Part shown: positions 1-64,000 of the stretch, one piece after another | How the letters are laid out: the number at the start of each line of letters is the position of its first letter | How positions within the stretch are numbered: position 1 is the first letter of the stretch | From: Croceicoccus estronivorus | Lineage (GTDB): Bacteria > Pseudomonadota > Alphaproteobacteria > Sphingomonadales > Sphingomonadaceae | Reading direction: 5' to 3' | Assembly (NCBI RefSeq): GCF_001625325.1 | Contig: NZ_JRQQ01000006.1 | Location: forward strand, 124,001 to 188,000 | Length of the DNA stretch: 64,000 nt | Translations under genes and position numbers: made by a program | The notes under the pieces: model-generated | The model's input: the letters and a program-made list of their open reading frames with translations, nothing else | Database searches by the model: none | What the model was told of the DNA's origin: nothing

Positions 1-52
1 TTTCCCCGTCAAGCCGGCCACGGCCGGAAATGTCCAATTCTGCACACTGGCT

Positions 53-1258
53 TCACTCTGCCAGACTGCTCCCGAATACGTACCAGCCACCCTTGCCGTG
101 GCGCGGGCGCCCCGGCTCATCCCATGCGAAGGCGTCCCTGCGATCGGGATATGCGCCAAGATCCGGCAGGATATGGGCAAAGCTGCGATCCGCGGTGAAA
201 CCGGCTTCCGCCATCAATTCAATCGGATCCTGTGCCCGAAACGCCGTATAAAACGGTTCGTTGTTGTGCTCCGTATCCCAGTTCCAGAAGAAATCTTCCC
301 AGGCATCGACCAAATGGGTTGCCGGCAATTCCAGATGCACCATCAAGCCGCCAGGACGCAGCAACCGGCGGCATTCGCGCAAGGCGTTGCGCGTCGCCTT
401 CACGGGAATTTCATGGAAGAAGAAACTGGAAACGATCATATCGAAATGCCCATCGGGGAAATCCATCGCCTCGGCATTCTGCTGACTGAAGTGAATCGGG
501 GCCCCCTGATGTTCGGCAAGGGCATGACCATAGCGTAACAGCGGCGCGCCAATGTCGACCCCATGCGCTTCCACATCCGGAAACACCTCCAGATAGGGAA
601 GCAGATTCTTGCCGGAGGACGTGCCGAGATCCAGCATCCGCTGCGGCTGAAAATCTGGATAGGCATGCCTGATCCAGCGGCTCATCACGCGTGCCGCGCC
701 ACCCCAGCTGCGGTGGCTCATGCTGGCGGTGAAGACTCTTGCCCCAAGACTGACAACTGCGCCTTGCGCCACGTCGTCAGCCACCCATTCGTTATGGAAA
801 CAGCCGGGGGTGAGATGCACGTCCAGCGCATCGAGGTAACGGGGGATCTCCAGCTCCGGGTCGAGCCGTAGCGAACCGCCCGCCGGATTCCGTTCGGCCG
901 CATCACGCGCGACATCGATCATGTCAGGCAAGACCCGCTCAACCTCGTCCTGCACGGACAGGAAGCACATTTCCTGCGCGTTGTAGCGTAGACTGCTGTA
1001 GAGCTGGTAGATCGGCTCATCTTCCAAGGCGTGTTCGATTGCCCGCGCCGTGTCGAATTGCGTGCCGCGTGCCTCGCCGGCAGGTTTGACCCGTTGCTCG
1101 AAATCGCGGCGAACGGCTTCCGGCATATCCTGGATCGCAAAACGCCTGAGCGCACTGCAGAAGCGTTGCCGCCCCCGCTCGTCCAGCGTCGGGTGAGCGA
1201 GCGCTTCGATATCGGGGATCGCCGAATTCTTCCTGTCGTCGGTCGCATTCGCAGCCAT
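53..1258 (-). CDS. Class I SAM-dependent methyltransferase
   Basis: A 401-residue protein with an uncharacterised helical N-terminal half (about residues 1-190) and a C-terminal Methyltransf_11/25-type Rossmann domain. Motif I is LDLGTSSGKN (about 209-218), the acidic residue of motif II is in HGVDIG (about 233-238), and the post-motif RLLRPGG is near 298-304. The ATG at 1258 is chosen over an upstream in-frame start because AAGGAGG lies 6 bases before it. The gene is divergent from the FAD monooxygenase at 1394, which suggests shared regulation with the catabolic operon. The substrate is unknown; an O- or C-methyltransferase acting on a pathway intermediate is possible. The class is secure, the role is not. 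Confidence 0.85.
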   Translation of the reverse strand: MAANATDDRKNSAIPDIEALAHPTLDERGRQRFCSALRRFAIQDMPEAVRRDFEQRVKPAGEARGTQFDTARAIEHALEDEPIYQLYSSLRYNAQEMCFLSVQDEVERVLPDMIDVARDAAERNPAGGSLRLDPELEIPRYLDALDVHLTPGCFHNEWVADDVAQGAVVSLGARVFTASMSHRSWGGAARVMSRWIRHAYPDFQPQRMLDLGTSSGKNLLPYLEVFPDVEAHGVDIGAPLLRYGHALAEHQGAPIHFSQQNAEAMDFPDGHFDMIVSSFFFHEIPVKATRNALRECRRLLRPGGLMVHLELPATHLVDAWEDFFWNWDTEHNNEPFYTAFRAQDPIELMAEAGFTADRSFAHILPDLGAYPDRRDAFAWDEPGRPRHGKGGWYVFGSSLAE

Positions 1259-1393
1259 GGATAACCTCCTTGGGCAAATTGCCCCAGCAGCCGTTCCGGC
1301 AAAATTTTTCCCTTGACCTGATGGGCCGTGAAAGGATTTACGCCAGACGAATAGTCTTATATCTAATACAAATCGCAACACAAGGGGTCACGT

Positions 1394-2593
1394 GTGCCAA
1401 ATAGCCTGAAACCAGTCGTTATCGCAGGCGCAGGGCCGGTTGGCCTGACTGCCGCCCGCCTGCTGCAAGAGCGTGGGATCCCGTTTCTCGTCCTCGAATC
1501 GGAAGCCGAACTGCCGGACGACCTGCGCGCTTCCACTTTCCATCCGCCGACGCTGGACATGCTGGAAACACTCGGGGCAGCGGCTCCGCTCATTGCCAAA
1601 GGGCTAATCAGCCCCACCTGGCAGATTCGCATGCATCCCTCGGGGGACCGCGCGGTATTCGACCTTGCGGCGATCGCGAACGACACGGCCCACCCCTACC
1701 GACTCCAATGCACGCAATCGACATTGTGCCGCATTCTGCTGGCCCAGGTCGTCGAGCGCGGCGGCACAGTGCACATGGGCACCAAAGTCGAAGCGGTCGA
1801 ACAGAGCGATGACGGAGTCCGGGTCACTGCCACAACCGCGGATGGCGAAACCGAAGTGTTCGAGGGCAGCTTTCTGATCGGGGCGGACGGATCGCGCAGC
1901 GTGATCCGCGATACCGTGGCATCCTCTTTCGACGGCAAGACATACCCCGAAACGACGATTCTGGCGACGACCCGCTTCCCGTTCGAGGAACACCTGCCTG
2001 GCCTGTCCAATGTGAATTATGTCTGGAAGGAAGGCGGCACGTTCAGCCTGCTGCGTCTGCCGGACCTGTGGCGGTGCAGTCTCTACCCCGACGGCGACGA
2101 AACCATCGAAGACGCCACGCAGCCCGCCAGCATTGCCCGCAAGCTGCAGGAAATCGCCCCCAGCAACGAACCGCATGTGGTCGAGGAAATCCGCCCCTAC
2201 CGCATTCACATGCGGATCGTGGATAATTACCGCAAAGGCCGCATCGTGCTGGCAGGCGATGCCGCGCATCTCAATTCGCCGTCCGGCGGCATGGGTATGA
2301 ACGGCGGCATCCACGATGCCTTCGAACTCGTTGCCACTCTGGCGGAAATCCTCGACGGTGCGCCTATAGAACTTCTGGACCGATATACCCGCCGCCGCCG
2401 CCGTATCGCGGAACAGGAAATTCTGACGCAGGCGGATCGCAATCGCGCACGGATGCAGGAACGCGCCCCGGAACGCCGCCGCGAAATGCTCACGGAATTG
2501 CAGAGGATCGCAGACGACCCCGCAAAAATGCGTGAACACCTGCTGCGCACGTCGATGATCACGGGTCTGCGCCAGGCAGGAGAAATCGCATGA
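1394..2593 (+). CDS. FAD-dependent aromatic-ring-type monooxygenase (PheA/TfdB family)
   Basis: A 399-residue flavoprotein of the p-hydroxybenzoate hydroxylase-like class. The dinucleotide-binding GAGPVG is at residues 12-17, the second FAD/NADPH motif GADGSRS at 163-169, and the third FAD motif GDAAH at 288-292, followed by a SGGMGMNGG stretch. These enzymes insert one oxygen atom using NAD(P)H and O2. It starts at GTG with AAGGGG 5-6 bases upstream. It is the first gene of a tightly packed operon with a racemase-fold enzyme, aldehyde dehydrogenase, SnoaL-like protein and probably the peroxidase. The protein lacks the C-terminal thioredoxin-like domain of longer phenol hydroxylases. The substrate cannot be read from sequence. 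Confidence 0.9.
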   Translation: MPNSLKPVVIAGAGPVGLTAARLLQERGIPFLVLESEAELPDDLRASTFHPPTLDMLETLGAAAPLIAKGLISPTWQIRMHPSGDRAVFDLAAIANDTAHPYRLQCTQSTLCRILLAQVVERGGTVHMGTKVEAVEQSDDGVRVTATTADGETEVFEGSFLIGADGSRSVIRDTVASSFDGKTYPETTILATTRFPFEEHLPGLSNVNYVWKEGGTFSLLRLPDLWRCSLYPDGDETIEDATQPASIARKLQEIAPSNEPHVVEEIRPYRIHMRIVDNYRKGRIVLAGDAAHLNSPSGGMGMNGGIHDAFELVATLAEILDGAPIELLDRYTRRRRRIAEQEILTQADRNRARMQERAPERRREMLTELQRIADDPAKMREHLLRTSMITGLRQAGEIA

Positions 2594-3360
2594 ACACGTC
2601 AGGTTACGATTATGGACGCAGAGGCATCCTGGGCATTGGCACTCCGCAGGCCAATCCCACAGTGGAAGCCGAAATGCACATCCTCTTTCCACCGACAGTC
2701 GCACTCGCCGCTGTCCGGCACACCAGCGTCGCGAAGGAACCACTCGACCGCCTGCGCGATTACCTGTGGGGTCTCCCTCAGGCCCTCACACAGTTCGACA
2801 GCCTGCAACCTGCCGTTTTCGGGTTCGCATGCACTGGCCCGTCCTATCTCGTCTCGACCGAGACGCAGGCCACGCTTGTCGCCAGCCTTGAGCAACGCTT
2901 CGGCTATCCCATCGTAACGGCAACTGACGCGATCACATGGCAGCTGAACCGGATCGGCGCCAAACGCATTGCGCTTGCCTCGCCCTATCCCGCGGCGCTG
3001 TCCGAGGCCGCGCATGCCTTCTGGCAGGCTGCCGGATTCGAAGTCGCGGAAGTCCGGCGCATCGACACCGGGATAGCCGACACGCGCGGGATTTATACGC
3101 TGGGCAGCGCCGATGCCCGCGCCACGGCCGAGGAAATGCGGGCCCTGCCTGTCGATGCCGTACTGCTCAGCGGTACGGGCATGCCCTCATTGACACTGAT
3201 TGCCGAAGCGGACCGCACAGCCGGGCCGCCGCTCATCTCCTCCAATCTCTGCATCGCAATGCGCATGTGCGACGTGGCGGGCATTGCCATGCCCCCCGTG
3301 TCAGAATGGAGCGAACGCCTTGCCCAAGCCACCGCCAAGCCAACCGGGAACATCTCATGA
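2590..3360 (+). CDS. Asp/Glu racemase-superfamily protein (maleate isomerase / arylmalonate decarboxylase-like)
   Basis: A 256-residue protein overlapping the preceding stop by ATGA, so probably translationally coupled. GTPQANPTVEAEM (about 17-29) and FACTGPSYL (79-87) match the maleate cis-trans isomerase / arylmalonate decarboxylase group. C81 sits at the first catalytic-cysteine position. At the second position, where maleate isomerase has Cys in a S-A-C-x-x-MPSL context, this protein reads LLSGTGMPSL (192-201) with no Cys. Typical two-cysteine isomerases use both residues, so a decarboxylase or one-base reaction is more likely than maleate isomerisation. It sits between an oxygenase and an aldehyde dehydrogenase, consistent with work on a dicarboxylic or enoate intermediate. 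Confidence 0.8.
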   Translation: MNTSGYDYGRRGILGIGTPQANPTVEAEMHILFPPTVALAAVRHTSVAKEPLDRLRDYLWGLPQALTQFDSLQPAVFGFACTGPSYLVSTETQATLVASLEQRFGYPIVTATDAITWQLNRIGAKRIALASPYPAALSEAAHAFWQAAGFEVAEVRRIDTGIADTRGIYTLGSADARATAEEMRALPVDAVLLSGTGMPSLTLIAEADRTAGPPLISSNLCIAMRMCDVAGIAMPPVSEWSERLAQATAKPTGNIS

Positions 3361-4826
3361 CCACGACACCCACCGCAATTATCGACTCCGAATCCCTCAC
3401 CGGAACGGGCCGCCCCGTTCCCGTCGTCGATCCGGCGAATGAGGAACTTGTCACTGAGATACCCGAGGCAGACGACGCCCTGGTCGATCAGGCCGTCGCA
3501 TCCGCCCGTGCCACTTTCGAGCGCGGCGACTGGCGCCTGATGAGTGTTGCTGACCGGCAAAAGGTGCTGCGCGCCTGTGCCGACGCGATCGACGCTGCGG
3601 CTGACGAAATCGCGGATATCGAATGCTCGAACACCGGCATCCCCTATGCCCAGATCCGCAATGGCCAGGCGCTTCGGTCTGCCGACAACTTCCGGTTCTT
3701 CGCCGATTATATCGGCCAGATGACCTCCGAACTCTACGAGCAGGAAAAAGACTATCTCACTTTCGTGCGGCGGGAACCGGTTGGCGTCGCAGGACTGATT
3801 TCTCCCTGGAATTCTCCACTGGCGCTCGGGTCGATGAAAGTCGCCTCCGCCATCGCGTTCGGCAACAGCTGCGTCCTGAAGCCCGCCGAGCAGGCCCCGC
3901 TGGGCCTTACGCGCCTGGTAGAGGTCATTCAGGGTGCCGGGTTGCCCCCCGGCGTCGTAAACCTCGTCAACGGCTTCGGCGCCAGCACCGGCGATCGCCT
4001 GGTGCGCCATCCCGACATTGCGTGCGTGTCCTTCACCGGCGGCACGCGCACCGGCAGGATCATCATGACCGCTGCGGGCGAAAACCTGAAACCTTCGATC
4101 ATGGAACTGGGCGGCAAGTCCGCGAACATCATCTTCGACGATGCCGATTTCGAACAGGCTCTGGACGGAGCCCTGATCGGGATCTTCAGCAACAATGGCC
4201 AACAGTGCCTCGCCGGATCGCGCATTCTGGTCCAACGGGGTATTGCCAAGGATTTTATCGAGGCTTTGGTCGAGCGCACGCGCAAGGTTCGCGTCGGCGA
4301 TCCGCGCGATCCGGCAACCGAAATCGGCCCACTCGCCAACCGCAACCACTACGATCACGTCATGAGCTTCGTTCCCGGTGCGAACGACAGCGGCGCCCGT
4401 ATCCTCGCCGGTGGGGGTCGCGCCGACGGTTTCGACAAGGGTTTCTACTTCAAGCCAACGGTCGCGGCAGTCGATTCCAACAGCCACCGGCTATGCCAGG
4501 ACGAGATTTTCGGTCCATTCGCCTCCCTGATGGTCTTCGATACCGATGAGGAGGCCTATCGCATCGCCAACGAATCGCGTTTCGGCCTGGTGGGTTATGC
4601 CTGGTCCCAGAGCATCGACCGCATCATGACCGCGCAGGATCGCATTTCTGCCGGCACGATCTGGTGCAACACGCCCATGATGCGCGACCTGCATGCTCCC
4701 TTCGGAGGCTTCCGCGAATCCGGTGTCGGGGCCGAGGGCGGACGTGCGGCGGAAATGTTCTTCACCCATCAGAAGACGGTGAGCATTCCGCGCAACCGCC
4801 TGAACCTCCGCAAACTGGGAGCCTGA
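3357..4826 (+). CDS. NAD(P)-dependent aldehyde dehydrogenase
   Basis: A 489-residue member of the aldehyde dehydrogenase superfamily, at the usual length. Catalytic Cys is C284 in GQQCLAGSR, the general base is E250 in MELGGKS, the cofactor-contacting K175 is in LKPAEQ, and the SFTGGTRTG turn is near 225-233. It oxidises an aldehyde to a carboxylate in the cytoplasm. The start at 3357 overlaps the previous stop by ATGA; a much longer upstream open frame is only the shadow of the preceding gene. The operon position suggests it handles an aldehyde made after ring oxidation. The overall resemblance is to betaine or hydroxymuconic semialdehyde dehydrogenases, but the substrate is not decided. Confidence 0.93.
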   Translation: MTTTPTAIIDSESLTGTGRPVPVVDPANEELVTEIPEADDALVDQAVASARATFERGDWRLMSVADRQKVLRACADAIDAAADEIADIECSNTGIPYAQIRNGQALRSADNFRFFADYIGQMTSELYEQEKDYLTFVRREPVGVAGLISPWNSPLALGSMKVASAIAFGNSCVLKPAEQAPLGLTRLVEVIQGAGLPPGVVNLVNGFGASTGDRLVRHPDIACVSFTGGTRTGRIIMTAAGENLKPSIMELGGKSANIIFDDADFEQALDGALIGIFSNNGQQCLAGSRILVQRGIAKDFIEALVERTRKVRVGDPRDPATEIGPLANRNHYDHVMSFVPGANDSGARILAGGGRADGFDKGFYFKPTVAAVDSNSHRLCQDEIFGPFASLMVFDTDEEAYRIANESRFGLVGYAWSQSIDRIMTAQDRISAGTIWCNTPMMRDLHAPFGGFRESGVGAEGGRAAEMFFTHQKTVSIPRNRLNLRKLGA

Positions 4827-4829
4827 CCG

Positions 4830-5321
4830 ATGACAAGCCAACTCCATCAGGAATTGTCGGAATTTCTCGATGCCTATTTCGCGGCATGGAACCGCTATGA
4901 CGTAGCTGCCATGCGCGCCTTGTGGGACGAGGATGAAGAGCAGGCGATCTACCTCGCCGAAGAATGCGAACCGCATCATGGCTGGGAACAGATCCTCGGC
5001 TACTGGAACGTGGACCGTTCGAAATCGGAACGCCTGCTGACCTGGCGCGATCTTACTGCCGTACAGGCGGGACCAGACGTCGCCATCGCTTTCTACCACG
5101 CGAACTGGAGCACATATATTCCCGGGAACCGCCTGTATCCCAAGCCGTTCGGCGGGCCGGTGCGTATTTCCATGGTGCTGCGCCGCAAGCCGGACGGCTG
5201 GCGGGCAATCCACTACATCGAAGCTCCCCTCGCCTCCATCGTCCAGCTGCGTGAAGCGCACGAAGCGGCCGTCGAGCCGGCACTACATGAACGCCTCGCC
5301 GCCAAGGGCATCACTTACTAG
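4830..5321 (+). CDS. SnoaL-like / NTF2-fold protein
   Basis: A 163-residue protein starting 3 bases after the aldehyde dehydrogenase stop. The N-terminal helix with AYFAAWNRYDVAAMRALW and the C-terminal strand pair around SMVLRRKPDGWRAIHYIEAP are typical of the NTF2-like cone fold (SnoaL/DUF4440 group). Such proteins serve as small hydrolases, isomerases, cyclases or ligand binders, and are common in sphingomonad catabolic operons. No catalytic residue set can be assigned with confidence. Its place in the operon makes a pathway isomerase or hydratase role plausible, but that is inference. Confidence 0.75.
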   Translation: MTSQLHQELSEFLDAYFAAWNRYDVAAMRALWDEDEEQAIYLAEECEPHHGWEQILGYWNVDRSKSERLLTWRDLTAVQAGPDVAIAFYHANWSTYIPGNRLYPKPFGGPVRISMVLRRKPDGWRAIHYIEAPLASIVQLREAHEAAVEPALHERLAAKGITY

Positions 5322-5341
5322 GCCATCAACGCATCGCTCGC

Positions 5342-5911
5342 ATGCAAATCAAGGAAAGCAACATTGGTACCGATATCCAGTCCATTCCGCTCACCACCAT
5401 CGACGGCAAGGAGGCCAGCCTGAGCGACTACGCAGGCAAGGTCGTACTTGTCGTCAATGTCGCCTCCAAATGCGGCCTGACACCGCAATACGAAGGGCTC
5501 GAAAAGCTCTATCGCGAAAAGAAGGACGAGGGCTTTGTCATTCTCGGCTTCCCGGCGAACAATTTCCTCGCCCAGGAGCCGGGCACTGACGAGGAGATCG
5601 CCAGCTTCTGTTCGTTGACCTACGACGTGACCTTCCCGATGTTTTCCAAGATCAGCGTCGCGGGCGAAGATCGCCACCCTCTCTACGCCGCACTCACCGC
5701 CGCGCAGCCGGAAGCGGCGAGCCCCAATGGAGAGGCGATGCGCGAACGGTTGGCGAGCAAGGATATTCCGATCTGGCCGAAACCCGAAGTGCTGTGGAAT
5801 TTCGAAAAGTTCCTGATCGGCAAGGATGGCACCGTAGTCACCCGCTTCGCACCCGACACGCCGCCTGATGATGCCGCGCTGAATACCGCCATCGACGAAG
5901 CGCTGGCCTGA
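5342..5911 (+). CDS. Glutathione peroxidase-family thiol peroxidase
   Basis: A 189-residue glutathione peroxidase-fold protein that would reduce hydroperoxides in the cytoplasm. Peroxidatic C44 lies in NVASKCGLTPQYEGL and the catalytic Trp-Asn pair in LWNFEKFL (about 151-158). C90 in SFCSLTYDVTFPM corresponds to the resolving Cys of thioredoxin-dependent members, so thioredoxin is the likelier reductant. The usual FPCNQF reads FPANNF here, replacing the tetrad Gln by Asn. No good ribosome site precedes this ATG, and the first about 10 residues may be extra. It follows the SnoaL-like gene by 20 bases, and a strong hairpin after it closes the operon. It may detoxify peroxides from the nearby oxygenases. 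Confidence 0.88.
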   Translation: MQIKESNIGTDIQSIPLTTIDGKEASLSDYAGKVVLVVNVASKCGLTPQYEGLEKLYREKKDEGFVILGFPANNFLAQEPGTDEEIASFCSLTYDVTFPMFSKISVAGEDRHPLYAALTAAQPEAASPNGEAMRERLASKDIPIWPKPEVLWNFEKFLIGKDGTVVTRFAPDTPPDDAALNTAIDEALA

Positions 5912-5932
5912 CGACAAACCCTGAACCGCTGA

Positions 5933-5975
5933 AAACCGCCGCCGGCCTTGGACAAGGCAATGCCGACGGCGGTTT
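5933..5975 (+). terminator. Rho-independent-type hairpin ending the monooxygenase operon
   Basis: AAACCGCCGCCGGC (5933-5946) pairs with GCCGACGGCGGTTT (5962-5975) at 13 of 14 positions around a 15-base loop. It has an A-tract before and a short T-tract at the end of the right arm. It lies 22 bases after the peroxidase stop and before the LuxR-type gene. An in-frame start for that gene at 5948 would fall inside the hairpin, which supports the later start at 6065. Confidence 0.65.
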
Positions 5976-6064
5976 CATCACAAGTGCCCTGTGCTTGCCC
6001 CGATATTCCGCCGATAGTAAACCGGCGATATAAACAGGCCTTCGAAGGCCGTGGGAGAGAGCCG

Positions 6065-7156
6065 ATGCACACCGACATGATCGAGGCGATACTCGATGCG
6101 CCCCTGGCGGATCGCCCATGGTCCCCCCTGTTCCCCGCACTGAACCGCCTGGCCGGCGGCATGCGTTGCATGATCCGGTTCGCACCATCGCGCATGCCCC
6201 AGCACGATTTGATCCTGACCAACGAAGACGATTCCCCCAGCGGCCTGGTGCAGATGTACCGCGAGGAATACTGCCACAAGGATCCCGTTTCGTACGAGGG
6301 ACTGGTTCCGGGGAACCTTTATGGCTTCGATGACCTGATCGACCGGAGCACGCTGTCGCGCTCGGAATTCTATCAGGATTTCTGCAAGCCATTCGGAATG
6401 CACCATGCGTTCTTTTCCTATCTCGGCCGCTTCGATGGTGTCGATGCCTGGCTCAACGGAGTGCGGGACCGACCATTTCAGCCCCGCGAATGGGGCGATC
6501 TGAAAGCAGCCCAGCCTTTCGTATCCACCGCCGCACGCTATTTTGTGCGCATGCAGGGTCTTGGCCGCGTGGCGAATGCGCTCGGGCAGGCGTGCGACCA
6601 TCTTGGCGCCGGTGTCGTCCTTGTCGACTCGCGCGGCAGGATCGTCGATTGCAATGTCGAAGCCCGCGACATTCTGATCGACGCCGGGATTGGCGTGGCG
6701 CATGGTGGGCCGCTCAGGCTCCCATCGGAAGGGGCAGGTTTCCTGAGCGACGTGCTCGATAACGGAAATGCTCATGCCGCGAAGCGGATCACCGCCTTCG
6801 AGTGTCTCGGCCATCCTGTCCATGTCGTGGCGCGCCGGGTTGAACAATCCGCGTTGCGACTGGCGACGGAACCAGCCGCAGTGATCCACTTGCGCCGCGA
6901 ACAACACGATATTCCCGCTGACGCCATTGAACGGATTGCCGCCCATTTCAGCCTCAGTCAGTCGGAGGCGCGCCTCTGTCTGCTATTGGCCAATGGCCTG
7001 TCGCTCGTCGAAAGCGCTGACCAGATGGGTCTGACGGTCGAAACGGCACGAACATACTGCAAACGCGCATTTGCCAAGACCGATACGACACGGCAGTCGG
7101 AACTCATCCGGCTGATCCTGAACAATATGCCGCTGCTCACGAAAACCCAGCACTGA
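6065..7156 (+). CDS. LuxR-family transcriptional regulator
   Basis: A 363-residue regulator with a C-terminal LuxR/FixJ-type helix-turn-helix at about residues 290-350 (LSQSEARLCLLLANGLSLVE followed by ESADQMGLTVETARTYCKRAFAK). The N-terminal part lacks a receiver Asp pattern. The segment around GVVLVDSRGRIVDCN (about 181-195) looks PAS-like, so a small-molecule ligand is possible. ATG 6065 is preceded by GGGAGAG. The gene stands alone on the plus strand between the monooxygenase operon and the convergent epimerase gene, and is the obvious local regulator for one or both oxygenase units. The target is inferred from position only. Confidence 0.83.
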   Translation: MHTDMIEAILDAPLADRPWSPLFPALNRLAGGMRCMIRFAPSRMPQHDLILTNEDDSPSGLVQMYREEYCHKDPVSYEGLVPGNLYGFDDLIDRSTLSRSEFYQDFCKPFGMHHAFFSYLGRFDGVDAWLNGVRDRPFQPREWGDLKAAQPFVSTAARYFVRMQGLGRVANALGQACDHLGAGVVLVDSRGRIVDCNVEARDILIDAGIGVAHGGPLRLPSEGAGFLSDVLDNGNAHAAKRITAFECLGHPVHVVARRVEQSALRLATEPAAVIHLRREQHDIPADAIERIAAHFSLSQSEARLCLLLANGLSLVESADQMGLTVETARTYCKRAFAKTDTTRQSELIRLILNNMPLLTKTQH

Positions 7157-7170
7157 CGGGCGGACGGCTA

Positions 7171-7190
7171 CCGCGCGAACCAATGCGCGG
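7171..7190. terminator. Weak hairpin between convergent genes
   Basis: CCGCGC (7171-7176) and GCGCGG (7185-7190) form a 6-base stem with an 8-base loop in the short gap between the convergent LuxR-type and epimerase genes. No T-run follows on either strand, so terminator function is uncertain. Confidence 0.25.
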
Positions 7191-7193
7191 CGA

Positions 7194-8111
7194 TCAGGCC
7201 CCGGCCACCGGCTTTCGCGCGTTCACCACATCCGCGAACGCCTGGTCGAGATCCCCCCGCCGATAACCCAGCAGAGCCGCTTCCCCAGCATCCGGCATAT
7301 AGAAAGCCGCATTTCCACGCCCTGCGTAAAGCGACCAGTCCGGCAACAGGGGATGCTCCTCGTCCCGTAAAGGAATGTCCTGCGGCAGCCCGGCTGCCTT
7401 GCGATATCTGTTCAGATATTCCTGAAACGTCAGGTTCTCGTCGCCAACGAGGTAGGCCTTGCCATTCTCACCATGGCGAAGGGCCCCGGCGATCGCATCA
7501 ATCAACGCCTCGACCGACATGAAGTTCACGCCGCCCGGCGGCGCGGAAAGCGGCACCTCGGGCATCCCACCAGTCGCATATCGGGCGTGAGCGCCCAGCC
7601 ATCCGGTATCGAGATGCTCGATATCGCCGATGATATAAGGCGGGTTCACACTGCATATTGAGAAATCGTCTGCTGCAAGCGCGCGGGCACCCTGGTCAGC
7701 CAGCAGGCGCGAGCGGACATAGGGGCTGCGTTCGATCGCATCTGGGACGACCTGGGGATAGAAGCTGCCGACATAGACGGCCCGCTTCACCCCGGCATCG
7801 CGCGCGGCGCGGAAGAAGCGCGGAACGCCTTCGATATTGGCACGCAGCAGGTGTTCCGCCTCGCTTTCATCCGGTTTGCGCTGGCGCGCATCGTTAGCCG
7901 CCGCGTGTATCACCGCGTCGAAACCGGCCAATTCCTCCACACCGAAATCACCAGCAACGTAATCACCTCGTATGAAGGGAAGCCCGGACAACGCCGTATG
8001 CCGGGCCGGGGGCCGGCGGGACGCAATCGTCACATCTTCCCCCTCCTGCCTCAGGCGCAGCGCCGTACCGCCGCCGATGAAACCCGAACCACCGATAATC
8101 AGTACCTTCAT
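7194..8111 (-). CDS. NAD(P)-dependent epimerase/dehydratase-family reductase
   Basis: A 305-residue extended short-chain dehydrogenase. The N-terminal nucleotide motif is GGSGFIGGG (residues 7-15), the strand with VIHAAA is near residues 66-71, and YVGSFYPQVVP occupies the place of the catalytic Ser/Tyr region. The canonical YxxxK is not obvious: SPYVRSRLLADQ carries Tyr with Arg at the expected Lys neighbourhood. Substrate reduction is therefore less certain than NAD(P) binding. It is the third gene of the minus-strand unit P450 - epoxide hydrolase - epimerase (41-base gap), suggesting it acts on the diol or a ketone derived from it. Confidence 0.8.
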   Translation of the reverse strand: MKVLIIGGSGFIGGGTALRLRQEGEDVTIASRRPPARHTALSGLPFIRGDYVAGDFGVEELAGFDAVIHAAANDARQRKPDESEAEHLLRANIEGVPRFFRAARDAGVKRAVYVGSFYPQVVPDAIERSPYVRSRLLADQGARALAADDFSICSVNPPYIIGDIEHLDTGWLGAHARYATGGMPEVPLSAPPGGVNFMSVEALIDAIAGALRHGENGKAYLVGDENLTFQEYLNRYRKAAGLPQDIPLRDEEHPLLPDWSLYAGRGNAAFYMPDAGEAALLGYRRGDLDQAFADVVNARKPVAGA

Positions 8112-8152
8112 GCCGCGGCTCCCGCGTTGAATAGCGCAATGTCGAACACGGA

Positions 8153-9322
8153 TTATTTCCCGCGTAGCGGTCTCAGGAAATCGCGGAGATCGCCAACCAC
8201 GTCCGCAGGTCGTTCAACCGGTGCGAAATGGCCGCCGCCGTCGTGAATGCGCCATTGCCGCAAATCGGCCTGCCGCTCAATCAGCGCGCGCGGCACCAGA
8301 TTGATTTCCTTCGGGAATATCCCGAAGGCTGTTGGCGCGGCGATAATCGGCTGCTTGTCATGCGCGAGCGGAATCGACAGCGCCGATACGAACTGTTCCG
8401 CGTAAATCCGAAACGATGTTCCGATGGTGCCGGTCAACCAGTACACTGATGCCAGCGTGCATAGTGCGTCGCGATCAAAGACGGACAGGACATCCCCGCC
8501 ACAATCGCTCCACGCCCGGCGCCGTTCCCATAGCCATGCAGCCGTTCCGACCGGGGAATCGGCCATTGCATAGGCGAGAGTTTGCGGGTCGCGTTTCTGG
8601 ACAGTGATATGGCTGTCGACAAGCGGCCAGGACTCGATGTTGCGTTCGAGCATCCATGCCTCGTCTGCGGCGTAGTCGCCGGGCCTGATCTCGGCCGGCC
8701 CCAGACCGGGCAGCATCGGCAACGTGCAATAGATGCCTGTCAGCGCCTCGGGATAGGCATGGCCCAGATATGCCGTAACCGCAGCGCCCCAGTCACCACC
8801 GGCAGCGGCAAACCGGTCATGCCCAAGCACATCCTGCATGAGCTTGCACCACAGGTCCGCAACCTCCGGCACAGCAATGCCGGTTCGCGCCAGCGGGGAA
8901 AACCCGAACCCTGGCAGCGAGGGAATTACCAGCTCGAACGCATCCGCCGGATCGCCACCATAGGCGGCAGGATCGGTCAACCGGCCGATGACATCGCGAT
9001 AGTCCCAGAATGTCCACGGCCAGCCATGTGTCAGAATCAGCGGCATGCCCTTCCCGGTCTTTGCCGGAATATGCAGGAAGTGAATCGGATTACCGTCAAT
9101 TTCCACCCGATAGTGCGGGTACCGGTTCATCTCGGCTTCCTGCGCACGCCAATCGAACCCGTCCCGCCAATATTCGACCATGCCTTTCATCCAGTCGCCA
9201 TCGACACCGAATCGCCAGTTCTCGTTGCCGGGATCGGCCGGCCAACGCACGTTCTCCAGCCGTCGTTGCAGATCATCGAGATCGGACTGCGGAATTGCGA
9301 TTTGAAAGGCTTCAGGCTTCAC
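8153..9322 (-). CDS. Epoxide hydrolase (EHN domain + alpha/beta hydrolase)
   Basis: A 389-residue microsomal-type epoxide hydrolase with an N-terminal EHN region (about 1-100: FQIAIPQSDLDDLQRRLENV, then RWP) and an alpha/beta hydrolase core. It shows the HGWP oxyanion motif (99-102), nucleophile D177 in GGDWG, ring-opening Tyr Y307 in FRIYAE, and H365 in GGGHFAP. It hydrolyses an epoxide to a vicinal diol. I prefer the GTG at 9322, one base after the P450 stop and 7 bases after GGAGAG; an ATG at 9337 inside the P450 end is the alternative. Coupling to the P450 suggests the P450 makes the epoxide. Confidence 0.92.
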   Translation of the reverse strand: MKPEAFQIAIPQSDLDDLQRRLENVRWPADPGNENWRFGVDGDWMKGMVEYWRDGFDWRAQEAEMNRYPHYRVEIDGNPIHFLHIPAKTGKGMPLILTHGWPWTFWDYRDVIGRLTDPAAYGGDPADAFELVIPSLPGFGFSPLARTGIAVPEVADLWCKLMQDVLGHDRFAAAGGDWGAAVTAYLGHAYPEALTGIYCTLPMLPGLGPAEIRPGDYAADEAWMLERNIESWPLVDSHITVQKRDPQTLAYAMADSPVGTAAWLWERRRAWSDCGGDVLSVFDRDALCTLASVYWLTGTIGTSFRIYAEQFVSALSIPLAHDKQPIIAAPTAFGIFPKEINLVPRALIERQADLRQWRIHDGGGHFAPVERPADVVGDLRDFLRPLRGK

Positions 9323-9323
9323 T

Positions 9324-10508
9324 TCATTTCTCTCCATAGGGCCACACCCAGAGGTCGCGCGGTCCCCGCAACACTCCGCTGACGAATTCGACCGGGCGCC
9401 CCGGCACCAGCGCCATTTGCGGAAACCGTTCGAGCACCACCTGCAAAGCGATTTCCAGTTCCCGCTTGGCAAGATGCAGGCCAAGGCAGAAATGCGGCCC
9501 CCGGCCAAAGGTAATCGTATCGCGATTGTTCCGCGACGGATCGAACCGCCGGGGATCTGGGAATTTCTTCGGATCGGAATTGGCGGCGGTTATGCCGAAC
9601 AGCATCCAGTCGCCGCGACGGATCGGCTTGCCCGCAAAATCGACGTCGGCAGACGCCATACGCGGCAACAAGGCTGTGGGCGGCTGCCAGCGCAGCGCCT
9701 CCGCCACCACGGCCTCCCGCCCTGCCTTGCCGGACAGCGCAACGTCCCGCACCGCGGGGTCCGAAAGAACGGCGGCGAACATGCTGCCTGCGACTTTGAA
9801 TGTCGTATCCGAGCCAGCGGGAAACAGCAGCCGCAGGAATGTGAGCACCTGTTCATTGTCCAGCCGTCTGCCTTCCGATTCAGCCTGCGTCAGCGCCGAA
9901 AGCATATCCTCGCCCGGTGCGGCGCGGCGTTCTTCGATGATCGGCACCATATAGCTGTCGAACTGGGCCTTGGCGCGCATGGCCCCTTGCGGATCCCAGG
10001 GAAAATCGAACAGCTTGACCGCCCATTCGAGGAACCGTTCTTCATCGCGAACGGGAATGCCCAGCATTCGGGTAATGATCGAAAACGGGTAGGGCCGCGT
10101 GAATGCAGCGACGAGATCGACTTCGCGTTCAGCGGCAATCCTGTCGGAAATTTCCATGGCCACCGGCTCGATCAGCGGTTCGATGTGCGACCGGATCACG
10201 CCGGGCTGAAATGGTGCCGTGACAATGTTGCGATGGAGGCGATGTTCGGCACCGGACATTGTCATGATATTGCGGCCCAGCGGCTCCTCGACCATCTGGC
10301 GATAGCCTTCGCCCATGTCGAAATGGTCCTGATCGAGAAACGCCTGCTGCAATTCCTCATAGCCCAGAATCAGCCAGACCGGGGCACCGTGGTAGTTGAC
10401 CGAAACCACCGGCCCTTCACGGCGCAGATCCTCCAGCACGTCATGAAGATCAGGCAAGTCGTCACGAGCGAAATCGATCTCTGGAAGCAATGGGTTGGTT
10501 GCAGACAT
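9324..10508 (-). CDS. Cytochrome P450 (soluble bacterial type), copy 1
   Basis: A 394-residue soluble P450. The I-helix AGSDTT is at 231-236, the ExxR pair is E270/R273 in EALRWQPP, and the heme-binding loop FGRGPHFCLG has thiolate C341. It binds O2 at heme and needs a ferredoxin; one is encoded at 11882. ATG 10508 has GAGG just upstream. It is clearly paralogous to the divergent P450 at 10680: the IPV.DEER, FPWDP, AGSDTT, RWQPPTA and RGPR blocks are shared in order. It is translationally coupled to the epoxide hydrolase. An alkene or terpene epoxidation is the simplest reading, but the substrate is unknown. Confidence 0.95.
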   Translation of the reverse strand: MSATNPLLPEIDFARDDLPDLHDVLEDLRREGPVVSVNYHGAPVWLILGYEELQQAFLDQDHFDMGEGYRQMVEEPLGRNIMTMSGAEHRLHRNIVTAPFQPGVIRSHIEPLIEPVAMEISDRIAAEREVDLVAAFTRPYPFSIITRMLGIPVRDEERFLEWAVKLFDFPWDPQGAMRAKAQFDSYMVPIIEERRAAPGEDMLSALTQAESEGRRLDNEQVLTFLRLLFPAGSDTTFKVAGSMFAAVLSDPAVRDVALSGKAGREAVVAEALRWQPPTALLPRMASADVDFAGKPIRRGDWMLFGITAANSDPKKFPDPRRFDPSRNNRDTITFGRGPHFCLGLHLAKRELEIALQVVLERFPQMALVPGRPVEFVSGVLRGPRDLWVWPYGEK

Positions 10509-10679
10509 GATCCTCACCAGGGACTGTTGACGCGGCAAATCTAACGCGCTGCCTGCGCACGCCTATTCCCATATGGAGACTGACTTGTCGTAAAACCCAC
10601 CGTATTCTCGACTCCCATAATTCGCCGGACGATCCGGTGCCGTGTCAGGCGCCGGATCGAACAAGGACGGAAAGAGAGG

Positions 10680-11882
10680 ATGCCGATGCCCGATGCAGAC
10701 CTGCTGATGCCTGATGTGGATTTCGCCTACGACGACGTTCCCGACCTTCACGAGCGCATTGTCCAGCTGCGGCAGAACGGCCCGGTGGTTCCCGTCCGCT
10801 ATCATGGCGACAGGACCTGGCTTATCCTCGATCACGAGCTGGTGAAGCAGGCATTCGAGGATTACGATCATTTCGACCCTGCCCCCGGCTATCAGCAGAT
10901 CGCCGCCCCCTCGATGGGCCAGACCATCCAGACGATGAGCGGAGACGAACATCGCATCAGCAGGGGATTGGTGACCGCCCCCTTTCTGCCGTCGAAAATT
11001 CGCAGTCTGGTCGAAGACCTGATCGAGCCGATCGCCAACGAATTGCTGGATCGCGTCGCAGGCAAAGAGGTCGTTGATCTGGTCAGCACTTTCACCAGAC
11101 CGTATCCCTTCATGGTCATAACACGCCTGCTGGGCATTCCGGTCGAGGATGAGGAGCGGATGCTGGAATGGGCGATCAAGATGATCGACTTCCCATGGGA
11201 CCCGGACGGCGCAGTCCGGGCGAAAGAGCAGTTCCAGGCCTATATGCAGACGATCATCGACGACCGCCGGGCCAATCCCACCGGGGACTTCATGTCGATG
11301 CTGGTGCAGGCGGAATACGAAGGGGAGCGCCTGAGCGACGAGCGTATTCTCGGGTTCGTCGGGCTGCTGTTTCCCGCCGGTTCCGACACGACCTACAAAA
11401 ATGCAGGCAGCCTGTTCGCCTGCGTTCTGGCCGACCCTGCCCTGCGCGAACGGGCGCTGCGATCGCCCCGGGATCGCGAACTGATCGTGACGGAATCTCT
11501 GCGCTGGCAGCCGCCAACCGCATTCCTGCCCCGCATGGCGAGCAACGATGTTGAACTCGGCAACGTGCAGATTCGCAAGGGCGAATGGACGCTGTTCGGC
11601 ATTACCGCCGCCAATGCGGATCCCAAGGTTTATCCTGATCCGCACAGGTTCGATCCGGACCGGGACAATCGAGACATCCTGACATTCGGCCGGAGCAAGC
11701 ATTTCTGTCTGGGGATGCATCTCGCCCGGCGCGAACTGGAAACGGCCCTTCGCCTGGTATTCGAGCGTTTCCCCCATATGGTGTTGGAAAAGGGCGAACC
11801 GGTCGAATTTGTCGGTGCGGTATTGCGGGGACCGCGCGCCCTCCACGTCCGTCCCTATGGGCAAAGAGAGGATCAGAACTGA
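10680..11882 (+). CDS. Cytochrome P450 (soluble bacterial type), copy 2
   Basis: A 400-residue soluble P450 with I-helix AGSDTT at 233-238, ExxR at E272/R275 (ESLRWQPP), and heme loop FGRSKHFCLG with C343. An internal ATG at 10686 (start MPDADLL) is an equally good start, with GAGAGG 6 bases before it. The stop overlaps the ferredoxin start (TGATG), so oxygenase and electron donor are made together. It is a paralogue of the P450 on the opposite strand, separated by a 171-base divergent promoter region. No ferredoxin reductase is encoded in the window, so electrons must come from a reductase elsewhere. Confidence 0.95.
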   Translation: MPMPDADLLMPDVDFAYDDVPDLHERIVQLRQNGPVVPVRYHGDRTWLILDHELVKQAFEDYDHFDPAPGYQQIAAPSMGQTIQTMSGDEHRISRGLVTAPFLPSKIRSLVEDLIEPIANELLDRVAGKEVVDLVSTFTRPYPFMVITRLLGIPVEDEERMLEWAIKMIDFPWDPDGAVRAKEQFQAYMQTIIDDRRANPTGDFMSMLVQAEYEGERLSDERILGFVGLLFPAGSDTTYKNAGSLFACVLADPALRERALRSPRDRELIVTESLRWQPPTAFLPRMASNDVELGNVQIRKGEWTLFGITAANADPKVYPDPHRFDPDRDNRDILTFGRSKHFCLGMHLARRELETALRLVFERFPHMVLEKGEPVEFVGAVLRGPRALHVRPYGQREDQN

Positions 11883-12199
11883 TGCGCGTGACGTTTTTCG
11901 ACATCAACGGCGCCGCACAGCATGTCGAAGGCAGGGCCGGCGAGAATGCGATGGAATGCGCCAAGCGCAATGCCATCGATGGAATCATAGGCGAATGCGG
12001 CGGCGCCATGGCTTGCGCGACTTGCCACGCCTATGTCGACCCCAGGTGGATCGCTCGGCTCGACCCCCCGGAGCATCAGGAACGGGACATGATCGACGGC
12101 TGTATCGACGTGCGACCGGAAAGCAGACTGACCTGTCAGGTGATACTGGAGGATGCTCTCGACGGAATCGTTTTCACCGTGCCGGATTCCCAAGTCTGA
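11882..12199 (+). CDS. [2Fe-2S] ferredoxin (adrenodoxin/putidaredoxin type)
   Basis: A 105-residue ferredoxin whose cluster ligands are C39, C45, C48 and C85 (C-x5-C-x2-C-x36-C, in GECGGAMACATC and LTC). This is the vertebrate/bacterial class that donates electrons to P450s. The ATG overlaps the stop of the second P450 by one base. Length and spacing are normal for the family. It probably serves both neighbouring P450s. The partner reductase is not in this window. Confidence 0.94.
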   Translation: MRVTFFDINGAAQHVEGRAGENAMECAKRNAIDGIIGECGGAMACATCHAYVDPRWIARLDPPEHQERDMIDGCIDVRPESRLTCQVILEDALDGIVFTVPDSQV

Positions 12200-12342
12200 A
12201 TAGCATGGCAAGCTCGCCTTGCGGCAATTGCCGTGCTGCCAGACCCGTTCAGCGCGCCCGTCTGCGTTGGCTGGCACTCTGCACAAGGCCAACGGCATGC
12301 AATGCACTTGCTTTGCCCCCGATATGCGGCATGAACGGCGCC

Positions 12343-12864
12343 ATGCGGACGCTTGGGATATTGCTCGTTGCCTGCACCTGCCTTGTGACGGGATGTGCGG
12401 CACATCCGACCGTGCATGCTTTCGCAGTCCCTCCGGGCATCGCTGAAGGAGCGGCGAAAACATTCGCGACAATTCCACCGGAAGATGAGGGAAGCCAGGC
12501 AGCTATGCCCTTCGTTGAGCAGCGCCTGCTCGAACTGGGGTATAGCCGGGACACTTCACCGGAATTCCTGGTCCAGGTGACCGCGACCCGGCGACCGCAG
12601 CGGACCGGTGCTTTCATTCCAGGGCCGGACGCCCCTGTAACCTGGGCAGAGAAACCCAGGAAAACATGGCTCGCCCCGGGACGAAATGTGATGGCCCTGC
12701 GGATCCATCTTCTTGACGCCCACACCGGCGCGCCGGTTTATGTTACGACTGCAGAGCTATCCTCTGCCAAAGCGTCTTTCGCGGAAGTGGCCAGTCCGTT
12801 GGCCAGGGCAGCTTTGGATGAGGAACCTCAGGCGGCCAGTTTCGCAGTGCAAACCACCCCCTGA
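12343..12864 (+). CDS. Small lipoprotein (DUF4136-like)
   Basis: A 173-residue protein with a lipoprotein signal: MRTLG, a hydrophobic stretch, then lipobox LVTGC with acylated Cys at residue 18. The mature part (VHAFAVPPG, then FVEQRLLELGY, then PEFLVQVTATRRP) follows the layout of DUF4136 lipoproteins, which are outer-membrane or periplasmic proteins of unknown role. The start could also be the ATG at 12331; neither has a clear ribosome site. It is convergent with the CHASE2 kinase gene and 143 bases from the ferredoxin, so it is probably unrelated to the P450 cluster. Confidence 0.65.
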   Translation: MRTLGILLVACTCLVTGCAAHPTVHAFAVPPGIAEGAAKTFATIPPEDEGSQAAMPFVEQRLLELGYSRDTSPEFLVQVTATRRPQRTGAFIPGPDAPVTWAEKPRKTWLAPGRNVMALRIHLLDAHTGAPVYVTTAELSSAKASFAEVASPLARAALDEEPQAASFAVQTTP

Positions 12865-12881
12865 ACCTTCGGCCGCTTTCC

Positions 12882-15098
12882 CTATCTCGGCAGAACGATT
12901 TCGAAACAGGTCCCCTCACCCACCGTGCTCTTGCAGGTAATCGTGCCGTAGTGCCGCCTGAGCACGGAACGAACAAAGGCAAGGCCCAGCCCCGCCCCTT
13001 GCACCGCATTCTCCTCCACCCGCCGAAAGGGATCGAACAGATTGGCAATCTGATCTTCCGCAATACCCGGTCCCGTGTCGCAGATGGAGAGCACAACCTT
13101 CGACGGACTGGCGACGAGCTCGCACGCGATGGTGGATTCCGGCGGACTGTACTTTATCGCATTATCGATCAGGTTGATAACCGCGCGCGTAATCAGTTGC
13201 CGGTCGCAGCGCACGACCTGTTCCTGCTCGCAGCCGCGCACATCTACATCGATGTGCTTTGCGGTCGCCTGTGGCCACAAGTTATCGACCGCATCCAGCA
13301 CGATATCCGGGAAGTTGACCTCCTCCAGATTCAACGCGCTCGCTTCGGCACGGGCAAGCTGGACAAACCCATCGGCCAGCGAGAGGGTCCTGTGGGCGTA
13401 GCCCCTTATCCTGCGCGCGGCCTCTTCGCCCACCTCCCCGGCAGACTGTTCCAGCGTCGTCAGAATGGATATCTGCGGTGCACGCATGTCATGGGTGAGC
13501 AACTGCAGAGCTTCTTCACGCTGGCGCGTGGTGAGCCGGATCTCCGTCACGTCCGCCAACCGCAATACCCATGCCACGAGTTGCCCTGCTCCATCGTGGA
13601 TCCGGGACCAGCGGACATCGAACACCCTGCCGTCAGTTCCGGTGATGTCGGCGGGTAAGGCCTGCTCCCCCGGTATTGCGGTTTCGTCGGCGACCGCCTG
13701 CCCACCCGTCAACAGCAGCAGAATGACAGAGAAATGCCTGCGCTCCACGTCACCCAGCAGTGCCCGCGCCTGGGTATTCAGCATCCGGATAAAACCGTCC
13801 GGTTCAATGACCAGAGATGAATCGGGCAATCCATTCAGCGTATCGTTGAGAAAGCCGCTAAAATTGCGCGACTGCGCAATCGCCCAGCGCAATTGATCCA
13901 TATCGCTGTCCGCGAAATCCAGACCGACGAACCCTGCGTGCTCGCGCGTCGCCGCATCCCGGCGAAAACGCTCGAGTTCCTCCCGCATGAACGATGTCGC
14001 CACCTGGAAGCGGCGGCCGACCCACAAGGGGTAGGTAATACCGATCCCCGCCAGCGCGGCGACCGGTGAAAGCCAGATGCCACTTCCCCACAGCAAGACA
14101 CTCGTCCCACCAATCACACAGCACAGAACAACTGCTGAACAGAGTATCAGGAAGGGGCGGGCGATCAGGAAACTGCCGAGCAGGAGCCAGACAGGTATGA
14201 GCGCAAATGCATATTGCAGCCAATTCGGGGCGGGGACGATCCTGTTTCCCGAGAGCAAGGCCTGGATGGCATTGGCGTTGATTTCCACCCCCGGCGTCAG
14301 TTGATGTACCGATGCAAGCGGCGTGGCAAAGGTATCGCCCGAACTCGGGGATGTCATGCCAACCAGAACAATCCGGTCGCGAAAGAAAGAAGCCGGGACG
14401 CTGCCTTCCAGAACGGCTGAAAACGGTACTCTCCTGAAACGAGCCTTCCCATCCGTAAACGGGATCAGGAAGGGCGCTGCTCTTGTCAGCCCGTCCCGTT
14501 GGGTACGTCTCGCCTGAATGCAGGCCACGCCTTGCGCACGGCAAGCCACGAGAGCCGCGACATGGGGCCAGAGCAAGCCGTCCGCGCCTTCCAGTAGATG
14601 GATGCTGCGAACGATCCCGTCCTTGTCCGTATACAAGTTGGCCTGGCCGACCTCCACCCCCTGTGGCCTGAAGATGGACAAGGGTTCGATTACCGAAACT
14701 TCCTTGCCGTTTCGGCCAGGCACTTCGATATAGAGTGGGATGATGGGATGCGTCGCGCTCATGGCCTTGGCCAGCGCCGCATCGTCCTGTCCAGCATCGA
14801 CGAACAGGAAGTCGTAGAGGATGACTTTCGCCCCCGCCTTGTGCAGTTCATCCAGTAACTGCGCATGCACGCGACGAGGCCAGGGGAAGGTTCCCAGCTG
14901 TGAAAAGCTTTCATCATCGACGGCAACAATTACGATATCGTCGCTGGGAGCCTCCGGTCGCCAAGTGATCAATTCGTCATAGAGATCATTGTCCAGCCTC
15001 CACAGGCCACCGGACATCACCAAAATCACGACAAGCGCAGTCGCCAGAAGCGAGGCAAAGCACCAATCTCGCAAAAGCAGGCGCCTGCTAGCGGACAC
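12882..15098 (-). CDS. CHASE2-domain sensor histidine kinase
   Basis: A 738-residue inner-membrane kinase. One N-terminal membrane segment (about 13-31) leads to a periplasmic CHASE2 sensor (about 35-290), three membrane segments (about 295-360), a PAS-like region (about 420-520) and the kinase core. H536 in LLTHDMRAP is the phosphorylation site; the N-box is NLIDNAIKY (642-650) and the ATP-lid motifs are DTGPGIA (674-680) and GAGLGLAF (701-708). It is the last gene of a three-gene operon with the LysM/FecR protein and the response regulator, which is its likely partner. The signal is unknown; CHASE2 domains are periplasmic sensors. Confidence 0.92.
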   Translation of the reverse strand: MSASRRLLLRDWCFASLLATALVVILVMSGGLWRLDNDLYDELITWRPEAPSDDIVIVAVDDESFSQLGTFPWPRRVHAQLLDELHKAGAKVILYDFLFVDAGQDDAALAKAMSATHPIIPLYIEVPGRNGKEVSVIEPLSIFRPQGVEVGQANLYTDKDGIVRSIHLLEGADGLLWPHVAALVACRAQGVACIQARRTQRDGLTRAAPFLIPFTDGKARFRRVPFSAVLEGSVPASFFRDRIVLVGMTSPSSGDTFATPLASVHQLTPGVEINANAIQALLSGNRIVPAPNWLQYAFALIPVWLLLGSFLIARPFLILCSAVVLCCVIGGTSVLLWGSGIWLSPVAALAGIGITYPLWVGRRFQVATSFMREELERFRRDAATREHAGFVGLDFADSDMDQLRWAIAQSRNFSGFLNDTLNGLPDSSLVIEPDGFIRMLNTQARALLGDVERRHFSVILLLLTGGQAVADETAIPGEQALPADITGTDGRVFDVRWSRIHDGAGQLVAWVLRLADVTEIRLTTRQREEALQLLTHDMRAPQISILTTLEQSAGEVGEEAARRIRGYAHRTLSLADGFVQLARAEASALNLEEVNFPDIVLDAVDNLWPQATAKHIDVDVRGCEQEQVVRCDRQLITRAVINLIDNAIKYSPPESTIACELVASPSKVVLSICDTGPGIAEDQIANLFDPFRRVEENAVQGAGLGLAFVRSVLRRHYGTITCKSTVGEGTCFEIVLPR

Positions 15099-15110
15099 TG
15101 GAGCCTGTTT

Positions 15111-16412
15111 TCATCGTGCGGGCGTCACATGCAATTTCTGGTATTCGGTCCAACGCGCAAAGGTATCTTTCCCCTCTCCGCCAATGCTCTGCACGCGCCA
15201 GTAATATACTCCGGCGGGCAGATCGGTAATCACGATCTCCTCGACGGACATGTTCATTTCGTCAATGACGGGAACCCCACCCGGAGCCGAAGTGATCTGG
15301 AAACGGAAATGGCGATCACCCTGCCCTTCCGGCCGCCAACGGAAACGCAGACAACGCCGTCCGGGGCAATCGTCAAGGTTATCGACTGTCGCCGTCACGT
15401 CATTGCGGCGGCGTTCGACGGCATAGGTTGAGGGCAGCCCCTCAAGCCCACCGGCAGACAGCGCAGTGAAGCGCACGAAGAAATTGCCGTCGGGAATATC
15501 CGGAAGGCTGAAAGCAGGTTCATCCGATGTGCTTTCGGTGAAAATGTCGATAAAACCGGCATCTGTAGCAAGTTGGGTGCGGTAGCCCCCTGCGCCTTCG
15601 ATTGGTTCGAGGCGGAACTCGACCATTTCTCCGTCCTGAAAGATCTCGGGATTGAGCAAGGATGGCGCGGCAAGCAAACGTACCGGCTGCTTCATCCCGC
15701 TCTTGGCCACGACAACCCCTTCTCCGGCGTCGAGCAGACGGCTGCTCTGCTTTCCTTCCACCGCGACACGGCCTTCCAGAACGCCCGTGCCTGCGGAACC
15801 GGAAGCCTCGGAAAACGCAACTCTGAAACTGGTTCCACGAACGCCTGCCACCGAAATCGGCGTTTTTACTTCGAAGCGATCGCCCGCATCGTGCAGCGAT
15901 TTCACATTCGCTTCGACGCGCCCGTCATCAAGCTCAAACCGCTTGATCACCGAATTCGTGAGCAGAATCTTATGCAGATCGACTATCTTGAGCCGGGAAT
16001 CCGACGGGATGGTCAATCGCGAACTGTCGGGAAGTTCCAGCGTCAGGAACGCACCGCTACGCGTACGGACCTCTCCGCCCGCACCAATTTCCATTCCCTG
16101 GCTGGCGCCATCGCCATTCACTGTCACCGTACCACGGAAAGCCACGACCCGTGCAGCAAGAGGCTGCAAGCGCAGTAGCCGCCGCGGGACTCGCAAGACG
16201 GAACCCGCCAGCAGCTTGCGTGGGTCCTCTATCCGATTGCGCGCCTGAACGATCCGGTAATCCTGCAGGTTGGTGAGCCCTTTGCCAGCCAGGTCGAACA
16301 ACGTATCGCCACGTTTGACCTGATACCTCAGATCCCCGCCCTCACCCGCATGGGCAGTGAATATTTCACCAGACGCCAGAACAAGAAATATCGCGACAAC
16401 GTAACGGATCAT
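15111..16412 (-). CDS. Periplasmic LysM - FecR domain protein
   Basis: A 433-residue exported protein: signal peptide about 1-22 (cleavage after AHA), LysM peptidoglycan-binding domain about 28-78 (YQVKRGDTLFDLA), FecR domain about 85-215 with TPISVAGVRGTSFRV, then two beta-rich fibronectin-like segments to the end. The start ATG overlaps the response-regulator stop by ATGA and has AAGGAAG upstream. Sandwiched between regulator and CHASE2 kinase, it is probably a periplasmic accessory that presents a cell-wall signal to the CHASE2 sensor. This is inference from the conserved neighbourhood. It is unrelated to iron-dicitrate FecR apart from the shared domain. Confidence 0.88.
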   Translation of the reverse strand: MIRYVVAIFLVLASGEIFTAHAGEGGDLRYQVKRGDTLFDLAGKGLTNLQDYRIVQARNRIEDPRKLLAGSVLRVPRRLLRLQPLAARVVAFRGTVTVNGDGASQGMEIGAGGEVRTRSGAFLTLELPDSSRLTIPSDSRLKIVDLHKILLTNSVIKRFELDDGRVEANVKSLHDAGDRFEVKTPISVAGVRGTSFRVAFSEASGSAGTGVLEGRVAVEGKQSSRLLDAGEGVVVAKSGMKQPVRLLAAPSLLNPEIFQDGEMVEFRLEPIEGAGGYRTQLATDAGFIDIFTESTSDEPAFSLPDIPDGNFFVRFTALSAGGLEGLPSTYAVERRRNDVTATVDNLDDCPGRRCLRFRWRPEGQGDRHFRFQITSAPGGVPVIDEMNMSVEEIVITDLPAGVYYWRVQSIGGEGKDTFARWTEYQKLHVTPAR

Positions 16413-17122
16413 TTCGCTTCCTTCGAATTCGCGAAGGGCACCATTTCGAGGCGATAGCCGAAACTGTGTACCGGCAGCAGGCGATAGCCGAGGTAAGGTC
16501 TCAAGCCCAGGCGAGCGCGAATTTTCGAAACATGCACATCGAGCGTACGCGTGGGAAGATCGGGATTTCTTCCCCAAACCGTCTCAAGCAGATGAACCCG
16601 GCTCAGAGGGCGACCCATATTGCGGAACAAGGTCAATGCGAGGCCGAATTCCTTGGCGGTAAGCGCAACCTCCCGGCCTCTGATGTCCACCACATTCCTG
16701 CCGTGATCGAATGTCATCCCCCACAGGTCTTCCCGGGCATCGACGATCGTCGGGGCTGGATACGTGCGCCGGAGCACTGCCCCGATGCGTGCGACCAGCA
16801 CGTCGCGTTCCAACGGCTTGACCATATAGTCATCTGCCCCGGCCTCCAGAGCCTTCACGATGTCTTCGGAGTCCATGCGGCTGGTAATCATGATCGCCGG
16901 CGGACACGGGTCGAGCATCTCCTGCGCCCAATGCAGAATATCAAGCCCCGAAGCATCGGGGACATTCCAATCAAGCAGTAGCAAATCGAAGGATTCTTGC
17001 CGCAATGCCACTTTGAAGGCCTTCGCCGTCGCATATCCATGACAAGTATGCCCGGCCTCGCTCGTCACAGCTTCAATTTCCTGCCGCGTGGCCAGATCAT
17101 CCTCAAGCAATCCCAGACGCAA
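16409..17122 (-). CDS. OmpR/PhoB-family response regulator
   Basis: A 237-residue regulator. The receiver domain (about 1-115) has acidic pocket EDD (7-9), phospho-acceptor Asp in LLLLDWNVP (about D51), switch Thr/Ser in MITSR, and Lys in DYMVKPLE. The C-terminal winged helix (about 130-230) contains LTAKEFGLALTLFRN and TRTLDVHVSKIRARLG. It heads the operon with the LysM/FecR protein and CHASE2 kinase and is probably phosphorylated by that kinase. The long non-coding region upstream (17123-18689) would hold its promoter and perhaps targets. Confidence 0.93.
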   Translation of the reverse strand: MRLGLLEDDLATRQEIEAVTSEAGHTCHGYATAKAFKVALRQESFDLLLLDWNVPDASGLDILHWAQEMLDPCPPAIMITSRMDSEDIVKALEAGADDYMVKPLERDVLVARIGAVLRRTYPAPTIVDAREDLWGMTFDHGRNVVDIRGREVALTAKEFGLALTLFRNMGRPLSRVHLLETVWGRNPDLPTRTLDVHVSKIRARLGLRPYLGYRLLPVHSFGYRLEMVPFANSKEAK

Positions 17123-18689
17123 AGGTCATTTCCCTTTCTGTTTCCATTGTTGCGCGAGTGAATCTGCTTTCATCTCCTCAACCTGCCTGGCCATCTCTTT
17201 CCCGGTCTCGCGCCCGCCATTTCCTCCTGAAATCAGCGATAGGGCGGCATGGCTGAGTATGCAGATTACGTTCTCCAATCTTGTGCCTCAACGAAAATTC
17301 CCCCCTCGCCATAATGGGTGAAAGAAAATTTCAGTGCTGTGCACTTTTTGGAGAGCCACTGTTTTAAGAAGGCAACCCTCGCCGTTTACGGACGAGAGCT
17401 GCCTTCCCATCTGGGAGCAGAAGAAAGTTCGGGGCCACAAACTCTGCTCCCTTCCTCGCACAGGCTGTAAGCCAACCTTATATTTCCGATCCTGATCCAT
17501 ATGTGATTTTGCCATGGCGGCTTTGCGCTTCACGAACGCCGCCCTTGCCATGAACGTGATTGGCACTCCGGCTGGCGATCCAGTCAGCGGGGAGGCCAGG
17601 CCCCGTTTGACAGGGCCGCTTCGTGCCGCGGCAACCTGCCCCGATTCCCTCCAGCCGAGGATCCGCCATTGCTGCACACGCTCTACCCGCGCTGGCCGAA
17701 GCCACATCAAAAGGCACGGCCAGCGTTGCGCATTTCCGTCGAAATCTCGAACGATCGCAGGCTAGGACGCGCGCTTGGCGAAAGGAATTACAAGGCAATT
17801 GAGCAACAACGTACATCATTTCGTCCTCCGGCCCACAACAACAGAAGAGCCGCAAGCGAAGGCGGAACAGTGCCGGGGAACCACGCCCCGCTCGGTTGAA
17901 ACGCGAACACCCAGCCGCAACCATGCTCATTGCGAACAACAGCCGGCAGCTCACCGTTTCAGCGCAAGCCTATACGTCATTTGCTTTTATATAATAACAT
18001 AATAATATTGAATTTACACTTCTTTACAAGTGATTATGTTTAGTTAAGATTGCAAAATATTTGGTGCAATTTCAATATCAACTTTGTATATTTTTTATTA
18101 ATATTTATTGAGTGTCGTATTTTTAATTTACTTATTAGTCTATCGGCAATAATTATCTCAACGCTGTCAAGCCGTATTCCGTGCACCAAACCGGCAGGCC
18201 ACCCATCGCCTATCACAGGCGACACTGTGCAACCCCTGTTACGAATGCCTGATTGTCCCATCAAGGCATGCCGCTGACAGGAAAATTCTATTTCTGAGCC
18301 GGCTTTCGGTAGCTTCTGCTCAATTGAGCCCGGCAAGATCGGGAGAATTGAGGTCCAGTTGAATCTGGTATTTATCCGGTCGGACCTGAACGAGAATGTG
18401 CTGTGGCAGGGCGTGCACGGTGATGGACATTGCCGCCGACGCGGGAGTCTGGGGCACGCGTTCGGATACCCCGGACAGCCAGCAGAACATCAAGATACCC
18501 AGCCGCCGGTCCAAAAGGTCATCGATTACGTCAACAGCGGCAACTGACGATCAAGGACGCCGTCGTCATATTTTCCGCGCAGGAAACGGAAGCCACGCAT
18601 ACATCTCGCCATGCCAGAGATTGCCTATGACGCATGCAGCATGGCGAGCCCGTCGCACTGCGGCCAGCGACCAGCATACCCGTTCGCGG
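17123..18689. other. Long intergenic region with an AT-rich core
   Basis: About 1.57 kb between the response-regulator start and the 3' end of the GMC oxidoreductase. Open frames here (for example 17478-17954 minus, 18320-18514 minus) show no recognisable domain, ribosome site or conserved motif, and are not annotated. About 17980-18165 is strikingly AT-rich compared with the GC-rich surroundings, with runs such as TTTTTTATTAATATTTATTG. No terminal repeats, RNA genes or tandem repeats were seen. Confidence 0.5.
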
Positions 18690-20291
18690 TTACCGCGCTT
18701 CCGCAATCCATTGCGCTGCCCTTTCGGCCACCATCATGACAGGAACATTCGTATTCCCGCTTGGCACGGTCGGCATGATCGAGGCGTCGATCACTCTTAG
18801 CCCTTCCACGCCATGCACGGCCAAGCGTTCGTCGACCACCGCGAGGCGGTCCTGGCCCATCCTGCAACTTCCAACCCCATGGAAATCGGGCTCCGCTGTC
18901 CACCGGAGGAAGCGGTCGAGTGCGGAATTGCTGGTTGCTTCGCCTCCCGGGGCCAGTTCTTCGCCGCGCACGTCATCAAACGCCCTTTGGGCAATGATCT
19001 CCCTGGCGATCCGAATACCCGCTCGTGTGCGTAAAACGTCAACCTCCTCTGCCAGGTAACGCGCGTCGATCGAAGGGTGGTCGTCAGGCCGGGAAGAACG
19101 CAGGCGGATGGATCCGCGACTGACCGGCCTGGTCATGCAAATCCGAGTCATGAAACCATGCCCCCGCACGACCCCTTCCGCGGGCCGAACCATGATTGGA
19201 ATGAACGAGAATTTGAGATCGGGCCCAATCCCGGGCGCTTCTCCGGATTCGAATACGCCCACAGCCTCCACCGGAGGTTGCGCGAGCATGCCCCGCCGCC
19301 CGAACACATATTGCAATCCGGTACGGAAAGCGTTGAACGGAGAGAAATGGCGATAGGCTGAGTCCCGTCCCCGGACAGTCGTCAAGACCGACACCCCGAC
19401 ATGGTCGTGATAATTCTGCCCCACGCCCGGCAAATCGACCAGAGGGTCGATGCCCAGAGAGCGCAAATGATCCGCCGGCCCAATTCCCGACAGCATGAGG
19501 AGCTGAGGCGACTGTATGGCGCCTGCTGAAAGCAGGACCTCGCCATCGCACAACGCATGATGCATTTGCCCGCGCCAGCGATAACGCACCCCGCGCGCCT
19601 GGCCACGGTGCATGGTTATGTCCGTCGCCATGGCGCCTGTCCTGATAGTCAGGTTCGGTCGGCGGCGCGCTGCGGCAAGGAAAGCAACAGCCGCACTCAT
19701 TCGCCTGCCGTGGGCGCAAGTCCAGTCTGTCGGCCCCACTCCCAGCCGTTGCGCCCCGCTGATATCGGGATTGAAGGGAAAGCCGGCCTGCTGTGCAGCG
19801 TCCAGCCAACGCCTGGCCAGTGGATTGCGCACCTCTGCCCGGCTTACTTGCAAGGGCCCGTTCCGGCCATGGAACGGGCCTTCATCGGAAAGGTGCGCTT
19901 CCGATAATAGGAAGTACGGCAGGACTTCGGCATAGGACCATCCCGGCGCACCGCCCGCAGCCCACCCGTCATAATCCGCCGCCTCTCCCCGACAATAGAG
20001 CATGCCGTTGATGGCACTGGTCCCGCCCAACGTGCGTCCGCGGACCTCGGTGAGCACCCGTCCATCCAAACCGTCCTGGGCTTCGGTCTGATAGGTCCAA
20101 TTCGCCCGCGCCCCACCGAACAGGAGATAGGCCGCCGCCGGGATATGAATCAACGGGCTGCGATCCGGTCCGCCAGCCTCCAGCAGGAGCACGCGGGTAT
20201 CCTGCCGCTCGCTCAGCCTTGCGGCCAGCACACAGCCCGCCGACCCGCCACCGACGATCACGTAGTCGTAATCGTCCCGTTGATCGTCCAT
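18690..20291 (-). CDS. GMC-family FAD alcohol oxidoreductase
   Basis: A 533-residue glucose-methanol-choline oxidoreductase. The N-terminal FAD motif is VIVGGGSAGCVLAARLSE (about 12-29), then LLLEAGG, the GMC signature RTLGGTSAINGM (about 84-95), and the C-terminal catalytic region with HGVGSCRMG and PSGNTNVPVM carrying His and Asn. It oxidises a primary or secondary alcohol. It lies 21 bases downstream of the SnoaL-like gene on the same strand, forming a two-gene operon. Choline dehydrogenase-like annotation would be over-specific; polyethylene glycol or terpenoid alcohol dehydrogenases of sphingomonads are of the same family. Confidence 0.93.
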   Translation of the reverse strand: MDDQRDDYDYVIVGGGSAGCVLAARLSERQDTRVLLLEAGGPDRSPLIHIPAAAYLLFGGARANWTYQTEAQDGLDGRVLTEVRGRTLGGTSAINGMLYCRGEAADYDGWAAGGAPGWSYAEVLPYFLLSEAHLSDEGPFHGRNGPLQVSRAEVRNPLARRWLDAAQQAGFPFNPDISGAQRLGVGPTDWTCAHGRRMSAAVAFLAAARRRPNLTIRTGAMATDITMHRGQARGVRYRWRGQMHHALCDGEVLLSAGAIQSPQLLMLSGIGPADHLRSLGIDPLVDLPGVGQNYHDHVGVSVLTTVRGRDSAYRHFSPFNAFRTGLQYVFGRRGMLAQPPVEAVGVFESGEAPGIGPDLKFSFIPIMVRPAEGVVRGHGFMTRICMTRPVSRGSIRLRSSRPDDHPSIDARYLAEEVDVLRTRAGIRIAREIIAQRAFDDVRGEELAPGGEATSNSALDRFLRWTAEPDFHGVGSCRMGQDRLAVVDERLAVHGVEGLRVIDASIMPTVPSGNTNVPVMMVAERAAQWIAEAR

Positions 20292-20312
20292 CTGCCCACC
20301 CCGTGCCGCAGG

Positions 20313-20870
20313 TCAATCAGCATCGTCCATGCCCATGGCCTGTCGCCACTGCTTGCGAATTTCCAGATAGGCGGCGGGGCTGTAGATATCCTCTTCAAAG
20401 CAGAATTTGCCGTTCCCCGCGTAAATGCACATCGTGATGCAGGGAAACTGGAAGCGATAGTCCGCGATCGGGCCGGGATTGCGCCATTCGTCATAGGGAA
20501 CCGCACTGCCTTCGGGGTTGGGCCAGCGATTCCAGTTATAGTTGATGACCATGTTCCCGTGGATCACATGCCAGCCTGGAATGAAGCGCATTTCCGGCTG
20601 CGTCTGCATCAGGGGGACCATCCATTCGGAAAGTTCTTTCGGGCTGCGAACCGTTCCGAAATGGTGGTCTATGTAAATGCAGGGGTCGGTAAACAGATCG
20701 GAATAATATTCCCAATCGTCGATGTTGGCCCGGTGGACGTAATCTTCGAACGCCGCCTCGACTTCCTCACGCGGGAAGATCGGGCTGGACCGCAGGTTCT
20801 CCTCCCAGGCTTTCGCCGCGGCAGTCGCTCCGGCATAGGCAATCTTGCCCAGAATGTTGTCTTCGCTCAC
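20313..20870 (-). CDS. SnoaL/NTF2-like protein
   Basis: A 185-residue NTF2-fold protein starting at GTG, with AAGGAG 6 bases upstream. The pattern EVEAAFEDYVHRANIDDWEY, followed by YSDLFTDPCIYIDHHFG and a C-terminal FCFEEDIYSP, resembles SnoaL_4-type ring-hydroxylase beta-subunit-like proteins. No oxygenase alpha subunit is near, so it is not a dioxygenase beta subunit. It is upstream of and co-oriented with the GMC oxidoreductase, suggesting a shared substrate. The gene is longer than typical 130-150 residue SnoaL proteins because of an N-terminal helical extension of about 35 residues. Confidence 0.75.
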   Translation of the reverse strand: MSEDNILGKIAYAGATAAAKAWEENLRSSPIFPREEVEAAFEDYVHRANIDDWEYYSDLFTDPCIYIDHHFGTVRSPKELSEWMVPLMQTQPEMRFIPGWHVIHGNMVINYNWNRWPNPEGSAVPYDEWRNPGPIADYRFQFPCITMCIYAGNGKFCFEEDIYSPAAYLEIRKQWRQAMGMDDAD

Positions 20871-20977
20871 GAGATGCTCCTTTCCCGGCAGTCGGTATCC
20901 GATCCGCCCGACTGCGATTGAGCAACTCTATTGCGCGCCCCGTTTTCGATGGAGGGCGGGAATGGAGAAAGATCACG

Positions 20978-22066
20978 TCAAATCCGGAGCAGCGAAAGCG
21001 CCTCCACATTGCCTGCCGCCAGCTCGCGCCGAAACGCGCTGGGGGATCGCCCCGCCCATTGCTGAAAGGCACGGCGAAACGCATTGGCATCACTGAAATT
21101 CGAAATCTCGGCAATGCGATCGATGGTCAGTTCAGGGCGCCGCAACAGATCGGTGGCGAGGTTGAACTGGCAGCGTCTGCGAATCTCCGAAAAACCGGTT
21201 CCTTCCTCTGCCAGCCGGCGGCGGAGGGTCCAGCCCGACACGCCGAAAATCCGCGCCACTTCCTCCGCCGAGGGCAGCTGGCGTTCACACGCGTGAACAT
21301 TGACCATGATCGCATAGATCTGCTCCGCCAGGGCTTTCTCGCGATTGCGACCCAGCATGAGATCATAAGGAAATGTTTCAAGCAGGCCGCGCATGTCCAG
21401 TGCCGAACGCACCACCGGAGCCTCCAGATAGGCAGCATCGAAGGCCATGATATTGTAGGGGCGATCGAAGAGGACAGGGCAACTGAACAACCCCACACCG
21501 AAACCCGTTCGCACATTTGCGGGATAGGCGAATTCCACCCGCTCAAGCACCAGCGATCGCCCGATCAGCCACCCGAACAGAAGCTGCAGAACCGCAGTGC
21601 CAAACGCATCGATCATGAACGACGCATCGGTTGGCCCATCACGCCTCGGCTCGATGAACAGCGTTACTCCCTCCGGTCCGAACATCGGGCGGAATGTCCC
21701 CAGCGCCCCACCGAACATGTCGAAGAAACTGGAAGTCGTAACGATGACTTCGCGCAAGTCCGCACAACCGATAAGGCAACGGCACAGCAGCACAAACTGC
21801 TCCTCCGTCATCTGCGGCCCCTGCGAGTGGAGGAGGAATTCCCGCAACCGCGCATTGCATGCGCGATTGGCCGCAATGAAGGAATCCAACCCGATATCCT
21901 GCACCCGCCCTTCCTTGAGCGCAGTGAAGCTGTAGCCGACACCCGCATCGCGGAGGAGCTTGTCCGGTTCACCGGAGATCTCTGACACGCAATCCAGCAT
22001 GGCCACGATCATGCTTGTCGGGCCGTTCCCGCTGCAAACATTGACGACGTGCTTGTGTCGCGACAT
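20978..22066 (-). CDS. AraC-family regulator with arabinose-binding-like sensor domain
   Basis: A 362-residue regulator. The N-terminal about 220 residues match the OruR/ArgR-like ligand domain (AraC_bind type) seen in regulators of catabolism. The C-terminal about 100 residues hold two helix-turn-helices (AEEVARIFGVSGWTLRRRLA and the following IAEISNFSDANAFRRAFQQW). It is followed by the SnoaL/GMC operon 107 bases downstream and is preceded by the convergent-free gap to the TBDR gene. Likely target: the adjacent GMC operon and/or TBDR, inferred from position. Confidence 0.88.
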   Translation of the reverse strand: MSRHKHVVNVCSGNGPTSMIVAMLDCVSEISGEPDKLLRDAGVGYSFTALKEGRVQDIGLDSFIAANRACNARLREFLLHSQGPQMTEEQFVLLCRCLIGCADLREVIVTTSSFFDMFGGALGTFRPMFGPEGVTLFIEPRRDGPTDASFMIDAFGTAVLQLLFGWLIGRSLVLERVEFAYPANVRTGFGVGLFSCPVLFDRPYNIMAFDAAYLEAPVVRSALDMRGLLETFPYDLMLGRNREKALAEQIYAIMVNVHACERQLPSAEEVARIFGVSGWTLRRRLAEEGTGFSEIRRRCQFNLATDLLRRPELTIDRIAEISNFSDANAFRRAFQQWAGRSPSAFRRELAAGNVEALSLLRI

Positions 22067-22137
22067 CCCCTTCTCCCGGACGGAATGCTCCGTTCTTCCT
22101 CACCGATCATAAGTCGGTATCGGGTGGCGAAGCAATA

Positions 22138-22151
22138 TTATGCATTCGTCC
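22138..22151 (+). promoter_or_regulatory. Weak copy of the ATATGCATTRGACG motif upstream of the AraC gene
   Basis: TTATGCATTCGTCC matches the 14-base motif found at 29433, 39635 and 45016 at 10 of 14 positions. It lies about 72 bases upstream of the AraC-gene start, close to the spacing seen before the MFS gene. On its own it is not convincing. Confidence 0.25.
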
Positions 22152-22164
22152 CACCCGATCCCGC

Positions 22165-24516
22165 TCAGAAGCGAATACCCATCGTCGCGCCGAACGTGCG
22201 CGGATCGGGGAAGAAGGCCAGAGTCATTCCCCCGAAGCTGGGCCCAAAGTCGATGAAGTTGGACGGATCATCCTGTTTGAAGAGATTGCGGACCCACAGC
22301 GAGAGTTCGCCCTTCACCCCGCCCAGAGGAAGCTCGGATACGACACCGCGCAGGTTCACAACCGTCCGAGAAGGCGCGCGGGTATTGCCAGCGATCTGCG
22401 CCGTGGAAGGCGCCGCCGACAAGGCGTAGGGATAGGTATAGTACCGATCCACATAGCTGACATCGCCGATCACATTGAACTTGCCCCAATCACCTGCGGC
22501 CACACACCAGTCAACCGACGCAGACGCCGAATAGCGGGGAGCATGCGGGAACGCCCGATTGCCGGAGACATCCACTCCTGCGTCGAGGAAGCGCTTGTAT
22601 TTGGCGTCGAGCCACGCGGCCGATCCGCTGATCGTGAGAGTAGAGATCGGTTGCGCGACGAATTCCACTTCCACGCCACGTATTCTTGACGATGCGGCGT
22701 TCAGTACGGAGAGCGAGAGCGCGCCGCTGCCGCGAAACACGGATAGCTGGATATCCTTGTGCTCGTCCCAGAATGCAGCGACATTGAGTTGCAGACGTCT
22801 GTCCAGCAGTGTGCTCTTGAAACCGACTTCGTAGCTGTCGACCTTTTCCGGACGATAGGGCTGGCACAGTTCGATAGCTCCCGACGGGCAGGCAGCCGTC
22901 GGAGCGACCAGTTCGGTGGTCTCCCCATTGAAGCCACCGGATTTGAAACCTCTGGCATAACGTGCGTAGACGTTGACTGAGCGGGTCAGATCGTAACGGA
23001 TGGCAAAGGACGGGCTCAGGCTGTTGTAAACGGCGTCCGGCACATCGCCATAGCCGATATCCATCAATGTAAGCGCCCCTGGGGTGGCCGGGCCGGAAAC
23101 GAGCAGGCGACTGACATCCTTGCGTTCGTGGTTGTAACGGAGGCCGCCGCTAAACAGCAGGCCTTCGCTCACTGCGAAATCGAGCTGGGCGTAGAGCGCC
23201 TCCGCCCGGGTATGCTGCCCATAGTCCGCCTGAAAACTGGTCGCGCCGGCGAAGAACGACTGCGGCCCCAGCGTTTCGCCCTTGTCGCGGAAGTAGAAGC
23301 CGCCCACGACATATTTCAGGCGATCGCCGAACAGGGCTCCCGTCAGCTGGAGTTCCTGACTGAAAGAGCGGTAGTGGGTATCGCGCTGTGTCGCCCCGAC
23401 CGGGAGCGGCGAGCCGTCGAGATCCAGCGCATCCTCGAAACGCATCTTGCGAAATGCCGTGATCGACTTCAGCGTAGCTCCGCCCAGATCGAGTTCTGCC
23501 GTCAGGGAATGGCCGCGCGTGCGCAGTTTCTCATACAACAGATCGGCATCGAGGCTGGCCGTGCTCTGGCGCATGGTCCGGGCATAGAGATCGAGCGGGA
23601 AGAACGCACCGGCCGTGGGATAGCTCGGTGAATTGGGATCAAAGATATCCTGCGGCAACCCGTTGCGATTGAAACCATAGAGCTGGGCGAAGTCGGGCCG
23701 TTGTTTGTAACGGCTATAATCGAAGGCATAGTCGATCGTCAGCGTGTCGCTGGGACGGATGCGAACCTGCGCCAGCAAGCTGTGGGAATTCAGGTCACTC
23801 GTATCGTCGACTGATGACGGGCGCGCCAGAAATGCCTGAGGATACGGATTGTCGACTATGTCGATGAAGCCGTCGCGCTTCTGCACCTGCCCTGAAATCT
23901 TGACGGACACGATGCCGAACGCCGGCAGGTCTATAGTGCCCTTGATCCGCCGGAAATCGTAATTGCCGTAGGTCGCTTCGACAGAGCCGCCCAGTTCGCC
24001 GGATGGCTTCTTCGTCACGAGATTGATCGCGCCCGCCAGCGTATTGCGCCCGTACAATGTGCCCTGCGGACCACGCAGAACTTCCACACGTTCGAGATCG
24101 GCAATATCGAAGATCGAACCCTGCGCCTTGGCAATATAGACGCCATCGACATAGAGGCCCACCGCCGGTTCGAACAGAACCGAAGGGTTGACCGTAACGG
24201 AACCGCGCATGGCTATCTGGGATACGGTCTTGTTGGTAGGCGCCCGCTCAATCTTCACATTGGGCGCGATAGTACCCAGCGCATCGATAGAACTGATATC
24301 GCGCGCCTTGAGATAATCCGATCCGATAGCGGAAATTGCAATCGGCACATCCTGCAAACGTTCTTCGCGTTTCTGGGCCGTGACAACGATTTCGGAGAGG
24401 CCTGGCTCCGTCGCACTCTTGCCGTTCTCCTCCTGGGCGGCAGCCAGCGACGGAGCCCCCCAAACCATACTCAGTGCAGCGCCTGCCACGTAAACAAGAT
24501 GCTTTCGTTTCGCCAT
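22165..24516 (-). CDS. TonB-dependent outer-membrane receptor 1
   Basis: A 783-residue receptor with signal peptide (about 1-27, ends LAAAQ), TonB-box/plug start LSEIVVTAQKREERLQDVPI (about 39-58), plug domain with VEVLRGPQGTLYGRNTLAGA (about 145-164), and a beta-barrel ending in aromatic MGIRF. It imports a substrate across the outer membrane with TonB energy. ATG has GGAGAGGG upstream. It is divergent from the hydrolase genes at 24840, so it probably takes up the substrate of those enzymes. Ligand unknown; sphingomonad TBDRs of this type often serve catabolic uptake rather than iron. Confidence 0.93.
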   Translation of the reverse strand: MAKRKHLVYVAGAALSMVWGAPSLAAAQEENGKSATEPGLSEIVVTAQKREERLQDVPIAISAIGSDYLKARDISSIDALGTIAPNVKIERAPTNKTVSQIAMRGSVTVNPSVLFEPAVGLYVDGVYIAKAQGSIFDIADLERVEVLRGPQGTLYGRNTLAGAINLVTKKPSGELGGSVEATYGNYDFRRIKGTIDLPAFGIVSVKISGQVQKRDGFIDIVDNPYPQAFLARPSSVDDTSDLNSHSLLAQVRIRPSDTLTIDYAFDYSRYKQRPDFAQLYGFNRNGLPQDIFDPNSPSYPTAGAFFPLDLYARTMRQSTASLDADLLYEKLRTRGHSLTAELDLGGATLKSITAFRKMRFEDALDLDGSPLPVGATQRDTHYRSFSQELQLTGALFGDRLKYVVGGFYFRDKGETLGPQSFFAGATSFQADYGQHTRAEALYAQLDFAVSEGLLFSGGLRYNHERKDVSRLLVSGPATPGALTLMDIGYGDVPDAVYNSLSPSFAIRYDLTRSVNVYARYARGFKSGGFNGETTELVAPTAACPSGAIELCQPYRPEKVDSYEVGFKSTLLDRRLQLNVAAFWDEHKDIQLSVFRGSGALSLSVLNAASSRIRGVEVEFVAQPISTLTISGSAAWLDAKYKRFLDAGVDVSGNRAFPHAPRYSASASVDWCVAAGDWGKFNVIGDVSYVDRYYTYPYALSAAPSTAQIAGNTRAPSRTVVNLRGVVSELPLGGVKGELSLWVRNLFKQDDPSNFIDFGPSFGGMTLAFFPDPRTFGATMGIRF

Positions 24517-24839
24517 GTGCCCTCTCCAGCGAAGCCATCCGGCCGAACTGACGCCGACGATACAGATGCCTCAAATTTGAAGGCTGAACTTATCGGTACA
24601 TCCAAAGATGGGGCACGACGCGAATGGTCCAAAAACCGGGCGAAAATTGGCACTCACAATTGCGATGCCGGATTTGCGCTGAAGCCGGGTGGCGCGGCTT
24701 GCCGGCAGAAGTCGATCACGTGGTCTTGTCCTGCTTTCCGGAAATATGGAACGCCATCGTCAGACGTCCTCTCCACTGCACGGACCCCCTAAGGTCAAAT
24801 GGAGACGATCCGCCAACGCATGACAGAGGATAGAACGGA
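24517..24839. promoter_or_regulatory. Divergent promoter region, TBDR / hydrolase operon
   Basis: A 323-base gap between the minus-strand TBDR and the plus-strand alpha/beta hydrolase. It contains a perfect 10-base palindrome TCAAATTTGA (24571-24580), about 55 bases upstream of the TBDR start, which could be an operator half or centre. No convincing gene lies in it. Confidence 0.35.
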
Positions 24840-25694
24840 GTGGGCACGGTCAAAATCTCCCGGCACGAAATCGTGGCCAACATGCTTGCAAGTGCCCAGC
24901 GCGATGAAACCGGGCACGAGGCCGGGAACGTCCTGTGGCATAGTTGGGGTGAAGGCCCTCCTCTTGTCCTGCTCCACGGGTCGCATGGCGGGTGGATGCA
25001 CTGGATCCGCAACATTGGCGAACTGTCACAAACCCGCCGCGTGATCGTTCCCGATCTGCCCGGTTTTGGCGAATCCGATCCGCCTGCCGATCTCGACAGC
25101 CCGATCGACCATGCCGCTCCTATCGCCGATGGCCTTATCCAGTTGCAATATGGAAACGAGCCAATCGACTTCGCCTGCTTCTCGCTAGGGGCCCTCCTGG
25201 GGTGCTTCGTTTCGATACTGCAGCCCGAACTGGTCCGAAGACTGATACTGGTCGATGCGGGCGGCCTCGGAACTCCAGTGCAATCAGCAGACTTTCGCCC
25301 TATGCGGGGAACGTCACCCGACGAGCGGCGGGAAGTAAACCGCCATAACCTGGGTGCCATGATGCTGCACGATCCGGCAAGGATCGACGACCTGGCCCTC
25401 GACATTTCCATGCTTTACGGACCGCGAGTTCGCACGAAAGTGCAGTATCACGTGATCCCCGATAATCTCCTGTCCGCAGTCCGTCGCGTAACCGCTCCGA
25501 TCGACCTCATCTGGGGGGAGCACGATTTTCCGCATCCCGGCCCGGAAATGAACGCCGATGCCTTGCGCGCGATCCAGCCCGGATGCCAGCTACACATAGT
25601 GGAAGATGCCGGGCACTGGTCAATGTACGAGCAACCGGAACGGTTCAACGCCGCGCTGCTCGACCTGTTGCGCCAGCCGCCCCGGCAGGGCTGA
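24840..25694 (+). CDS. Alpha/beta-hydrolase fold protein
   Basis: A 284-residue hydrolase resembling meta-cleavage-product hydrolases and esterases. The oxyanion motif is LLHGSHGG (44-51), candidate nucleophile S115 lies in CFSLGA, acid D229 in GEHDF, and H259 in AGHW. The nucleophile elbow reads C-x-S-x-G rather than G-x-S-x-G, an unusual but tolerated change. The GTG start at 24840 has AGAGGAT upstream; ATG 24882 is an alternative. It is first of three hydrolase genes on the plus strand, divergent from a TBDR. C-C, ester or lactone bond cleavage are all possible. Confidence 0.88.
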   Translation: MGTVKISRHEIVANMLASAQRDETGHEAGNVLWHSWGEGPPLVLLHGSHGGWMHWIRNIGELSQTRRVIVPDLPGFGESDPPADLDSPIDHAAPIADGLIQLQYGNEPIDFACFSLGALLGCFVSILQPELVRRLILVDAGGLGTPVQSADFRPMRGTSPDERREVNRHNLGAMMLHDPARIDDLALDISMLYGPRVRTKVQYHVIPDNLLSAVRRVTAPIDLIWGEHDFPHPGPEMNADALRAIQPGCQLHIVEDAGHWSMYEQPERFNAALLDLLRQPPRQG

Positions 25695-25829
25695 ACCCAC
25701 CTCGCAGTCGCGCGCCGTCTGCGCAGCCGGGTTACGCATTTCCGGAAAACTCCGATCATCAGACGTGCGGGATAACGCACCCGTGCAACACTTTGCCTGG
25801 GTGAGAAGGAAGCTGCGGGAGGCATTGCC

Positions 25830-26711
25830 ATGAGCAAGGCACTAAGCTGGACTATCGGAAACGTCGAAGTAATCCGGATCGCGGAAAGCTGCGATCCGTT
25901 CCCTCCCGAAATGCTGCTCCATCAGGCGTCGGCCGAAGCGCTCGCGCCGCATCTTCCCTGGTTGCAGCCACACTTCGTGGACAGCGCCGGAAAGATGCTG
26001 ATTTCAGTTCATGGTCTGGTTGTGAAGAGCCGGAACAGGACGATCATGGTAGACACCTGCATAGGACCCCACGTGGTCGAGGAAAGCGGGCAACTGCCCA
26101 CCAACGCCTTTTTCGAAAATCTTCTGGCCGCAGGCCTGACTCCCGAAGGAATCGACACCGTACTGTGCACGCACATGCATTTCGATCACGTCGGCTGGAA
26201 CACCATGATGAAAGATGGGGCGTGGGTCCCGTCCTTCCCCAACGCCCGGTATCTCTTTTCCCGCAAGGAGTGGGAGCATTGGCATGCCGCAAAGGAGAAG
26301 GGGTATGCCATGACTCTGAACGAATGCGTCCAGCCGATCGTCGACGGAGGTCTCGCCGACCTGGTGGACATGGACCACATCATCACGGACGAGGTCCGGC
26401 TGGTGCCCACCCCCGGCCATACGCCCGGCCATGTCTCTGTAGCCATCGAATCGTGTGGTGAAAGGGCATTCATAACCGGTGACCTCTTCTTCCATCCGAT
26501 CCAGTGGGCGGAAATCGAATGGGGCTCCGATGCCGATGACGATGCCGAGGCAGCAGAGGCCATGCGGCGCCATGTCAGGGATGTCTATGGAACGCAGGAC
26601 AATCTCATCATCGGCACCCACTTCGCACCACCAACCGCAGGGCACGTCATGCGCGACGCGGACAACTGGTGGTTCCGCGCGCTTGCCGACGAAGGCTCCA
26701 AAGCAAATTGA
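25830..26711 (+). CDS. MBL-fold metallo-hydrolase
   Basis: A 293-residue metallo-beta-lactamase-fold protein. The di-metal motif THMHFDHVGW (about 113-122), the later metal His in PTPGHTPGHVS (about 193-203), and Asp in TGDLFFHPIQW (about 214-224) are all present. The family includes lactonases (AHL lactonase, AidC types), aryl hydrolases and sulfatases. The overall layout, with a long N-terminal region and HxHxDH plus GHTPGH, resembles quorum-quenching lactonases and pesticide hydrolases. The position between an alpha/beta hydrolase and an amidohydrolase suggests lactone or ester opening. Substrate unproven. Confidence 0.88.
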   Translation: MSKALSWTIGNVEVIRIAESCDPFPPEMLLHQASAEALAPHLPWLQPHFVDSAGKMLISVHGLVVKSRNRTIMVDTCIGPHVVEESGQLPTNAFFENLLAAGLTPEGIDTVLCTHMHFDHVGWNTMMKDGAWVPSFPNARYLFSRKEWEHWHAAKEKGYAMTLNECVQPIVDGGLADLVDMDHIITDEVRLVPTPGHTPGHVSVAIESCGERAFITGDLFFHPIQWAEIEWGSDADDDAEAAEAMRRHVRDVYGTQDNLIIGTHFAPPTAGHVMRDADNWWFRALADEGSKAN

Positions 26712-26736
26712 ACCAAGTCACAACGGGTAGAACGAC

Positions 26737-28467
26737 GTGTACGATCTCGTAATTCTGAATGGCTTCGTCATCGACGGAACGGGCGTTTCGCGCAGGCAAG
26801 CCGATGTCGCGATCAGGGATGGACGCATTGTCGGCATTGGCCGTTTCGCCCGATCCGAAGCACGGCGGTCCATCGATGCCGAAGGACACGTAGTGGCGCC
26901 CGGCATCATTGATGCGCACACGCATTATGATCCGCAACTCACATTCGAGCCCTACGGCACTTCGTCATGCTTTCATGGCGTAACCAGCGTCGTCACCGGC
27001 AATTGCGGTTTTGCCATGTCCCCGACCCGGGCCGCCGACCGCAAGTACATGAGTTCCATCTTCACCAGAGTGGAGGAGATTGGCGCGAATGCCATGGCGG
27101 CCATTGCCTGGGATTTTGAGACCTTTCCGGAATACCTTGCCGCTCGCACGGGAAAGATCGGCATCAATGCCGCATTCTATATCGGGCATTCGAATATCAG
27201 ACGCTGGGTGCTGGGCGATGAGAGCAATCAGCGCGCCGCGACCGATGATGAAGTGGCGGAAATGCGCATGATCGTGCGCGATGCGATGGCAGCCGGGGCC
27301 GCAGGCCTTTCTTCCTCGCACTCGCCCACCGACCTCGACATGGAGGATCGCCCCGTACCAAGCCGCCTTTCATCACGTCAGGAATTACTGGCTCTTGCAG
27401 ACGAAGTGGGGCGGGCGAACAAAGGGACGATAGGCTACCTTCCCTTGAGCGCCATGGGCGGTCTTTCGGCCGAGGACGGGGAACTGCTGGTGGAAATGGC
27501 ACTCGCCAGCCGACGGCCGATTATCATCCAGGGACTGGGTGCGCGCAGCAAGGTCGAAGCTCCAACCGCAACCTGGCCTGAATCGGAAAAATACCTAGAG
27601 AGTTGCCGCCAGCGGGGGGCTGCGGTCTATTCGCTGCTGATCTCTCGCCCGTTCAATCGCCCCGTCTGCCTGGCCAGAAATACCAGCATGTACGAAGGTG
27701 TCCCCGCATTTCACCGCCTGTTCAAGACAGACAGTCTTGCAGAACGGATGGCAATGCTGCGCGATCCTGCCTACCGCGATGAAATCCGGTACGCCGTCGA
27801 AAACCCGAATTCCGATCCGGCCAAGGGTTCCAACACTCCGCCCCCGGCATTCAACCTCATGCTGGTGGGCAAGACCAGGCGTCCGGACAACGCCGTACTT
27901 GAGGGTCGGCGCTTGACGGAAATTGCGGAAGAACGCGGTTGCGCTCCGATGGACGTCATGGCGGACCTTGCCCTGTCCGAAGATCTCGAGACAGAATTCA
28001 TCTGGAACACCGAAACCGACGAGTGGCGGGAGGGCACTTTCCTCGCGTCCCGCCATCCGCAAATGATTATCGGAACATCGGACGGCGGCGCGCACCTTGG
28101 CCGCGACGACAATGCCGAATTCACATCCTATTTCTTCAAGTACTGGGTGCGCGAATGGGGCAAATGGAGCTTGGAAGAGGCCATTCGCGAGTTCACGATG
28201 TTGCCCGCCAAGATACTCGGTTTCAATGATCGCGGGATCATTGCCGAAGGCTATGCCGCCGATATCATGATTTTCGATCCCGAGACCATCGGCCCCGACA
28301 TCAAGGTTATCGCCCATGATCTGCCGGGCGGCGATTCACGATGGACGAGCCGCCCCAAAGGCGTGAAGGCAACGATCGTCAACGGTGTACCCATCGTGCT
28401 GGACGGCCGGTTGCTGGACGATTGCGGATTACCGGGACACGTGCTGCGGCCCGGGGTGTCGCTATAA
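26737..28467 (+). CDS. D-aminoacylase-type amidohydrolase
   Basis: A 576-residue member of the N-acyl-D-amino-acid deacylase group. Metal ligands appear in APGIIDAHTHYDPQ (about 53-66), with Cys in TGNCGF (about 86-91) and Asp in TSDGGAHLG (about 447-455). The N-terminal beta-sandwich start DLVILNGFVIDGTG is typical. It starts at GTG, 25 bases after the MBL-fold gene. It hydrolyses an amide or related C-N bond with zinc; many sphingomonad members are catabolic and not truly specific for D-amino acids. It ends 53 bases from the convergent LysR gene. Confidence 0.9.
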   Translation: MYDLVILNGFVIDGTGVSRRQADVAIRDGRIVGIGRFARSEARRSIDAEGHVVAPGIIDAHTHYDPQLTFEPYGTSSCFHGVTSVVTGNCGFAMSPTRAADRKYMSSIFTRVEEIGANAMAAIAWDFETFPEYLAARTGKIGINAAFYIGHSNIRRWVLGDESNQRAATDDEVAEMRMIVRDAMAAGAAGLSSSHSPTDLDMEDRPVPSRLSSRQELLALADEVGRANKGTIGYLPLSAMGGLSAEDGELLVEMALASRRPIIIQGLGARSKVEAPTATWPESEKYLESCRQRGAAVYSLLISRPFNRPVCLARNTSMYEGVPAFHRLFKTDSLAERMAMLRDPAYRDEIRYAVENPNSDPAKGSNTPPPAFNLMLVGKTRRPDNAVLEGRRLTEIAEERGCAPMDVMADLALSEDLETEFIWNTETDEWREGTFLASRHPQMIIGTSDGGAHLGRDDNAEFTSYFFKYWVREWGKWSLEEAIREFTMLPAKILGFNDRGIIAEGYAADIMIFDPETIGPDIKVIAHDLPGGDSRWTSRPKGVKATIVNGVPIVLDGRLLDDCGLPGHVLRPGVSL

Positions 28468-28520
28468 TCGGCGGAGGCGCCAACGCGCCCAGGCAGGGCG
28501 AATGCGGGCTGACAGCAAAA

Positions 28521-29405
28521 TCAGCAGGCCTCGCCGCACTCTCTCAACAAACGCACCGCCTCCTCCTCCACTGCAAGCGCGGCAGGCGAAGGCCTGCGAT
28601 TGCGGCGGCGGACGATACCGACTTCGATATCGCGGACAGGAAAATCCGCAATTGCGAGTTCCGCCAACCGTCCTTCCCGCAGTTCCTGCGCGACAAAAGC
28701 CCTCGACGTGCAGGTATAGGAGTCACTCGACAGAACGACATCTCGCAGCACATGGTGATTTTCACAGGCGAAAACGCCCGAATCCCCTCCCAGGCCTGGC
28801 AAGTGAATCACTTGCGCCGCAGCCGGCCAGGGCGCCAGGTCGGCAATGGTGAGGCCATCTCGACCGGCCAGGGGATGACCGCCCCGAACGACTACCGACA
28901 TCGGTAAGTTGGCTATGCCGCGGACATCGAAATCGATGAGAATGTCCGGCTCTCCCGAGTTTGCCAGCAAGAGTTCGAGTTTGTCTTCGGCCAGGTCCGT
29001 CAGCAGCGCGCTGCGCGTCTTGATCGTGGTGCGCAATTTCAATGTCGGGCGCGTGGCGAGCATTCGCTGCCCCAGCAGCGGCAGGATGAGACTGGCCAGG
29101 AGCGGTCCCACCCCGATCACGACTTCACCTGCGTCGCCGACCGCGTGGGAAACGAGACTTTCTTCAAGCTCGCGGGTCGAAGCGATAATGGCCTGCGCCC
29201 GTTCGACCACCATCCGGCCCGCCGGCGTCGGCACAACGCCGCGCCGGCGTCTTTCGAACAGCCGCACGCCATGCCGGGCTTCGAATGCCGCAATGCTGCG
29301 GCTGAGCGCAGGTTGCGTCAGGAAAACCTCTTCAGCAGCACGGGAAAAGCTGCCTGTGCGTGCGACTGCGACGATGTGGTGGAGGCGTGAAAACTCCATA
29401 GACAT
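28521..29405 (-). CDS. LysR-family transcriptional regulator
   Basis: A 294-residue LysR regulator: N-terminal winged helix (FSRLHHIVAVARTGSFSRAA, then FLTQPALSRSIAAFE) and a C-terminal effector-binding domain. Starts at 29405 (MSMEF) or 29399 (MEF); both lie just after AGCAGG. It diverges from a TBDR at 29621. A motif shared with two other promoters (29433-29446) is only 28 bases upstream of this gene, the usual place for LysR autoregulation. It is the best candidate for the regulator of the 28.5-45 kb gene set; this is inference. Confidence 0.92.
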   Translation of the reverse strand: MSMEFSRLHHIVAVARTGSFSRAAEEVFLTQPALSRSIAAFEARHGVRLFERRRRGVVPTPAGRMVVERAQAIIASTRELEESLVSHAVGDAGEVVIGVGPLLASLILPLLGQRMLATRPTLKLRTTIKTRSALLTDLAEDKLELLLANSGEPDILIDFDVRGIANLPMSVVVRGGHPLAGRDGLTIADLAPWPAAAQVIHLPGLGGDSGVFACENHHVLRDVVLSSDSYTCTSRAFVAQELREGRLAELAIADFPVRDIEVGIVRRRNRRPSPAALAVEEEAVRLLRECGEAC

Positions 29406-29432
29406 TACCTGCTGTAATAGTTTCGAACAACA

Positions 29433-29446
29433 ATATGCATTAGACG
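29433..29446 (+). promoter_or_regulatory. Candidate operator ATATGCATTRGACG, copy 1
   Basis: ATATGCATTAGACG lies between the LysR and TBDR genes. The same 14 bases occur exactly on the opposite strand at 45016-45029 upstream of the MFS gene, and with one mismatch at 39635-39648 upstream of the monooxygenase. Flanks also agree with the 39635 copy (CAAT before ATGCATT, CAG after). The core ATGCAT is self-complementary, as expected for a dimeric repressor or activator. Confidence 0.55.
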
Positions 29447-29538
29447 TCAGCAATGCACCAGGTAATGTTCGTTGTCACTAGGTGAGTGAATACAGGGGCC
29501 GGAAAAGATTCGGGTGCGAATTTCTCGTGTCTGAAAAA

Positions 29539-29569
29539 ATTCTATCTGAATAAATTTACTCAATAGAAT
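29539..29569. promoter_or_regulatory. Inverted repeat in the TBDR leader
   Basis: ATTCTAT (29539-29545) and ATAGAAT (29563-29569) are perfect inverted arms with a 17-base AT-rich spacer. They end about 50 bases before the TBDR start. An operator or overlapping promoter is possible; function is unproven. Confidence 0.35.
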
Positions 29570-29620
29570 CAATTCACAAGATTAAATTATAACAATCGAA
29601 TAAGTTTGGGAGAAATTTTC

Positions 29621-31939
29621 ATGAGAACGAGAGTTTATCCGCTCTTCGGCATTGCCATGCTTACTTTGGCCAGCGGCGCTCATGCTCAAACGGATAATGG
29701 GCCGGAACAGAATTCCGCCACATCCACCAAGGGGCTTGAGGACATCATCGTCACTGCCCGCCGTACATCTGAATCCATGCAGAACGTGCCTGTCGCCGTT
29801 ACCGCTCTCTCCGGCGACTTCCTTGATCGCCAGAACATTGTCGACAGCACGTCCCTCACCCAACTTGCCCCCTCGCTGACCGTTCTGCCGACGCCGAACA
29901 GTCAGTCCGCCGGGACAGTCTATATCCGCGGGATGGGCAACCACGAGCCTTCGTCGGTATCGGAACAGGGCGTGGGGATCTATCTCGACGGGGTTTATCT
30001 TGCCCGCTCGTCTGGTGCGCTATTCGACCTCGTCAGCCTCGAACGCGTCGAGGTGCTGCGCGGACCGCAGGGCACTCTGTTTGGCCGCAACACCATTGGC
30101 GGCGCGCTTGTCCTGACATCGAAGAAGCCGGCAGACGAAATGGGCGGCGAAGTCAAACTCGGCTATGGCCGTTACAACGACTGGTTCGTGCGCGGCAAAA
30201 TCGACACCGGATACATCGGCAATTCCAATATCAAGGCTTCGATCAGCGCCCAGCACAGGCAGAACGACGGGTGGGTCAACAATACCCTGACTGGCGGATC
30301 CAAGGATTTCGGCTCGCTCAAGGCCAATTCCGTCTTCGCCTCGGTGGAAGGAGACTTCGGTCCGCTGACGGCGACTTACAATTTCGACTTCGATTACCGC
30401 AGCGGCACACCGACTTATTTCCAGATCACGACCGCGACCGATGACGTCATCAATTACTATAGCCAATCGCCCGACTTTGGCGGCGCACCATTCCTGTATG
30501 GTCCCGATCGGCTTCAGGATGTCCAGGGCACCGGGTTCGTCGATCAGAACGGCAAGACACGCTTCAATTCCTACTCGCGAATTTCAGGCCACTCGCTGAC
30601 GCTCAATTATGAAGCAAGCGATGCGCTGACGATCAAGTCGATCACCAGCTACCGCCGTTTCCTCCAGAATACGATTGCCGACCTCAGCGGCAATGGCGAA
30701 CTGCTGGGCGTAACGCTCGACCCTGTCACATACGATGTGGACGGCATCAATGTCGTAGTGCCGTACAAAGGGAACCTCGCCCCGCAACGCCAGCATCAGT
30801 TCAGTCAGGAACTGCAGTTCCTCGGATCGTCCGGCGATCTCAAATACCTGGGCGGCCTCTATTATTTCCACGAGAAGTCGTTTGAATCCAACCGCCAGGC
30901 GCTCACTTTCGTACTCGAAGGCGGCGATGCGGGGCTGAACCTCTATCCTCTCCAGGCGTTTGGCGGCACATCGGAATCGAAGGCAGTCTTCGGCCAGGTC
31001 AGCTGGACTCCATCCTCTCTCGATCAGAAGCTCGAACTCACATTGGGCGGACGCTACACGGAGGACAAGAAGACCATCCGGCTGACTGGCGATGTCAGTC
31101 CCGAACTGCGCGGCAAAGTGAAATTCGACAACTTCTCCTGGCTCGCATCGCTTTCATACAAATTCACGCCGGGGGTCATGGCCTACATGCGGTTCTCTAC
31201 CGGCTACCGTTCCGGCGGGTTCAATCCTCGCACATCCACGCTCAACCCGTTCGAACCGGAAAAGGCCAAGGTCTATGAAGCAGGCCTCAAGTCCGAATTC
31301 CTCGACCGGCGCCTGCGCTTCAACCTGGCCGCCTATATTACCGACTATGACAATCTGCAGGTTCAGCAATTCGCTGCAGGCTCGGGCGGCGCGACATCCC
31401 TGACTGTCAATGCAGGCAAAGTGCAGCTGAAGGGGTTCGAAGCGGAAATGACCGTGACTCCGATCCCCGGCCTGATATTCGACGGGTCGGTCGGTTACAC
31501 CGATACGAAGTACAAACAGTTCCTGTTCCGCGATCCCGCGACGGATACCGTAAGCGATGTCGCAGATCAGGCAAAGCCGGTCTATACTCCCAAATGGACC
31601 CTGCATCTGGGCGGCGAATATTCCCAGCCCATCGGCGATGCGACCATGCGAATGCGGGTCGATTATTCACACCGGACGCAAGTCTATTTCAACGCTCTCA
31701 ATATCACCGCGCCGTTCAATGAAGAGATCAGGTCGCCGGCCGATGATAACGTGAAAGCACGCCTGTCAGTCGAAGGAATCGACCTGGGCGGGTCGAAGCT
31801 CGATGTCGGCATCTGGGGAGACAACCTGACCAATCAGAAGAACATCCTTTACGGTATCGACTTCGGATCGCTCGGCTTTGCCGGGGCAACTTTCAAGAAG
31901 CCCCGTACCTACGGTATCGACGCCAAGGTGAGCTTCTGA
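29621..31939 (+). CDS. TonB-dependent outer-membrane receptor 2
   Basis: A 772-residue receptor starting at ATG 29621 with GGGAGAAA 5-6 bases upstream; an earlier in-frame TTG includes that ribosome site and is rejected. Signal peptide about 1-23 (ends AHAQ), TonB-box region GLEDIIVTARRTSESMQNVP (about 38-57), plug motif VEVLRGPQGTLFGRNTIGGA, and a C-terminal barrel strand ending in VSF. It diverges from the LysR gene and precedes the isomerase-sulfotransferase operon, so it is the likely uptake gate for that pathway. A hairpin follows at 31990. Confidence 0.94.
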   Translation: MRTRVYPLFGIAMLTLASGAHAQTDNGPEQNSATSTKGLEDIIVTARRTSESMQNVPVAVTALSGDFLDRQNIVDSTSLTQLAPSLTVLPTPNSQSAGTVYIRGMGNHEPSSVSEQGVGIYLDGVYLARSSGALFDLVSLERVEVLRGPQGTLFGRNTIGGALVLTSKKPADEMGGEVKLGYGRYNDWFVRGKIDTGYIGNSNIKASISAQHRQNDGWVNNTLTGGSKDFGSLKANSVFASVEGDFGPLTATYNFDFDYRSGTPTYFQITTATDDVINYYSQSPDFGGAPFLYGPDRLQDVQGTGFVDQNGKTRFNSYSRISGHSLTLNYEASDALTIKSITSYRRFLQNTIADLSGNGELLGVTLDPVTYDVDGINVVVPYKGNLAPQRQHQFSQELQFLGSSGDLKYLGGLYYFHEKSFESNRQALTFVLEGGDAGLNLYPLQAFGGTSESKAVFGQVSWTPSSLDQKLELTLGGRYTEDKKTIRLTGDVSPELRGKVKFDNFSWLASLSYKFTPGVMAYMRFSTGYRSGGFNPRTSTLNPFEPEKAKVYEAGLKSEFLDRRLRFNLAAYITDYDNLQVQQFAAGSGGATSLTVNAGKVQLKGFEAEMTVTPIPGLIFDGSVGYTDTKYKQFLFRDPATDTVSDVADQAKPVYTPKWTLHLGGEYSQPIGDATMRMRVDYSHRTQVYFNALNITAPFNEEIRSPADDNVKARLSVEGIDLGGSKLDVGIWGDNLTNQKNILYGIDFGSLGFAGATFKKPRTYGIDAKVSF

Positions 31940-31989
31940 CGGCGCATCGCAGGGGTCTTTCCACGTCCTGAGGGGAACCCCTGCCACAA

Positions 31990-32015
31990 GGGCCGGATCG
32001 GGAATTGTCCGGCCC
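31990..32015 (+). terminator. Hairpin after TonB receptor 2
   Basis: GGGCCGGA (31990-31997) pairs perfectly with TCCGGCCC (32008-32015) around a 10-base loop, followed by GTTCT. A second, longer-looped inverted repeat, GCAGGGGT and ACCCCTGC, lies just before it. It may attenuate rather than fully stop transcription into the downstream isomerase gene. Confidence 0.5.
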
Positions 32016-32125
32016 GTTCTAGATGACCGGAAGCCTGACCGATGTCGTTGCAACACGACAGGCGGCCAAACACGTTGGACATTGCTGCCCGACCGCAGCC
32101 AAATGAATACCGATTGGGAGATGTC

Positions 32126-32926
32126 ATGCATCCGCGCATTTCGATCAACACGATCAGCACGCTGACGTGGCCGTTGGCCGACGATCTCGCGATGCTGCGC
32201 CGCCTTGGAGCAAAGCGGATCGGCTTCCCGCTGATGAAGATCGAAAACGATATTGCCGGCGGCATTGCCGCGATCCGGCAGGCAGGCCTCGAAGTCACTT
32301 GCGTGGCCGCCTTGGATGCAACGGCGAGCCTGCTCGGTGAAGGGGAAGCCATGACGGTACTCGCCCCCTCGATCGACGCTACCGCACAGGCGGGCTGTTC
32401 GCTGTGTTATTTCACATCGGGGCGGACTCCGCCGCGCATGTCGACCGACGCCGCATGCACAGCACTCACCTCCGTACTTCCGGAAGTCGCGGCCTACGCT
32501 GAACGGCAAGGGGTGCGTCTGGCCGTCGAAAACAATTCGATCACCAACCGCAATATCGGCTTCGTTCATACGCTGCCCGATGCGTTCAGGCTATGCGGGG
32601 AGGCCGGCATCAGCCTCTGCCTCGAGTTGCAGAACTGCTGGTACGAGCGCGATCTGCCGCGGCTGTTTCGCGAAAACATGCATCACATCGCGCAAGTTCA
32701 GGTGAGTGATTTCATGGTCGGTGAGGAACTGAGGCTCAATCGCCGCGCACTGGGCGACGGTACGATGCCGTTGGCCTGGCTGATCACGGAACTGCTCGAG
32801 GCGGGATATGCGGGTGTGTTCGATATCGAGATCATCGGGCCCAGCGTCGACGCGGAAGGTCCGGAAATAGCACTTCAGCGCAGCATCGACTGGCTGAACA
32901 ACCTGCTGATGGAGCGAGGCGCATGA
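32126..32926 (+). CDS. Xylose-isomerase-like TIM-barrel protein (sugar phosphate isomerase/epimerase family)
   Basis: A 266-residue AP_endonuc_2-type TIM barrel. The start is set at ATG 32126, which has GGGAGATG upstream; an open frame from 32042 has none. Candidate metal ligands lie on strand ends: Glu in LAVENNS, Glu/Gln in CLELQNCW, His/Gln in HIAQVQVSD, and Glu in VFDIEIIG. Such proteins isomerise or epimerise hydroxyketones or sugars with a divalent metal. The stop overlaps the sulfotransferase ATG, so this opens a four-gene coupled operon. Confidence 0.85.
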   Translation: MHPRISINTISTLTWPLADDLAMLRRLGAKRIGFPLMKIENDIAGGIAAIRQAGLEVTCVAALDATASLLGEGEAMTVLAPSIDATAQAGCSLCYFTSGRTPPRMSTDAACTALTSVLPEVAAYAERQGVRLAVENNSITNRNIGFVHTLPDAFRLCGEAGISLCLELQNCWYERDLPRLFRENMHHIAQVQVSDFMVGEELRLNRRALGDGTMPLAWLITELLEAGYAGVFDIEIIGPSVDAEGPEIALQRSIDWLNNLLMERGA

Positions 32927-34095
32927 CTGTCGAATATCCTTCCGCCAAAGAACTCATGGACCGGGCCAGCGAACAGACCGGTCTGGATGATTTCGGTGAA
33001 CCGACTTTCCTCGAAGGGCTGGACGTCATGCGCGAAAGCCTTGCGGCCGACGTGCCATATGGCCCTGCCGACCGGGAAAAGGCGATCAACCTGATTGTCC
33101 GCCGCCTTGCCAATCGCTTGCAGATCGAAGCCTGGTTTGCCGCACATCCCGGGGCGGAAAACGCGCCGATCGAAAATCCGATTTCCATCGTCGGATTGCC
33201 ACGCACCGGTACGACGGCACTGGGCAACATGCTTTCGCTCGAACCCCAATTCCGATCCTTGCGCGCGTGGGAGCAGGAACAGCCTTGTCCGCCGCCACGA
33301 CTGGAGGATGAAGAGCGTGATCCGCGGCGGGTAGCCTATGTGACAATGGTGGAGAACCTCCTGCGCGACGATCCGGAACAGGCGGCAATGCATTTGTGGG
33401 ACGCAGATGCTTCGGTCGAGGATACCGAAGTGCTCGGCCTCGAATTCCGGTCACAGCAGATGACAATGCCGATCTGGCGCTATCACGACTGGTGGCGGAA
33501 AGGGGACATGCGGCCCACCTTCGCCTACCATGCGCGCGTTGCCCGGCTGCTGCAATCCAGCCGCCCGCCCAATCGCTGGCTGTTCAAGGCACCGCACCAC
33601 AAGTTCCATCTGGACCATATGGTCGACGCCTATCCCGATATCCGGTTCGTCTTCACCCACCGCGACCCGGTGAAGTCGGTGCCGTCCTACGCCAGCTTCG
33701 TGGCGTCGCTCTATCCCCCTGAAGTGGTGGCCAAGATAGGCAAGGAGAAAATCGGCCGGGAGATTCATAGCCATCTCCTTACGGGAATGCACCAGGCCAT
33801 GGCCGCCCGTGAAAAGCTCGGGCCCGATCGCTTCCTCGACGTGCATCATGCCGACTTCGTTGCCCGCCCGATGGAAGAGCTGGAGCGTATCTACGACTGG
33901 CTCGGCATGGAGCTGACCAATGCCATGCGGCAGCGGTTTGAAACCTGGCGCGAGGAAAACCACTCGGGCGCACACGGCGCCCATCGTTACACCGCCGAGG
34001 AATACGGCATGTCGCCCGAGCAACTGCGCGAAGATTTCGATTTCTATATCCGCGCCCTCGACATTCCTTCCCGCCGATTAGGAGCACATGCATGA
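32923..34095 (+). CDS. Sulfotransferase-family protein (Sulfotransfer_3 type)
   Basis: A 390-residue P-loop sulfotransferase-fold protein. The phosphate-binding loop is GLPRTGTT (91-98) after strand PISIV. The 3'-phosphate region is FTHRDPVKSVPS (244-255), giving R247 and S252 as the likely PAP-contacting pair. The C-terminal LRPG-like helix of cytosolic sulfotransferases is replaced by GAHRYTAEEYGM (about 352-363). It overlaps both neighbours by ATGA. Family members in sphingomonads and mycobacteria sit in degradation clusters with no proven sulfated product, so the real chemistry here is open. Confidence 0.88.
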   Translation: MTVEYPSAKELMDRASEQTGLDDFGEPTFLEGLDVMRESLAADVPYGPADREKAINLIVRRLANRLQIEAWFAAHPGAENAPIENPISIVGLPRTGTTALGNMLSLEPQFRSLRAWEQEQPCPPPRLEDEERDPRRVAYVTMVENLLRDDPEQAAMHLWDADASVEDTEVLGLEFRSQQMTMPIWRYHDWWRKGDMRPTFAYHARVARLLQSSRPPNRWLFKAPHHKFHLDHMVDAYPDIRFVFTHRDPVKSVPSYASFVASLYPPEVVAKIGKEKIGREIHSHLLTGMHQAMAAREKLGPDRFLDVHHADFVARPMEELERIYDWLGMELTNAMRQRFETWREENHSGAHGAHRYTAEEYGMSPEQLREDFDFYIRALDIPSRRLGAHA

Positions 34096-35045
34096 TTGAA
34101 GGACGCAAGATCCTGATTACCGGGCCTGCCGGGCAGATTGCCTTCCCAATGGCTCGCGAACTGGCAAAGCACAACGAGGTATGGGGTATTGCCCGCTTCA
34201 GCGATCCCGCCAGCCGGCAGGAAGTGGAAGCCGCGGGAATCCGGACACTGGCGATCGACATCGCTGATCCCGATTTCTCCGAATTGCCCAAGGATTTCAC
34301 GCATCTCCTGCATCTTGCCGCCGTCGTCCAGGGCGACGATTATGAAGCAGCGATGCGGATCAACGCGGAAGGCACGGGGCTGCTGCTGTCGCACTGCCGC
34401 AATGTCGAGGCAGCGCTCGTGATGTCGACGGTTTCGGTTTATAAACCGCACCCCGATCCCTGGCATCTGTTTCACGAAGACGATCCACTGGGCGATATCA
34501 TGCTGCCCATGGCGCCAGCCTATTCGATCGGGAAAATCGGCGAAGAAGCCGTAGCCCGCTTCTGCGCCCGTGAGTTCAATATTCCCATCACCATTGCGCG
34601 CATGGGGGCATCCTATGGCCCCCGTGGCGGCCTTCCGGTGTTCGTTATGCAGGCCTTGGCCACAGGGAAGCCCGTGACGACACGCTGGGATCCGTGCCCC
34701 TACAGCCCGATCCACGACGATGACATGCTGGCGCACGTCGGCCCTCTGCTGGAAGCAGCAAGCGTTCCGGCCACGATCGTCAACTGGGCGGGCGACGAAG
34801 CCGTCAGCATACAGCAGATCGTGGAATACGGCGCAGAACTGCTAGGGCTCGAACCTCGTATAGAAGTGGTCGAAGTACCCGGTGCTTCGATCGGTTCTGC
34901 CGTTGACGCGACCAGACGATTGGCGATCACCGGCCCATGCAAGGTCCAGTGGAAAGAGGGAATATATCGCACCCTCAAGGAGCTCTACCCCGATCGCATA
35001 AAGCCTGAACATGGCAGGCAGGAAGAGGAAACCCAACATGACTGA
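34092..35045 (+). CDS. NAD-dependent epimerase/dehydratase (extended SDR)
   Basis: A 317-residue extended short-chain dehydrogenase. The N-terminal nucleotide motif is ITGPAGQIAFPMA (about 8-20), a variant of TGxxGxxG. Catalytic Tyr/Lys are in APAYSIGKIGEE (Y-x-x-x-K), and the Ser position is in MSTVSVYKP. It overlaps the sulfotransferase by 4 bases and the next gene by 8, so production is coupled. Complete active-site residues make oxidoreductase or epimerase activity likely, unlike the epimerase-like protein at 7194. Confidence 0.9.
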   Translation: MIEGRKILITGPAGQIAFPMARELAKHNEVWGIARFSDPASRQEVEAAGIRTLAIDIADPDFSELPKDFTHLLHLAAVVQGDDYEAAMRINAEGTGLLLSHCRNVEAALVMSTVSVYKPHPDPWHLFHEDDPLGDIMLPMAPAYSIGKIGEEAVARFCAREFNIPITIARMGASYGPRGGLPVFVMQALATGKPVTTRWDPCPYSPIHDDDMLAHVGPLLEAASVPATIVNWAGDEAVSIQQIVEYGAELLGLEPRIEVVEVPGASIGSAVDATRRLAITGPCKVQWKEGIYRTLKELYPDRIKPEHGRQEEETQHD

Positions 35046-36228
35046 CAGCAAACTGCGCATGCCCGAATGGGATGCGATGCTAAAGAATATCGCGCCTGTC
35101 GGCGACCAGCTTGTGAACCGCTGGGGCCGCGAGAATCCTGACGCCGACGACCGGCGGGAATTGTTCCTTCTCGCCCTTTCGGCGGTTGCCAACGGCTATC
35201 TCGATCACGTTTCGTTCGATCCGCGCAAGCCGACCTGGACGCCATGCTGGAATATCGCGATGAACATGGGCGGGCCGTGCCCCGACTACACTTACAACTC
35301 GACCGAAGTCGACCCGAAGGGCACATATCGCCTTTCCGGATTCCGCGGGACCAATCGCTTCGTCGAAGTCGGACAGCAAAGCTATGAACTGCTCGGTCAC
35401 GAAGGCCCGACTTCGCATCCCCCCGTTCAGAATGCGCTCGACGAACTGACACTGGGAAAAGACGGCTGGTTCAGCGTGATCTTGAGTGCGGAGCGCCCTG
35501 CCGGTTACGATGGCGACTGGTGGAAGCTGGAGCCATGGACTGCCCGCCTTTTGATGCGCCAATGTTCAGTCGACTGGATCAACGAAGTCGATGCCCGGAT
35601 GGCGATCGAACGGCTTGACGACGGCCCCGAAACATCGGCTGCCGAAAAGGACCGCCGGATCGGCAATCTCGGCCCATGGGCCGAGGGGATGGTACGCTTC
35701 GACATCGACCTCGCCCGCTGGTATCGGGAAAACCACGGCGTCAACGTGCTTACACGTTCGAAAAAGATCGAAAGCATCGGGGGCATGCCCAACCAGGTCT
35801 ATTATGACGGGGCCTACGAAATCGAAGATGACGAAGCTCTGGTGATCGAAACGGCCCTGCCGCAGTCGTGCCTTTATTGGTCCCTGCTGGTGGCCGACGA
35901 CCGGTTCAGCACGATCGACTGGGCCAATCGGCAAACCAGCCTTAACGAATCCCAGGCCCGCATCGATTCCGACGGCAAGCTACGCGTCGTGATCTCGAAG
36001 CAGGATCCGGGCGTGCAAAACTGGATGGACAAGGCGGACAATCCCTGGGGCATCATACAGATGCGGTGGAAAGTCCCCAGCGATGCACCCGACGCGACGG
36101 TGACACGGTGCAAGGTCGCCGACGTGCGGCAGCATCTGCCCGCGGACACGCCCATCTACACCGCTGAAGAACGGGCCGAAGCGATCCACAAACGCCGTGT
36201 CGGTTATCAATTGCGCAAACACTGGTAA
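35038..36228 (+). CDS. DUF1214-domain protein
   Basis: A 396-residue soluble protein; start ATG 35038 lies inside the previous gene's end after GGAAGAGGAA. The C-terminal about 120 residues match DUF1214: ALVIETALPQSCLYWSLLVA, a region with TSLNESQARIDSDGKLRVVI, the DPGVQNWMD loop, and IIQMRWK. The N-terminal half lacks a recognisable domain and carries no DUF1254 partner. It is the last gene of the isomerase-sulfotransferase-epimerase operon. DUF1214 function is unknown; co-occurrence with sulfotransferase genes is a recurring pattern that I recall, not one I could check. Confidence 0.82.
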   Translation: MTDSKLRMPEWDAMLKNIAPVGDQLVNRWGRENPDADDRRELFLLALSAVANGYLDHVSFDPRKPTWTPCWNIAMNMGGPCPDYTYNSTEVDPKGTYRLSGFRGTNRFVEVGQQSYELLGHEGPTSHPPVQNALDELTLGKDGWFSVILSAERPAGYDGDWWKLEPWTARLLMRQCSVDWINEVDARMAIERLDDGPETSAAEKDRRIGNLGPWAEGMVRFDIDLARWYRENHGVNVLTRSKKIESIGGMPNQVYYDGAYEIEDDEALVIETALPQSCLYWSLLVADDRFSTIDWANRQTSLNESQARIDSDGKLRVVISKQDPGVQNWMDKADNPWGIIQMRWKVPSDAPDATVTRCKVADVRQHLPADTPIYTAEERAEAIHKRRVGYQLRKHW

Positions 36229-36271
36229 GCCACCGTCAGTGGCGGATAGCGCACTGGCTGGCACATGATGG

Positions 36272-36299
36272 CAGGGCCACTCTCCAGAGAGTGGCCCTG
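36272..36299. terminator. Strong bidirectional hairpin between convergent operons
   Basis: CAGGGCCACTCT (36272-36283) and AGAGTGGCCCTG (36288-36299) form a perfect 12-base stem with a CCAG loop. It is followed by TGTCTTTC on the plus strand. It sits in the 77-base gap between the DUF1214 and alcohol dehydrogenase stops, and would stop both transcripts. Confidence 0.75.
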
Positions 36300-36305
36300 T
36301 GTCTT

Positions 36306-37397
36306 TCAGTAGACAAATACCCCGCGAGCGAGCTTTCCTGACTGCAGATCGTCGAAGGCTTGCGCGAAATCGTCGAGCGCATAACGCTGACTGACCAGCT
36401 CATCGAGCTTGAGAATGCCGTTCTCGTACATCGAGAGGTACGTGTTGATATCACGGTTCGGCTGCGAAGTGCCGTAACGGACCCCCATGATTCCGCGATC
36501 AATGATCAACAGGGGCTGGATCGGTATTTGCAGCTCCGCGCCCGGCTTCGCATTGCCGATGACGACGCAGGTCCCGCCCCAGGCCAGTGCCTCGACCGCA
36601 CCGCGCAGGGATTGACTGTTCCCCGTGCATTCGAACACCCAGTCGACACCACTGGCGGCGGCGTTCTTCGGGTCGGCGAACATTTCCTTCAACCGGCTGG
36701 TGGTATCCTCTCTGGAAGCATCGATAAAATCCGTTGCGCCGAAATCGCGCGCCATTTCCTCCCGGCTTGCCAGGAGATCGACAGCCACGATGCGGGATGC
36801 ACCGGCTACGCGAAGCCCCTGGACCACATTCAGACCGATCCCGCCAACGCCGATTACCGCTGCCGCCTCACCCGGCTCCACCTGAGCGCGGTGGAGAACG
36901 GCCCCCATACCGGTCATGACACCACAACCGATGACACAGGCAAGATCGAGAGGAATCGATGGATCAATCTTCACTACCTGCTGGCGTTTGACCACAGTCA
37001 GTTCGGCGAATGTCGAAGTGGCCGCGAAGTTCGAAACCGCCATGTCACCGAGACGGAACGGTTCGCTGCGATTGCCCAGTGTCGAGCGGCAACGGGTCGG
37101 CTTGCCGGCAACGCATTGCGAACAGTAGCCGCAATGGGTCAGAGTGTGCAGCGCGACATGGTCGCCCGGCTTGACGTGCGTAACCTCGGACCCGACACAT
37201 TCGACGATGCCGGCGCCTTCGTGGCCGAGCACTGCCGGTGCCGGCCATTCGATCGTACCATCCAGCACTGCAATATCGCTGCGACAGATTCCACTGGCGG
37301 CGATACGCACCAGCACTTCGTCGGGCGCAGGGTCACGCACTGTCAGTTCTTCGGTATAGCTGACCTTATTCGGCCCTTCGTAAATCAATGCTCGCAC
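36306..37397 (-). CDS. Zinc-dependent alcohol dehydrogenase (MDR, class III-like)
   Basis: A 363-residue medium-chain dehydrogenase. Catalytic zinc ligands are C38, H59 and E60 (GHEGAG), with C158 (IGCGV) as the third thiol. Structural zinc Cys are C89, C92, C95 and C103 in CGYCSQCVAGKPTRC. NAD motif is GVGGIGLN (183-190). The GTG at 37397 is preferred since GGGAGAAA lies 7 bases before it. It oxidises an alcohol or reduces a ketone, and it is 87 bases downstream of the Baeyer-Villiger-type monooxygenase, which fits ketone formation before lactone formation. Confidence 0.93.
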   Translation of the reverse strand: MRALIYEGPNKVSYTEELTVRDPAPDEVLVRIAASGICRSDIAVLDGTIEWPAPAVLGHEGAGIVECVGSEVTHVKPGDHVALHTLTHCGYCSQCVAGKPTRCRSTLGNRSEPFRLGDMAVSNFAATSTFAELTVVKRQQVVKIDPSIPLDLACVIGCGVMTGMGAVLHRAQVEPGEAAAVIGVGGIGLNVVQGLRVAGASRIVAVDLLASREEMARDFGATDFIDASREDTTSRLKEMFADPKNAAASGVDWVFECTGNSQSLRGAVEALAWGGTCVVIGNAKPGAELQIPIQPLLIIDRGIMGVRYGTSQPNRDINTYLSMYENGILKLDELVSQRYALDDFAQAFDDLQSGKLARGVFVY

Positions 37398-37484
37398 CGT
37401 ATTTTCTCCCAGGTCGCAGAGCATCCTCCCGCCCCGTCAGGACGAGGGAAGCTCTGTCGTTGATAATGCTGGCTCGCGCACCGT

Positions 37485-39383
37485 TCAGGTCAGCTGGAGG
37501 TCATCCCATTCGACTTCCGTGCACATGCGATGGAAATCGTGGCTCAACCACGGAGCGTTGACCTGGATGCGTCCATGTTCGGCATTGACGAAGTAATTCT
37601 TGTCCATGCCGCCTTCCTTGGTCATCTGGACCAGCTTGGCGCTCTCCGCATCCAGCCTGGCGTTATATCGTTCGAAGGCCTCGGGCTTCACATCGACGCG
37701 CGATTTGCCCTGCCGCAACATCTCCATCACGCATCGCGCGGCATAAGACGCCCAAACGACATACCACGAGGGCATCGGAGTTCCCCCGGTCACAAGCTGT
37801 GCATTGGGTCCATGGAGCATGAACATGTTGGGAAAACCCGGCATCATCATGCCCAGATACGCCCGGGGCCCATCGCGCGATTCCCAAGTCTCGTGCAGGT
37901 CCTGACCTTCATGGCCGACATATTTCGTGGGCCACAGGTATTTGACGACTTCGAAACCAGTGGCTGCAACGATAACGTCGACCTCAAGCTCCTCGCCATT
38001 TTCCGCGACGAACCCGTTCTCGGTTAACCGGGTGATACCACAGGCGACCAGTTCGACATTGTCGCGGGTCAGAGCCTGGTACCAGCCGTTGTCGACCACC
38101 GGCCTGCGCGAGAACGGCGCGTAATCGGGCGTAACCTTTTCGATCAGATCCTTGCGCCCACCGGTCTGTTCATGAATGTAGCCGGTCAGAAACTTGCGCA
38201 GTTCGTCATTGCGGGGATTCACGTGCCCGCCCTGAGCCTGCCATTCCGGATCTGTAATCTGGAGTTCGTGAATGTCGAACAGCGCCGCTGTCGCCATGTA
38301 TCGCCACCAGTTTCGATAACCGGGAAAATGCGCAATCACCCATGCTAGTTCGGGAGTGATCGGCTGGCCGTATCCTTCCCTCGGGCTGATCCATTGCGGA
38401 GTGCGCTGGACCACGTAAACCTGTTCGGCCACCTCGGCGATATTCTTCAGGATTTGCACCCCGGTCGAACCGTTTCCAACGATCGCAACGCGTTTACCGC
38501 GCAGCTCGACATCCTCGTCCGGCCATCGCGCAGTGTGCACGATACGCCCCCTGAACGCCTCCATCCCTTCGAATGAAGGCAGCTTGGCGTTTGCGAACAA
38601 CCCGACCGCAGTGATCACCACATTGGCTTCCACTATTCCTGGGCCGTCCGAAGTATCCATTTCCAGTACCCAGACATCGCGTGCCTCGTCGAAAGTGGCG
38701 TTATTCACTTCACAGCCGAAGCGGGTGTTGCTCTCGATGCCGTACCGTTCCGTAATATGCTGCAAGTAAGAACGAACGCTGGCCCCCTTGCAGAAATGTT
38801 CGTCCCAATCGTAGCTGTCTTCGAAACTGTATTCGTAACTGATCGAAGGTGTATCGACCCGCACACCTGGATAGCGGTTGATCTGCCATGTGCCGCCGGG
38901 ACGCTGCTGCCGTTCAAGGACGACATAGGGAATGCCCAGCAGACGGCACTGCATCGCTGCGGCAATCCCTGCGACCCCACTGCCGATGATGGCGACGGAA
39001 AACCCCTCGGGAATTGTCACCTTTTCCCCTTCCCAATCGACGGCGAACGGGAACGGGCGAAAACCGGGAACGTCCCGGCGCGCAGTAAATTCGAGATCGC
39101 TCATGGGCTGCCCGGTAGCCATTTCCATCAGGCGGCGGAGTTCCGGCAACTCGGGTTCGGGCATAGCCGTGCGTGTCCCGTTCTCCTGCAGCCAGGCCAC
39201 GACCCTGGCGATCAGGAGGTCGCGTTGCTGCGGCGCAAGCTGCGCAGCGACCGGCAGCGCCGCAATCTCATTGTCGTGGGTCTGTTGGTAGAGCGCCACC
39301 CGCACAGCATCCAGGTTCGCTTGCTCCAGCCCACGGCGGATAAATCCGGCATCCACTTGTGCGTCGAGTTCGGCCACGCTCAT
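37485..39383 (-). CDS. Flavin Baeyer-Villiger-type monooxygenase (HAPMO-like)
   Basis: A 632-residue FAD/NADPH monooxygenase with an N-terminal extension of about 125 residues, as in 4-hydroxyacetophenone monooxygenase. First Rossmann motif GSGVAG (134-139), Baeyer-Villiger fingerprint FRGRIVHTARWP (277-288, matching F-x-G-x3-H-x3-W-P), second Rossmann motif GNGSTG (303-308). It converts a ketone to an ester or lactone. ATG 39383 has GAGGAG upstream. The neighbouring alcohol dehydrogenase could supply the ketone, and the alpha/beta or cyclase-like hydrolases could open the lactone. Confidence 0.93.
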   Translation of the reverse strand: MSVAELDAQVDAGFIRRGLEQANLDAVRVALYQQTHDNEIAALPVAAQLAPQQRDLLIARVVAWLQENGTRTAMPEPELPELRRLMEMATGQPMSDLEFTARRDVPGFRPFPFAVDWEGEKVTIPEGFSVAIIGSGVAGIAAAMQCRLLGIPYVVLERQQRPGGTWQINRYPGVRVDTPSISYEYSFEDSYDWDEHFCKGASVRSYLQHITERYGIESNTRFGCEVNNATFDEARDVWVLEMDTSDGPGIVEANVVITAVGLFANAKLPSFEGMEAFRGRIVHTARWPDEDVELRGKRVAIVGNGSTGVQILKNIAEVAEQVYVVQRTPQWISPREGYGQPITPELAWVIAHFPGYRNWWRYMATAALFDIHELQITDPEWQAQGGHVNPRNDELRKFLTGYIHEQTGGRKDLIEKVTPDYAPFSRRPVVDNGWYQALTRDNVELVACGITRLTENGFVAENGEELEVDVIVAATGFEVVKYLWPTKYVGHEGQDLHETWESRDGPRAYLGMMMPGFPNMFMLHGPNAQLVTGGTPMPSWYVVWASYAARCVMEMLRQGKSRVDVKPEAFERYNARLDAESAKLVQMTKEGGMDKNYFVNAEHGRIQVNAPWLSHDFHRMCTEVEWDDLQLT

Positions 39384-39718
39384 CCAATCCCACTCCTCAA
39401 TTCTGTTGTTCCAGAGCCGGGGTCGCCGGCTTCTCATCAATCCCGGAAATGTGGCGCACAGCCTCGGTCCGAACACCGCGTTGAGCGTCGGCCATGGCAA
39501 TCGACGCCACTTTTCACCGTTGTCCGTTCCCGATTATCGCAACCCTGCGACAGCTCGTATCGACGAAGCCCGCAATGAGGCGGCCTCCCGTCGCCCTCCG
39601 GGAACCAAGCCAATATGATCCGGCGTTGACCTGCCGTCCAATGCATATTGTGACTGAACAAGATGCAGGTGAGTAATAATAAAACGCATCCATCGCCACA
39701 TATGGCAAGCGGCAGGAA
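39384..39718. promoter_or_regulatory. Upstream region of the monooxygenase gene
   Basis: A 335-base gap between the monooxygenase start and the end of the PQQ dehydrogenase on the same strand. It carries the third copy of the 14-base motif (39635-39648) and a nearby partial CCAATATGATCCGG (39610-39623). This suggests an internal promoter within the minus-strand gene set. No gene seen in it. Confidence 0.45.
39635..39648 (-). promoter_or_regulatory. Candidate operator ATATGCATTRGACG, copy 2
   Basis: On the minus strand this reads ATATGCATTGGACG, one mismatch from the copies at 29433 and 45016. Flanking bases ACAA before and GCAG after also resemble copy 1. It is about 250 bases before the monooxygenase start, so the leader would be long. 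Confidence 0.5.
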
Positions 39719-42121
39719 TCAACGGCTACTCCGACCGGAAAGCGCGAAAGCAACTATGTAATCGCCCGGTGGTGTATCCAGCATGGGATGCCCCCCAGCC
39801 GCCACAACGACGATCTGTCGCCCACTTTTGGGGGCGCTGTAAGTCATAGGTGTCGCATTGGCGGAAGCCGGCAGACGAGCGGACCAGAGCATCTTGCCTG
39901 TCGCCCCGTCGAACGCGCGAAAGCGATTGTCGCCCGATGCTCCCATGAAAACCAGGCCACTGCCGGTTGCAAGGCTGCCACCCAGCACCGGCACACCCAT
40001 CTCGAGCGGGAACGGAACCCGCACACCGGCCACGCGACTCTCCGATGCCAGCCCGACACGGCGGGTCCAGAGAAGTTTGCGATTGGTGAGATCAATCGCT
40101 GAGAGCCGCCCATATGGCGGTGCATTACAGGGAATGCCCAATATCGGCGAAACGAAGGGGGCAACCGTGGATGCAAATGGCGTTCCTGACTGCGCAACCA
40201 CGCCACCGATAAAGCCCCCGGGCTTTATCGGTGCGATCCCATCCGCATCGGCTTCGCTACGCGGCACCAGCCGATTGCGGAGAAGCAATCGATTCCAGGG
40301 AACATAAGCAATGCCGCGCTGCGGATCGATAGTTGCCCCGCCCCAATTCACACCGCCCAGCGCGCTGGGCATCTGTAGATAGAAGCGGTCGGATGGCGGG
40401 GTCATCGGCCCATCCCAAATCGCCTGACGAAAGCGTATCCGACACCACAACGCGTCGTAAGGTGTCAGGCCCCACATATCGCTTTCCGATACCGGAAGGC
40501 CATCGAGAGCGGGCATACCGACCGAAAAGGGTTGCGTGGGTGACAAGCGTTCACCCGGCACGCCGCCCTGCGGCACGGGTTTTTCAACCACTTTCGCCAG
40601 CGGCTTGCCCGTCTGCCGATCGAGGAGGAACATCTGTCCCCGCTTGGTCGGCTGGAAAAGTGCCCGCACACGCTTTCCATCCACTTTCAGATCCACCAGC
40701 CCCGGCTGGGACGCCACATCGAAATCCCACAAGTCGTGATGCACCGTCTGAAACACCCAGCGGACCTTGCCGGTGGCAGCGTCGAGCGCGACAACGGCAC
40801 TTCCGTATCGATCGTCGAGAGCGGTGCGATGTCCTCCCCAGTAATCCGGTGTCGCGACCCCGGTCGGCACAAAGACAAGCCCGAGTTCTTCATCCGCACT
40901 CATCGGTGCCCAGCTGTTCGGAGTTCCGCGCACGAAGTGCCTGCCATTGGCGGGAAAGCTGTGGTCGTCCGGATTGCCGGGATCGAATGCCCAGGATGCG
41001 GCACCGCTGACGGCATCGTAGGCCCTGATGGCGCCCCCAGGCTCACCGACGAATTGTCCGTCCGCGACCCGGCTGTTGACCACCACTTTGCCGCCAATCA
41101 CGACGGGAGGGGAACTGGTCGATACGTAGGACGGGATAACATCGCCCAGACCTTTGGTCAGATCGACCTCTCCTCCGTCCCCGAATGCAGGACATAAGGT
41201 CCCGGTCCGGGCATCCACTGCCACGAGACGCGAGTCGACCGTTGCCTCGAAAATACGTTCAGCGCATTGCGCCCCCGGCTTTGCATCGGGTTGCCTGAAA
41301 TAGGTAACCCCACGGCATGCGGAAGAAGGCTCGACCACGGCAAGATCCACCTTGGGATCGAACACCCAGCGTTCAGCCCCGCTTTCCGCATCGAGCGCGA
41401 TAATCTTGCTGCGACCGGAACAAAGGTACAGACTGTCACCGATCTTTATCGGCGTCACTTCCAGCCTGCGCAACGGACCTTGCCCGGGCGGATAATCACC
41501 GGTGCGATAGGTCCAGGCAACTTTCAGCCCCGATACGTTGTCACGATCGATCCGCGACAGCGGCGAATAACGCGTGCCCCCCGGATCATTGCCATAATTT
41601 ATCCAGTCGCCCCCGTTGTCGTATCCGCTGTTCACCAGTATCGGGCTCGCCCGGGTGCCAGCCGCCGTGGCAAAGGGATCCCCGGCAAACCATCCGGCCA
41701 CTGCAGTCGCACCGATCAGCACGAGCGTGCAGGCCATGGCCCAACGCACACCTTGCGGAGCTTGCGGGCCGTGGACCAACCCCTTGCGAACGGGCTTCAG
41801 AAGATACCCTGCCCCAAGCAAAAGCGGAAAACCCAACCGCGACAGCAAGATCCAGAAATCGAAAGCCCCGTCGGCCAGCGCCCAGACCCACGTGCAGAAC
41901 AGCAAGGTCGCGTAACCGACCGCGCTCCACCCCGATCCCCGCCATGCCAGTATTCCCGAGACCAAGACGGCAAGGCCGCACAGGAAGTAATATGCGCTAC
42001 CGCCTAGCGAGAGCAGCCAGAGGCCCCCTGCCATGATCGGCAGCCCTGCCAGAAGCAGGATCGCGGCGTAAATCCTGTGCCACCGGCCTAGGCGAACCAC
42101 GCCCTCCTGGTCCCTTGCCAT
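39719..42121 (-). CDS. Membrane-bound PQQ-dependent dehydrogenase (glucose/quinate/shikimate type)
   Basis: An 800-residue quinoprotein. Five N-terminal membrane helices (about residues 12-150) are followed by an eight-bladed propeller domain in the periplasm, beginning GGDWINYGNDPGGTRYSPLS (about 187-206). It oxidises a sugar or polyol and passes electrons to ubiquinone. The start is ATG 42121, or the adjacent GTG 42124. It is 12 bases after the VOC gene, so part of the MFS-cyclase-VOC operon. The substrate in this context need not be glucose; related enzymes take quinate, shikimate and cyclic polyols. Confidence 0.93.
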   Translation of the reverse strand: MARDQEGVVRLGRWHRIYAAILLLAGLPIMAGGLWLLSLGGSAYYFLCGLAVLVSGILAWRGSGWSAVGYATLLFCTWVWALADGAFDFWILLSRLGFPLLLGAGYLLKPVRKGLVHGPQAPQGVRWAMACTLVLIGATAVAGWFAGDPFATAAGTRASPILVNSGYDNGGDWINYGNDPGGTRYSPLSRIDRDNVSGLKVAWTYRTGDYPPGQGPLRRLEVTPIKIGDSLYLCSGRSKIIALDAESGAERWVFDPKVDLAVVEPSSACRGVTYFRQPDAKPGAQCAERIFEATVDSRLVAVDARTGTLCPAFGDGGEVDLTKGLGDVIPSYVSTSSPPVVIGGKVVVNSRVADGQFVGEPGGAIRAYDAVSGAASWAFDPGNPDDHSFPANGRHFVRGTPNSWAPMSADEELGLVFVPTGVATPDYWGGHRTALDDRYGSAVVALDAATGKVRWVFQTVHHDLWDFDVASQPGLVDLKVDGKRVRALFQPTKRGQMFLLDRQTGKPLAKVVEKPVPQGGVPGERLSPTQPFSVGMPALDGLPVSESDMWGLTPYDALWCRIRFRQAIWDGPMTPPSDRFYLQMPSALGGVNWGGATIDPQRGIAYVPWNRLLLRNRLVPRSEADADGIAPIKPGGFIGGVVAQSGTPFASTVAPFVSPILGIPCNAPPYGRLSAIDLTNRKLLWTRRVGLASESRVAGVRVPFPLEMGVPVLGGSLATGSGLVFMGASGDNRFRAFDGATGKMLWSARLPASANATPMTYSAPKSGRQIVVVAAGGHPMLDTPPGDYIVAFALSGRSSR

Positions 42122-42133
42122 CACAGGCTTGCC

Positions 42134-42562
42134 TCAGTCGCGCATGCACATGAGCTCGATACGGGCGCCATCGGGATCGAGGCAGTGGAGGAAAGTGCCC
42201 TGTTCGCTTTCCAGCAGCGTTTCCCTGATGAGTTGTCCGCCATATGCTTCTATCTTCTTCGCCACCGGTTCGATCGCATCGACCAGCAAACCGATATTGA
42301 CGATCCCGACACGATAGACCGGCCGCTGCCCCGCAGGAACTTCGGGTTCGGGATACTGCAGCAAGGCAATGTGAAGATCGTCCAGTGTCACAAACTGGCA
42401 GACGAGAGGCAGGGGTGGAAAATCGTCATTGTCCGCCTTGAAATCCGCCCCCAGCTCGTGGCGCGCACCCACCTGGAAATCCAGCGCACTGGTATAGAAC
42501 TCAAGCGAACGATCCGCGTCGGTAACGCTCAAACCCACATGCGAAAAACCGGTGACACCCAT
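42134..42562 (-). CDS. Glyoxalase/VOC-superfamily protein
   Basis: A 142-residue vicinal oxygen chelate protein with two beta-alpha-beta-beta-beta units. The first begins FSHVGLSVTDADRSLEFYT, giving His8 as a metal ligand; the last strand has DPDGARIELMCM with Glu as a second. Members are lyases, isomerases (methylmalonyl-CoA epimerase) or ring-cleaving dioxygenases. GGGAG precedes the ATG. It lies between the cyclase-like hydrolase and the PQQ dehydrogenase genes. Function within the pathway cannot be fixed from sequence. Confidence 0.85.
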   Translation of the reverse strand: MGVTGFSHVGLSVTDADRSLEFYTSALDFQVGARHELGADFKADNDDFPPLPLVCQFVTLDDLHIALLQYPEPEVPAGQRPVYRVGIVNIGLLVDAIEPVAKKIEAYGGQLIRETLLESEQGTFLHCLDPDGARIELMCMRD

Positions 42563-42617
42563 TTCGAAACTCCCACTTCGTCAGTTGTTGTTTTTCAGCC
42601 GGACTGGCCCACTCCGC

Positions 42618-43619
42618 CTAGACCGTCGCAATGGGCGTGAGCGGCGATCCGACACTGCCCGGCAGGCGCAGAGGGGGGGCCGTCAAAAGAAACACGTGCC
42701 GCCGCCTTTCGAGCAGCCATGCAGCCAATTGCTCCAGATACCAGAGCTCCCCCAGGAAAATGCCCTGGCGAAACAGGCACAGATCGTGGATCGGCAGCCG
42801 GATCGGCGGGGGCTCCGGCGACAGGATCAGATCAAGCGCTTCGATGGCCACATTGTCCGAACAGATCGCGACAATCCCACTATCGATAATCCACTGATGC
42901 AGGGCTTCATCCTTGCCATCGAGCGCACAGCACATGGTGTGGATTGGCGCGCTGTCTCCTCGCGCCTCTCTTTCCAGCAGCAGCTTGTCGAAACCGGTGT
43001 ATAGAACCAGAAAGTCGCCGGGCAGCACTTCCACGCCCTGTTCATCCATCACTCGCAGCAAATCGTCCCGCGTGACCGCCCGGCCTTCGTTGCCGAAAGC
43101 CGCCTCGAGATTCACCATGACCCCGCGGCCCTGCACCCCGGCCATGGCAAGCGTTTCGATACCGAGGGCATGTGCATGCGTTTCATGCGTAGCGCCTAGC
43201 GGGCCCGCCACATCCTCGTTCGCGCGAAAACCGTTATAATAAACCAGTTCTGCAACACCGTCGCCGTCTGCATCGAACGCCCGGCCACGGTGAGCGAGCG
43301 AATCCCACTGGGTCGAATGCTGCGTATGCAACGTCACCCGATCATCGCAGGTCAGTTCCTCGCCTCCCTCATCGACGCGGTTGAAAACGCTGCCCTGTTC
43401 GTCTTGCGCGGCATAGAGCGAAGGCGGTTGCCGGGATGGCGAGAGGGGAATAGTCGGCAAATTGAGCGGCAGGCTCAGCGTAAAGGTGATGCCCTCTCGC
43501 GCTTCAGCCAGCGCAACGCGCCGCCTTTCAGGCGTCAACAGATTCATTCGGCCGAGCTGGTCGTCCTCACCGAAATCACCCCAGTTCGATCCTTCGGGTC
43601 TGTTCACCCAGCGTGGCAT
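42618..43619 (-). CDS. Cyclase-family (kynurenine formamidase-like) metal hydrolase
   Basis: A 333-residue cyclase-family protein (PF04199 type). The metal-binding signature reads HSTQWDSLAH, a known variant of HxGTHxDxPxH, and further ligands appear in GATHETHAHALG. The start ATG 43619 has AGGAAAG upstream and lies 98 bases beyond the MFS stop. Members hydrolyse N-formyl groups, or open lactones and cyclic imides. In a gene set with a Baeyer-Villiger enzyme, lactone opening is an attractive inference. Confidence 0.85.
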   Translation of the reverse strand: MPRWVNRPEGSNWGDFGEDDQLGRMNLLTPERRRVALAEAREGITFTLSLPLNLPTIPLSPSRQPPSLYAAQDEQGSVFNRVDEGGEELTCDDRVTLHTQHSTQWDSLAHRGRAFDADGDGVAELVYYNGFRANEDVAGPLGATHETHAHALGIETLAMAGVQGRGVMVNLEAAFGNEGRAVTRDDLLRVMDEQGVEVLPGDFLVLYTGFDKLLLEREARGDSAPIHTMCCALDGKDEALHQWIIDSGIVAICSDNVAIEALDLILSPEPPPIRLPIHDLCLFRQGIFLGELWYLEQLAAWLLERRRHVFLLTAPPLRLPGSVGSPLTPIATV

Positions 43620-43716
43620 GATGACTTTCCTACTCTTTCCGGTGCTGAACGGTTGTCGGCATGTGTTTGTCGTAACGCCTTCGCGGCGGCTGGATCGGGC
43701 ATGCGTTGTGCGACCG

Positions 43717-44946
43717 TTAGGCCAGCCTGGCATTCAGGGTGCGCCGCCTGCCCATCCCGATCGCCAGCAAAAACAGCGCGCCCACTGCCGCATAGATCAG
43801 GCCGAAAACTGTTGTCGCAAAGGCTACCCCATCAGCAGCCACCAGCGGATAAACGACGATTGGATTCAGGAACTGCCCCAGGAACAGGGTGGAAATCGCA
43901 GTGCCCGCCGCACGATCGTGCAGACGCTCGGGAATCTCATGCAAGGCGCGCGAGATGATCGTCGGCTCAAGCGAACCGGCGCCGAAGCCGAGAACCACGG
44001 TTCCAATAAAAAAGGGCAGAAGACCGTTGGATTTCGCACAAATGAGCAGGCCTGCCGCGAATGCCATGGATATGAGAACGAACATTCCCTTCACATCCAG
44101 AAATCTCCGTATGGTTCCGTAAAGCAGCGCAACGCACATGGCCGAAACGGATGTCGTGGCAACGAGCAGGCCAATCATCGACGCGTTGGATATGCCCTTG
44201 GCTGCCGCAATGAAGGGAACCTGGATGACTGACATATAGACGCCGATCGCAAAGCCGATCTGGAGCAGCCACAGAGGCCAGAGACGGAGAATTGGCATCC
44301 ACCCGAGAGGGGCATCGTCCGTCTTGGGAACAGTGCCCTTGTACATGGAGAAAAATGCAAAGGGGATGATCACAATGCCGAGCAGATAGAGGGCGAAGAC
44401 GCTTCGCCATCCCAGCGCATCGACCATTACCCCTGAAATATTGAGCAGAACGAGCGCTGCGAACGCCCCGGCCCCGCCGCAAAAGCCGAGAATCCTGTTG
44501 CGTGCGTCCCCGATGAAATGCTCACCGACGACGGCATAGCTGGTGGCCAGCATTGCCCCCGATGCGACCCCGGTCAAAGCTCGGCTTGCAATCAGCAGAT
44601 TCAGATCTGTCAGGACCAGTCCGGCACAACCGGCGACCAGAAAAATGACTGCTCCGGCCAGTATGACCAGACGACGGCCAAGCCACTCGCTCACATATCC
44701 GGCAAATGCAGCACCCACGATCATGCCAATCGCGGAAATCGTCTGGATCATTTGCGCGACAAAGGATCCATCGGCCCCTCCGCCCAACTCATTCGCAATT
44801 GCGGGCAAAGCCGGTGATAACGGAGCAGTTGCGGTTGCATTCAATACGCCTGCCCAAAGGCATACGAATGCGATACCGGGGCGACCTGCAATAGTCGTAT
44901 TCGGCATGGTCCGTTGCGCAGACTGGGGACCGCTTCCAATATTCAC
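43717..44946 (-). CDS. MFS transporter
   Basis: A 409-residue major facilitator with 12 predicted membrane helices. Loop 2-3 has the signature-like GYVSEWLGRRLVILAG. It starts at GTG 44946 with GGGGAGAG 6 bases upstream. It is the first gene of the minus-strand operon and has motif copy 3 70 bases upstream. It could import the substrate from the periplasm after TBDR uptake and PQQ-dependent oxidation, or export a product. Direction and substrate are unknown. Confidence 0.9.
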   Translation of the reverse strand: MNIGSGPQSAQRTMPNTTIAGRPGIAFVCLWAGVLNATATAPLSPALPAIANELGGGADGSFVAQMIQTISAIGMIVGAAFAGYVSEWLGRRLVILAGAVIFLVAGCAGLVLTDLNLLIASRALTGVASGAMLATSYAVVGEHFIGDARNRILGFCGGAGAFAALVLLNISGVMVDALGWRSVFALYLLGIVIIPFAFFSMYKGTVPKTDDAPLGWMPILRLWPLWLLQIGFAIGVYMSVIQVPFIAAAKGISNASMIGLLVATTSVSAMCVALLYGTIRRFLDVKGMFVLISMAFAAGLLICAKSNGLLPFFIGTVVLGFGAGSLEPTIISRALHEIPERLHDRAAGTAISTLFLGQFLNPIVVYPLVAADGVAFATTVFGLIYAAVGALFLLAIGMGRRRTLNARLA

Positions 44947-45015
44947 GCAACACTCTCCCCGGTTCAGGATCTATAGTCCTGGCAGCGGGAGATATAGTAA
45001 CGGGCACACACCCGT

Positions 45016-45029
45016 CGTCTAATGCATAT
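45016..45029 (-). promoter_or_regulatory. Candidate operator ATATGCATTRGACG, copy 3
   Basis: On the minus strand this is ATATGCATTAGACG, identical over 14 bases to the copy at 29433. It is 70 bases upstream of the MFS start in the same relative orientation as copies upstream of the monooxygenase. This links the MFS operon to the LysR/TBDR control region 15.6 kb away. Confidence 0.55.
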
Positions 45030-45299
45030 CTATGCCTGTAAATATGACGTGTAGTAATGGAGAGGCGATACGACTCTAAAGCGGATATGCCGCGATAGCG
45101 GCAAGCTGCTGACGACCAGCGCGTAGAGGAAGCCAGGAAAACCCCACCCCAATCTGAATATTTGAACAAGGGCCAGGTTCTGGCGGTGCTGTCAGTCGGA
45201 TGACAACTTGTCTCCGTTTGACAAATGTTGGTCTTTGAGAGCGCGTACTCAAGCCATCAGCTTTTGCCACTCAGCGAAGGCAGCTGAGCGGCGGGCATT

Positions 45300-45435
45300 G
45301 TATGTCTGTCGACGAGATGACCTTCTACAACCACCAGCGCCCTCACTCGGCCCTCGGGGCAAGCCACCGGCGCTGGTCTACTGGCAGAGAAATGATATCA
45401 ACCAACCCGATCAGCAGGTGCAACGAGTAGCTTAA
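45300..45435 (+). pseudogene. IS3-family transposase (OrfB) 3' remnant, frameshifted
   Basis: One frame reads SVDEMTFYNHQRPHSALG and a neighbouring frame continues GKPPALVYWQR, ending NQPDQQVQRVA and TAA at 45433-45435. Together these match the C-terminal end of IS3-family integrase-type transposases (FYNHxRPHSALG...PAxVYW). Joining them needs one extra base near 45358, so the gene is broken as well as missing its 5' part, including the catalytic DDE domain. Confidence 0.8.
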
Positions 45436-45449
45436 ATTACGCCAGATCC

Positions 45450-45474
45450 TGCCCAAAAGACGGGGAGTAGCTCA
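45450..45474. repeat. Probable IS terminal sequence
   Basis: About 25 bases after the transposase remnant, GCCCAAAAGACGGGGAGTAGCTCA (from about 45451), reads TGAGCTACTCCCC from the outside. This is the form of an IS3-family end, and the open frame on the minus strand stops exactly in its TGA. A partner end was not found within the window, so the assignment is inferred. Confidence 0.4.
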
Positions 45475-45609
45475 ATGGCCACACCCTAACGAGGTCACAT
45501 CTCCCATCAGGCTCTTTTGCTCTGACAATGCCTCATCAGGTAATCGACCAGCACCGATGATATCGACAAAGTGATGTGCCCCCGTGGTCATGCTCATTGG
45601 GAGCCACAT
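45472..45609 (-). pseudogene. Short open frame truncated by the IS end
   Basis: From ATG 45609 or 45597 the frame reads MTTGAHHFVDIIGAGRLPDE and continues to LGCGH, then ends in the TGA that begins the IS terminus. The even composition looks more coding than chance, but no family is recognised. It may be the surviving end of a gene disrupted by insertion, or chance. Confidence 0.25.
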
Positions 45610-45688
45610 CTTTTCCTGAAATCGAAAGGGATTTTCCACCCATACGATCGGGTTTGAATACCGTGTGCATGGCAATTCAAGAGGATCG

Positions 45689-48220
45689 ATGGGGAGCAAA
45701 AAAATGAGAGTGAGCCGAAGCAAGGTTTCCGTCCGCTGCCTTTGCGGCACTGCAGCATTGGCTGTTACGTCTCCAGTGTTCGCTCAGGAAGGCCGGAGCG
45801 AACCAAGTATTTCAGCGGGCGAAATCATCGTCAACGCGCAACGCCGTGAAGAACGGGCACAGGATGTGCCAGTGGTGATCACCGCGATTTCCAGCCAAAA
45901 ACTGGAGCAGCTCGATATCAATGAGCCCCAGGACCTCTATGGCATGGCCCCATCGCTGGTTGTGGGTAATCAGGGGCAGGCCACGCGTGATGTGCAATCG
46001 TTCTCGATCCGCGGTCAGTCCACCGGCTTCCTGTCTTCGCCCGCCGTGGCGCAATATCTATCCGAGGTGCCGCTGGTCGCATCGGTCTCGCTCAATCTGC
46101 AGGGCGCGCCGGGACTATTCTCTGATGTTGAGAACGTCCAGATCCTGGCCGGCGCGCAAGGCACTCTGTTCGGGCGGAACACCACTGGCGGGGCAGTCCT
46201 GTTCATGCCCCGCAAGCCGGTCAACCAGGTTGAAGGCTATATTCAGGGCTCTGTCGGTAATCTCAACCTGCGCGGCGTGGAAGGCGCGATCAATATTCCG
46301 ATCATCGACGACAAATTGATGATCCGGGCCGCAGGCGCCTTCATGGATCGTGACGGCTTCACCCGCGACCTCAGCTTCAACAAGAATCGCGACGACGTTC
46401 ATTGGTATTCCGGCAAGTTGGGCATTCTTGTTCGGCCGACTGAGAGTATCGAGAACTATACGCTCATCTTCGGCTCCAAATCATCAAACAACGGTTCGGG
46501 CTTCATCCACAAGGGCTTCAACATGGCCGCCCTGCGCGCTTATGGCTTCTGTTCCGACACTCCGAATTTCCAAGACCCGGCCAACCTTGCGACGTACTGT
46601 TCCGCCTACACCGATATCAGTGCGCGTGCCGCAGCCGAGGGACCCCGCAAAACACGCTTGAGTGTCGACGCTTACAGCAAAATCGAACTGTGGGGCGTCA
46701 TCAACTCCACCGATATCGAGCTGGGCGATAACCTGAAACTGCGCAATATCATCAGCTATCAGCGATTGAAGGACGATTATGCCGCCGATCAGGATGGCAC
46801 GCCACTGCAACAGTACGAACTGAACCAGAACGCCGGATTTCCCACTGTAACCGACCCGCTTCTCGCCGGATATGGAATTCCCCTGGCCGGATACAATCCC
46901 ATCGCACCGACATGGAATTACCCGCGTGATGAGATCGGCCAGTTTACCGAAGAGTTCCAGATTCAGGGCAACGCGCTGGACAGCAAGCTGCAATTCACTG
47001 CCGGCTATTTTCACTTCAACGCGAAGCCGGAAAGCGAATGGGGCACTGTGCAGCTCACATATTGCCCCGCACTCTACACCGGGCTTTGCTCCGCTACCCT
47101 TTCGAACGAAGGGGTGAGCAACAAGTCCGACGCCTTTTATGGGCAGACGACCCTTGATCTCGGCGCATTCTCTCCAGCACTCGACAGTCTGCGCCTGACT
47201 GCAGGCTACCGCTATACCTGGGATACCATCAAGGGCTTCGTGTCCCGCTGGACCCCAGATCCGCTAACGGAAACCTCATCCTGCCTGATTGGAGGCAATA
47301 CACTGGGAGACGTCCCAACCGCCAACGCGCGTGAACTCTGTGAATTCAGCGATACCCTGAAGAGCAAGGCACCGACATGGACTTTCGGGGTCGACTACAA
47401 GCCCATCAAGGACATCCTGATTTATGCCAAAGTCAGCCGCGGTTACAAAGCGGGAGGCTTCAACACCTACGCTGTCCGCGAAGAAACCCGCACTTTCGCA
47501 CCTGAAAAGCTGACGACATACGAAGCTGGTTTCAAGTCGGACTTCCAACTTGGTCGCATGCCGGTGCGGCTCAACGTCACGTATTACCATTCGAATTACC
47601 TCAACATTCAACGCCCGCAAGGCGATTATAATCCCGAAACCGGGGCGAGCGGCGCGCAAGTCCTTGCCGCGACAGCACGTATCCGAGGCGTGGAAATCGA
47701 AGGGTCGATCCGTCCTCTGCCGGGCCTCGAACTGGGTGGCACCTTCAGTCGCACCAACGCCGATTACCGGGACTTCAAGGCTGTGGTGTTCAGCCCCACG
47801 CAGGCCTGCAATGGGTTGAAGCAATACGGTGAGGTCGCGGACTTCAGCTGCTATCCATTCCAGTTCGTGACGCCAACGATGTACAGCGTCTACGGTTCTT
47901 ACGACATGACACTGGGACAAGACCTGGGCGATCTGTCACTCTATGTCAGCTATTTCCACGTCGCGTCGCAAAACGTGATGCCATCCGGGGACAGTTCGAC
48001 GGAGCCAGGCGCCGAGCTTGAGCCATATGGCCTGCTCAATGCCTCGGCATCGCTGCGCAATATCGGTGGCACTGGGCTGGATCTGACGGTGTTTGCCAAC
48101 AACCTGACCAACAAGCTGTACCGGACAATGAATTCCAACAGCTTCAACAACCTGCTCGCAAGCACAACCCTTTTTGGGGAGCCGAGAACGTATGGCTTGA
48201 AGGTCAAGTACAGCTTCTGA
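45689..48220 (+). CDS. TonB-dependent outer-membrane receptor 3
   Basis: An 843-residue receptor. ATG 45689 is chosen because AAGAGGAT lies just before it; another ATG at 45704 is possible. The signal peptide ends near SPVFAQ, then comes the TonB-box region AGEIIVNAQRREERAQDVPV, a plug with ILAGAQGTLFGRNTTGGA, and a barrel ending VKYSF. It shares the plug pattern with receptors 1 and 2, but the extracellular loops with several Cys (for example around CPALYTGLCSATLS) differ. It is convergent with the AraC gene and may feed the PhyH-isomerase pair. Confidence 0.93.
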   Translation: MGSKKMRVSRSKVSVRCLCGTAALAVTSPVFAQEGRSEPSISAGEIIVNAQRREERAQDVPVVITAISSQKLEQLDINEPQDLYGMAPSLVVGNQGQATRDVQSFSIRGQSTGFLSSPAVAQYLSEVPLVASVSLNLQGAPGLFSDVENVQILAGAQGTLFGRNTTGGAVLFMPRKPVNQVEGYIQGSVGNLNLRGVEGAINIPIIDDKLMIRAAGAFMDRDGFTRDLSFNKNRDDVHWYSGKLGILVRPTESIENYTLIFGSKSSNNGSGFIHKGFNMAALRAYGFCSDTPNFQDPANLATYCSAYTDISARAAAEGPRKTRLSVDAYSKIELWGVINSTDIELGDNLKLRNIISYQRLKDDYAADQDGTPLQQYELNQNAGFPTVTDPLLAGYGIPLAGYNPIAPTWNYPRDEIGQFTEEFQIQGNALDSKLQFTAGYFHFNAKPESEWGTVQLTYCPALYTGLCSATLSNEGVSNKSDAFYGQTTLDLGAFSPALDSLRLTAGYRYTWDTIKGFVSRWTPDPLTETSSCLIGGNTLGDVPTANARELCEFSDTLKSKAPTWTFGVDYKPIKDILIYAKVSRGYKAGGFNTYAVREETRTFAPEKLTTYEAGFKSDFQLGRMPVRLNVTYYHSNYLNIQRPQGDYNPETGASGAQVLAATARIRGVEIEGSIRPLPGLELGGTFSRTNADYRDFKAVVFSPTQACNGLKQYGEVADFSCYPFQFVTPTMYSVYGSYDMTLGQDLGDLSLYVSYFHVASQNVMPSGDSSTEPGAELEPYGLLNASASLRNIGGTGLDLTVFANNLTNKLYRTMNSNSFNNLLASTTLFGEPRTYGLKVKYSF

Positions 48221-48236
48221 CTCACGCACTCGACCA

Positions 48237-48274
48237 ATGGAAAGCATACTCTGGTTAAGGGGCGTCCTTTCCAT
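48237..48274. terminator. Weak inverted repeat between convergent genes
   Basis: ATGGAAAG (48237-48244) and CTTTCCAT (48267-48274) are perfect 8-base arms with a 22-base loop, in the gap between TBDR 3 and the convergent AraC gene. The large loop makes terminator function doubtful. Confidence 0.3.
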
Positions 48275-48295
48275 CTTGGCTGCGCCTCCCGCTGG

Positions 48296-49162
48296 CTAAA
48301 GCGAATGCCGCAATTCCCTGCGGTATTCGCGGGGCGACATGCCAGCGCGCAGGCGGAAGGCAGTTGAAAACACAGACTGGTTCGCAAACCCCAGATCGTA
48401 AGCAATTGCCTTGAGCGGCATGTCGGTTTCAGCAAGGAGCTTGCGCGCCAGATCCATGCGCCGACTGCCCATCCAGTCTTTCACTGTCTGGCCCGTGGCC
48501 GCCTTGAACAAGGTTGTGAAGCGCCTGGGACCAATTCCACATTCGCGCGCCAGATCGGTGATCGTGGGCGCTCGGCCCCTTACTCCCTCCACAAAGTGTT
48601 CGAGCCGCCGCAATTGTGCGGGACTGAGTTGCCCACGTACGGGGCCTGCATCACGTTCATCACCATTCAAGTGCCGCGAAAGGTGCGCCAGTGCCGACAA
48701 TCCCAGACCTTCGATCAGCGTTTCGGAGGCAAACCCCGGCGCTTCCACTTCACGGACCATTTGCCTCAGAAGGAAATCGATCCGTGCCCCCTCGTGACCG
48801 GCGATATCAAACGTCTTCATCAGCAGGCCTTCCGACCACACATCGGGCGTTCGGGTAACTTTTTTGAAGATCGCCGGATCGAAATAGCAGCGAAATGCAA
48901 AGCTGCGGCTATTGCTTCCAGAGAACCGGCAGTCGGCACCGGGCGGGGTAAGGACGATGTTGCCGATATCGAAAAAAGCAGCCCCAAGTTCGGTATAGCA
49001 GGCTTTCCTTCGGTGGGGGTATGGCGGCAGCGAGAGGCCCAGGATTGCCCGTCTTCCATTCGTATAATCGGTCACTGATTGTGTTGGTGTAAAGCTGCAC
49101 AACTCGACCTCGACGACACCGGCAGTCCAGTTGCGGATTGTCGTGCTCTCCAGTTGGGCCAT
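48296..49162 (-). CDS. AraC-family transcriptional regulator
   Basis: A 288-residue regulator starting at ATG 49162 with GAGAGGAG upstream. The N-terminal about 180 residues form a cupin-like or unclassified sensor. The C-terminal about 100 residues carry two helix-turn-helices (ITDLARECGIGPRRFTTLFK, then AIAYDLGFANQSVFSTAFRL with GMSPREYRREL). It diverges from the PhyH gene at 49418 and converges on TBDR 3, so it is the likely regulator of this small module. Confidence 0.9.
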   Translation of the reverse strand: MAQLESTTIRNWTAGVVEVELCSFTPTQSVTDYTNGRRAILGLSLPPYPHRRKACYTELGAAFFDIGNIVLTPPGADCRFSGSNSRSFAFRCYFDPAIFKKVTRTPDVWSEGLLMKTFDIAGHEGARIDFLLRQMVREVEAPGFASETLIEGLGLSALAHLSRHLNGDERDAGPVRGQLSPAQLRRLEHFVEGVRGRAPTITDLARECGIGPRRFTTLFKAATGQTVKDWMGSRRMDLARKLLAETDMPLKAIAYDLGFANQSVFSTAFRLRAGMSPREYRRELRHSL

Positions 49163-49417
49163 GCTTTGGCTCCTCTCAAAACCGGACGTTCCGACCGCAG
49201 TTTCCTGTGGTGGTCTGATCGTCTCTCCCGCGGCAACAACAATCAAATTATACGGTCCAGCCCGTCCCGGCAACGCATACCCGGACCGGATCAGCAATGC
49301 GGGCAAAGCAATTGCCGGAATGGGAAAGTCATAACCCTTCCGAAGAAGTCTTCATCACCCATAGAACCCTTCTGAACCACACAGATTATCAAAATTCCAT
49401 TCGGAGTTGCGGAGACA

Positions 49418-50308
49418 ATGGCTGGCCTTGCTGACCCACTGCGTTCCATCACACAGGACGAAATCGATATGTTCTGGCGCGATGGCTTTGTCTGCCTGCG
49501 CGGAATCATTCCGCGGGATTGGATCGAGCGAATGCAGCTCGCCGTCGATCGCTGGCTACAATCGCCAGAGTGTTTCGATTACACCGAATACGGAACCGAT
49601 GTCGCCCAGGCAGCCGGGGCCGAAGTTCTGCTGGATTCCGGTGAACAGCGCGGTCGGTTTTACAGCAGCCAGGATCACTGGCAGCACCTGCCCGATTTTC
49701 GGGAGTTTGCGTTGCATTCTCCCCTTGCCAAGATCTGTGCCGCTCTTCTCAAGGCCACGCGGCTTAACTTGTACGAAGACAGCGTTCTCGTGAAGGAACC
49801 CGGTGCCCTGGAGAAAACCGCCTTTCATCAGGACATTTCCTATTTCCACGTCGAAGGACATCAGATCTGCACGACGTGGGTGCCGCTCGATCCGGTCCGG
49901 GCTGACACCGGATCACTGAAATTCGTGCCTGGCAGTCACTTGTGGAAGAAAAAATATCGGCCCAACTTCTTTATTACCGACTTGTTGATGCCAGGGACCG
50001 AGGGCGAAGCGGTTCCGAACTTCCACAAGGATAACCGTAGCAAAGAAATCATCAGCTTCGACATGGAACCGGGCGATATGACCGTTCATCATGCACGGAC
50101 CATCCACGGTGCGGACGGTAACACATCGAAGGATACCCGTCGGCGAGCGATTTCGGTGCGTTACTGCGGTGATGATGCCCGATACCACTTCCGCAAGGGC
50201 GTTCCGCTCAAGTCCCATCACCAGTCAGTCAAAGAAGAAGATATCCTCGATCATCCTGATTGCCCTGTAGTATGGCCCACACAGGCTACTGGCGCCCGGA
50301 ATGAGTGA
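49418..50308 (+). CDS. Phytanoyl-CoA dioxygenase-family (PhyH) Fe(II)/2-oxoglutarate oxygenase
   Basis: A 296-residue PhyH-family protein. Iron ligands are H137 and D139 in FHQDISY and distal H230 in HARTIHGADGN; R241/R242 in SKDTRRRAISVRY would bind 2-oxoglutarate. The facial triad is complete. It hydroxylates a small molecule with O2 and 2-oxoglutarate. GGAG precedes the ATG. Its end overlaps the isomerase-like gene by 8 bases, so the two act as a pair. The substrate is unlikely to be phytanoyl-CoA, because family members are very varied. Confidence 0.91.
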   Translation: MAGLADPLRSITQDEIDMFWRDGFVCLRGIIPRDWIERMQLAVDRWLQSPECFDYTEYGTDVAQAAGAEVLLDSGEQRGRFYSSQDHWQHLPDFREFALHSPLAKICAALLKATRLNLYEDSVLVKEPGALEKTAFHQDISYFHVEGHQICTTWVPLDPVRADTGSLKFVPGSHLWKKKYRPNFFITDLLMPGTEGEAVPNFHKDNRSKEIISFDMEPGDMTVHHARTIHGADGNTSKDTRRRAISVRYCGDDARYHFRKGVPLKSHHQSVKEEDILDHPDCPVVWPTQATGARNE

Positions 50309-51392
50309 GAAGAACGCAGGCCGCCAGGAGGAGCTGTTAATCGGTATTTCTGACTTTGGGATCATGCATACGGTTCCGGGTGAATTTCCGATCGACCAGC
50401 GTTTTCGTATGGTTCAAGATGCCAACGTATTCGATTATATCGACAAAACTCCTGAACCGCATGAGATTACGGACTATCGCGATGCCGTGCAACGGCATGG
50501 CATTCCTCTGACGGCAGGCGGGTACTATTACGTCCTTGGAAAGGACGAGCAGCTTCTCAGACAGCATTTGGAGCTTGGGCGGGAGTTTGGCGCGCGTGTT
50601 CATAATGTTCAGGTACTTTCCCGGGACAGCCAAGGGGAACTCGTCACGGACGAACAGATCGCCGAAATCTATCTGGATGCGATGGAATGGGGTAGTACAT
50701 CAGCAACCATCCCTTGCTTCGAAGTCCACGTTGGCATGTGGTCCGAGCAATTTTCCCGTGTTCAACGCGTGGCAGAATTGGTTGAGCGGCGAGGTCTGAA
50801 ATTCAACATTACTCTCGACCACAGCCATATCGTTTTTGCGATCCGCAACAGGGACGCGCAGGAGACCATGGGAATCCGCTCTGAGGTGGAGGCCGGCGCG
50901 ATCACGCTCGACCCGTTTTCGAACGGTAACATATGCCGGAACTGGATCGAAGCTGGCCTTGTCCGCCACGCACATGCTCGCTCCGCGGTCCCGAACGGTC
51001 CGCGCAATCAGTGGATGGCCGGTCTGGATGGAAGGCCCGGCCTCGCCCTCCAGTATCCCTTCATCCGGCCGAATGCGGGGCAATGGCATTCGGAATGGGA
51101 CGAGAGCTTGCTGGAAACGTGGAAATTCGCGATCAGCAAATTATTGCAGCATCACGCAAACACGCCGGGAAGCAGGCTTGGAACCATCTCTACCGAGTTC
51201 ATTCCCTTCGCGGACTACGGAGGTGGAGCGAAGTATTCTCTTTTCGAAAACAACATCGCATGCGCGACATGGATCAGGGCAGAATGGGAACGCCTGAGCC
51301 GCAATGAACTAACACCCCCAGCGACAAACGGGAGCAGTTCGCAAAAAACTTCGATGCCAAAAAAGGTGCGGGCGGCAGATAGCCTGCCTTAG
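50301..51392 (+). CDS. Xylose-isomerase-like TIM-barrel protein
   Basis: A 363-residue TIM-barrel protein of the sugar phosphate isomerase/epimerase group, longer than the 266-residue one at 32126. Candidate metal-binding residues are in CFEVHVG (Glu and His), ITLDHSHI (Asp and His) and STEFIP (Glu). The polar, low-complexity tail (about 335-363, with SSSQKTSMPKKV) is probably disordered. It overlaps the PhyH gene by 8 bases. Coupling a hydroxylase to an isomerase suggests that the oxygenase makes an alpha-hydroxy-carbonyl for it to rearrange; this is inference. Confidence 0.8.
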   Translation: MSEKNAGRQEELLIGISDFGIMHTVPGEFPIDQRFRMVQDANVFDYIDKTPEPHEITDYRDAVQRHGIPLTAGGYYYVLGKDEQLLRQHLELGREFGARVHNVQVLSRDSQGELVTDEQIAEIYLDAMEWGSTSATIPCFEVHVGMWSEQFSRVQRVAELVERRGLKFNITLDHSHIVFAIRNRDAQETMGIRSEVEAGAITLDPFSNGNICRNWIEAGLVRHAHARSAVPNGPRNQWMAGLDGRPGLALQYPFIRPNAGQWHSEWDESLLETWKFAISKLLQHHANTPGSRLGTISTEFIPFADYGGGAKYSLFENNIACATWIRAEWERLSRNELTPPATNGSSSQKTSMPKKVRAADSLP

Positions 51393-51824
51393 CGATCAAA
51401 GCCAGACAAATGGCCCAGATTAGCCATTTATATCGTTCATGGTGAGTCGAATGAATAGGCTAAAGATCAGATATCTGGCGATGGATGGAAGTAGCGGTAA
51501 GGATTTTTGGCTGCGCTCATCCACCTCGACTAGCAACCTCGCCGCAGGTCGCGCCATCCCTCTGACAAGGCAGTCCAGCATCATGCAAATTTGCTGCGTC
51601 CGCCTGCTATGCAAATGGATTTCGTAAAACACAATAAGGCACCCACTCCTGGCGGAAGATGAAAGCCTGCCATGATCTATCCACGGCCATGGAAACGTCA
51701 TCGTCCCGCCCCATCCGTGAATGCCGTTCCACGGCGTGCGAAAATGGTGGCGGATTTCCCCGGCAGTCTACGTTGATCCCTGCATGCGGTGTTTTGCGCC
51801 GGTCATCACAAGGGAGACGCCAGC
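51393..51824. other. Intergenic region containing one copy of a 38-base repeat
   Basis: A 432-base gap before the OmpA-family gene. The minus-strand frame 51420-51701 has no recognisable domain. The only structured element seen is the direct repeat at 51531-51568. Sequence close to the OmpA gene (51780-51824) should hold its promoter. Confidence 0.5.
51531..51568 (+). repeat. 38-base direct repeat, copy A
   Basis: Begins TAGCAACCTCGCCGCAGGTC and continues GCGCCATCCCTCTGACAA. It is identical to 63171-63208 at 37 of 38 bases, same orientation. Similarity fades on both sides. It lies in a non-coding gap. Confidence 0.85.
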
Positions 51825-52925
51825 ATGGCTTTTCGGTTATTCGTCCGTCACAAACATATTATCGCAGCAGGTGCGGTACTGGCCGCCATTGGCATCGTGC
51901 CCAGCCAGGCGTCGGCGCAGGGGCTGTTCGGCCAGATCACGAAGACAGTGAAGCGGGCCGCCGAATCGGAAGTTGCCAGGAAGGCGGAAAAAGAAACGCG
52001 CAAAGCCACTCGCTGCGTTTTGGGGGAGGCCGAGTGTGCCGCCCAACAGGGCGATAATGGATCAGCGAGTGGCGGCAAGGCTTCGGCAGACCTCACCTCA
52101 GGCCCAAGCGCCCTCATTTCACCCTATCCCGGCTCCGTAGAGCAGAGCCGCAACTATCAGGACTATACAGACTATCCGCGCGTGATTGGCATGGACAGGA
52201 CGCGTCACGCCGAAATCCAGATGCTCGAAGGGGCGTTGACCCGGCTGGTTTACAATAATCCCCGGGGGCGCTCGACGCTGGAATTGATCCGCAATTATCG
52301 CAATGCGCTTGATGCGCGAGGGTTTAAGGTCGATTACGAAGTGCCCAATGCCAAGAGCTGGATCCTAAACATCCGCGACGCGAATGGTATGATCGCCTAT
52401 GGTACGGACGTGCGCTATTTTACCGGCAAGCTGCGTTATAATGACGGCACCGCCTATGTCTCGATCCTGGTTTACCGCGAAGGCAGTGGCTTTGGCCGGA
52501 CAAATATCCACATCCTGCAGACCAACGAAATGGATGCCGACATGGTGAGCGTCGATCCCTCGGCCATGGCCGCCGAACTGGAACGCAGCGGGGAGGTCAA
52601 TCTCAAGGGCGTGTTCTTCGACACCGGACGTTACACGCTGCGCCCTGAATCGGGCCCGCAACTGGACGTCGTGGCATCGCTGATGGCCTCGGAGCCCCAA
52701 CTGACGATGGATATCGTAGGCCATACCGACAGCACGGGCAGCGTGGCGAACAACCAGGCTCTCTCCCTTCGGCGCGCCGGAGCGGTGCGTGATGCACTCA
52801 TTGCGCGTGGCGTGAATGGACAGCGACTGCGCGCCATCGGCAAGGGCAGCAGTGATCCGATCGCCAGTAATTCGACCGATGAAGGAAGAGCGAAAAACCG
52901 CCGGGTCATGCTCGTCCGACGGTGA
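51825..52925 (+). CDS. OmpA-family outer-membrane/peptidoglycan-associated protein
   Basis: A 366-residue exported protein. Signal peptide about 1-29 (ends ASAQ), a basic helical segment, a central region of about 180 residues of unknown fold, then a C-terminal OmpA peptidoglycan-binding domain about 255-366 (FFDTGRYTLRPES, VGHTDSTGS, RAGAVRDALIARGV, GRAKNRRVML). No beta-barrel is evident, so it is probably periplasmic or lipid-free wall-anchored. ATG 51825 has AAGGGAGA upstream. It starts the surface-protein region F. Confidence 0.9.
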   Translation: MAFRLFVRHKHIIAAGAVLAAIGIVPSQASAQGLFGQITKTVKRAAESEVARKAEKETRKATRCVLGEAECAAQQGDNGSASGGKASADLTSGPSALISPYPGSVEQSRNYQDYTDYPRVIGMDRTRHAEIQMLEGALTRLVYNNPRGRSTLELIRNYRNALDARGFKVDYEVPNAKSWILNIRDANGMIAYGTDVRYFTGKLRYNDGTAYVSILVYREGSGFGRTNIHILQTNEMDADMVSVDPSAMAAELERSGEVNLKGVFFDTGRYTLRPESGPQLDVVASLMASEPQLTMDIVGHTDSTGSVANNQALSLRRAGAVRDALIARGVNGQRLRAIGKGSSDPIASNSTDEGRAKNRRVMLVRR

Positions 52926-53210
52926 CGATTATCAGGATCTCGTCCAGCAGTCGGGAATCATCGCACTTAGCTAATAAATTTCAATTCCATTAATTACAGA
53001 ATATCTTCTAATTATTTTATAGAAAGCGCGGTAGTATTTTAATTATTTGATTAACATAGTATATTGCCTAATTAATATAAAATTGCCTTGTTTATTATTG
53101 TAAATATGCTGGATGTGAGGGATTTTTGGGCTATCGTGCTTGGGCAAAAAAGTTAGCGCTGACATATATTTCTTGAAACAAAAGCAAATCAAGCAATAGA
53201 GAATAGGGCG
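52926..53210. promoter_or_regulatory. AT-rich promoter region of the ECF sigma gene
   Basis: A 285-base gap with a run of very AT-rich sequence (about 52970-53110) unlike the flanking genes. No gene is seen. AT-rich leaders are usual for surface-protein or horizontally gained gene groups silenced by nucleoid proteins, but that is only suggestive here. Confidence 0.4.
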
Positions 53211-53759
53211 ATGACCAGCCGCCCAAACTCTTTTCAGGAAACGGATAGCGAGCTCAGCCTCTCGGAGGAACTGCTCGCCGAGACCTATGATGCGTTGCGG
53301 AGGATCGCATCGCGCCAGTTGTCTCGGCAATCCTCGACACCCTCGCTCAACACGACTTTGATCGTTCACGAAGCATGGCTGAAACTGGCGGGGGATAAAG
53401 AGCGGCGGTTCAACGACCGCAATCATTACCTTGCCACGGCCGCTCGGGCGATGCGGCAGATCCTGGTGGATCACGCACGGCGCAAGGCAGCTGACAAGCG
53501 CGGGGCCGGAGCGGTGCACCTCAATATTGACGAGTGCCTGGTGTCCGAGACGACATCGATGAATGCGCTGCTCACCATGGATGAGGCTCTGGAGGTGCTG
53601 TCAGTGCATGCACCCGAACTGGAGCCGGTAGTCGAATGCCGCTTTTTCGGGGGATTGACCACTCAGGAAACCGCCGACGCGCTTGGGCGCTCGGTGCGCA
53701 CGGTCGAGCGACAATGGGCGCGCGCGCGCGCCTATCTCAGCGAAGAATTCCAGCCTTAA
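53211..53759 (+). CDS. ECF-type RNA polymerase sigma factor (sigma70-ECF, TIGR02999-like)
   Basis: A 182-residue sigma factor. Region 2 (about 20-95: ALRRIASRQLSRQ, NTTLIVHEAWLKLAG, HYLATAARAMRQILVDHARR) and region 4 (about 120-175: TMDEALEVL, VECRFFGGLTTQETADALGR, TVERQWARARAYL) are both clear. This subgroup, with the HARRKAADKRG stretch, is known to be tied to Ser/Thr kinases, not classical anti-sigma factors. A kinase with TPR-like repeats is at 58896. No anti-sigma gene is adjacent. Confidence 0.92.
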   Translation: MTSRPNSFQETDSELSLSEELLAETYDALRRIASRQLSRQSSTPSLNTTLIVHEAWLKLAGDKERRFNDRNHYLATAARAMRQILVDHARRKAADKRGAGAVHLNIDECLVSETTSMNALLTMDEALEVLSVHAPELEPVVECRFFGGLTTQETADALGRSVRTVERQWARARAYLSEEFQP

Positions 53760-53790
53760 GGAATAGCGATTTCCGAAATATCGTCCGACA

Positions 53791-56700
53791 TCAGAAATCG
53801 ACGGTGGCACTCAGTTTGAAAGAGCGGCCAATAATCCCGTCGAAATAGGTTACCACTCCACCGGCGGCCGGTACCGGATATGGGGCCTTAGCGTTGAATA
53901 GATTGTTGACGACCAAGCGCAGGCTCAGGTTGTCGGCGATCCGCGCGCCAAGCGATGTCCTGAAGATTACCGTGTCATCGATTCTGAAATGGTCATAGGT
54001 CGCCTCATCCGCGTCGGGATCGACCACCGCTGCGCCGATATATCGACCTTGCAGATATAAGTCGATCGGGCCGTTCTGATACAGAATCGAAGCAAGCGCC
54101 TGATTCTTGGAATAACCGATTCCACCTCGCAGCGTGGTGAGATCACCTTTGCCAATGCGCTGTTCAAGCTGATCGATATACTGGTAGCTGGCTTGCAGCG
54201 TTATTCGGCTATCTTGACCAAGAAATGGCGTGTTGATCCGATAAAACAAATCCGCAATCAGCCCCCGATAATCATAAGAGGCGGCGTTTAGATACCCCGT
54301 CCTGATGAACTCGATCTGTCCGGAAGCATCGCGATCGATCTTATCGCAAGCCATATTGCGGAAAGTGGACGCATCATAGCATGCTTCAAGCGTCTGTTCC
54401 GGGTCGACCGAGAGAATCGCGCCTTTGAGCGAGATATCGACCCAATCGACCGACAGACTGAAACCCGACGCGAAGCGCGGCCGGAGAACCACACCGATCG
54501 TCCAGCTATCGGCTTTTTCGTTGGCAAGGTCAGTGTTGCCGGAAAGCGATCCCCTGGTCGCCACATCTACGATGTTTGAAGTAAAGTTGGCAGGCAGGCC
54601 GTCAGCCGTGCAGTTCTTCTTGCGGACCGCAGGAGCGGGGCCGCCATTGATGAAGCGGGCATCGCACGGATCGGGCGCGCGCGCGAAAATCGAACTGGTC
54701 GGATTGAACAATTCGGTGATCGCGGGCGACCGAATAGAGCGAGTGAAATTGCCGCGGATCGACACGTCTTCGATCGGTTGCCAATGTCCACCGGCGGTCC
54801 AACTCAGGTCGTCGCCTGTCAGCGAATGATCGATATAGCGAACCGCGCCGCTGAATCCGAGCGCGTGAACCAGTGGAATGTCCATCCCCGGTGAGACGAG
54901 CGGGATCAGGGCCTCACCCGAAAATTCGTAAGTGTTGAATTTTCCTGAAACCGGATCAATCGGGACCGATCTGCCATATCGCAGTCTGCTCCCGGTTGGG
55001 TCGGCGGGGTCGACCGAACCATAGAAAAAGGTGGCTGGGTCAAAGCTGGCCGATTCAGCGCGATGCTCATAACCGACGGATATCTGGACATCACCGCTCC
55101 ATATGGCGAATGGACTACCCGTGACATTGGCGCTGATCACCAGTTGATCGTTGACCTCCTTGGGACGGGCAATCGTCGTGACGTAATCTTTCACGGCCTG
55201 ACCGTTCTGGTTGCCGAACGGATTAAATGGCACGCAAACGCTGCTGATCGTGGCGATAGGCGAATTCGCGGCGTTCTCCGGGCATCCTGCCAACGCGTTC
55301 AGAAAATTCTGCTGCACGAGTTCACGGCTCGCCCCGACAGTTTTTGAACGACCGTAATTGGCGGAAACATTCCAGTGGAACGCCCGATCCTTGGTTCCCA
55401 ACTCACCCTCGAAACCGCCCACAACCCGATAAAGCTCGACCGTCGCCGTACCGCGGCCTGAAAGCAGATCGGGACTGGCGCGCGCCATATAAAAGAAATC
55501 CTGATCAACCACCCCGTCCTCATCGAAATCCAGATTTTCGGAGATCGTCGCGCGCGCAGTGTCGGTGAGGAAACGGTTGCTCAGCGGAATGATCAGATTA
55601 CCGTCCAGATCGCCCGCTGAACCGAACAGCCAGCTGTTATAGGCGGGCTGTTCACGAAGCTGCGTACCCTTCGAGCGGGCATAATTGAAATCGATGAACG
55701 CGGTGAGCTCATTGCTGAGCTCGTAATTGGCACGAACCGTCCCAACATAGCGTTCAACCGAACTCAACAGGTTGGTGACGGGCACCAGGCTGAAACCATT
55801 GCCGCCTGATGAGTTGACGAGGCCGTGTCTGTCCCCGAAATCGATTGGTACAAGCTCGCCCTCGGCGTTGAATGCGAGAGCGTTACCAGCCGCATCCTTG
55901 ATACTCCGATTGGTGCCCGGACGGCCGATCAGTCCAAGATCGCCGGGGACAATATCGTTAGTAAGTGGCATTCCGAACGGGCTGATCAGTGAAATCCGGC
56001 GATCTTCAATCAGCTGATTATCGTAGGGATAATCAGGATCGTTCGGCGAAACGAAATACAGACCGCGCGCCGTGCGCTTGCGATCCGCATCAGTGAGGCC
56101 ATTGGAATGGTTATATTCGAATGAAGCCAGAATGTTTCCGCGATCATTGCTAAAGGTCGTGCCGACGAGGCCCGCGAGCCGATATTCCGCTGCGTCGCCC
56201 TTTTCGGTGATGCCATATCGTGTATCGAGCTTGATGCCCTCGAAGTGATCCTTGAGAATAATGTTCACGGTGCCGGCGATCGCGTCTGAACCGTAAACAG
56301 GAGCGCCGCCTACGGCGATTGTCTCGATTCGATCGATCATCAGCATAGGAATCGTATTGAGATCGACCTGCGAGCCTGCTTCGGCGGGTCCGAAAATGGT
56401 GGCCGTGTTCGAGCTCACGAAACGATGTCCATCGACAAGGGTAAGCGTGCGCTGAGAACCAAGCCCAAGGAAGTCGACAAAGCTGTGACCGGAACCGAAG
56501 CTGCCCTTCTGTTCGCCGGCCGCGCTGCTCGACGGGGGGCCGAACCCAGGGATCATGTTGAGTGCATCGCCGACATTGGTGATGCCAAGTGCATCCACGT
56601 CTTCCGAACGGACCACGATCGCAGGAACAGGTGTATCGATACCGTCCCGGCGAATGCGGGAACCGGTGACGATAATGGTTGGGTCCAACAAATCCGCCGA

Positions 56701-56802
56701 ATGATTGGGCATGATCTTCGTTTCATCGTCGCCGACCTGAGCGCAAGCGGGAAATGCGAACAAGACAGCAGACAGAAATACTGGCCCGGCAGCACCAAAC
56801 AT
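53791..56802 (-). CDS. Large TonB-dependent outer-membrane receptor 4
   Basis: About 1003 residues from ATG 56802; signal peptide near MFGAAGPVFLSAVLFAFPAC. The TonB-box/plug begins DPTIIVTGSRIRRDGIDTPV, typical of the long proteobacterial TBDR class, with plug features such as QRTLTLVDGHRF and VYGSDAIAGTVNIIL, and a C-terminal strand SATVDF. The start is uncertain: the only good ribosome site (AGGAGG) is about 27 bases before the ATG, and an upstream TTG 56871 keeps the frame open. It converges on the ECF sigma gene, and may be the receptor part of this module. Confidence 0.9.
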   Translation of the reverse strand: MFGAAGPVFLSAVLFAFPACAQVGDDETKIMPNHSADLLDPTIIVTGSRIRRDGIDTPVPAIVVRSEDVDALGITNVGDALNMIPGFGPPSSSAAGEQKGSFGSGHSFVDFLGLGSQRTLTLVDGHRFVSSNTATIFGPAEAGSQVDLNTIPMLMIDRIETIAVGGAPVYGSDAIAGTVNIILKDHFEGIKLDTRYGITEKGDAAEYRLAGLVGTTFSNDRGNILASFEYNHSNGLTDADRKRTARGLYFVSPNDPDYPYDNQLIEDRRISLISPFGMPLTNDIVPGDLGLIGRPGTNRSIKDAAGNALAFNAEGELVPIDFGDRHGLVNSSGGNGFSLVPVTNLLSSVERYVGTVRANYELSNELTAFIDFNYARSKGTQLREQPAYNSWLFGSAGDLDGNLIIPLSNRFLTDTARATISENLDFDEDGVVDQDFFYMARASPDLLSGRGTATVELYRVVGGFEGELGTKDRAFHWNVSANYGRSKTVGASRELVQQNFLNALAGCPENAANSPIATISSVCVPFNPFGNQNGQAVKDYVTTIARPKEVNDQLVISANVTGSPFAIWSGDVQISVGYEHRAESASFDPATFFYGSVDPADPTGSRLRYGRSVPIDPVSGKFNTYEFSGEALIPLVSPGMDIPLVHALGFSGAVRYIDHSLTGDDLSWTAGGHWQPIEDVSIRGNFTRSIRSPAITELFNPTSSIFARAPDPCDARFINGGPAPAVRKKNCTADGLPANFTSNIVDVATRGSLSGNTDLANEKADSWTIGVVLRPRFASGFSLSVDWVDISLKGAILSVDPEQTLEACYDASTFRNMACDKIDRDASGQIEFIRTGYLNAASYDYRGLIADLFYRINTPFLGQDSRITLQASYQYIDQLEQRIGKGDLTTLRGGIGYSKNQALASILYQNGPIDLYLQGRYIGAAVVDPDADEATYDHFRIDDTVIFRTSLGARIADNLSLRLVVNNLFNAKAPYPVPAAGGVVTYFDGIIGRSFKLSATVDF

Positions 56803-57364
56803 ATGTATTTTAGTGCAGATTTTCAGCCTCCTGGCTAATGGAGCAACTGCTATGCCCTTGAACTCACCCAAGCAGGCAAAATATCGCTCGTAACGATATT
56901 CTTGCCTTCAACTAAAGGCCTAGGATCGTCAATATGGCCAAGGGCGTGTTCTGTATTTTAAGTCGGAGATGGGCGAACGAGCCTGAGACCCGGGCATCGC
57001 CGCCACCCGCTAATCATGACAATTGAAATCAAAGGTCGTGGCTTCGGACCACATGGAAAGCACACAGATACGCTCTCCAACAAACCGCAGCCTGTCTTCG
57101 GATCGCCTCTTGCGAGGGACCGAGCACGTAAAGGTCCATATGTTTGCCCTGCGGCAGGAGGGGGTTTGGAGCCCTACTTGTGACGCGGTGCCCTTCGCCT
57201 CCTGGTTCCAGCGAATAATTCTGCATGGCCCGATTGGCGGGAACCGCCACGGAGCTGCGTTCTCCTTTGCATGACACCACTCCTCAGGGGCCGGCCAGCG
57301 GCGCATGTCGGCGCTGTCGGCCGTCAAGTTCCATCACCCCATCAGCAATAGAAGGACTTCAATA
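56803..57364. other. Divergent intergenic region, TBDR 4 / adhesin
   Basis: A 562-base gap between divergent genes. Overlapping open frames near 57010-57330 on both strands show no domain or motif and look like chance frames. Promoters for both genes should lie here; no clear inverted repeats were seen by eye. Confidence 0.4.
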
Positions 57365-58381
57365 ATGGCGAAATGCGACCTTTTTCTTCGCTCGCAGGCC
57401 ATGCTTGCGATAACCCTCTCAGGCAGCGTGCTCTCATTGCTTCTCGCCAGCCCGGCCCATGCCGATAACACTCCCGAATGCAATGTCGGTGCCGGAGTGA
57501 ACTCAACCGAATGCGGCGCCGACAGCGTTGCCAGCGGTGGCGGTTCAACCGCCATCGGCGGATTCGCCAGGGCCGAAGCCGACAAGTCAACTGCGGTCGG
57601 CGTGGCAGCTGTCGCCGGCTTCGGCGGCTCGACCGCCGTCGGGCAGACCGCCACGGCCGGTGCCATCGAGACCACCGCAGTCGGCAGATCAGCGACGGTC
57701 ACGTCCAGCCACGGCAGCGCTCTTGGTGCCGCTTCTGCTGTTCTGGCCACCAATTCGGTGGCGCTCGGCTATGGTTCGCAGGCGCTCGAGAGCAATACTG
57801 TTTCTATCGGCACCGTTGGCGGAGAACGCCGGCTGGTCAATGTCGCCGACGGTATCAATGGCACCGATGGCGTCAATGTAAGCCAGCTCGCTAGCGAGGC
57901 GGACCAGCGCGCAGCAACAGATGTCCTGTTGCAGAGCAATATCAGCAGCAACAGGTCCGGTATTGCCGCTAATACAGCGGCGATCGCAAGAAACTCGGCG
58001 GATATTATCGCCGATACGATGGCCACCGCCGTCAACACGGCAGGTATTGCCGCCAATACGGCGGCGATCGCAAACAACACAGCGGGGATCGCGGCCAATA
58101 CGGCAGGAATCAACGATCTCTATGCTGTCACGGACCGCGACCGGCGTCAGGCCCAACGCGGGACCGCCGTCGCGGTGGCGCTGACGGCAGCACCGATGCC
58201 CTCCCAGGCTGGCAGGACAAGCTATACCTTCAATCTGGCGACCTATCGTGGGGCCCAGGCCGGTGGATTGTCCCTTGCTCACCGTCTGGCCAGCGAGACC
58301 CCGTTCGCGATAACCGTCGGGGCATCGGTTGCCGGGAAGAGTGATATCGCAGGGCGGATAGGTGTCGCCGGGGAATTCTGA
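57365..58381 (+). CDS. Compact trimeric autotransporter adhesin (YadA-like)
   Basis: A 338-residue exported protein with ATG after AGAAGGA. Signal peptide about 1-36 (ends AHA). Head of repeated STAxG / TAxGxxA units (about 55-150: GGSTAIGG, DKSTAVGVA, GSTAVGQTA, ETTAVGRSA, NSVALGYGS). Neck RRLVNVADGINGTDGVNVSQL at about 160-180. Short repetitive stalk (about 195-255: IAANTAAIA, VNTAGIAANT). C-terminal anchor-like YTFNLATYRGAQAGG and VGASVAGKSDIAG. It matches the whole layout of YadA-type trimeric adhesins in a very small size; each subunit would supply four strands of a 12-strand barrel. Confidence 0.88.
   Translation: MAKCDLFLRSQAMLAITLSGSVLSLLLASPAHADNTPECNVGAGVNSTECGADSVASGGGSTAIGGFARAEADKSTAVGVAAVAGFGGSTAVGQTATAGAIETTAVGRSATVTSSHGSALGAASAVLATNSVALGYGSQALESNTVSIGTVGGERRLVNVADGINGTDGVNVSQLASEADQRAATDVLLQSNISSNRSGIAANTAAIARNSADIIADTMATAVNTAGIAANTAAIANNTAGIAANTAGINDLYAVTDRDRRQAQRGTAVAVALTAAPMPSQAGRTSYTFNLATYRGAQAGGLSLAHRLASETPFAITVGASVAGKSDIAGRIGVAGEF
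57955..58114 (+). repeat. In-frame stalk repeats of the adhesin
   Basis: Near-repeats of about 21-42 bases encode GIAANTAAIARNSADI, VNTAGIAANTAAIANN and TAGIAANTAGIND. They keep the reading frame, so copy changes would lengthen or shorten the stalk without breaking the protein. Repeats are imperfect at the third-base level. Confidence 0.7.
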
Positions 58382-58895
58382 ACTATCGCCGGAGGGACCT
58401 TCGGCTTGCCAAGCGCGTCGCCCTGTTGCCCCTGCCCGGTCTCCGGGGAAAGGTGAACAGACACGACGAGGGGCAATGGACAACATCGCACGGTTGTCCA
58501 AGCGAGGACATGCTTTCGCGCAGGAGTGCGGAGCGCTCACGCTTGCCACGCGTTCGACCGCAAGCACGACGAGGAAGGTGCGGTCCTGAGCCGCCGACCG
58601 GCGAGCCAGCGCTGAGCAGTCGGCGAACAACCGCGGTCTGATCCTGCGGCGGATATTGGCCCTGGCCGAGGAATAAATTACCCGCGGAAAAGTCACGCCG
58701 TGAAGCTCTGTCAAACCGCCCCTGCTGCGAAAGGGCCGGGACACGCGCCAGTCCGCCATGCGATGATCTACGATGCTTGGGGCATGGGCGAAGCTAACGC
58801 GACATCTCGGCGGAGCGAAGAACACCCTCTCATTTGCTATGCCGCCAAATGTGGCGGGAACACGCGCGGTCCGACGTTGAAAAGGGAGGACTCGC
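58382..58895. other. Intergenic region before the kinase gene
   Basis: A 514-base GC-rich gap. Short open frames have no ribosome sites or domains. The last about 20 bases hold the strong AAAGGGAGGA ribosome site used by the kinase. Nothing else recognisable is seen. Confidence 0.45.
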
Positions 58896-61472
58896 TTGGC
58901 CGACGTCCGAATTTCGGCCACGATTGCGTGCCGGGGCGCGTGCCTCGTCGAAAGCGGGAGAATGACTTCGGTAATGCCGGACAATTTGGGGCCTCAGTCG
59001 GGTGTGGAAGCCCGTCAACGCGTCGATAGCGCGTTCGAGGTCGTGCTCGAAATGCCCGATGGCGCACGCGCCGAATGGATCGACCGGCATTTCGCCGATG
59101 CACCCCAACTGGCTCTCCGCACCCACAGACTGATCGCGGCCGAAAGGCGCAGTCGCAAGCTGTTCGACGCGTTGCAAAGCCAACGGGACCGCGTGCTTGG
59201 AGCCGCGGTCCCCGAAATTTCGCGCGCGCGCGATGAGGATCCGCGGATCGGTCGCCATTATGGCCCCTGGCGCGTGATGCGGCATCTGGGCTCGGGCGGC
59301 CTTTCCGAAGTCTATGCTGTGGTGCGCGACGATGGCCGGTACGAGCAGGATGCCGCGCTGAAGATCTTGCGCAGCGGACATCTCGGGGCCGAGGCCAAGG
59401 CGCTGTTCCTGCGCGAGCGTCGCATGCTCGCGAGCCTCAGCCATCCGGCGCTGGTACGGATCATCGATGGCGGGGAAACCGCCACCGGCTCCCCCTGGCT
59501 GGTGATGGAACAGATCGAAGGCGGGCCGATCACAACCTATGCCACGGATCATTCACTCTCGCAGGAGTCCCGGCTCGACCTTGTGGCGCAATGCGCCGAT
59601 GCACTGCAGGCGGCCCATGAACGCGGTATCCTGCACGGCGACATCAAGCCCGATCACCTGCTCGTGCAGGCCGATGGCAAGGTGCGCCTGCTCGACTTCG
59701 GCATTGCGCAATTGCTGGACGAGGACGGCGCCGCCGGGGAAGCTGCCGCGCTAACCCCGGCCAGTGCCTCGCCTGAGCAATATGACGGGCAGCGGCTCAC
59801 CACCGCGAGCGATATCTTTCAGCTCGGCAAGGTGCTTGAGGAATTGACCGCACAGGAAGCGCCCGGGCCCGATCTGGCCGCGATCATCGCGCACTCGACC
59901 GCGCCCGATCCCGCCGCGCGCTATCGCTCCGCCGCGGCGCTGGCGACCGATTTGCGCCGCCTGCGGCAAGGTCTGGCCACCGAGGCCCGGCCCGACAGCG
60001 CGCCGCGCGCCGTGCTGCGGCTCATGCGGCAAAACCGGCTTGCCGCCGCGCTTGCGGTGTTGGTGCTGGTCTCGCTCGCCGGATGGGGCGTAACGGCGAC
60101 CATCGGCGCATGGCGCATCGATCGTGCACGGCAGGCAGCCCTGCTCGCCGCCGACCGGGCCGAGCGCGGGCGGCAGGCGCTGCTCGACCTGTTCCGCCGG
60201 GCCGATCCACTGGAGCTGGACGCCACTGGTCCGGTCTCCCCGCAAAGCCTTGCCATCATTGATGAAGCGCTTGCCGACGCGAAGCAGCGTCTGGCCGACG
60301 ATCCGGCGCTGTTGAGCGAACTCAGCGGCTGGGCGGCCCGGCTGCACCGACGCGCGGAACAGAGCGACCGGGCAGCACAACTAGCCGACGACGCCGAAGC
60401 ATATGCCAAAGCGGCCTATGGCGCGGACAGCAGCGACTATGCCGCCGCGCTCGCCTTTCGGGCTCGTCTGGCGATGGAAAGAGGCGATGCCGACCGGGGA
60501 AGCGCGGACATGGCGCGAGCCCTGGCCATCATCGATAACGCGGGTGCGGAGGACAAGCCGGCGCTGGAAACGCTATTGCTCGCCGCCTGGTCGCAGGAGG
60601 GGGACTGGCAGGCCCAGCTTGCGCTGTTCCGCCGCATCGCCGAACTAGCGGAAGCGCTGGATATCGACAATGCGCGGATCGAGGCCGGATCGGGCATCGG
60701 CCGGGCGCTGGACGGGCTTGGCCGGCGGGGCGAGGCCGAAAAGCAGGTGAAATCGGTGCTGGCACTGGCGGAGAAGCGCTATGGTCCCGATCATCCGCGC
60801 CTCACTTTGCCGCTATCCGATCTGGGGCGCATCGCCGAACATGCCGGGAAAGCGGGCGAAGCGGCACGCTGGCATCGCCGCGCGCGCGACATCGCGATCG
60901 CCGCGTATGGGCCAAATTCCCCCGAAGTGCTTTCGCACCGCAACAACCTGGCATTGGCGCTGCAATCGGCGGGGGATCTTCCCGGCGCGGCGCGCGAAAT
61001 GCGGGCCGTCTATCATATAGTCGCAAGCGGTGATGGTCCCGACGCTATCACCACCGGCGAGGTCGCGCAGAATCTGGGTGCCATATTGGTTCGCATGGGA
61101 CAGTTCAACGAAGCAGAAGAGATGCTCGACATTGCCGAGCACAGCTTCGCCCGCAATCTTCCAACTGGCCATCCGCGGCGGGCGTTCCCTGCTTTGACGC
61201 ATTCGCAAATGCGTCTGGCCCAGCAGCGCTGGCCGGAAGCAGAGGCCGAAGCGGGCAAGGCGCTAGAGATCCTGCATACCGCGCTGCCCGCGGGCCATTA
61301 TGCGATTGCCACCGCGCAATGCCGCATCGCTATGGCGCGGCTGGAACAGGGGGACCGGGCAGCGGGGGCGCTACTGCGGGAAGCAGTGGCAGCGATGGAT
61401 ACCGCCGGATCGTCGGTGCCGGAGATCTACGCCGCGCCCTGCCGCGCCGCTCTCCTCCGCCTTTCCCGCTAG
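58896..61472 (+). CDS. Membrane Ser/Thr protein kinase with C-terminal TPR-like repeats
   Basis: An 858-residue protein from TTG 58896, which has AAAGGGAGGA 5-6 bases upstream; ATG 58962 or 58974 are alternatives. N-terminal helical region (about 1-120), kinase domain about 121-360: glycine loop LGSGGLSEVY (131-140), K156 in AALKIL, catalytic loop HGDIKPDH (247-254, HGD in place of HRD), DFG 267-269, and SASPEQ for APE. One membrane helix about 381-403, then TPR-like repeats about 430-850 (periplasmic by topology). This is the usual kinase partner of the ECF sigma subgroup encoded at 53211, so it may phosphorylate that sigma factor. Confidence 0.88.
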   Translation: MADVRISATIACRGACLVESGRMTSVMPDNLGPQSGVEARQRVDSAFEVVLEMPDGARAEWIDRHFADAPQLALRTHRLIAAERRSRKLFDALQSQRDRVLGAAVPEISRARDEDPRIGRHYGPWRVMRHLGSGGLSEVYAVVRDDGRYEQDAALKILRSGHLGAEAKALFLRERRMLASLSHPALVRIIDGGETATGSPWLVMEQIEGGPITTYATDHSLSQESRLDLVAQCADALQAAHERGILHGDIKPDHLLVQADGKVRLLDFGIAQLLDEDGAAGEAAALTPASASPEQYDGQRLTTASDIFQLGKVLEELTAQEAPGPDLAAIIAHSTAPDPAARYRSAAALATDLRRLRQGLATEARPDSAPRAVLRLMRQNRLAAALAVLVLVSLAGWGVTATIGAWRIDRARQAALLAADRAERGRQALLDLFRRADPLELDATGPVSPQSLAIIDEALADAKQRLADDPALLSELSGWAARLHRRAEQSDRAAQLADDAEAYAKAAYGADSSDYAAALAFRARLAMERGDADRGSADMARALAIIDNAGAEDKPALETLLLAAWSQEGDWQAQLALFRRIAELAEALDIDNARIEAGSGIGRALDGLGRRGEAEKQVKSVLALAEKRYGPDHPRLTLPLSDLGRIAEHAGKAGEAARWHRRARDIAIAAYGPNSPEVLSHRNNLALALQSAGDLPGAAREMRAVYHIVASGDGPDAITTGEVAQNLGAILVRMGQFNEAEEMLDIAEHSFARNLPTGHPRRAFPALTHSQMRLAQQRWPEAEAEAGKALEILHTALPAGHYAIATAQCRIAMARLEQGDRAAGALLREAVAAMDTAGSSVPEIYAAPCRAALLRLSR

Positions 61473-61632
61473 CATTTGTGCATATCGGGGCGGTGGGCTG
61501 GCGGACTTTGCCGACCCTTCTCGTGTTGGATGATATGGGGCGCAAGGGAGGGCATGATTGCCATCCATCGGCCCCGCCATATGCCATCGGGCAAGCCCGT
61601 TGGCGTCAGACAGTTGCGAGGGGCCTGCCAAA

Positions 61633-62106
61633 ATGACCAATGGGATTTCGATACGGCAACGATCAGCCATGCGCCGCACCCTCAGCGCTGCCGCGCTGCT
61701 GCCGCTGTTCGCGTCCGCCTGCAGCACCGTGCCCGCTGCCCCCTCGCCAGACCTGTCATCCGGCACGCCCTATTGCGCCAACATGGCCGTGTGGGAACTG
61801 CCCGGCTATCCGGCTTCTTTGCCGGCTCCGTCGGGTACGATTGAGATGGAACGCGGTTTGGGTGCGGAAGGCTCCATCGACGTGACACTCAAGACGCTGG
61901 GCGCCCCGCAAGAAATTGCCGCCTTCTACGCCTGCGCCCTGCCCTACGTTGGCTATGACGAAGTGGCTGCCTTACCGGGCGATGCGCTCGGCTTCAGCTA
62001 TTCCGGCCCTGAGGGGGTAAGAGGCAAGGTCGTGCTGACTGTGTACGACCTGCCCTTTCCCGACGATGGCTGGGACACGATCATCAGGATCGTCCAGACA
62101 CCCTAA
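61633..62106 (+). CDS. Small lipoprotein A
   Basis: A 157-residue lipoprotein. ATG 61633 has GAGGGG 9 bases upstream; ATG 61669 (MRRTLS) is a possible later start. Signal with lipobox FASAC, then a small domain (LKTLGAPQEIAAFYACALPY, then GFSYSGPEGVRGKVVLTVYD). The helix followed by two strands resembles the two lipoproteins at 62114 and 62590, although identity is low. It is 160 bases downstream of the kinase on the same strand. Function unknown. Confidence 0.65.
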   Translation: MTNGISIRQRSAMRRTLSAAALLPLFASACSTVPAAPSPDLSSGTPYCANMAVWELPGYPASLPAPSGTIEMERGLGAEGSIDVTLKTLGAPQEIAAFYACALPYVGYDEVAALPGDALGFSYSGPEGVRGKVVLTVYDLPFPDDGWDTIIRIVQTP

Positions 62107-62113
62107 AGCACGA

Positions 62114-62593
62114 TCACAGCTGTCCGGCGTAGGCGATCACGATCTGCGTATAGCCATCCTTGGCGAGCACTTGCAGCGTGGCCGGGGAACCGTCCGCACC
62201 ATCGAAGCCGACCACCAAGTCATACCTGCTGTCTCGCTCGGGCTTGAGACCTTTTGCCTCGGCCCAATCGTAGAAGGCGCGGGCATAGGACACCGGTTCA
62301 ACGAACGAATTTGCTTGCAGCATGAACATGTCCGGCTCGTCGTCGCGGCGGATGTGCGTCGCCAGATAGATATGCGCGTCGTTGGGAAACGGCATGCCTG
62401 CGGGAAACCAGTCTGGCCGGGGAAGGTTGACGCGTCCCAGAAGCCCCTCATCGCCGCGACTACCGTCAATCTGGTTGCCAGCGGGAGCCTCGCCGGACGC
62501 TTGCGAATCGCTTGCTCCGTCGCCGCATCCGGCGATTGACAGTGCGAGGATGAACGCCAGGGCGCCTCTCACCGTAGCGTAGACCGACATCAT
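62114..62593 (-). CDS. Small lipoprotein B
   Basis: A 159-residue lipoprotein with lipobox SIAGC at about residues 19-23 (acylated Cys 23). The mature part has a polar, low-complexity start, then PDWFPAGMPFPNDAHIYLAT, a helix SYARAFYDWAEAKG and C-terminal strands YTQIVIAYAG. Its ATG overlaps the stop of lipoprotein C (62590) by 4 bases, so the two are co-translated. Convergent with lipoprotein A. Function unknown. Confidence 0.75.
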   Translation of the reverse strand: MMSVYATVRGALAFILALSIAGCGDGASDSQASGEAPAGNQIDGSRGDEGLLGRVNLPRPDWFPAGMPFPNDAHIYLATHIRRDDEPDMFMLQANSFVEPVSYARAFYDWAEAKGLKPERDSRYDLVVGFDGADGSPATLQVLAKDGYTQIVIAYAGQL

Positions 62594-63018
62594 TGCCTCT
62601 CTTTCGTATAGGTGAGCATGAAATGTCGCTCCCCGCCATCGTCGCGGACCCGAATATTGCCGCCTTCAACACTTTTGCCTTCAAAGTAGAGTTCAAGCGG
62701 ATCGATGGTCTGGCTGCGGTCCGCCAGCACATAGCCGGCGTCGGCCAGGCGGCTTGCAAAGCCTTCGATGATAGTCTCAGCGCTTTGCTCACTGCGCCCT
62801 TCGATAAAGACATCCCCCGGAACGGGTGTGCTTGCGAGAACCAGCCGGGCATCTTCCGGCAACACGATATCGGCGGGAAAATCAGCCGGCAACGCGATGG
62901 TCCTCTCCTGCCCTTGCGTCTCCGAGTTGGCTGGCGAGCTGTCCGAGGGCGAGCCGCAGGCTGACAACGTGCAGACGCCCACGAGGCCGACAAGAATCGT
63001 ATATCTTCGCATTTGCAA
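62590..63018 (-). CDS. Small lipoprotein C
   Basis: A 142-residue lipoprotein: lipobox LSAC at about residues 18-21 after a hydrophobic signal. The mature part has ADFPADIVLPEDARLVLAST, a helix ETIIEGFASRLADAGY and strands GERHFMLTYTK, the same order as lipoprotein B. It is the first gene of the pair, with its promoter probably in the 63019-63100 region. Function unknown; probably a paralogue of B. Confidence 0.75.
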   Translation of the reverse strand: MQMRRYTILVGLVGVCTLSACGSPSDSSPANSETQGQERTIALPADFPADIVLPEDARLVLASTPVPGDVFIEGRSEQSAETIIEGFASRLADAGYVLADRSQTIDPLELYFEGKSVEGGNIRVRDDGGERHFMLTYTKERQ

Positions 63019-63860
63019 TCCCCGGTGCTGATCGTCTCAAAATGGAAAACGGGAAATGCGCGGGGTTTCCGCCAGTCCGGCGTATTGGCCTGAGCAGGAG
63101 CAGTGTGCATCTGCACGCGATGATATTTTGAGTCTCGGCTACGCTCAGGGCCATGTCCCCGAGCCCCGCTTAGCAACCTCGCCGCAGGTCGCGCCATCCC
63201 TTTGACAATGCCGACTGGCCAAGCCGCTTGACGTGTTTGATTGTGGGCATTGGCATGGACCGAGGCAAAAAAGTCTGTAGCGACTTCATCTGTCGAAATC
63301 GCAGCATCGCGCGTTCTCGTCGCCGGAACGGCAAATGTTTGTTCGCAATCCTGTTATTGGCATACAGGCCGACCTCCTGCTTCTATTCGCAGCCAAGGTC
63401 CTTCATCGCAGCTTTGTACTGGGTCTTCGTGACGCAATTCTCCAGGATCTCACCTGCTCAAGCCGATACGCGGTCGCTTCACCAGTCGTGATTTGCTCGG
63501 AACCCGGATTGTCGAAGTTCTGGTCACTGCGAGACCAATAGAAAGTTCGCAAGAGATTGGTAATCGACGCCATGCTGCGCAACGGATCAACGCGTGGTGA
63601 TCATTCTCACAAGCCATGGTTCGCATCGCGCGCAAAGCTTACTCAGAATAGCTTGAGCACATTGAATTCCATACCATCTCCTTCCAAGGTATATGGGGCG
63701 GCATTCGTGACAGGAGCCAAAGAGTTGCTCACTTTACCCGCGCTTCCGCAATTGCTTGCTCAGTCTATATGGTCGGCGGAGCCAAGCGAGGCTATGATCG
63801 CCGCTTCATTACTGCTCGTTTGATTATTCTATCGCAGCTCTTTCCAGGTGGGAAAATATT
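63019..63860. other. Intergenic region with the second 38-base repeat
   Basis: An 842-base stretch before the last gene. Small open frames (for example 63335-63541 plus, 63557-63823 plus) have no recognisable domain. The only element identified is the direct repeat at 63171-63208. It could hold decayed mobile DNA, but no transposase or integrase motif was found. Confidence 0.45.
63171..63208 (+). repeat. 38-base direct repeat, copy B
   Basis: The same 38 bases as 51531-51568 with one change (T for C at position 32). Same orientation, 11.6 kb apart. Both copies lie just outside the OmpA / ECF / adhesin / kinase / lipoprotein group. Confidence 0.85.
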
Positions 63861-64000
63861 ATGAATTCACCGGATGACAGTTTGGATGTTGCTGCTTTCT
63901 GCGATGTGATGGAAGAGGCCATTGATTTTAATGGCCGTTGGGATGGTTTGACTAAGTACCTTGGTCGTTATGGCGCGGATCAGGTCAACTATGGGGTTCT
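63861..64000 (+). CDS. LuxR-type regulator, N-terminal part (runs off the window)
   Basis: The first 46 codons, starting at ATG 63861 after GGTGGGAAA. They read DVAAFCDVMEEAIDFNGRWD, then KYLGRYGADQVNYGVL, which is the helix-helix start of LuxR autoinducer-binding-type domains (W-D-L-x-x-Y and D-x-V-N-Y-G). The DNA-binding part is outside the window, so a solo or paired regulator cannot be told. No LuxI-type synthase is seen in the window. Confidence 0.6.
   Translation, partial: MNSPDDSLDVAAFCDVMEEAIDFNGRWDGLTKYLGRYGADQVNYGV

Follow-up and report, generated by a model that had tools for sequence, protein, structure and literature searches.

A candidate LysR-type operator recurs before three predicted operons of a catabolic gene cluster in Croceicoccus estronivorus

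Examination of a 64,000-nucleotide stretch of the C. estronivorus genome (hereafter the window) indicates that a repeated 14-base word very probably forms the promoter-proximal half of an operator, that of a LysR-type regulator encoded in the same stretch, which would control three operons. Because the sites are rare in the genome, keep a fixed spacing and are conserved beside LysR homologues, this LysR protein is the most likely regulator of the three operons, which span 28.5-45 kb (Table 1). For an uncharacterised catabolic cluster, this yields a defined regulon of three operons, together with a candidate regulator and the exact coordinates of its operators. The operator appears genuine, though it belongs to a familiar type.

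Table 1. Features of the proposed regulon (window positions)
Feature	Position	Strand	Remarks
LysR-type regulator gene, likely reader of the operator	28521..29399	-	Pfam HTH_1 + LysR_substrate
Operator S1, AT-N11-AT-N14-ATATGCATTAGAC	29404..29445	+	Between LysR and TBDR; perfect pattern match; 27.4 bits
S1 recognition dyad	29404-29418	+	
S1 candidate -10, TAATGT	29463..29468	+	17 nt past TTAGAC; sequence reading
Operator S2, upstream of flavin (Baeyer-Villiger-like) monooxygenase	39636..39677	-	Perfect pattern match; 30.4 bits
S2 recognition dyad	39663-39677	-	
S2 candidate -10, TCATAT	39613..39618	-	17 nt past TTGGAC; sequence reading
Operator S3, upstream of MFS gene	45017..45058	-	Perfect pattern match; 39.4 bits
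S3 recognition dyad	45044-45058	-	
S3 candidate -10, TACTAT	44994..44999	-	17 nt past TTAGAC; sequence reading
TonB-dependent receptor (TBDR), first gene of operon 1	29621..31939	+	Pfam, start candidates
Rest of likely operon 1: xylose-isomerase-like, sulfotransferase, SDR/epimerase, DUF1214	32042..36228	+	Pfam, ORFs
Likely operon 2: flavin monooxygenase, zinc alcohol dehydrogenase	36306..39500	-	Pfam, NCBIfam, start candidates
Flavin monooxygenase (operon 2)	37485-39500	-	True start perhaps 39383
Likely operon 3: MFS, cyclase, small ORF, PQQ dehydrogenase	39719..44946	-	Pfam, ORF list
MFS transporter (operon 3)	43717-44946	-	Pfam
Putative cyclase (operon 3)	42618-43733	-	Pfam
142-aa ORF, glyoxalase-like by eye (operon 3)	42134-42562	-	ORF list
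Membrane PQQ dehydrogenase (operon 3)	39719-42124	-	TIGR03074 above cut-off

The word ATATGCATTAGACG occurs exactly at 29433-29446 (+) and 45016-45029 (-) and with a single mismatch at 39635-39648 (-), as the first-pass annotation had claimed. Its description of the three copies as non-coding and as preceding genes of one cluster also holds: with the LysR start at 29399 (set from alignment with a paralogue, which begins there), the TBDR start at 29621 and the MFS start at the GTG at 44946 (a choice among several start candidates), all copies lie outside likely genes, each ahead of a gene block of a single cluster for uptake and breakdown. A genome-wide motif search had been proposed as a check, and at up to one mismatch the window copies stand alone in the 3.67-Mb genome.

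The 14-mer belongs to a longer pattern of 42 bases, AT-N11-AT-N14-ATATGCATTRGAC, whose downstream part it represents and whose spacing is identical in all three copies. The layout is that of a LysR-type recognition dyad followed by ATATGCA fused to a -35-like TTRGAC. The earlier proposal of a LysR operator tying three promoters together is supported by the recurrence of the 42-base site at a LysR paralogue and at LysR homologues, but the 14-mer itself was rejected as the complete operator, being only the downstream half, fused to the -35-like hexamer, with the recognition dyad upstream. A search of the genome gave four perfect matches to the full pattern, none at one or two mismatches and five at three, against none for the reversed control; the fourth perfect match (S4) adjoins the closest LysR paralogue (58% identity) and heads a paralogous cluster. 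With an operator matrix of 29 sites from other genomes, themselves chosen by means of the window-derived pattern, only S1-S3 exceed 6 bits in the window (27.4-39.4), and the best score in ten random 64-kb sequences is 10.6 bits. Weaker 10-of-14 matches at 22138 (AraC gene) and 1360 (FAD monooxygenase) had been put forward as further sites; they look like chance, being two of 25 four-mismatch matches in the window, neither above 6 bits with the matrix, and were dropped.

The LysR protein carries an N-terminal HTH_1 domain (4e-22) and a C-terminal LysR_substrate domain (5.3e-20), which places it among the LysR-type regulators. Its best NCBIfam match, PcaQ (TIGR02424), extends over nearly the full length, yet the score of 117.3 bits is far below the cut-off of 303.8 and a PcaQ identity was rejected. 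The paralogue, located on contig C23, is the only other LysR in the genome at E<=1e-60, and S4 lies at its own start. The main binder of the window sites could be another regulator, either this paralogue or the AraC protein (20978-22066), with the local LysR in a secondary role. The presence of the same operator at the start of the paralogue makes cross-binding plausible; conservation of the site, however, tracks LysR homologues in other genomes, and the vicinity of the AraC gene contains no site above 6 bits, so that we consider another main binder improbable.

The C23 cluster resembles that of the window in its LysR, sulfotransferase (69%), DUF1214 (82%) and PQQ dehydrogenase (63%) genes and in its operator; it also has a TBDR, merely 31% like that of the window. 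It differs in that a single operator precedes the block, and neither a monooxygenase nor an alcohol dehydrogenase was found in the ten ORFs tested. A weaker look-alike site, of 15.6 bits, occurs with a further LysR (C2), so some of the layout may be a common property of LysR regulators. Beyond the source genome, no LysR homologue at E<=1e-60 was found in the three other same-genus genomes searched, a class-wide search of 385 genomes returned only the source genome at E<=1e-40, a contig search with the protein gave one distant locus (28% identity), and the PDB sequence search had no match at E<=1e-15. An orthologous 16-kb cluster for direct comparison was not found in another genome.

More distant homologues were informative. 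A set of 33 LysR homologues, two of them from the source genome, was gathered by protein similarity, those from other genomes under ~36% identity having entered through the pattern itself. The pattern, at up to three mismatches, abuts 27 of the 33 (25 of 31 outside the source genome), counts that are not independent because many homologues are near-identical pairs. Fifteen of these 27 have no mismatch, six have one, four have two and two have three, and in each of them none of 200 simple shuffles was as good. In the other six, the N14 pattern does not outperform shuffles, 45-97% of which are as good, and a one-base-shorter N13 form, defined after seeing them, is present at 3-4 mismatches and equalled by 0-2 of 500 shuffles; these six form one clade (support 100/100). 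In the G326 genus, 28 of 195 genomes contain the pattern at up to one mismatch and none the reversed control; the pattern is present in 19 of the 23 genomes with a LysR homologue (E<=1e-45) versus 9 of the 172 without (Fisher p ~5e-16). A divergent LysR gene lies within 30 bp of 33 of 42 sites at this threshold, a neighbourhood count that takes in 31 of the 39 pattern places from that search, and the nine sites lacking an adjacent divergent LysR include S2 and S3.

The conserved element could instead be a similar core promoter (a -35 with an upstream AT element) or duplicated promoter DNA, without a dedicated regulator. TTRGAC does occupy the place of a -35 hexamer, and the flanks of the S1 and S3 words (29433 and 45016) agree at 19 of 40 positions upstream and 14 of 40 downstream. 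Against this, the genome contains too few copies of the full pattern for a core promoter, the dyad stands at a fixed distance upstream, and the pattern accompanies LysR genes in other genomes, where it stays fixed while the intervening bases vary; this explanation is therefore judged very unlikely. The candidate -10 elements are weak, their support across sites being statistical only: the best -10 reaches 4/6 in 10 of 32 sites versus 2.6 expected by shuffling, a modest excess, and a sigma-70 consensus promoter scan of 29350-29650 (S1 region) returned none at its threshold. Chance repetition of the 14-mer would agree with its counts at looser thresholds, namely five matches in the window at up to three mismatches versus a shuffle mean of 3.41 (23 of 100 shuffles reach five) and ten in the genome at up to two versus seven for the reversed control, which makes the word alone unremarkable at that level, but it is hardly credible given that the only matches at up to one mismatch all lie ahead of genes of one cluster, with additional common bases at fixed spacing, a fourth full site at the LysR paralogue and conservation elsewhere.

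The operator proposed for the LysR protein has features in common with known systems. According to excerpts of two papers (PMC8407307, PMC4730206), LTTR operators at divergent promoters combine a T-N11-A recognition site near -65 with activation sites near -35 and -10. Similarly, the AT-N11-AT dyad lies upstream in S1-S4 and in the homologues, and would be situated ~65 bp before the target transcription start, as expected for LTTR operators; a conserved second element, ATATGCATTRGAC, overlaps the -35-like hexamer; and the LysR gene is divergent, S1 abutting its start, the operator lying between regulator gene and divergent target at both S1 and S4. Compared with the operators in these excerpts, that of the window differs in its half-site letters (in relatives ATGC/GCAT, ATATGCAT adjoining the -35) and in the strong conservation of its -35-proximal element. 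The extended consensus CTATA-n9-TATAG, given with a three-repeat model in an excerpt of PMC5002191 on six gammaproteobacterial systems, contains AT-N11-AT. As in that model, the conserved repeat overlaps both promoters, whereas the less conserved middle repeat was not made out in the window operator, and the PcaQ site given there, ATAaccgggggatTAT, differs from it in letters.

In this arrangement, the anchoring point of a LysR oligomer would be the AT-N11-AT dyad (roughly -71 to -57 relative to the predicted promoters), from which the oligomer would extend to ATATGCA, its second contact, abutting the -35 hexamer. With an inducer, the oligomer would switch on putative operons 1 (TBDR-isomerase-sulfotransferase-SDR-DUF1214), 2 (monooxygenase-alcohol dehydrogenase) and 3 (MFS-cyclase-small ORF-PQQ dehydrogenase), and the position of the S1 dyad, at 4 nt from the start codon of LysR, suggests autorepression. 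The three junctions among the four ORFs at 32042..36228 overlap. An interruption of operon 3 by the 493-base gap ahead of the PQQ dehydrogenase was rejected since the 142-aa ORF fills this gap, leaving 55 and 9 nt around it; no terminator-like site was found in 42100-42680.

It is possible, if somewhat doubtful, that a LysR clade of this bacterial family shares one operator across ~30%-identical proteins and governs accessory sulfate-ester and oxygenation pathways (sulfatases, sulfotransferases, hydroxylases, Baeyer-Villiger-type enzymes), the sulfotransferase of the window cluster having a catabolic use. No description of this clade, its operator or the cluster was found among the literature matches listed, one of which dealt with an IclR-type repressor. 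In further genomes from the family, the 42-base pattern finds candidate targets of the clade and offers a cheap means for regulon prediction and inducer search. Many of these candidate targets precede sulfatase-like genes.

The first-pass annotation proposed that a 14-base word, ATATGCATTAGACG, is an operator, for the LysR protein or another regulator, linking three promoters. The word has two exact copies and one single-mismatch copy in the window (Table), and these are its only matches at zero or one mismatch in the whole genome (3,668,441 bases, 25 contigs, with the window at C22:124001-188000). Exactly two mismatches gave seven further genome matches, and a reversed control likewise gave seven at up to two. 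At up to three mismatches the window holds five matches, which is not above chance; the case therefore rests on the exactness, position and surroundings of the word.

Proposed operator sites and associated features (S1 to S3, window sites; S4, fourth site, on contig C23). The -10 hexamers are plausible but weak candidates.
Feature	Position	Strand	Copy of the 14-base word	Dyad	Candidate -10	Matrix score (bits)	Genes following or adjoining
S1	29404-29445	+	29433 (+), exact	ATTAC-CTGCT-GTAAT	TAATGT	27.4	between LysR gene and TonB-dependent receptor; likely operon continues with isomerase-like protein, sulfotransferase, SDR/epimerase, DUF1214 protein
S2	39636-39677	-	39635 (-), one mismatch	ATTAC-TCACC-TGCAT	TCATAT	30.4	flavin monooxygenase, alcohol dehydrogenase
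S3	45017-45058	-	45016 (-), exact	ATTAC-TACAC-GTCAT	TACTAT	39.4	MFS transporter, putative cyclase, 142-aa ORF, membrane PQQ dehydrogenase
S4	C23:49613-49654	-					adjoins start of paralogous LysR
Weaker version	L015:11588-11629					24.1	start of third LysR
Local LysR gene	28521-29399	-
142-aa ORF	42134-42562	-
Inverted repeat	29402-29414 / 29456-29468

Examination of the surroundings revealed a common architecture. At S1, S2 and S3, oriented with their downstream genes, a 15-base dyad of the form AT-N11-AT has ATTAC as its left arm, starting exactly 29 bases upstream of ATATGCA; the dyad is followed by 14 bases, ATATGCA and then TTRGAC, at the position expected of a -35 hexamer. The candidate -10 elements lie 17 bases past TTRGAC. 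A promoter scan around S1 found no promoter at its threshold, and across S1 to S3 plus 29 sites from other genomes (32 in all) the best -10 hexamer had four of six matches in 10 cases, versus 2.6 expected by shuffling. A 13-base inverted repeat at S1 (ACATTACCTGCTG / CACCAGGTAATGT, arms 92% complementary), whose second arm overlies the candidate -10, may offer the LysR protein an additional contact. If the gene blocks are operons, the three sites serve genes over 28.5-45 kb. In the S3 block, the gaps flanking the 142-aa ORF, glyoxalase-like by eye, are 55 and 9 nt, with no terminator-like site around it between the putative cyclase and the PQQ dehydrogenase.

A genome-wide search with the pattern AT-N11-AT-N14-ATATGCATTRGAC (the N14 form), tolerating up to three mismatches, returned four perfect matches, none at one or two mismatches and five at three; the reversed pattern had no match in the genome. 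Since the pattern was derived from these very sites, the fourth having already been noticed, the search tests how isolated they stand. S4 adjoins the start of the one further LysR that a search at E<=1e-60 detected in the genome, 58% identical in that search and 55% by blastp; the site faces sulfotransferase, DUF1214, TonB-dependent receptor, SnoaL-like and PQQ-dehydrogenase genes. In this paralogous cluster (C23:40000-59999, L015), the sulfotransferase, DUF1214 protein and PQQ dehydrogenase are 69%, 82% and 63% identical to those of the window. A third LysR (30% identity), neighbouring that of C23 and facing another TonB-dependent receptor, carries the weaker version, AATGAATTTGAC. Among the 21 LysR-domain matches of the genome (20 genes by our count), loci other than those of the local, the S4 and the third LysR genes scored below zero with the matrix described below, except for a weak look-alike (15.6 bits) at the beginning of L091 (C2:60172-60783), a LysR gene interrupted by an internal TAG.

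At E<=1e-50 the family search (397 genomes) detected homologues of the local LysR in four genomes, including this one; at E<=1e-45 the search of the G326 genus detected them in 23 of 195; and at E<=1e-40 this genome was the sole one of 385 in the class search. None was detected at E<=1e-60 in the three other genomes searched from this genome's own genus (G001-G003), so the cluster looks accessory. The sole plasmid match, in Novosphingobium sp. RL4, coincides in its coordinates with a G494 locus, from which we infer that the genus of G326 is Novosphingobium; the label sphingomonad is used on the same footing.

The homologue set comprised 33 proteins: all 30 from the G326-genus search, one more from the family search and two of this genome. 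In 27, or 25 of the 31 outside this genome, the pattern adjoins the LysR match, divergent and 2-20 nt from its edge, at up to three mismatches (none in 15, one in 6, two in 4, three in 2), and for each of the 27 no simple shuffle out of 200 was as good. Once start codons were assigned, its placement ranged from a 2-nt overlap with the LysR gene to 17 nt ahead of the start. For the remaining six, the N14 pattern fared no better than shuffles; a form one base shorter (N13), defined post hoc, fits them with 3-4 mismatches, 0-2 of 500 shuffles being as good. Many operators lie close to or over the LysR start codon (e.g. L061-L080), leaving scant room for a normal leader, and such LysR mRNAs may be leaderless.

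The reverse search, at up to one mismatch, found 39 places in 28 of 195 G326-genus genomes (reversed control, 0); across the 397 family genomes it found 15, spread over 10 genomes (control, 1). Where a LysR homologue was present, 19 of 23 G326-genus genomes carried the pattern, versus 9 of 172 that had no homologue. Of 42 sites examined for neighbours, four from this genome and with 8 of the 39 G326-genus places left out, 33 had a divergently oriented LysR gene no more than 30 bp away; the other nine were S2, S3, L060, L071, L081, L083, L087, L111 and L114, with a LysR about 0.9 kb away at L060 and L081.

A matrix was built from 29 sites in other genomes, with redundant ones removed; these had been chosen by the window's pattern, so a scan with the matrix is no independent check on the fixed letters. 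Bases between the conserved blocks differ among the 29, so the conservation of the blocks is more than recent descent. Exactly three window sites exceeded 6 bits (S1 to S3), with none within 20 kb on either side, and ten random 64-kb sequences reached at most 10.6. The window therefore holds no additional site of this type, and the weaker matches once suggested before the AraC and FAD-monooxygenase genes do not count among such sites.

A tree built from 50 LysR proteins unites the six N13 rows in a single clade (100/100). Together with all 34 N14 rows they fall inside a group of 42 (99/97, with the root at the midpoint), a count in which near-identical homologues make rows non-independent and in which the most distant rows of other genomes (L063, L065, L069, L082, L085, L086, L089) were recruited by the pattern itself, favouring a single group. 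The remaining two rows are the third LysR of this genome (4 mismatches) and L103 (7 mismatches). The proposed three-promoter regulon is supported, and its regulator is most likely the local LysR, a reading in which we place high confidence.

Published descriptions of LysR-type operators place a T-N11-A recognition site around -65, with activation sites close to -35 and -10, and the regulator is proposed to move between them upon inducer binding (PMC8407307; PMC4730206; PMC11739112). Provided that the promoters have been read correctly, the window sites fit this layout: the dyad falls at about -71 to -57 and the second element at -42 to -30. A footprinting study of the family reports the consensus CTATA-n9-TATAG, within which AT-N11-AT is contained, together with a conserved repeat that overlaps both promoters (PMC5002191). 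Among relatives the dyad leans towards ATGC...GCAT, with GCAT appearing again in the element beside -35. This recurrence and the fit to published operators suggest that LysR would act as an activator touching -35 at the three promoters. It would also repress its own gene, since the dyad stands 4 nt from its start codon.

As to function, the best NCBIfam match of the flavin monooxygenase is pentalenolactone D synthase, a Baeyer-Villiger enzyme (match at 172 bits, cut-off 1100). The first long ORF past each of 30 sites in relatives, a mechanical choice, fell into one cluster of 18 (two members tested, both sulfatases), one of 5 (one tested, a fatty-acid hydroxylase) and 7 single ORFs, including a flavin-enzyme-like protein, a CoA transferase, TauD-type and PhyH-type dioxygenases and, at L067, probably a wrong frame. 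Together with the sulfotransferases found here, this survey hints, speculatively, at sulfated or oxygenated cyclic compounds as substrates.

Follow-up and report, generated by a model that had tools for sequence, protein, structure and literature searches.

What does a sulfotransferase (ST) do in a putative carbon-degradation cluster, its gene overlapping those of an isomerase, an epimerase and a protein of the DUF1214 family? This question is raised by four genes at positions 32126-36228 of the window, that is, the whole 64,000-nucleotide stretch of Croceicoccus estronivorus DNA that was analysed. Sulfonation is known mostly as conjugation or biosynthetic tailoring, and we know of no function for DUF1214; literature searches on DUF1214 and DUF1254 gave nothing useful on function. 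The host genome is 3.67 Mb in size, and its nearest named relatives in the searches were sphingomonads.

The operon and its conserved trio

Reading frames and Pfam profiles gave the gene order isomerase, ST, SDR/epimerase, DUF1214. All four genes lie on the same strand, and the overlaps between successive genes are 4, 4 and 8 bases. An earlier note on this DNA had described the same frames and families, with overlaps of 4-8 bases, and this description was borne out. The genes and the hairpins at their borders are as follows.

31990-32015, no strand: hairpin at the left border, between the TonB receptor gene and the operon; inverted repeat GGGCCGGA/TCCGGCCC, 8-bp arms
32126-32926, forward strand: xylose-isomerase-like TIM barrel of the sugar isomerase/epimerase type (PF01261, 79 bits, E=5e-22)
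32923-34095, forward strand: PF13469 sulfotransferase with intact PAPS-binding motifs (135 bits, precisely 134.7, against a cut-off of 27; E=8e-39)
34092-35045, forward strand: extended SDR, TerB-like reductase (PF01370, 55 bits)
35038-36228, forward strand: DUF1214 protein of 396 aa, ATG at 35038 (PF06742, 34 bits; cut-off 25)
36272-36299, no strand: hairpin at the right border, 3' of the DUF1214 gene; 13-nt perfect arms, 2-nt loop

Because the four genes lie between the two hairpins, they likely form one transcription unit. A scan for sigma-70 consensus promoters and terminators supported neither operon border and was uninformative. No thioesterase or carrier protein was found among the operon genes by reading frames and Pfam. 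NCBIfam profiles gave no match for the ST or DUF1214, and matched the isomerase and the reductase below cut-off only.

The ST, the reductase and DUF1214 form a conserved module across Alphaproteobacteria and Actinomycetota. The trio is contiguous in Sphingobium sp. OAS761 (locus L097), with identities of 72% for the ST, 69-70% for the reductase and 82-83% for DUF1214. Among 248 mycobacterial genomes searched, 12 had a close reductase relative (58-64% identity, clearly separated from the next group at about 47% and lower), and the trio was contiguous in all of them, in the order reductase-ST-DUF1214. A mycobacterial locus of the next reductase group (L145) contains its own divergent DUF-ST-reductase set. 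Between-locus distances of the three proteins were correlated over 15 loci (r=0.95-0.99), as expected from joint descent; taxonomy alone also contributes to these values. In a metagenome-assembled genome (L099:9575-11164), a TerB-like reductase remnant runs into the DUF1214 frame; thus, reductase and DUF1214 were probably adjacent there too. The trio is not obligatory, since two loci (L106 and L107) contain the reductase and a PF04199 hydrolase without DUF1214, and several DUF1214 sequence clusters have no ST.

The isomerase has its nearest solved structure in 7vpf (E=3e-10), and no relative of it was found in any other trio locus examined. A four-gene module was rejected on this ground, and the isomerase is best regarded as a local addition outside the conserved module. 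The earlier note had made its reading depend on the four families being conserved together; the ST, the epimerase and DUF1214 were, and the isomerase was not. A mobile catabolic island may have brought the four genes together by chance, with no joint function, but this is highly unlikely: such an origin agrees with the isomerase not being conserved with the other three, and stands for that gene, but is contradicted for the trio by its contiguity in two phyla and its correlated divergence.

The trio cluster of OAS761 also contains relatives of several neighbours of the operon, and a second, paralogous ST-DUF1214 cluster of the C. estronivorus genome itself (L016) has relatives of the LysR regulator and the membrane PQQ dehydrogenase:

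25830-26711, forward strand: metallo-beta-lactamase-fold (MBL) hydrolase, lactonase-like (PF00753); truncated orthologue in L097, 67-70% identity
28521-29453, reverse strand: LysR regulator; 46-47% identity in L097, 54-56% in L016
29606-31939, forward strand: TonB-dependent receptor, upstream of the operon; orthologue fragment in L097, 66-69% identity
39719-42124, reverse strand: membrane PQQ dehydrogenase (PF01011); paralogue in L016, 62-63% identity
42618-43733, reverse strand: PF04199 cyclase-family hydrolase; 82% identity in L097, 78% in L106 and L107 (adjoining the reductase), 50-57% in L101

The PF04199 hydrolase accompanies the TerB-like reductase and/or DUF1214 in other loci. In OAS761 (L097:6568-7727), the MBL and TonB receptor genes are adjoining fragments, as if the intervening region had been deleted. 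Elsewhere in the window, two divergent cytochrome P450 genes lie at 9324-11882, in the same island. At 49418-51392, a gene for a phytanoyl-CoA dioxygenase-like protein and a second TIM-barrel isomerase-like gene share 8 bases and form a small translationally coupled pair, and a short trimeric-autotransporter-like protein with a YadA head and stalk repeats is encoded at 57305-58381.

The three proteins and PAPS supply

The reductase aligned with TerB of p-terphenyl biosynthesis (6ND7, 6D2V) over its full length (6nd7: residues 2-306, E=1.5e-71). Its nucleotide motif G11xxG14, S112 and Y144xxxK148 were invariant in 14 relatives. The label 'epimerase' of the earlier note was correct as to the PF01370 SDR family; TerB-like reductase is the better name, since TerB is the closest homologue. 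TerB belongs to a 'dual reductase-dehydratase' system according to the title of a paper that PMC11074319 cites; our search of the TerB literature gave nothing useful on function. A TerB/TerC system would be expected to have an adjacent NTF2-like dehydratase, and a relative on a Streptomyces plasmid is followed by the gene for an NTF2-like protein. The operon reductase is instead flanked by the ST upstream and DUF1214 downstream, and no NTF2-like dehydratase was found beside it.

The ST is closest to the solved structures 2z6v (E=9e-52) and 2zq5 (E=3e-37), which we take to be STF9 of Mycobacterium avium and STF1 of M. tuberculosis, respectively; both belong to the same ST subfamily and have its motifs in common. 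No report of a DUF1214 partner of STF9 or STF1 was found in the literature searched. The P-loop reads G91-L-P-R-T-G-T-T98 and the 3'-phosphate motif H246-R-D248...S255, and in an alignment of 18 relatives G91, R94, G96, H246, R247, D248 and S255 were invariant, in agreement with the earlier observation that both regions are kept. It had also been remarked that no PAPS synthesis genes or sulfatase are near. This is true of the regions examined, yet the genome encodes one APS kinase domain (L020; its frame has 638 residues and lies beside another of 335), and genome-wide searches gave nine substantial sulfatase matches plus two fragments. PAPS use by the ST is thus supported by its motifs and by the genomic APS kinase, as far as sequence can indicate. 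Alternatively, the PF13469 protein might transfer a group other than sulfate, or serve as a non-catalytic scaffold. Such a role would agree with the lack of a PAPS synthesis gene beside the operon, and we know of no activity for close relatives of this ST; the invariant P-loop and HRD...S residues, the APS kinase and the pairing of DUF1214 with sulfatases as well make it quite improbable.

DUF1214 has no detected signal peptide and is cytosolic. Its predicted model (pLDDT 89.6) has two beta-sandwich domains, with low-Z matches to binding modules. The model is matched in its entire fold by the uncharacterised protein 6ANS (Z 36.9, 26% identity), and VPA0106 (3U07) and VPA0735 (2P3Y), also uncharacterised, align in part only. 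Deriving a function from the fold was abandoned, as the relatives retrieved by Foldseek and structural comparison were all uncharacterised, apart from beta-sandwich modules at low Z. In 31 diverse DUF1214 proteins, P65, D83, Y97, G101, R174, W329 and R343 were invariant, while Y86, N328 and N303 showed almost no variation; the conserved polar residues would suit an active site or an anion pocket.

DUF1214 beside sulfate enzymes and in the cholesterol cluster

The association of DUF1214 with STs or sulfatases is well supported. In 29 of 30 mycobacterial genomes, the best DUF1214 locus had an ST or sulfatase no more than 1.5 kb away; many of these loci are orthologous and do not count as 30 independent events. 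The same distance gave such a neighbour for 11 of 29 sphingomonad DUF1214 loci. None of the 29 control loci, which were GMC-oxidoreductase loci with identical windows of 1.5 kb on either side, had such a neighbour. All 20 larger (20-kb) mycobacterial loci had a same-strand ST at most 800 bp from DUF1214. The DUF1214 sequences collected formed 23 clusters at 55% identity, most of which, beyond one lineage, had ST-paired members. In the C. estronivorus genome itself, six of the seven DUF1214 genes have an ST (four) or a sulfatase (two) at a distance of about 2 kb or less; the computed chance of 7e-9 serves as a guide only, the distance cut-off having been picked after looking. The association appears to be unreported, as no paper combining DUF1214 with a sulfate-enzyme term was found in the literature searched. 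It gives the DUF1214 family a testable functional hypothesis.

The location of DUF1214 seems to match that of its sulfate enzyme, as signal-peptide calls mostly went with sulfatase pairing and not with ST pairing. Three of four sulfatase-paired sphingomonad DUF1214 proteins (L057, L059, L061, L063) passed a crude signal-peptide heuristic, and the remaining one has a signal-like N-terminus, starting MRMRKYLGALAALASTAAWG. Among ST-paired DUF1214 proteins, 34 of 37 had no signal-peptide call, and one of the other three is likely a false call, since it falls within the domain. Together with the conservation of the trio in two phyla, the general association supports the earlier suggestion that the ST, the epimerase and DUF1214 act jointly on a sulfonated intermediate.

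The plasmid pSA2 of Novosphingobium resinovorum (L109:1-3100) presents another setting. Its DUF1214 gene lies amid annotated cofH, cofC and npdG genes of F420 biosynthesis and F420-dependent oxidoreductases; to our knowledge, F420 genes are unexpected in an alphaproteobacterium.

In the nine loci of one mycobacterial DUF1214 cluster, the genes are arranged as DUF1214-SDR-ST. Upstream of this set, locus L240 contains 3-oxosteroid 1-dehydrogenase/KstD (NF005882, above cut-off), an HsaE-like hydratase, acetaldehyde dehydrogenase (HsaG), 4-hydroxy-2-oxovalerate aldolase (HsaF) and two frames resembling PPE genes; in L243, KshA (PF19298) adjoins the set. Rv3534c-Rv3529c are listed in the cholesterol cluster of M. 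tuberculosis, with order and neighbours equal to those of L240, and the same list names Rv3531c as a predicted requirement for growth on cholesterol (PMC6429209). By gene order, the mycobacterial set would correspond to Rv3531c-Rv3530c-Rv3529c. Like the operon trio, these genes encode an ST, an SDR and a DUF1214-like protein on one strand, within a catabolic cluster for a cyclic terpenoid. The ST of the set is nearly identical with 2zq5 (E=4e-238). Its DUF1214 homologue (L240:9161-10300) had no match in Pfam-A, and aligned with the operon DUF1214 by hhalign with a probability of 100 (E=5e-41) at an overall identity of about 25-31%; its assignment to the DUF1214 family, as Rv3531c by position, seems to be unrecorded. 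The SDR differs, being a classical short SDR (PRK07890), whereas that of the operon is TerB-like. The presence of a related set inside the cholesterol cluster supports the link to catabolism made earlier, and bears on mycobacterial ST-SDR-DUF1214 genes to which earlier lists assign no role. The genes scanned in the window included no recognisable KstD, Hsa or Ksh gene.

Plasmids of Sphingobium TomTYG65 and S. herbicidovorans contain the TerB-like reductase and a PF04199 hydrolase without DUF1214, and these strains have been studied for steroidal saponin breakdown (PMC10653915). Tomatine-degrading Sphingobium might have spoken directly for a steroid substrate, but was kept as a lead only, that paper being silent on sulfotransferase, DUF1214 and epimerase genes.

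A possible reduction-sulfonation-elimination route

Known enzyme families are thus joined in a module whose use is undescribed in the sources searched. We tentatively propose, as the best reading of these results, that the trio is a three-enzyme module in a catabolic island, which reduces a ketone, sulfonates the alcohol and processes the sulfate ester through DUF1214. The TerB-like reductase would act first, on a steroid- or terpenoid-like intermediate, turning a ketone in its ring into an alcohol, and the PAPS-dependent ST would sulfonate the new hydroxyl. DUF1214 would then bind and process the sulfate ester, most probably by sulfate elimination; the net result would be a reductive dehydration at a position that does not easily lose water. 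Neighbouring hydrolases (the PF04199 cyclase-family protein and the lactonase-like MBL protein) may finally open the ring. We infer the substrate class, the order of steps and the DUF1214 chemistry; the chain is the simplest that uses all three proteins. DUF1214 would occupy the place of the dehydratase of the TerB system.

In curacin-type chain release, ketoreduction is followed by sulfation of the beta-hydroxyl, which is then lost by elimination (PMC6274090). The logic of this KR-ST-TE termination (CurM, HlaB), namely to reduce, to sulfate and to expel sulfate, is the same as that proposed here, and the curacin route is a precedent for the proposed activation of the alcohol for elimination. 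CurM and HlaB differ in being biosynthetic polyketide synthase domains with a thioesterase and without DUF1214, whereas the operon module is proposed to be catabolic. Several points count against the proposed route. The fold of DUF1214 resembles only uncharacterised proteins (6ans, VPA0106, VPA0735) and so gives no structural sign of catalysis, elimination is seemingly redundant in the sulfatase-linked versions, and the optional nature of the module noted above is a further objection. ST families also produce stable sulfate esters.

In another possible role, sulfonation is a solubilising or parking step: the ST turns a toxic or overflow intermediate into a stable sulfate ester, DUF1214 acts as a binder or carrier, and sulfatases later recover the alcohol, with no elimination. 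We regard this as rather doubtful. In its favour, some DUF1214 genes have a sulfatase nearby and the trio clusters L097 and L098 contain one too, and the beta-sandwich domains with their low-Z likeness to binding modules also agree with it; the dedicated reductase of the trio speaks against it, and the predicted requirement for Rv3531c on cholesterol (PMC6429209) better fits a pathway step than storage. It is slightly less likely that DUF1214 takes the free alcohol or ketone as its substrate and is an isomerase, dehydratase or hydratase, with the ST or sulfatase catalysing the preceding or following step and a hydroxylated substrate class, not sulfate, being what is shared. Such a role would account for a partner that is an ST in one context and a sulfatase in another, and for those DUF1214 copies with neither enzyme nearby, but the near-universal mycobacterial ST association is tighter than a mere shared substrate class predicts.

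Returning to sulfate elimination, a wider claim is more doubtful than the three-enzyme route itself: DUF1214 could be a large unrecognised class of sulfate-eliminating lyases, working with STs in the cytosol and sulfatases in the periplasm, and sulfo-activation could be general in aerobic steroid and terpenoid breakdown, including that of cholesterol in mycobacteria. A consistent partnership of DUF1214 with sulfate enzymes would add sulfonation to the catabolic toolbox. The recurrence of the trio in unrelated soil bacteria, and that of DUF1214 genes beside sulfate enzymes, the mycobacterial cholesterol cluster included, point to a so far unrecognised role of sulfate groups in degrading tough cyclic molecules.

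A different arrangement was seen in another locus of the C. estronivorus genome (L019:5436-7570; G000:C1, about 480 kb), where another ST gene is followed by that of an alpha/beta hydrolase; the relatives of this hydrolase in L106 and L107 bear the annotation haloalkane dehalogenase. An ST of this genome is about 78% identical to the plasmid STs of L106 and L107. A leaving-group enzyme beside an ST could represent a second form of sulfo-activation.
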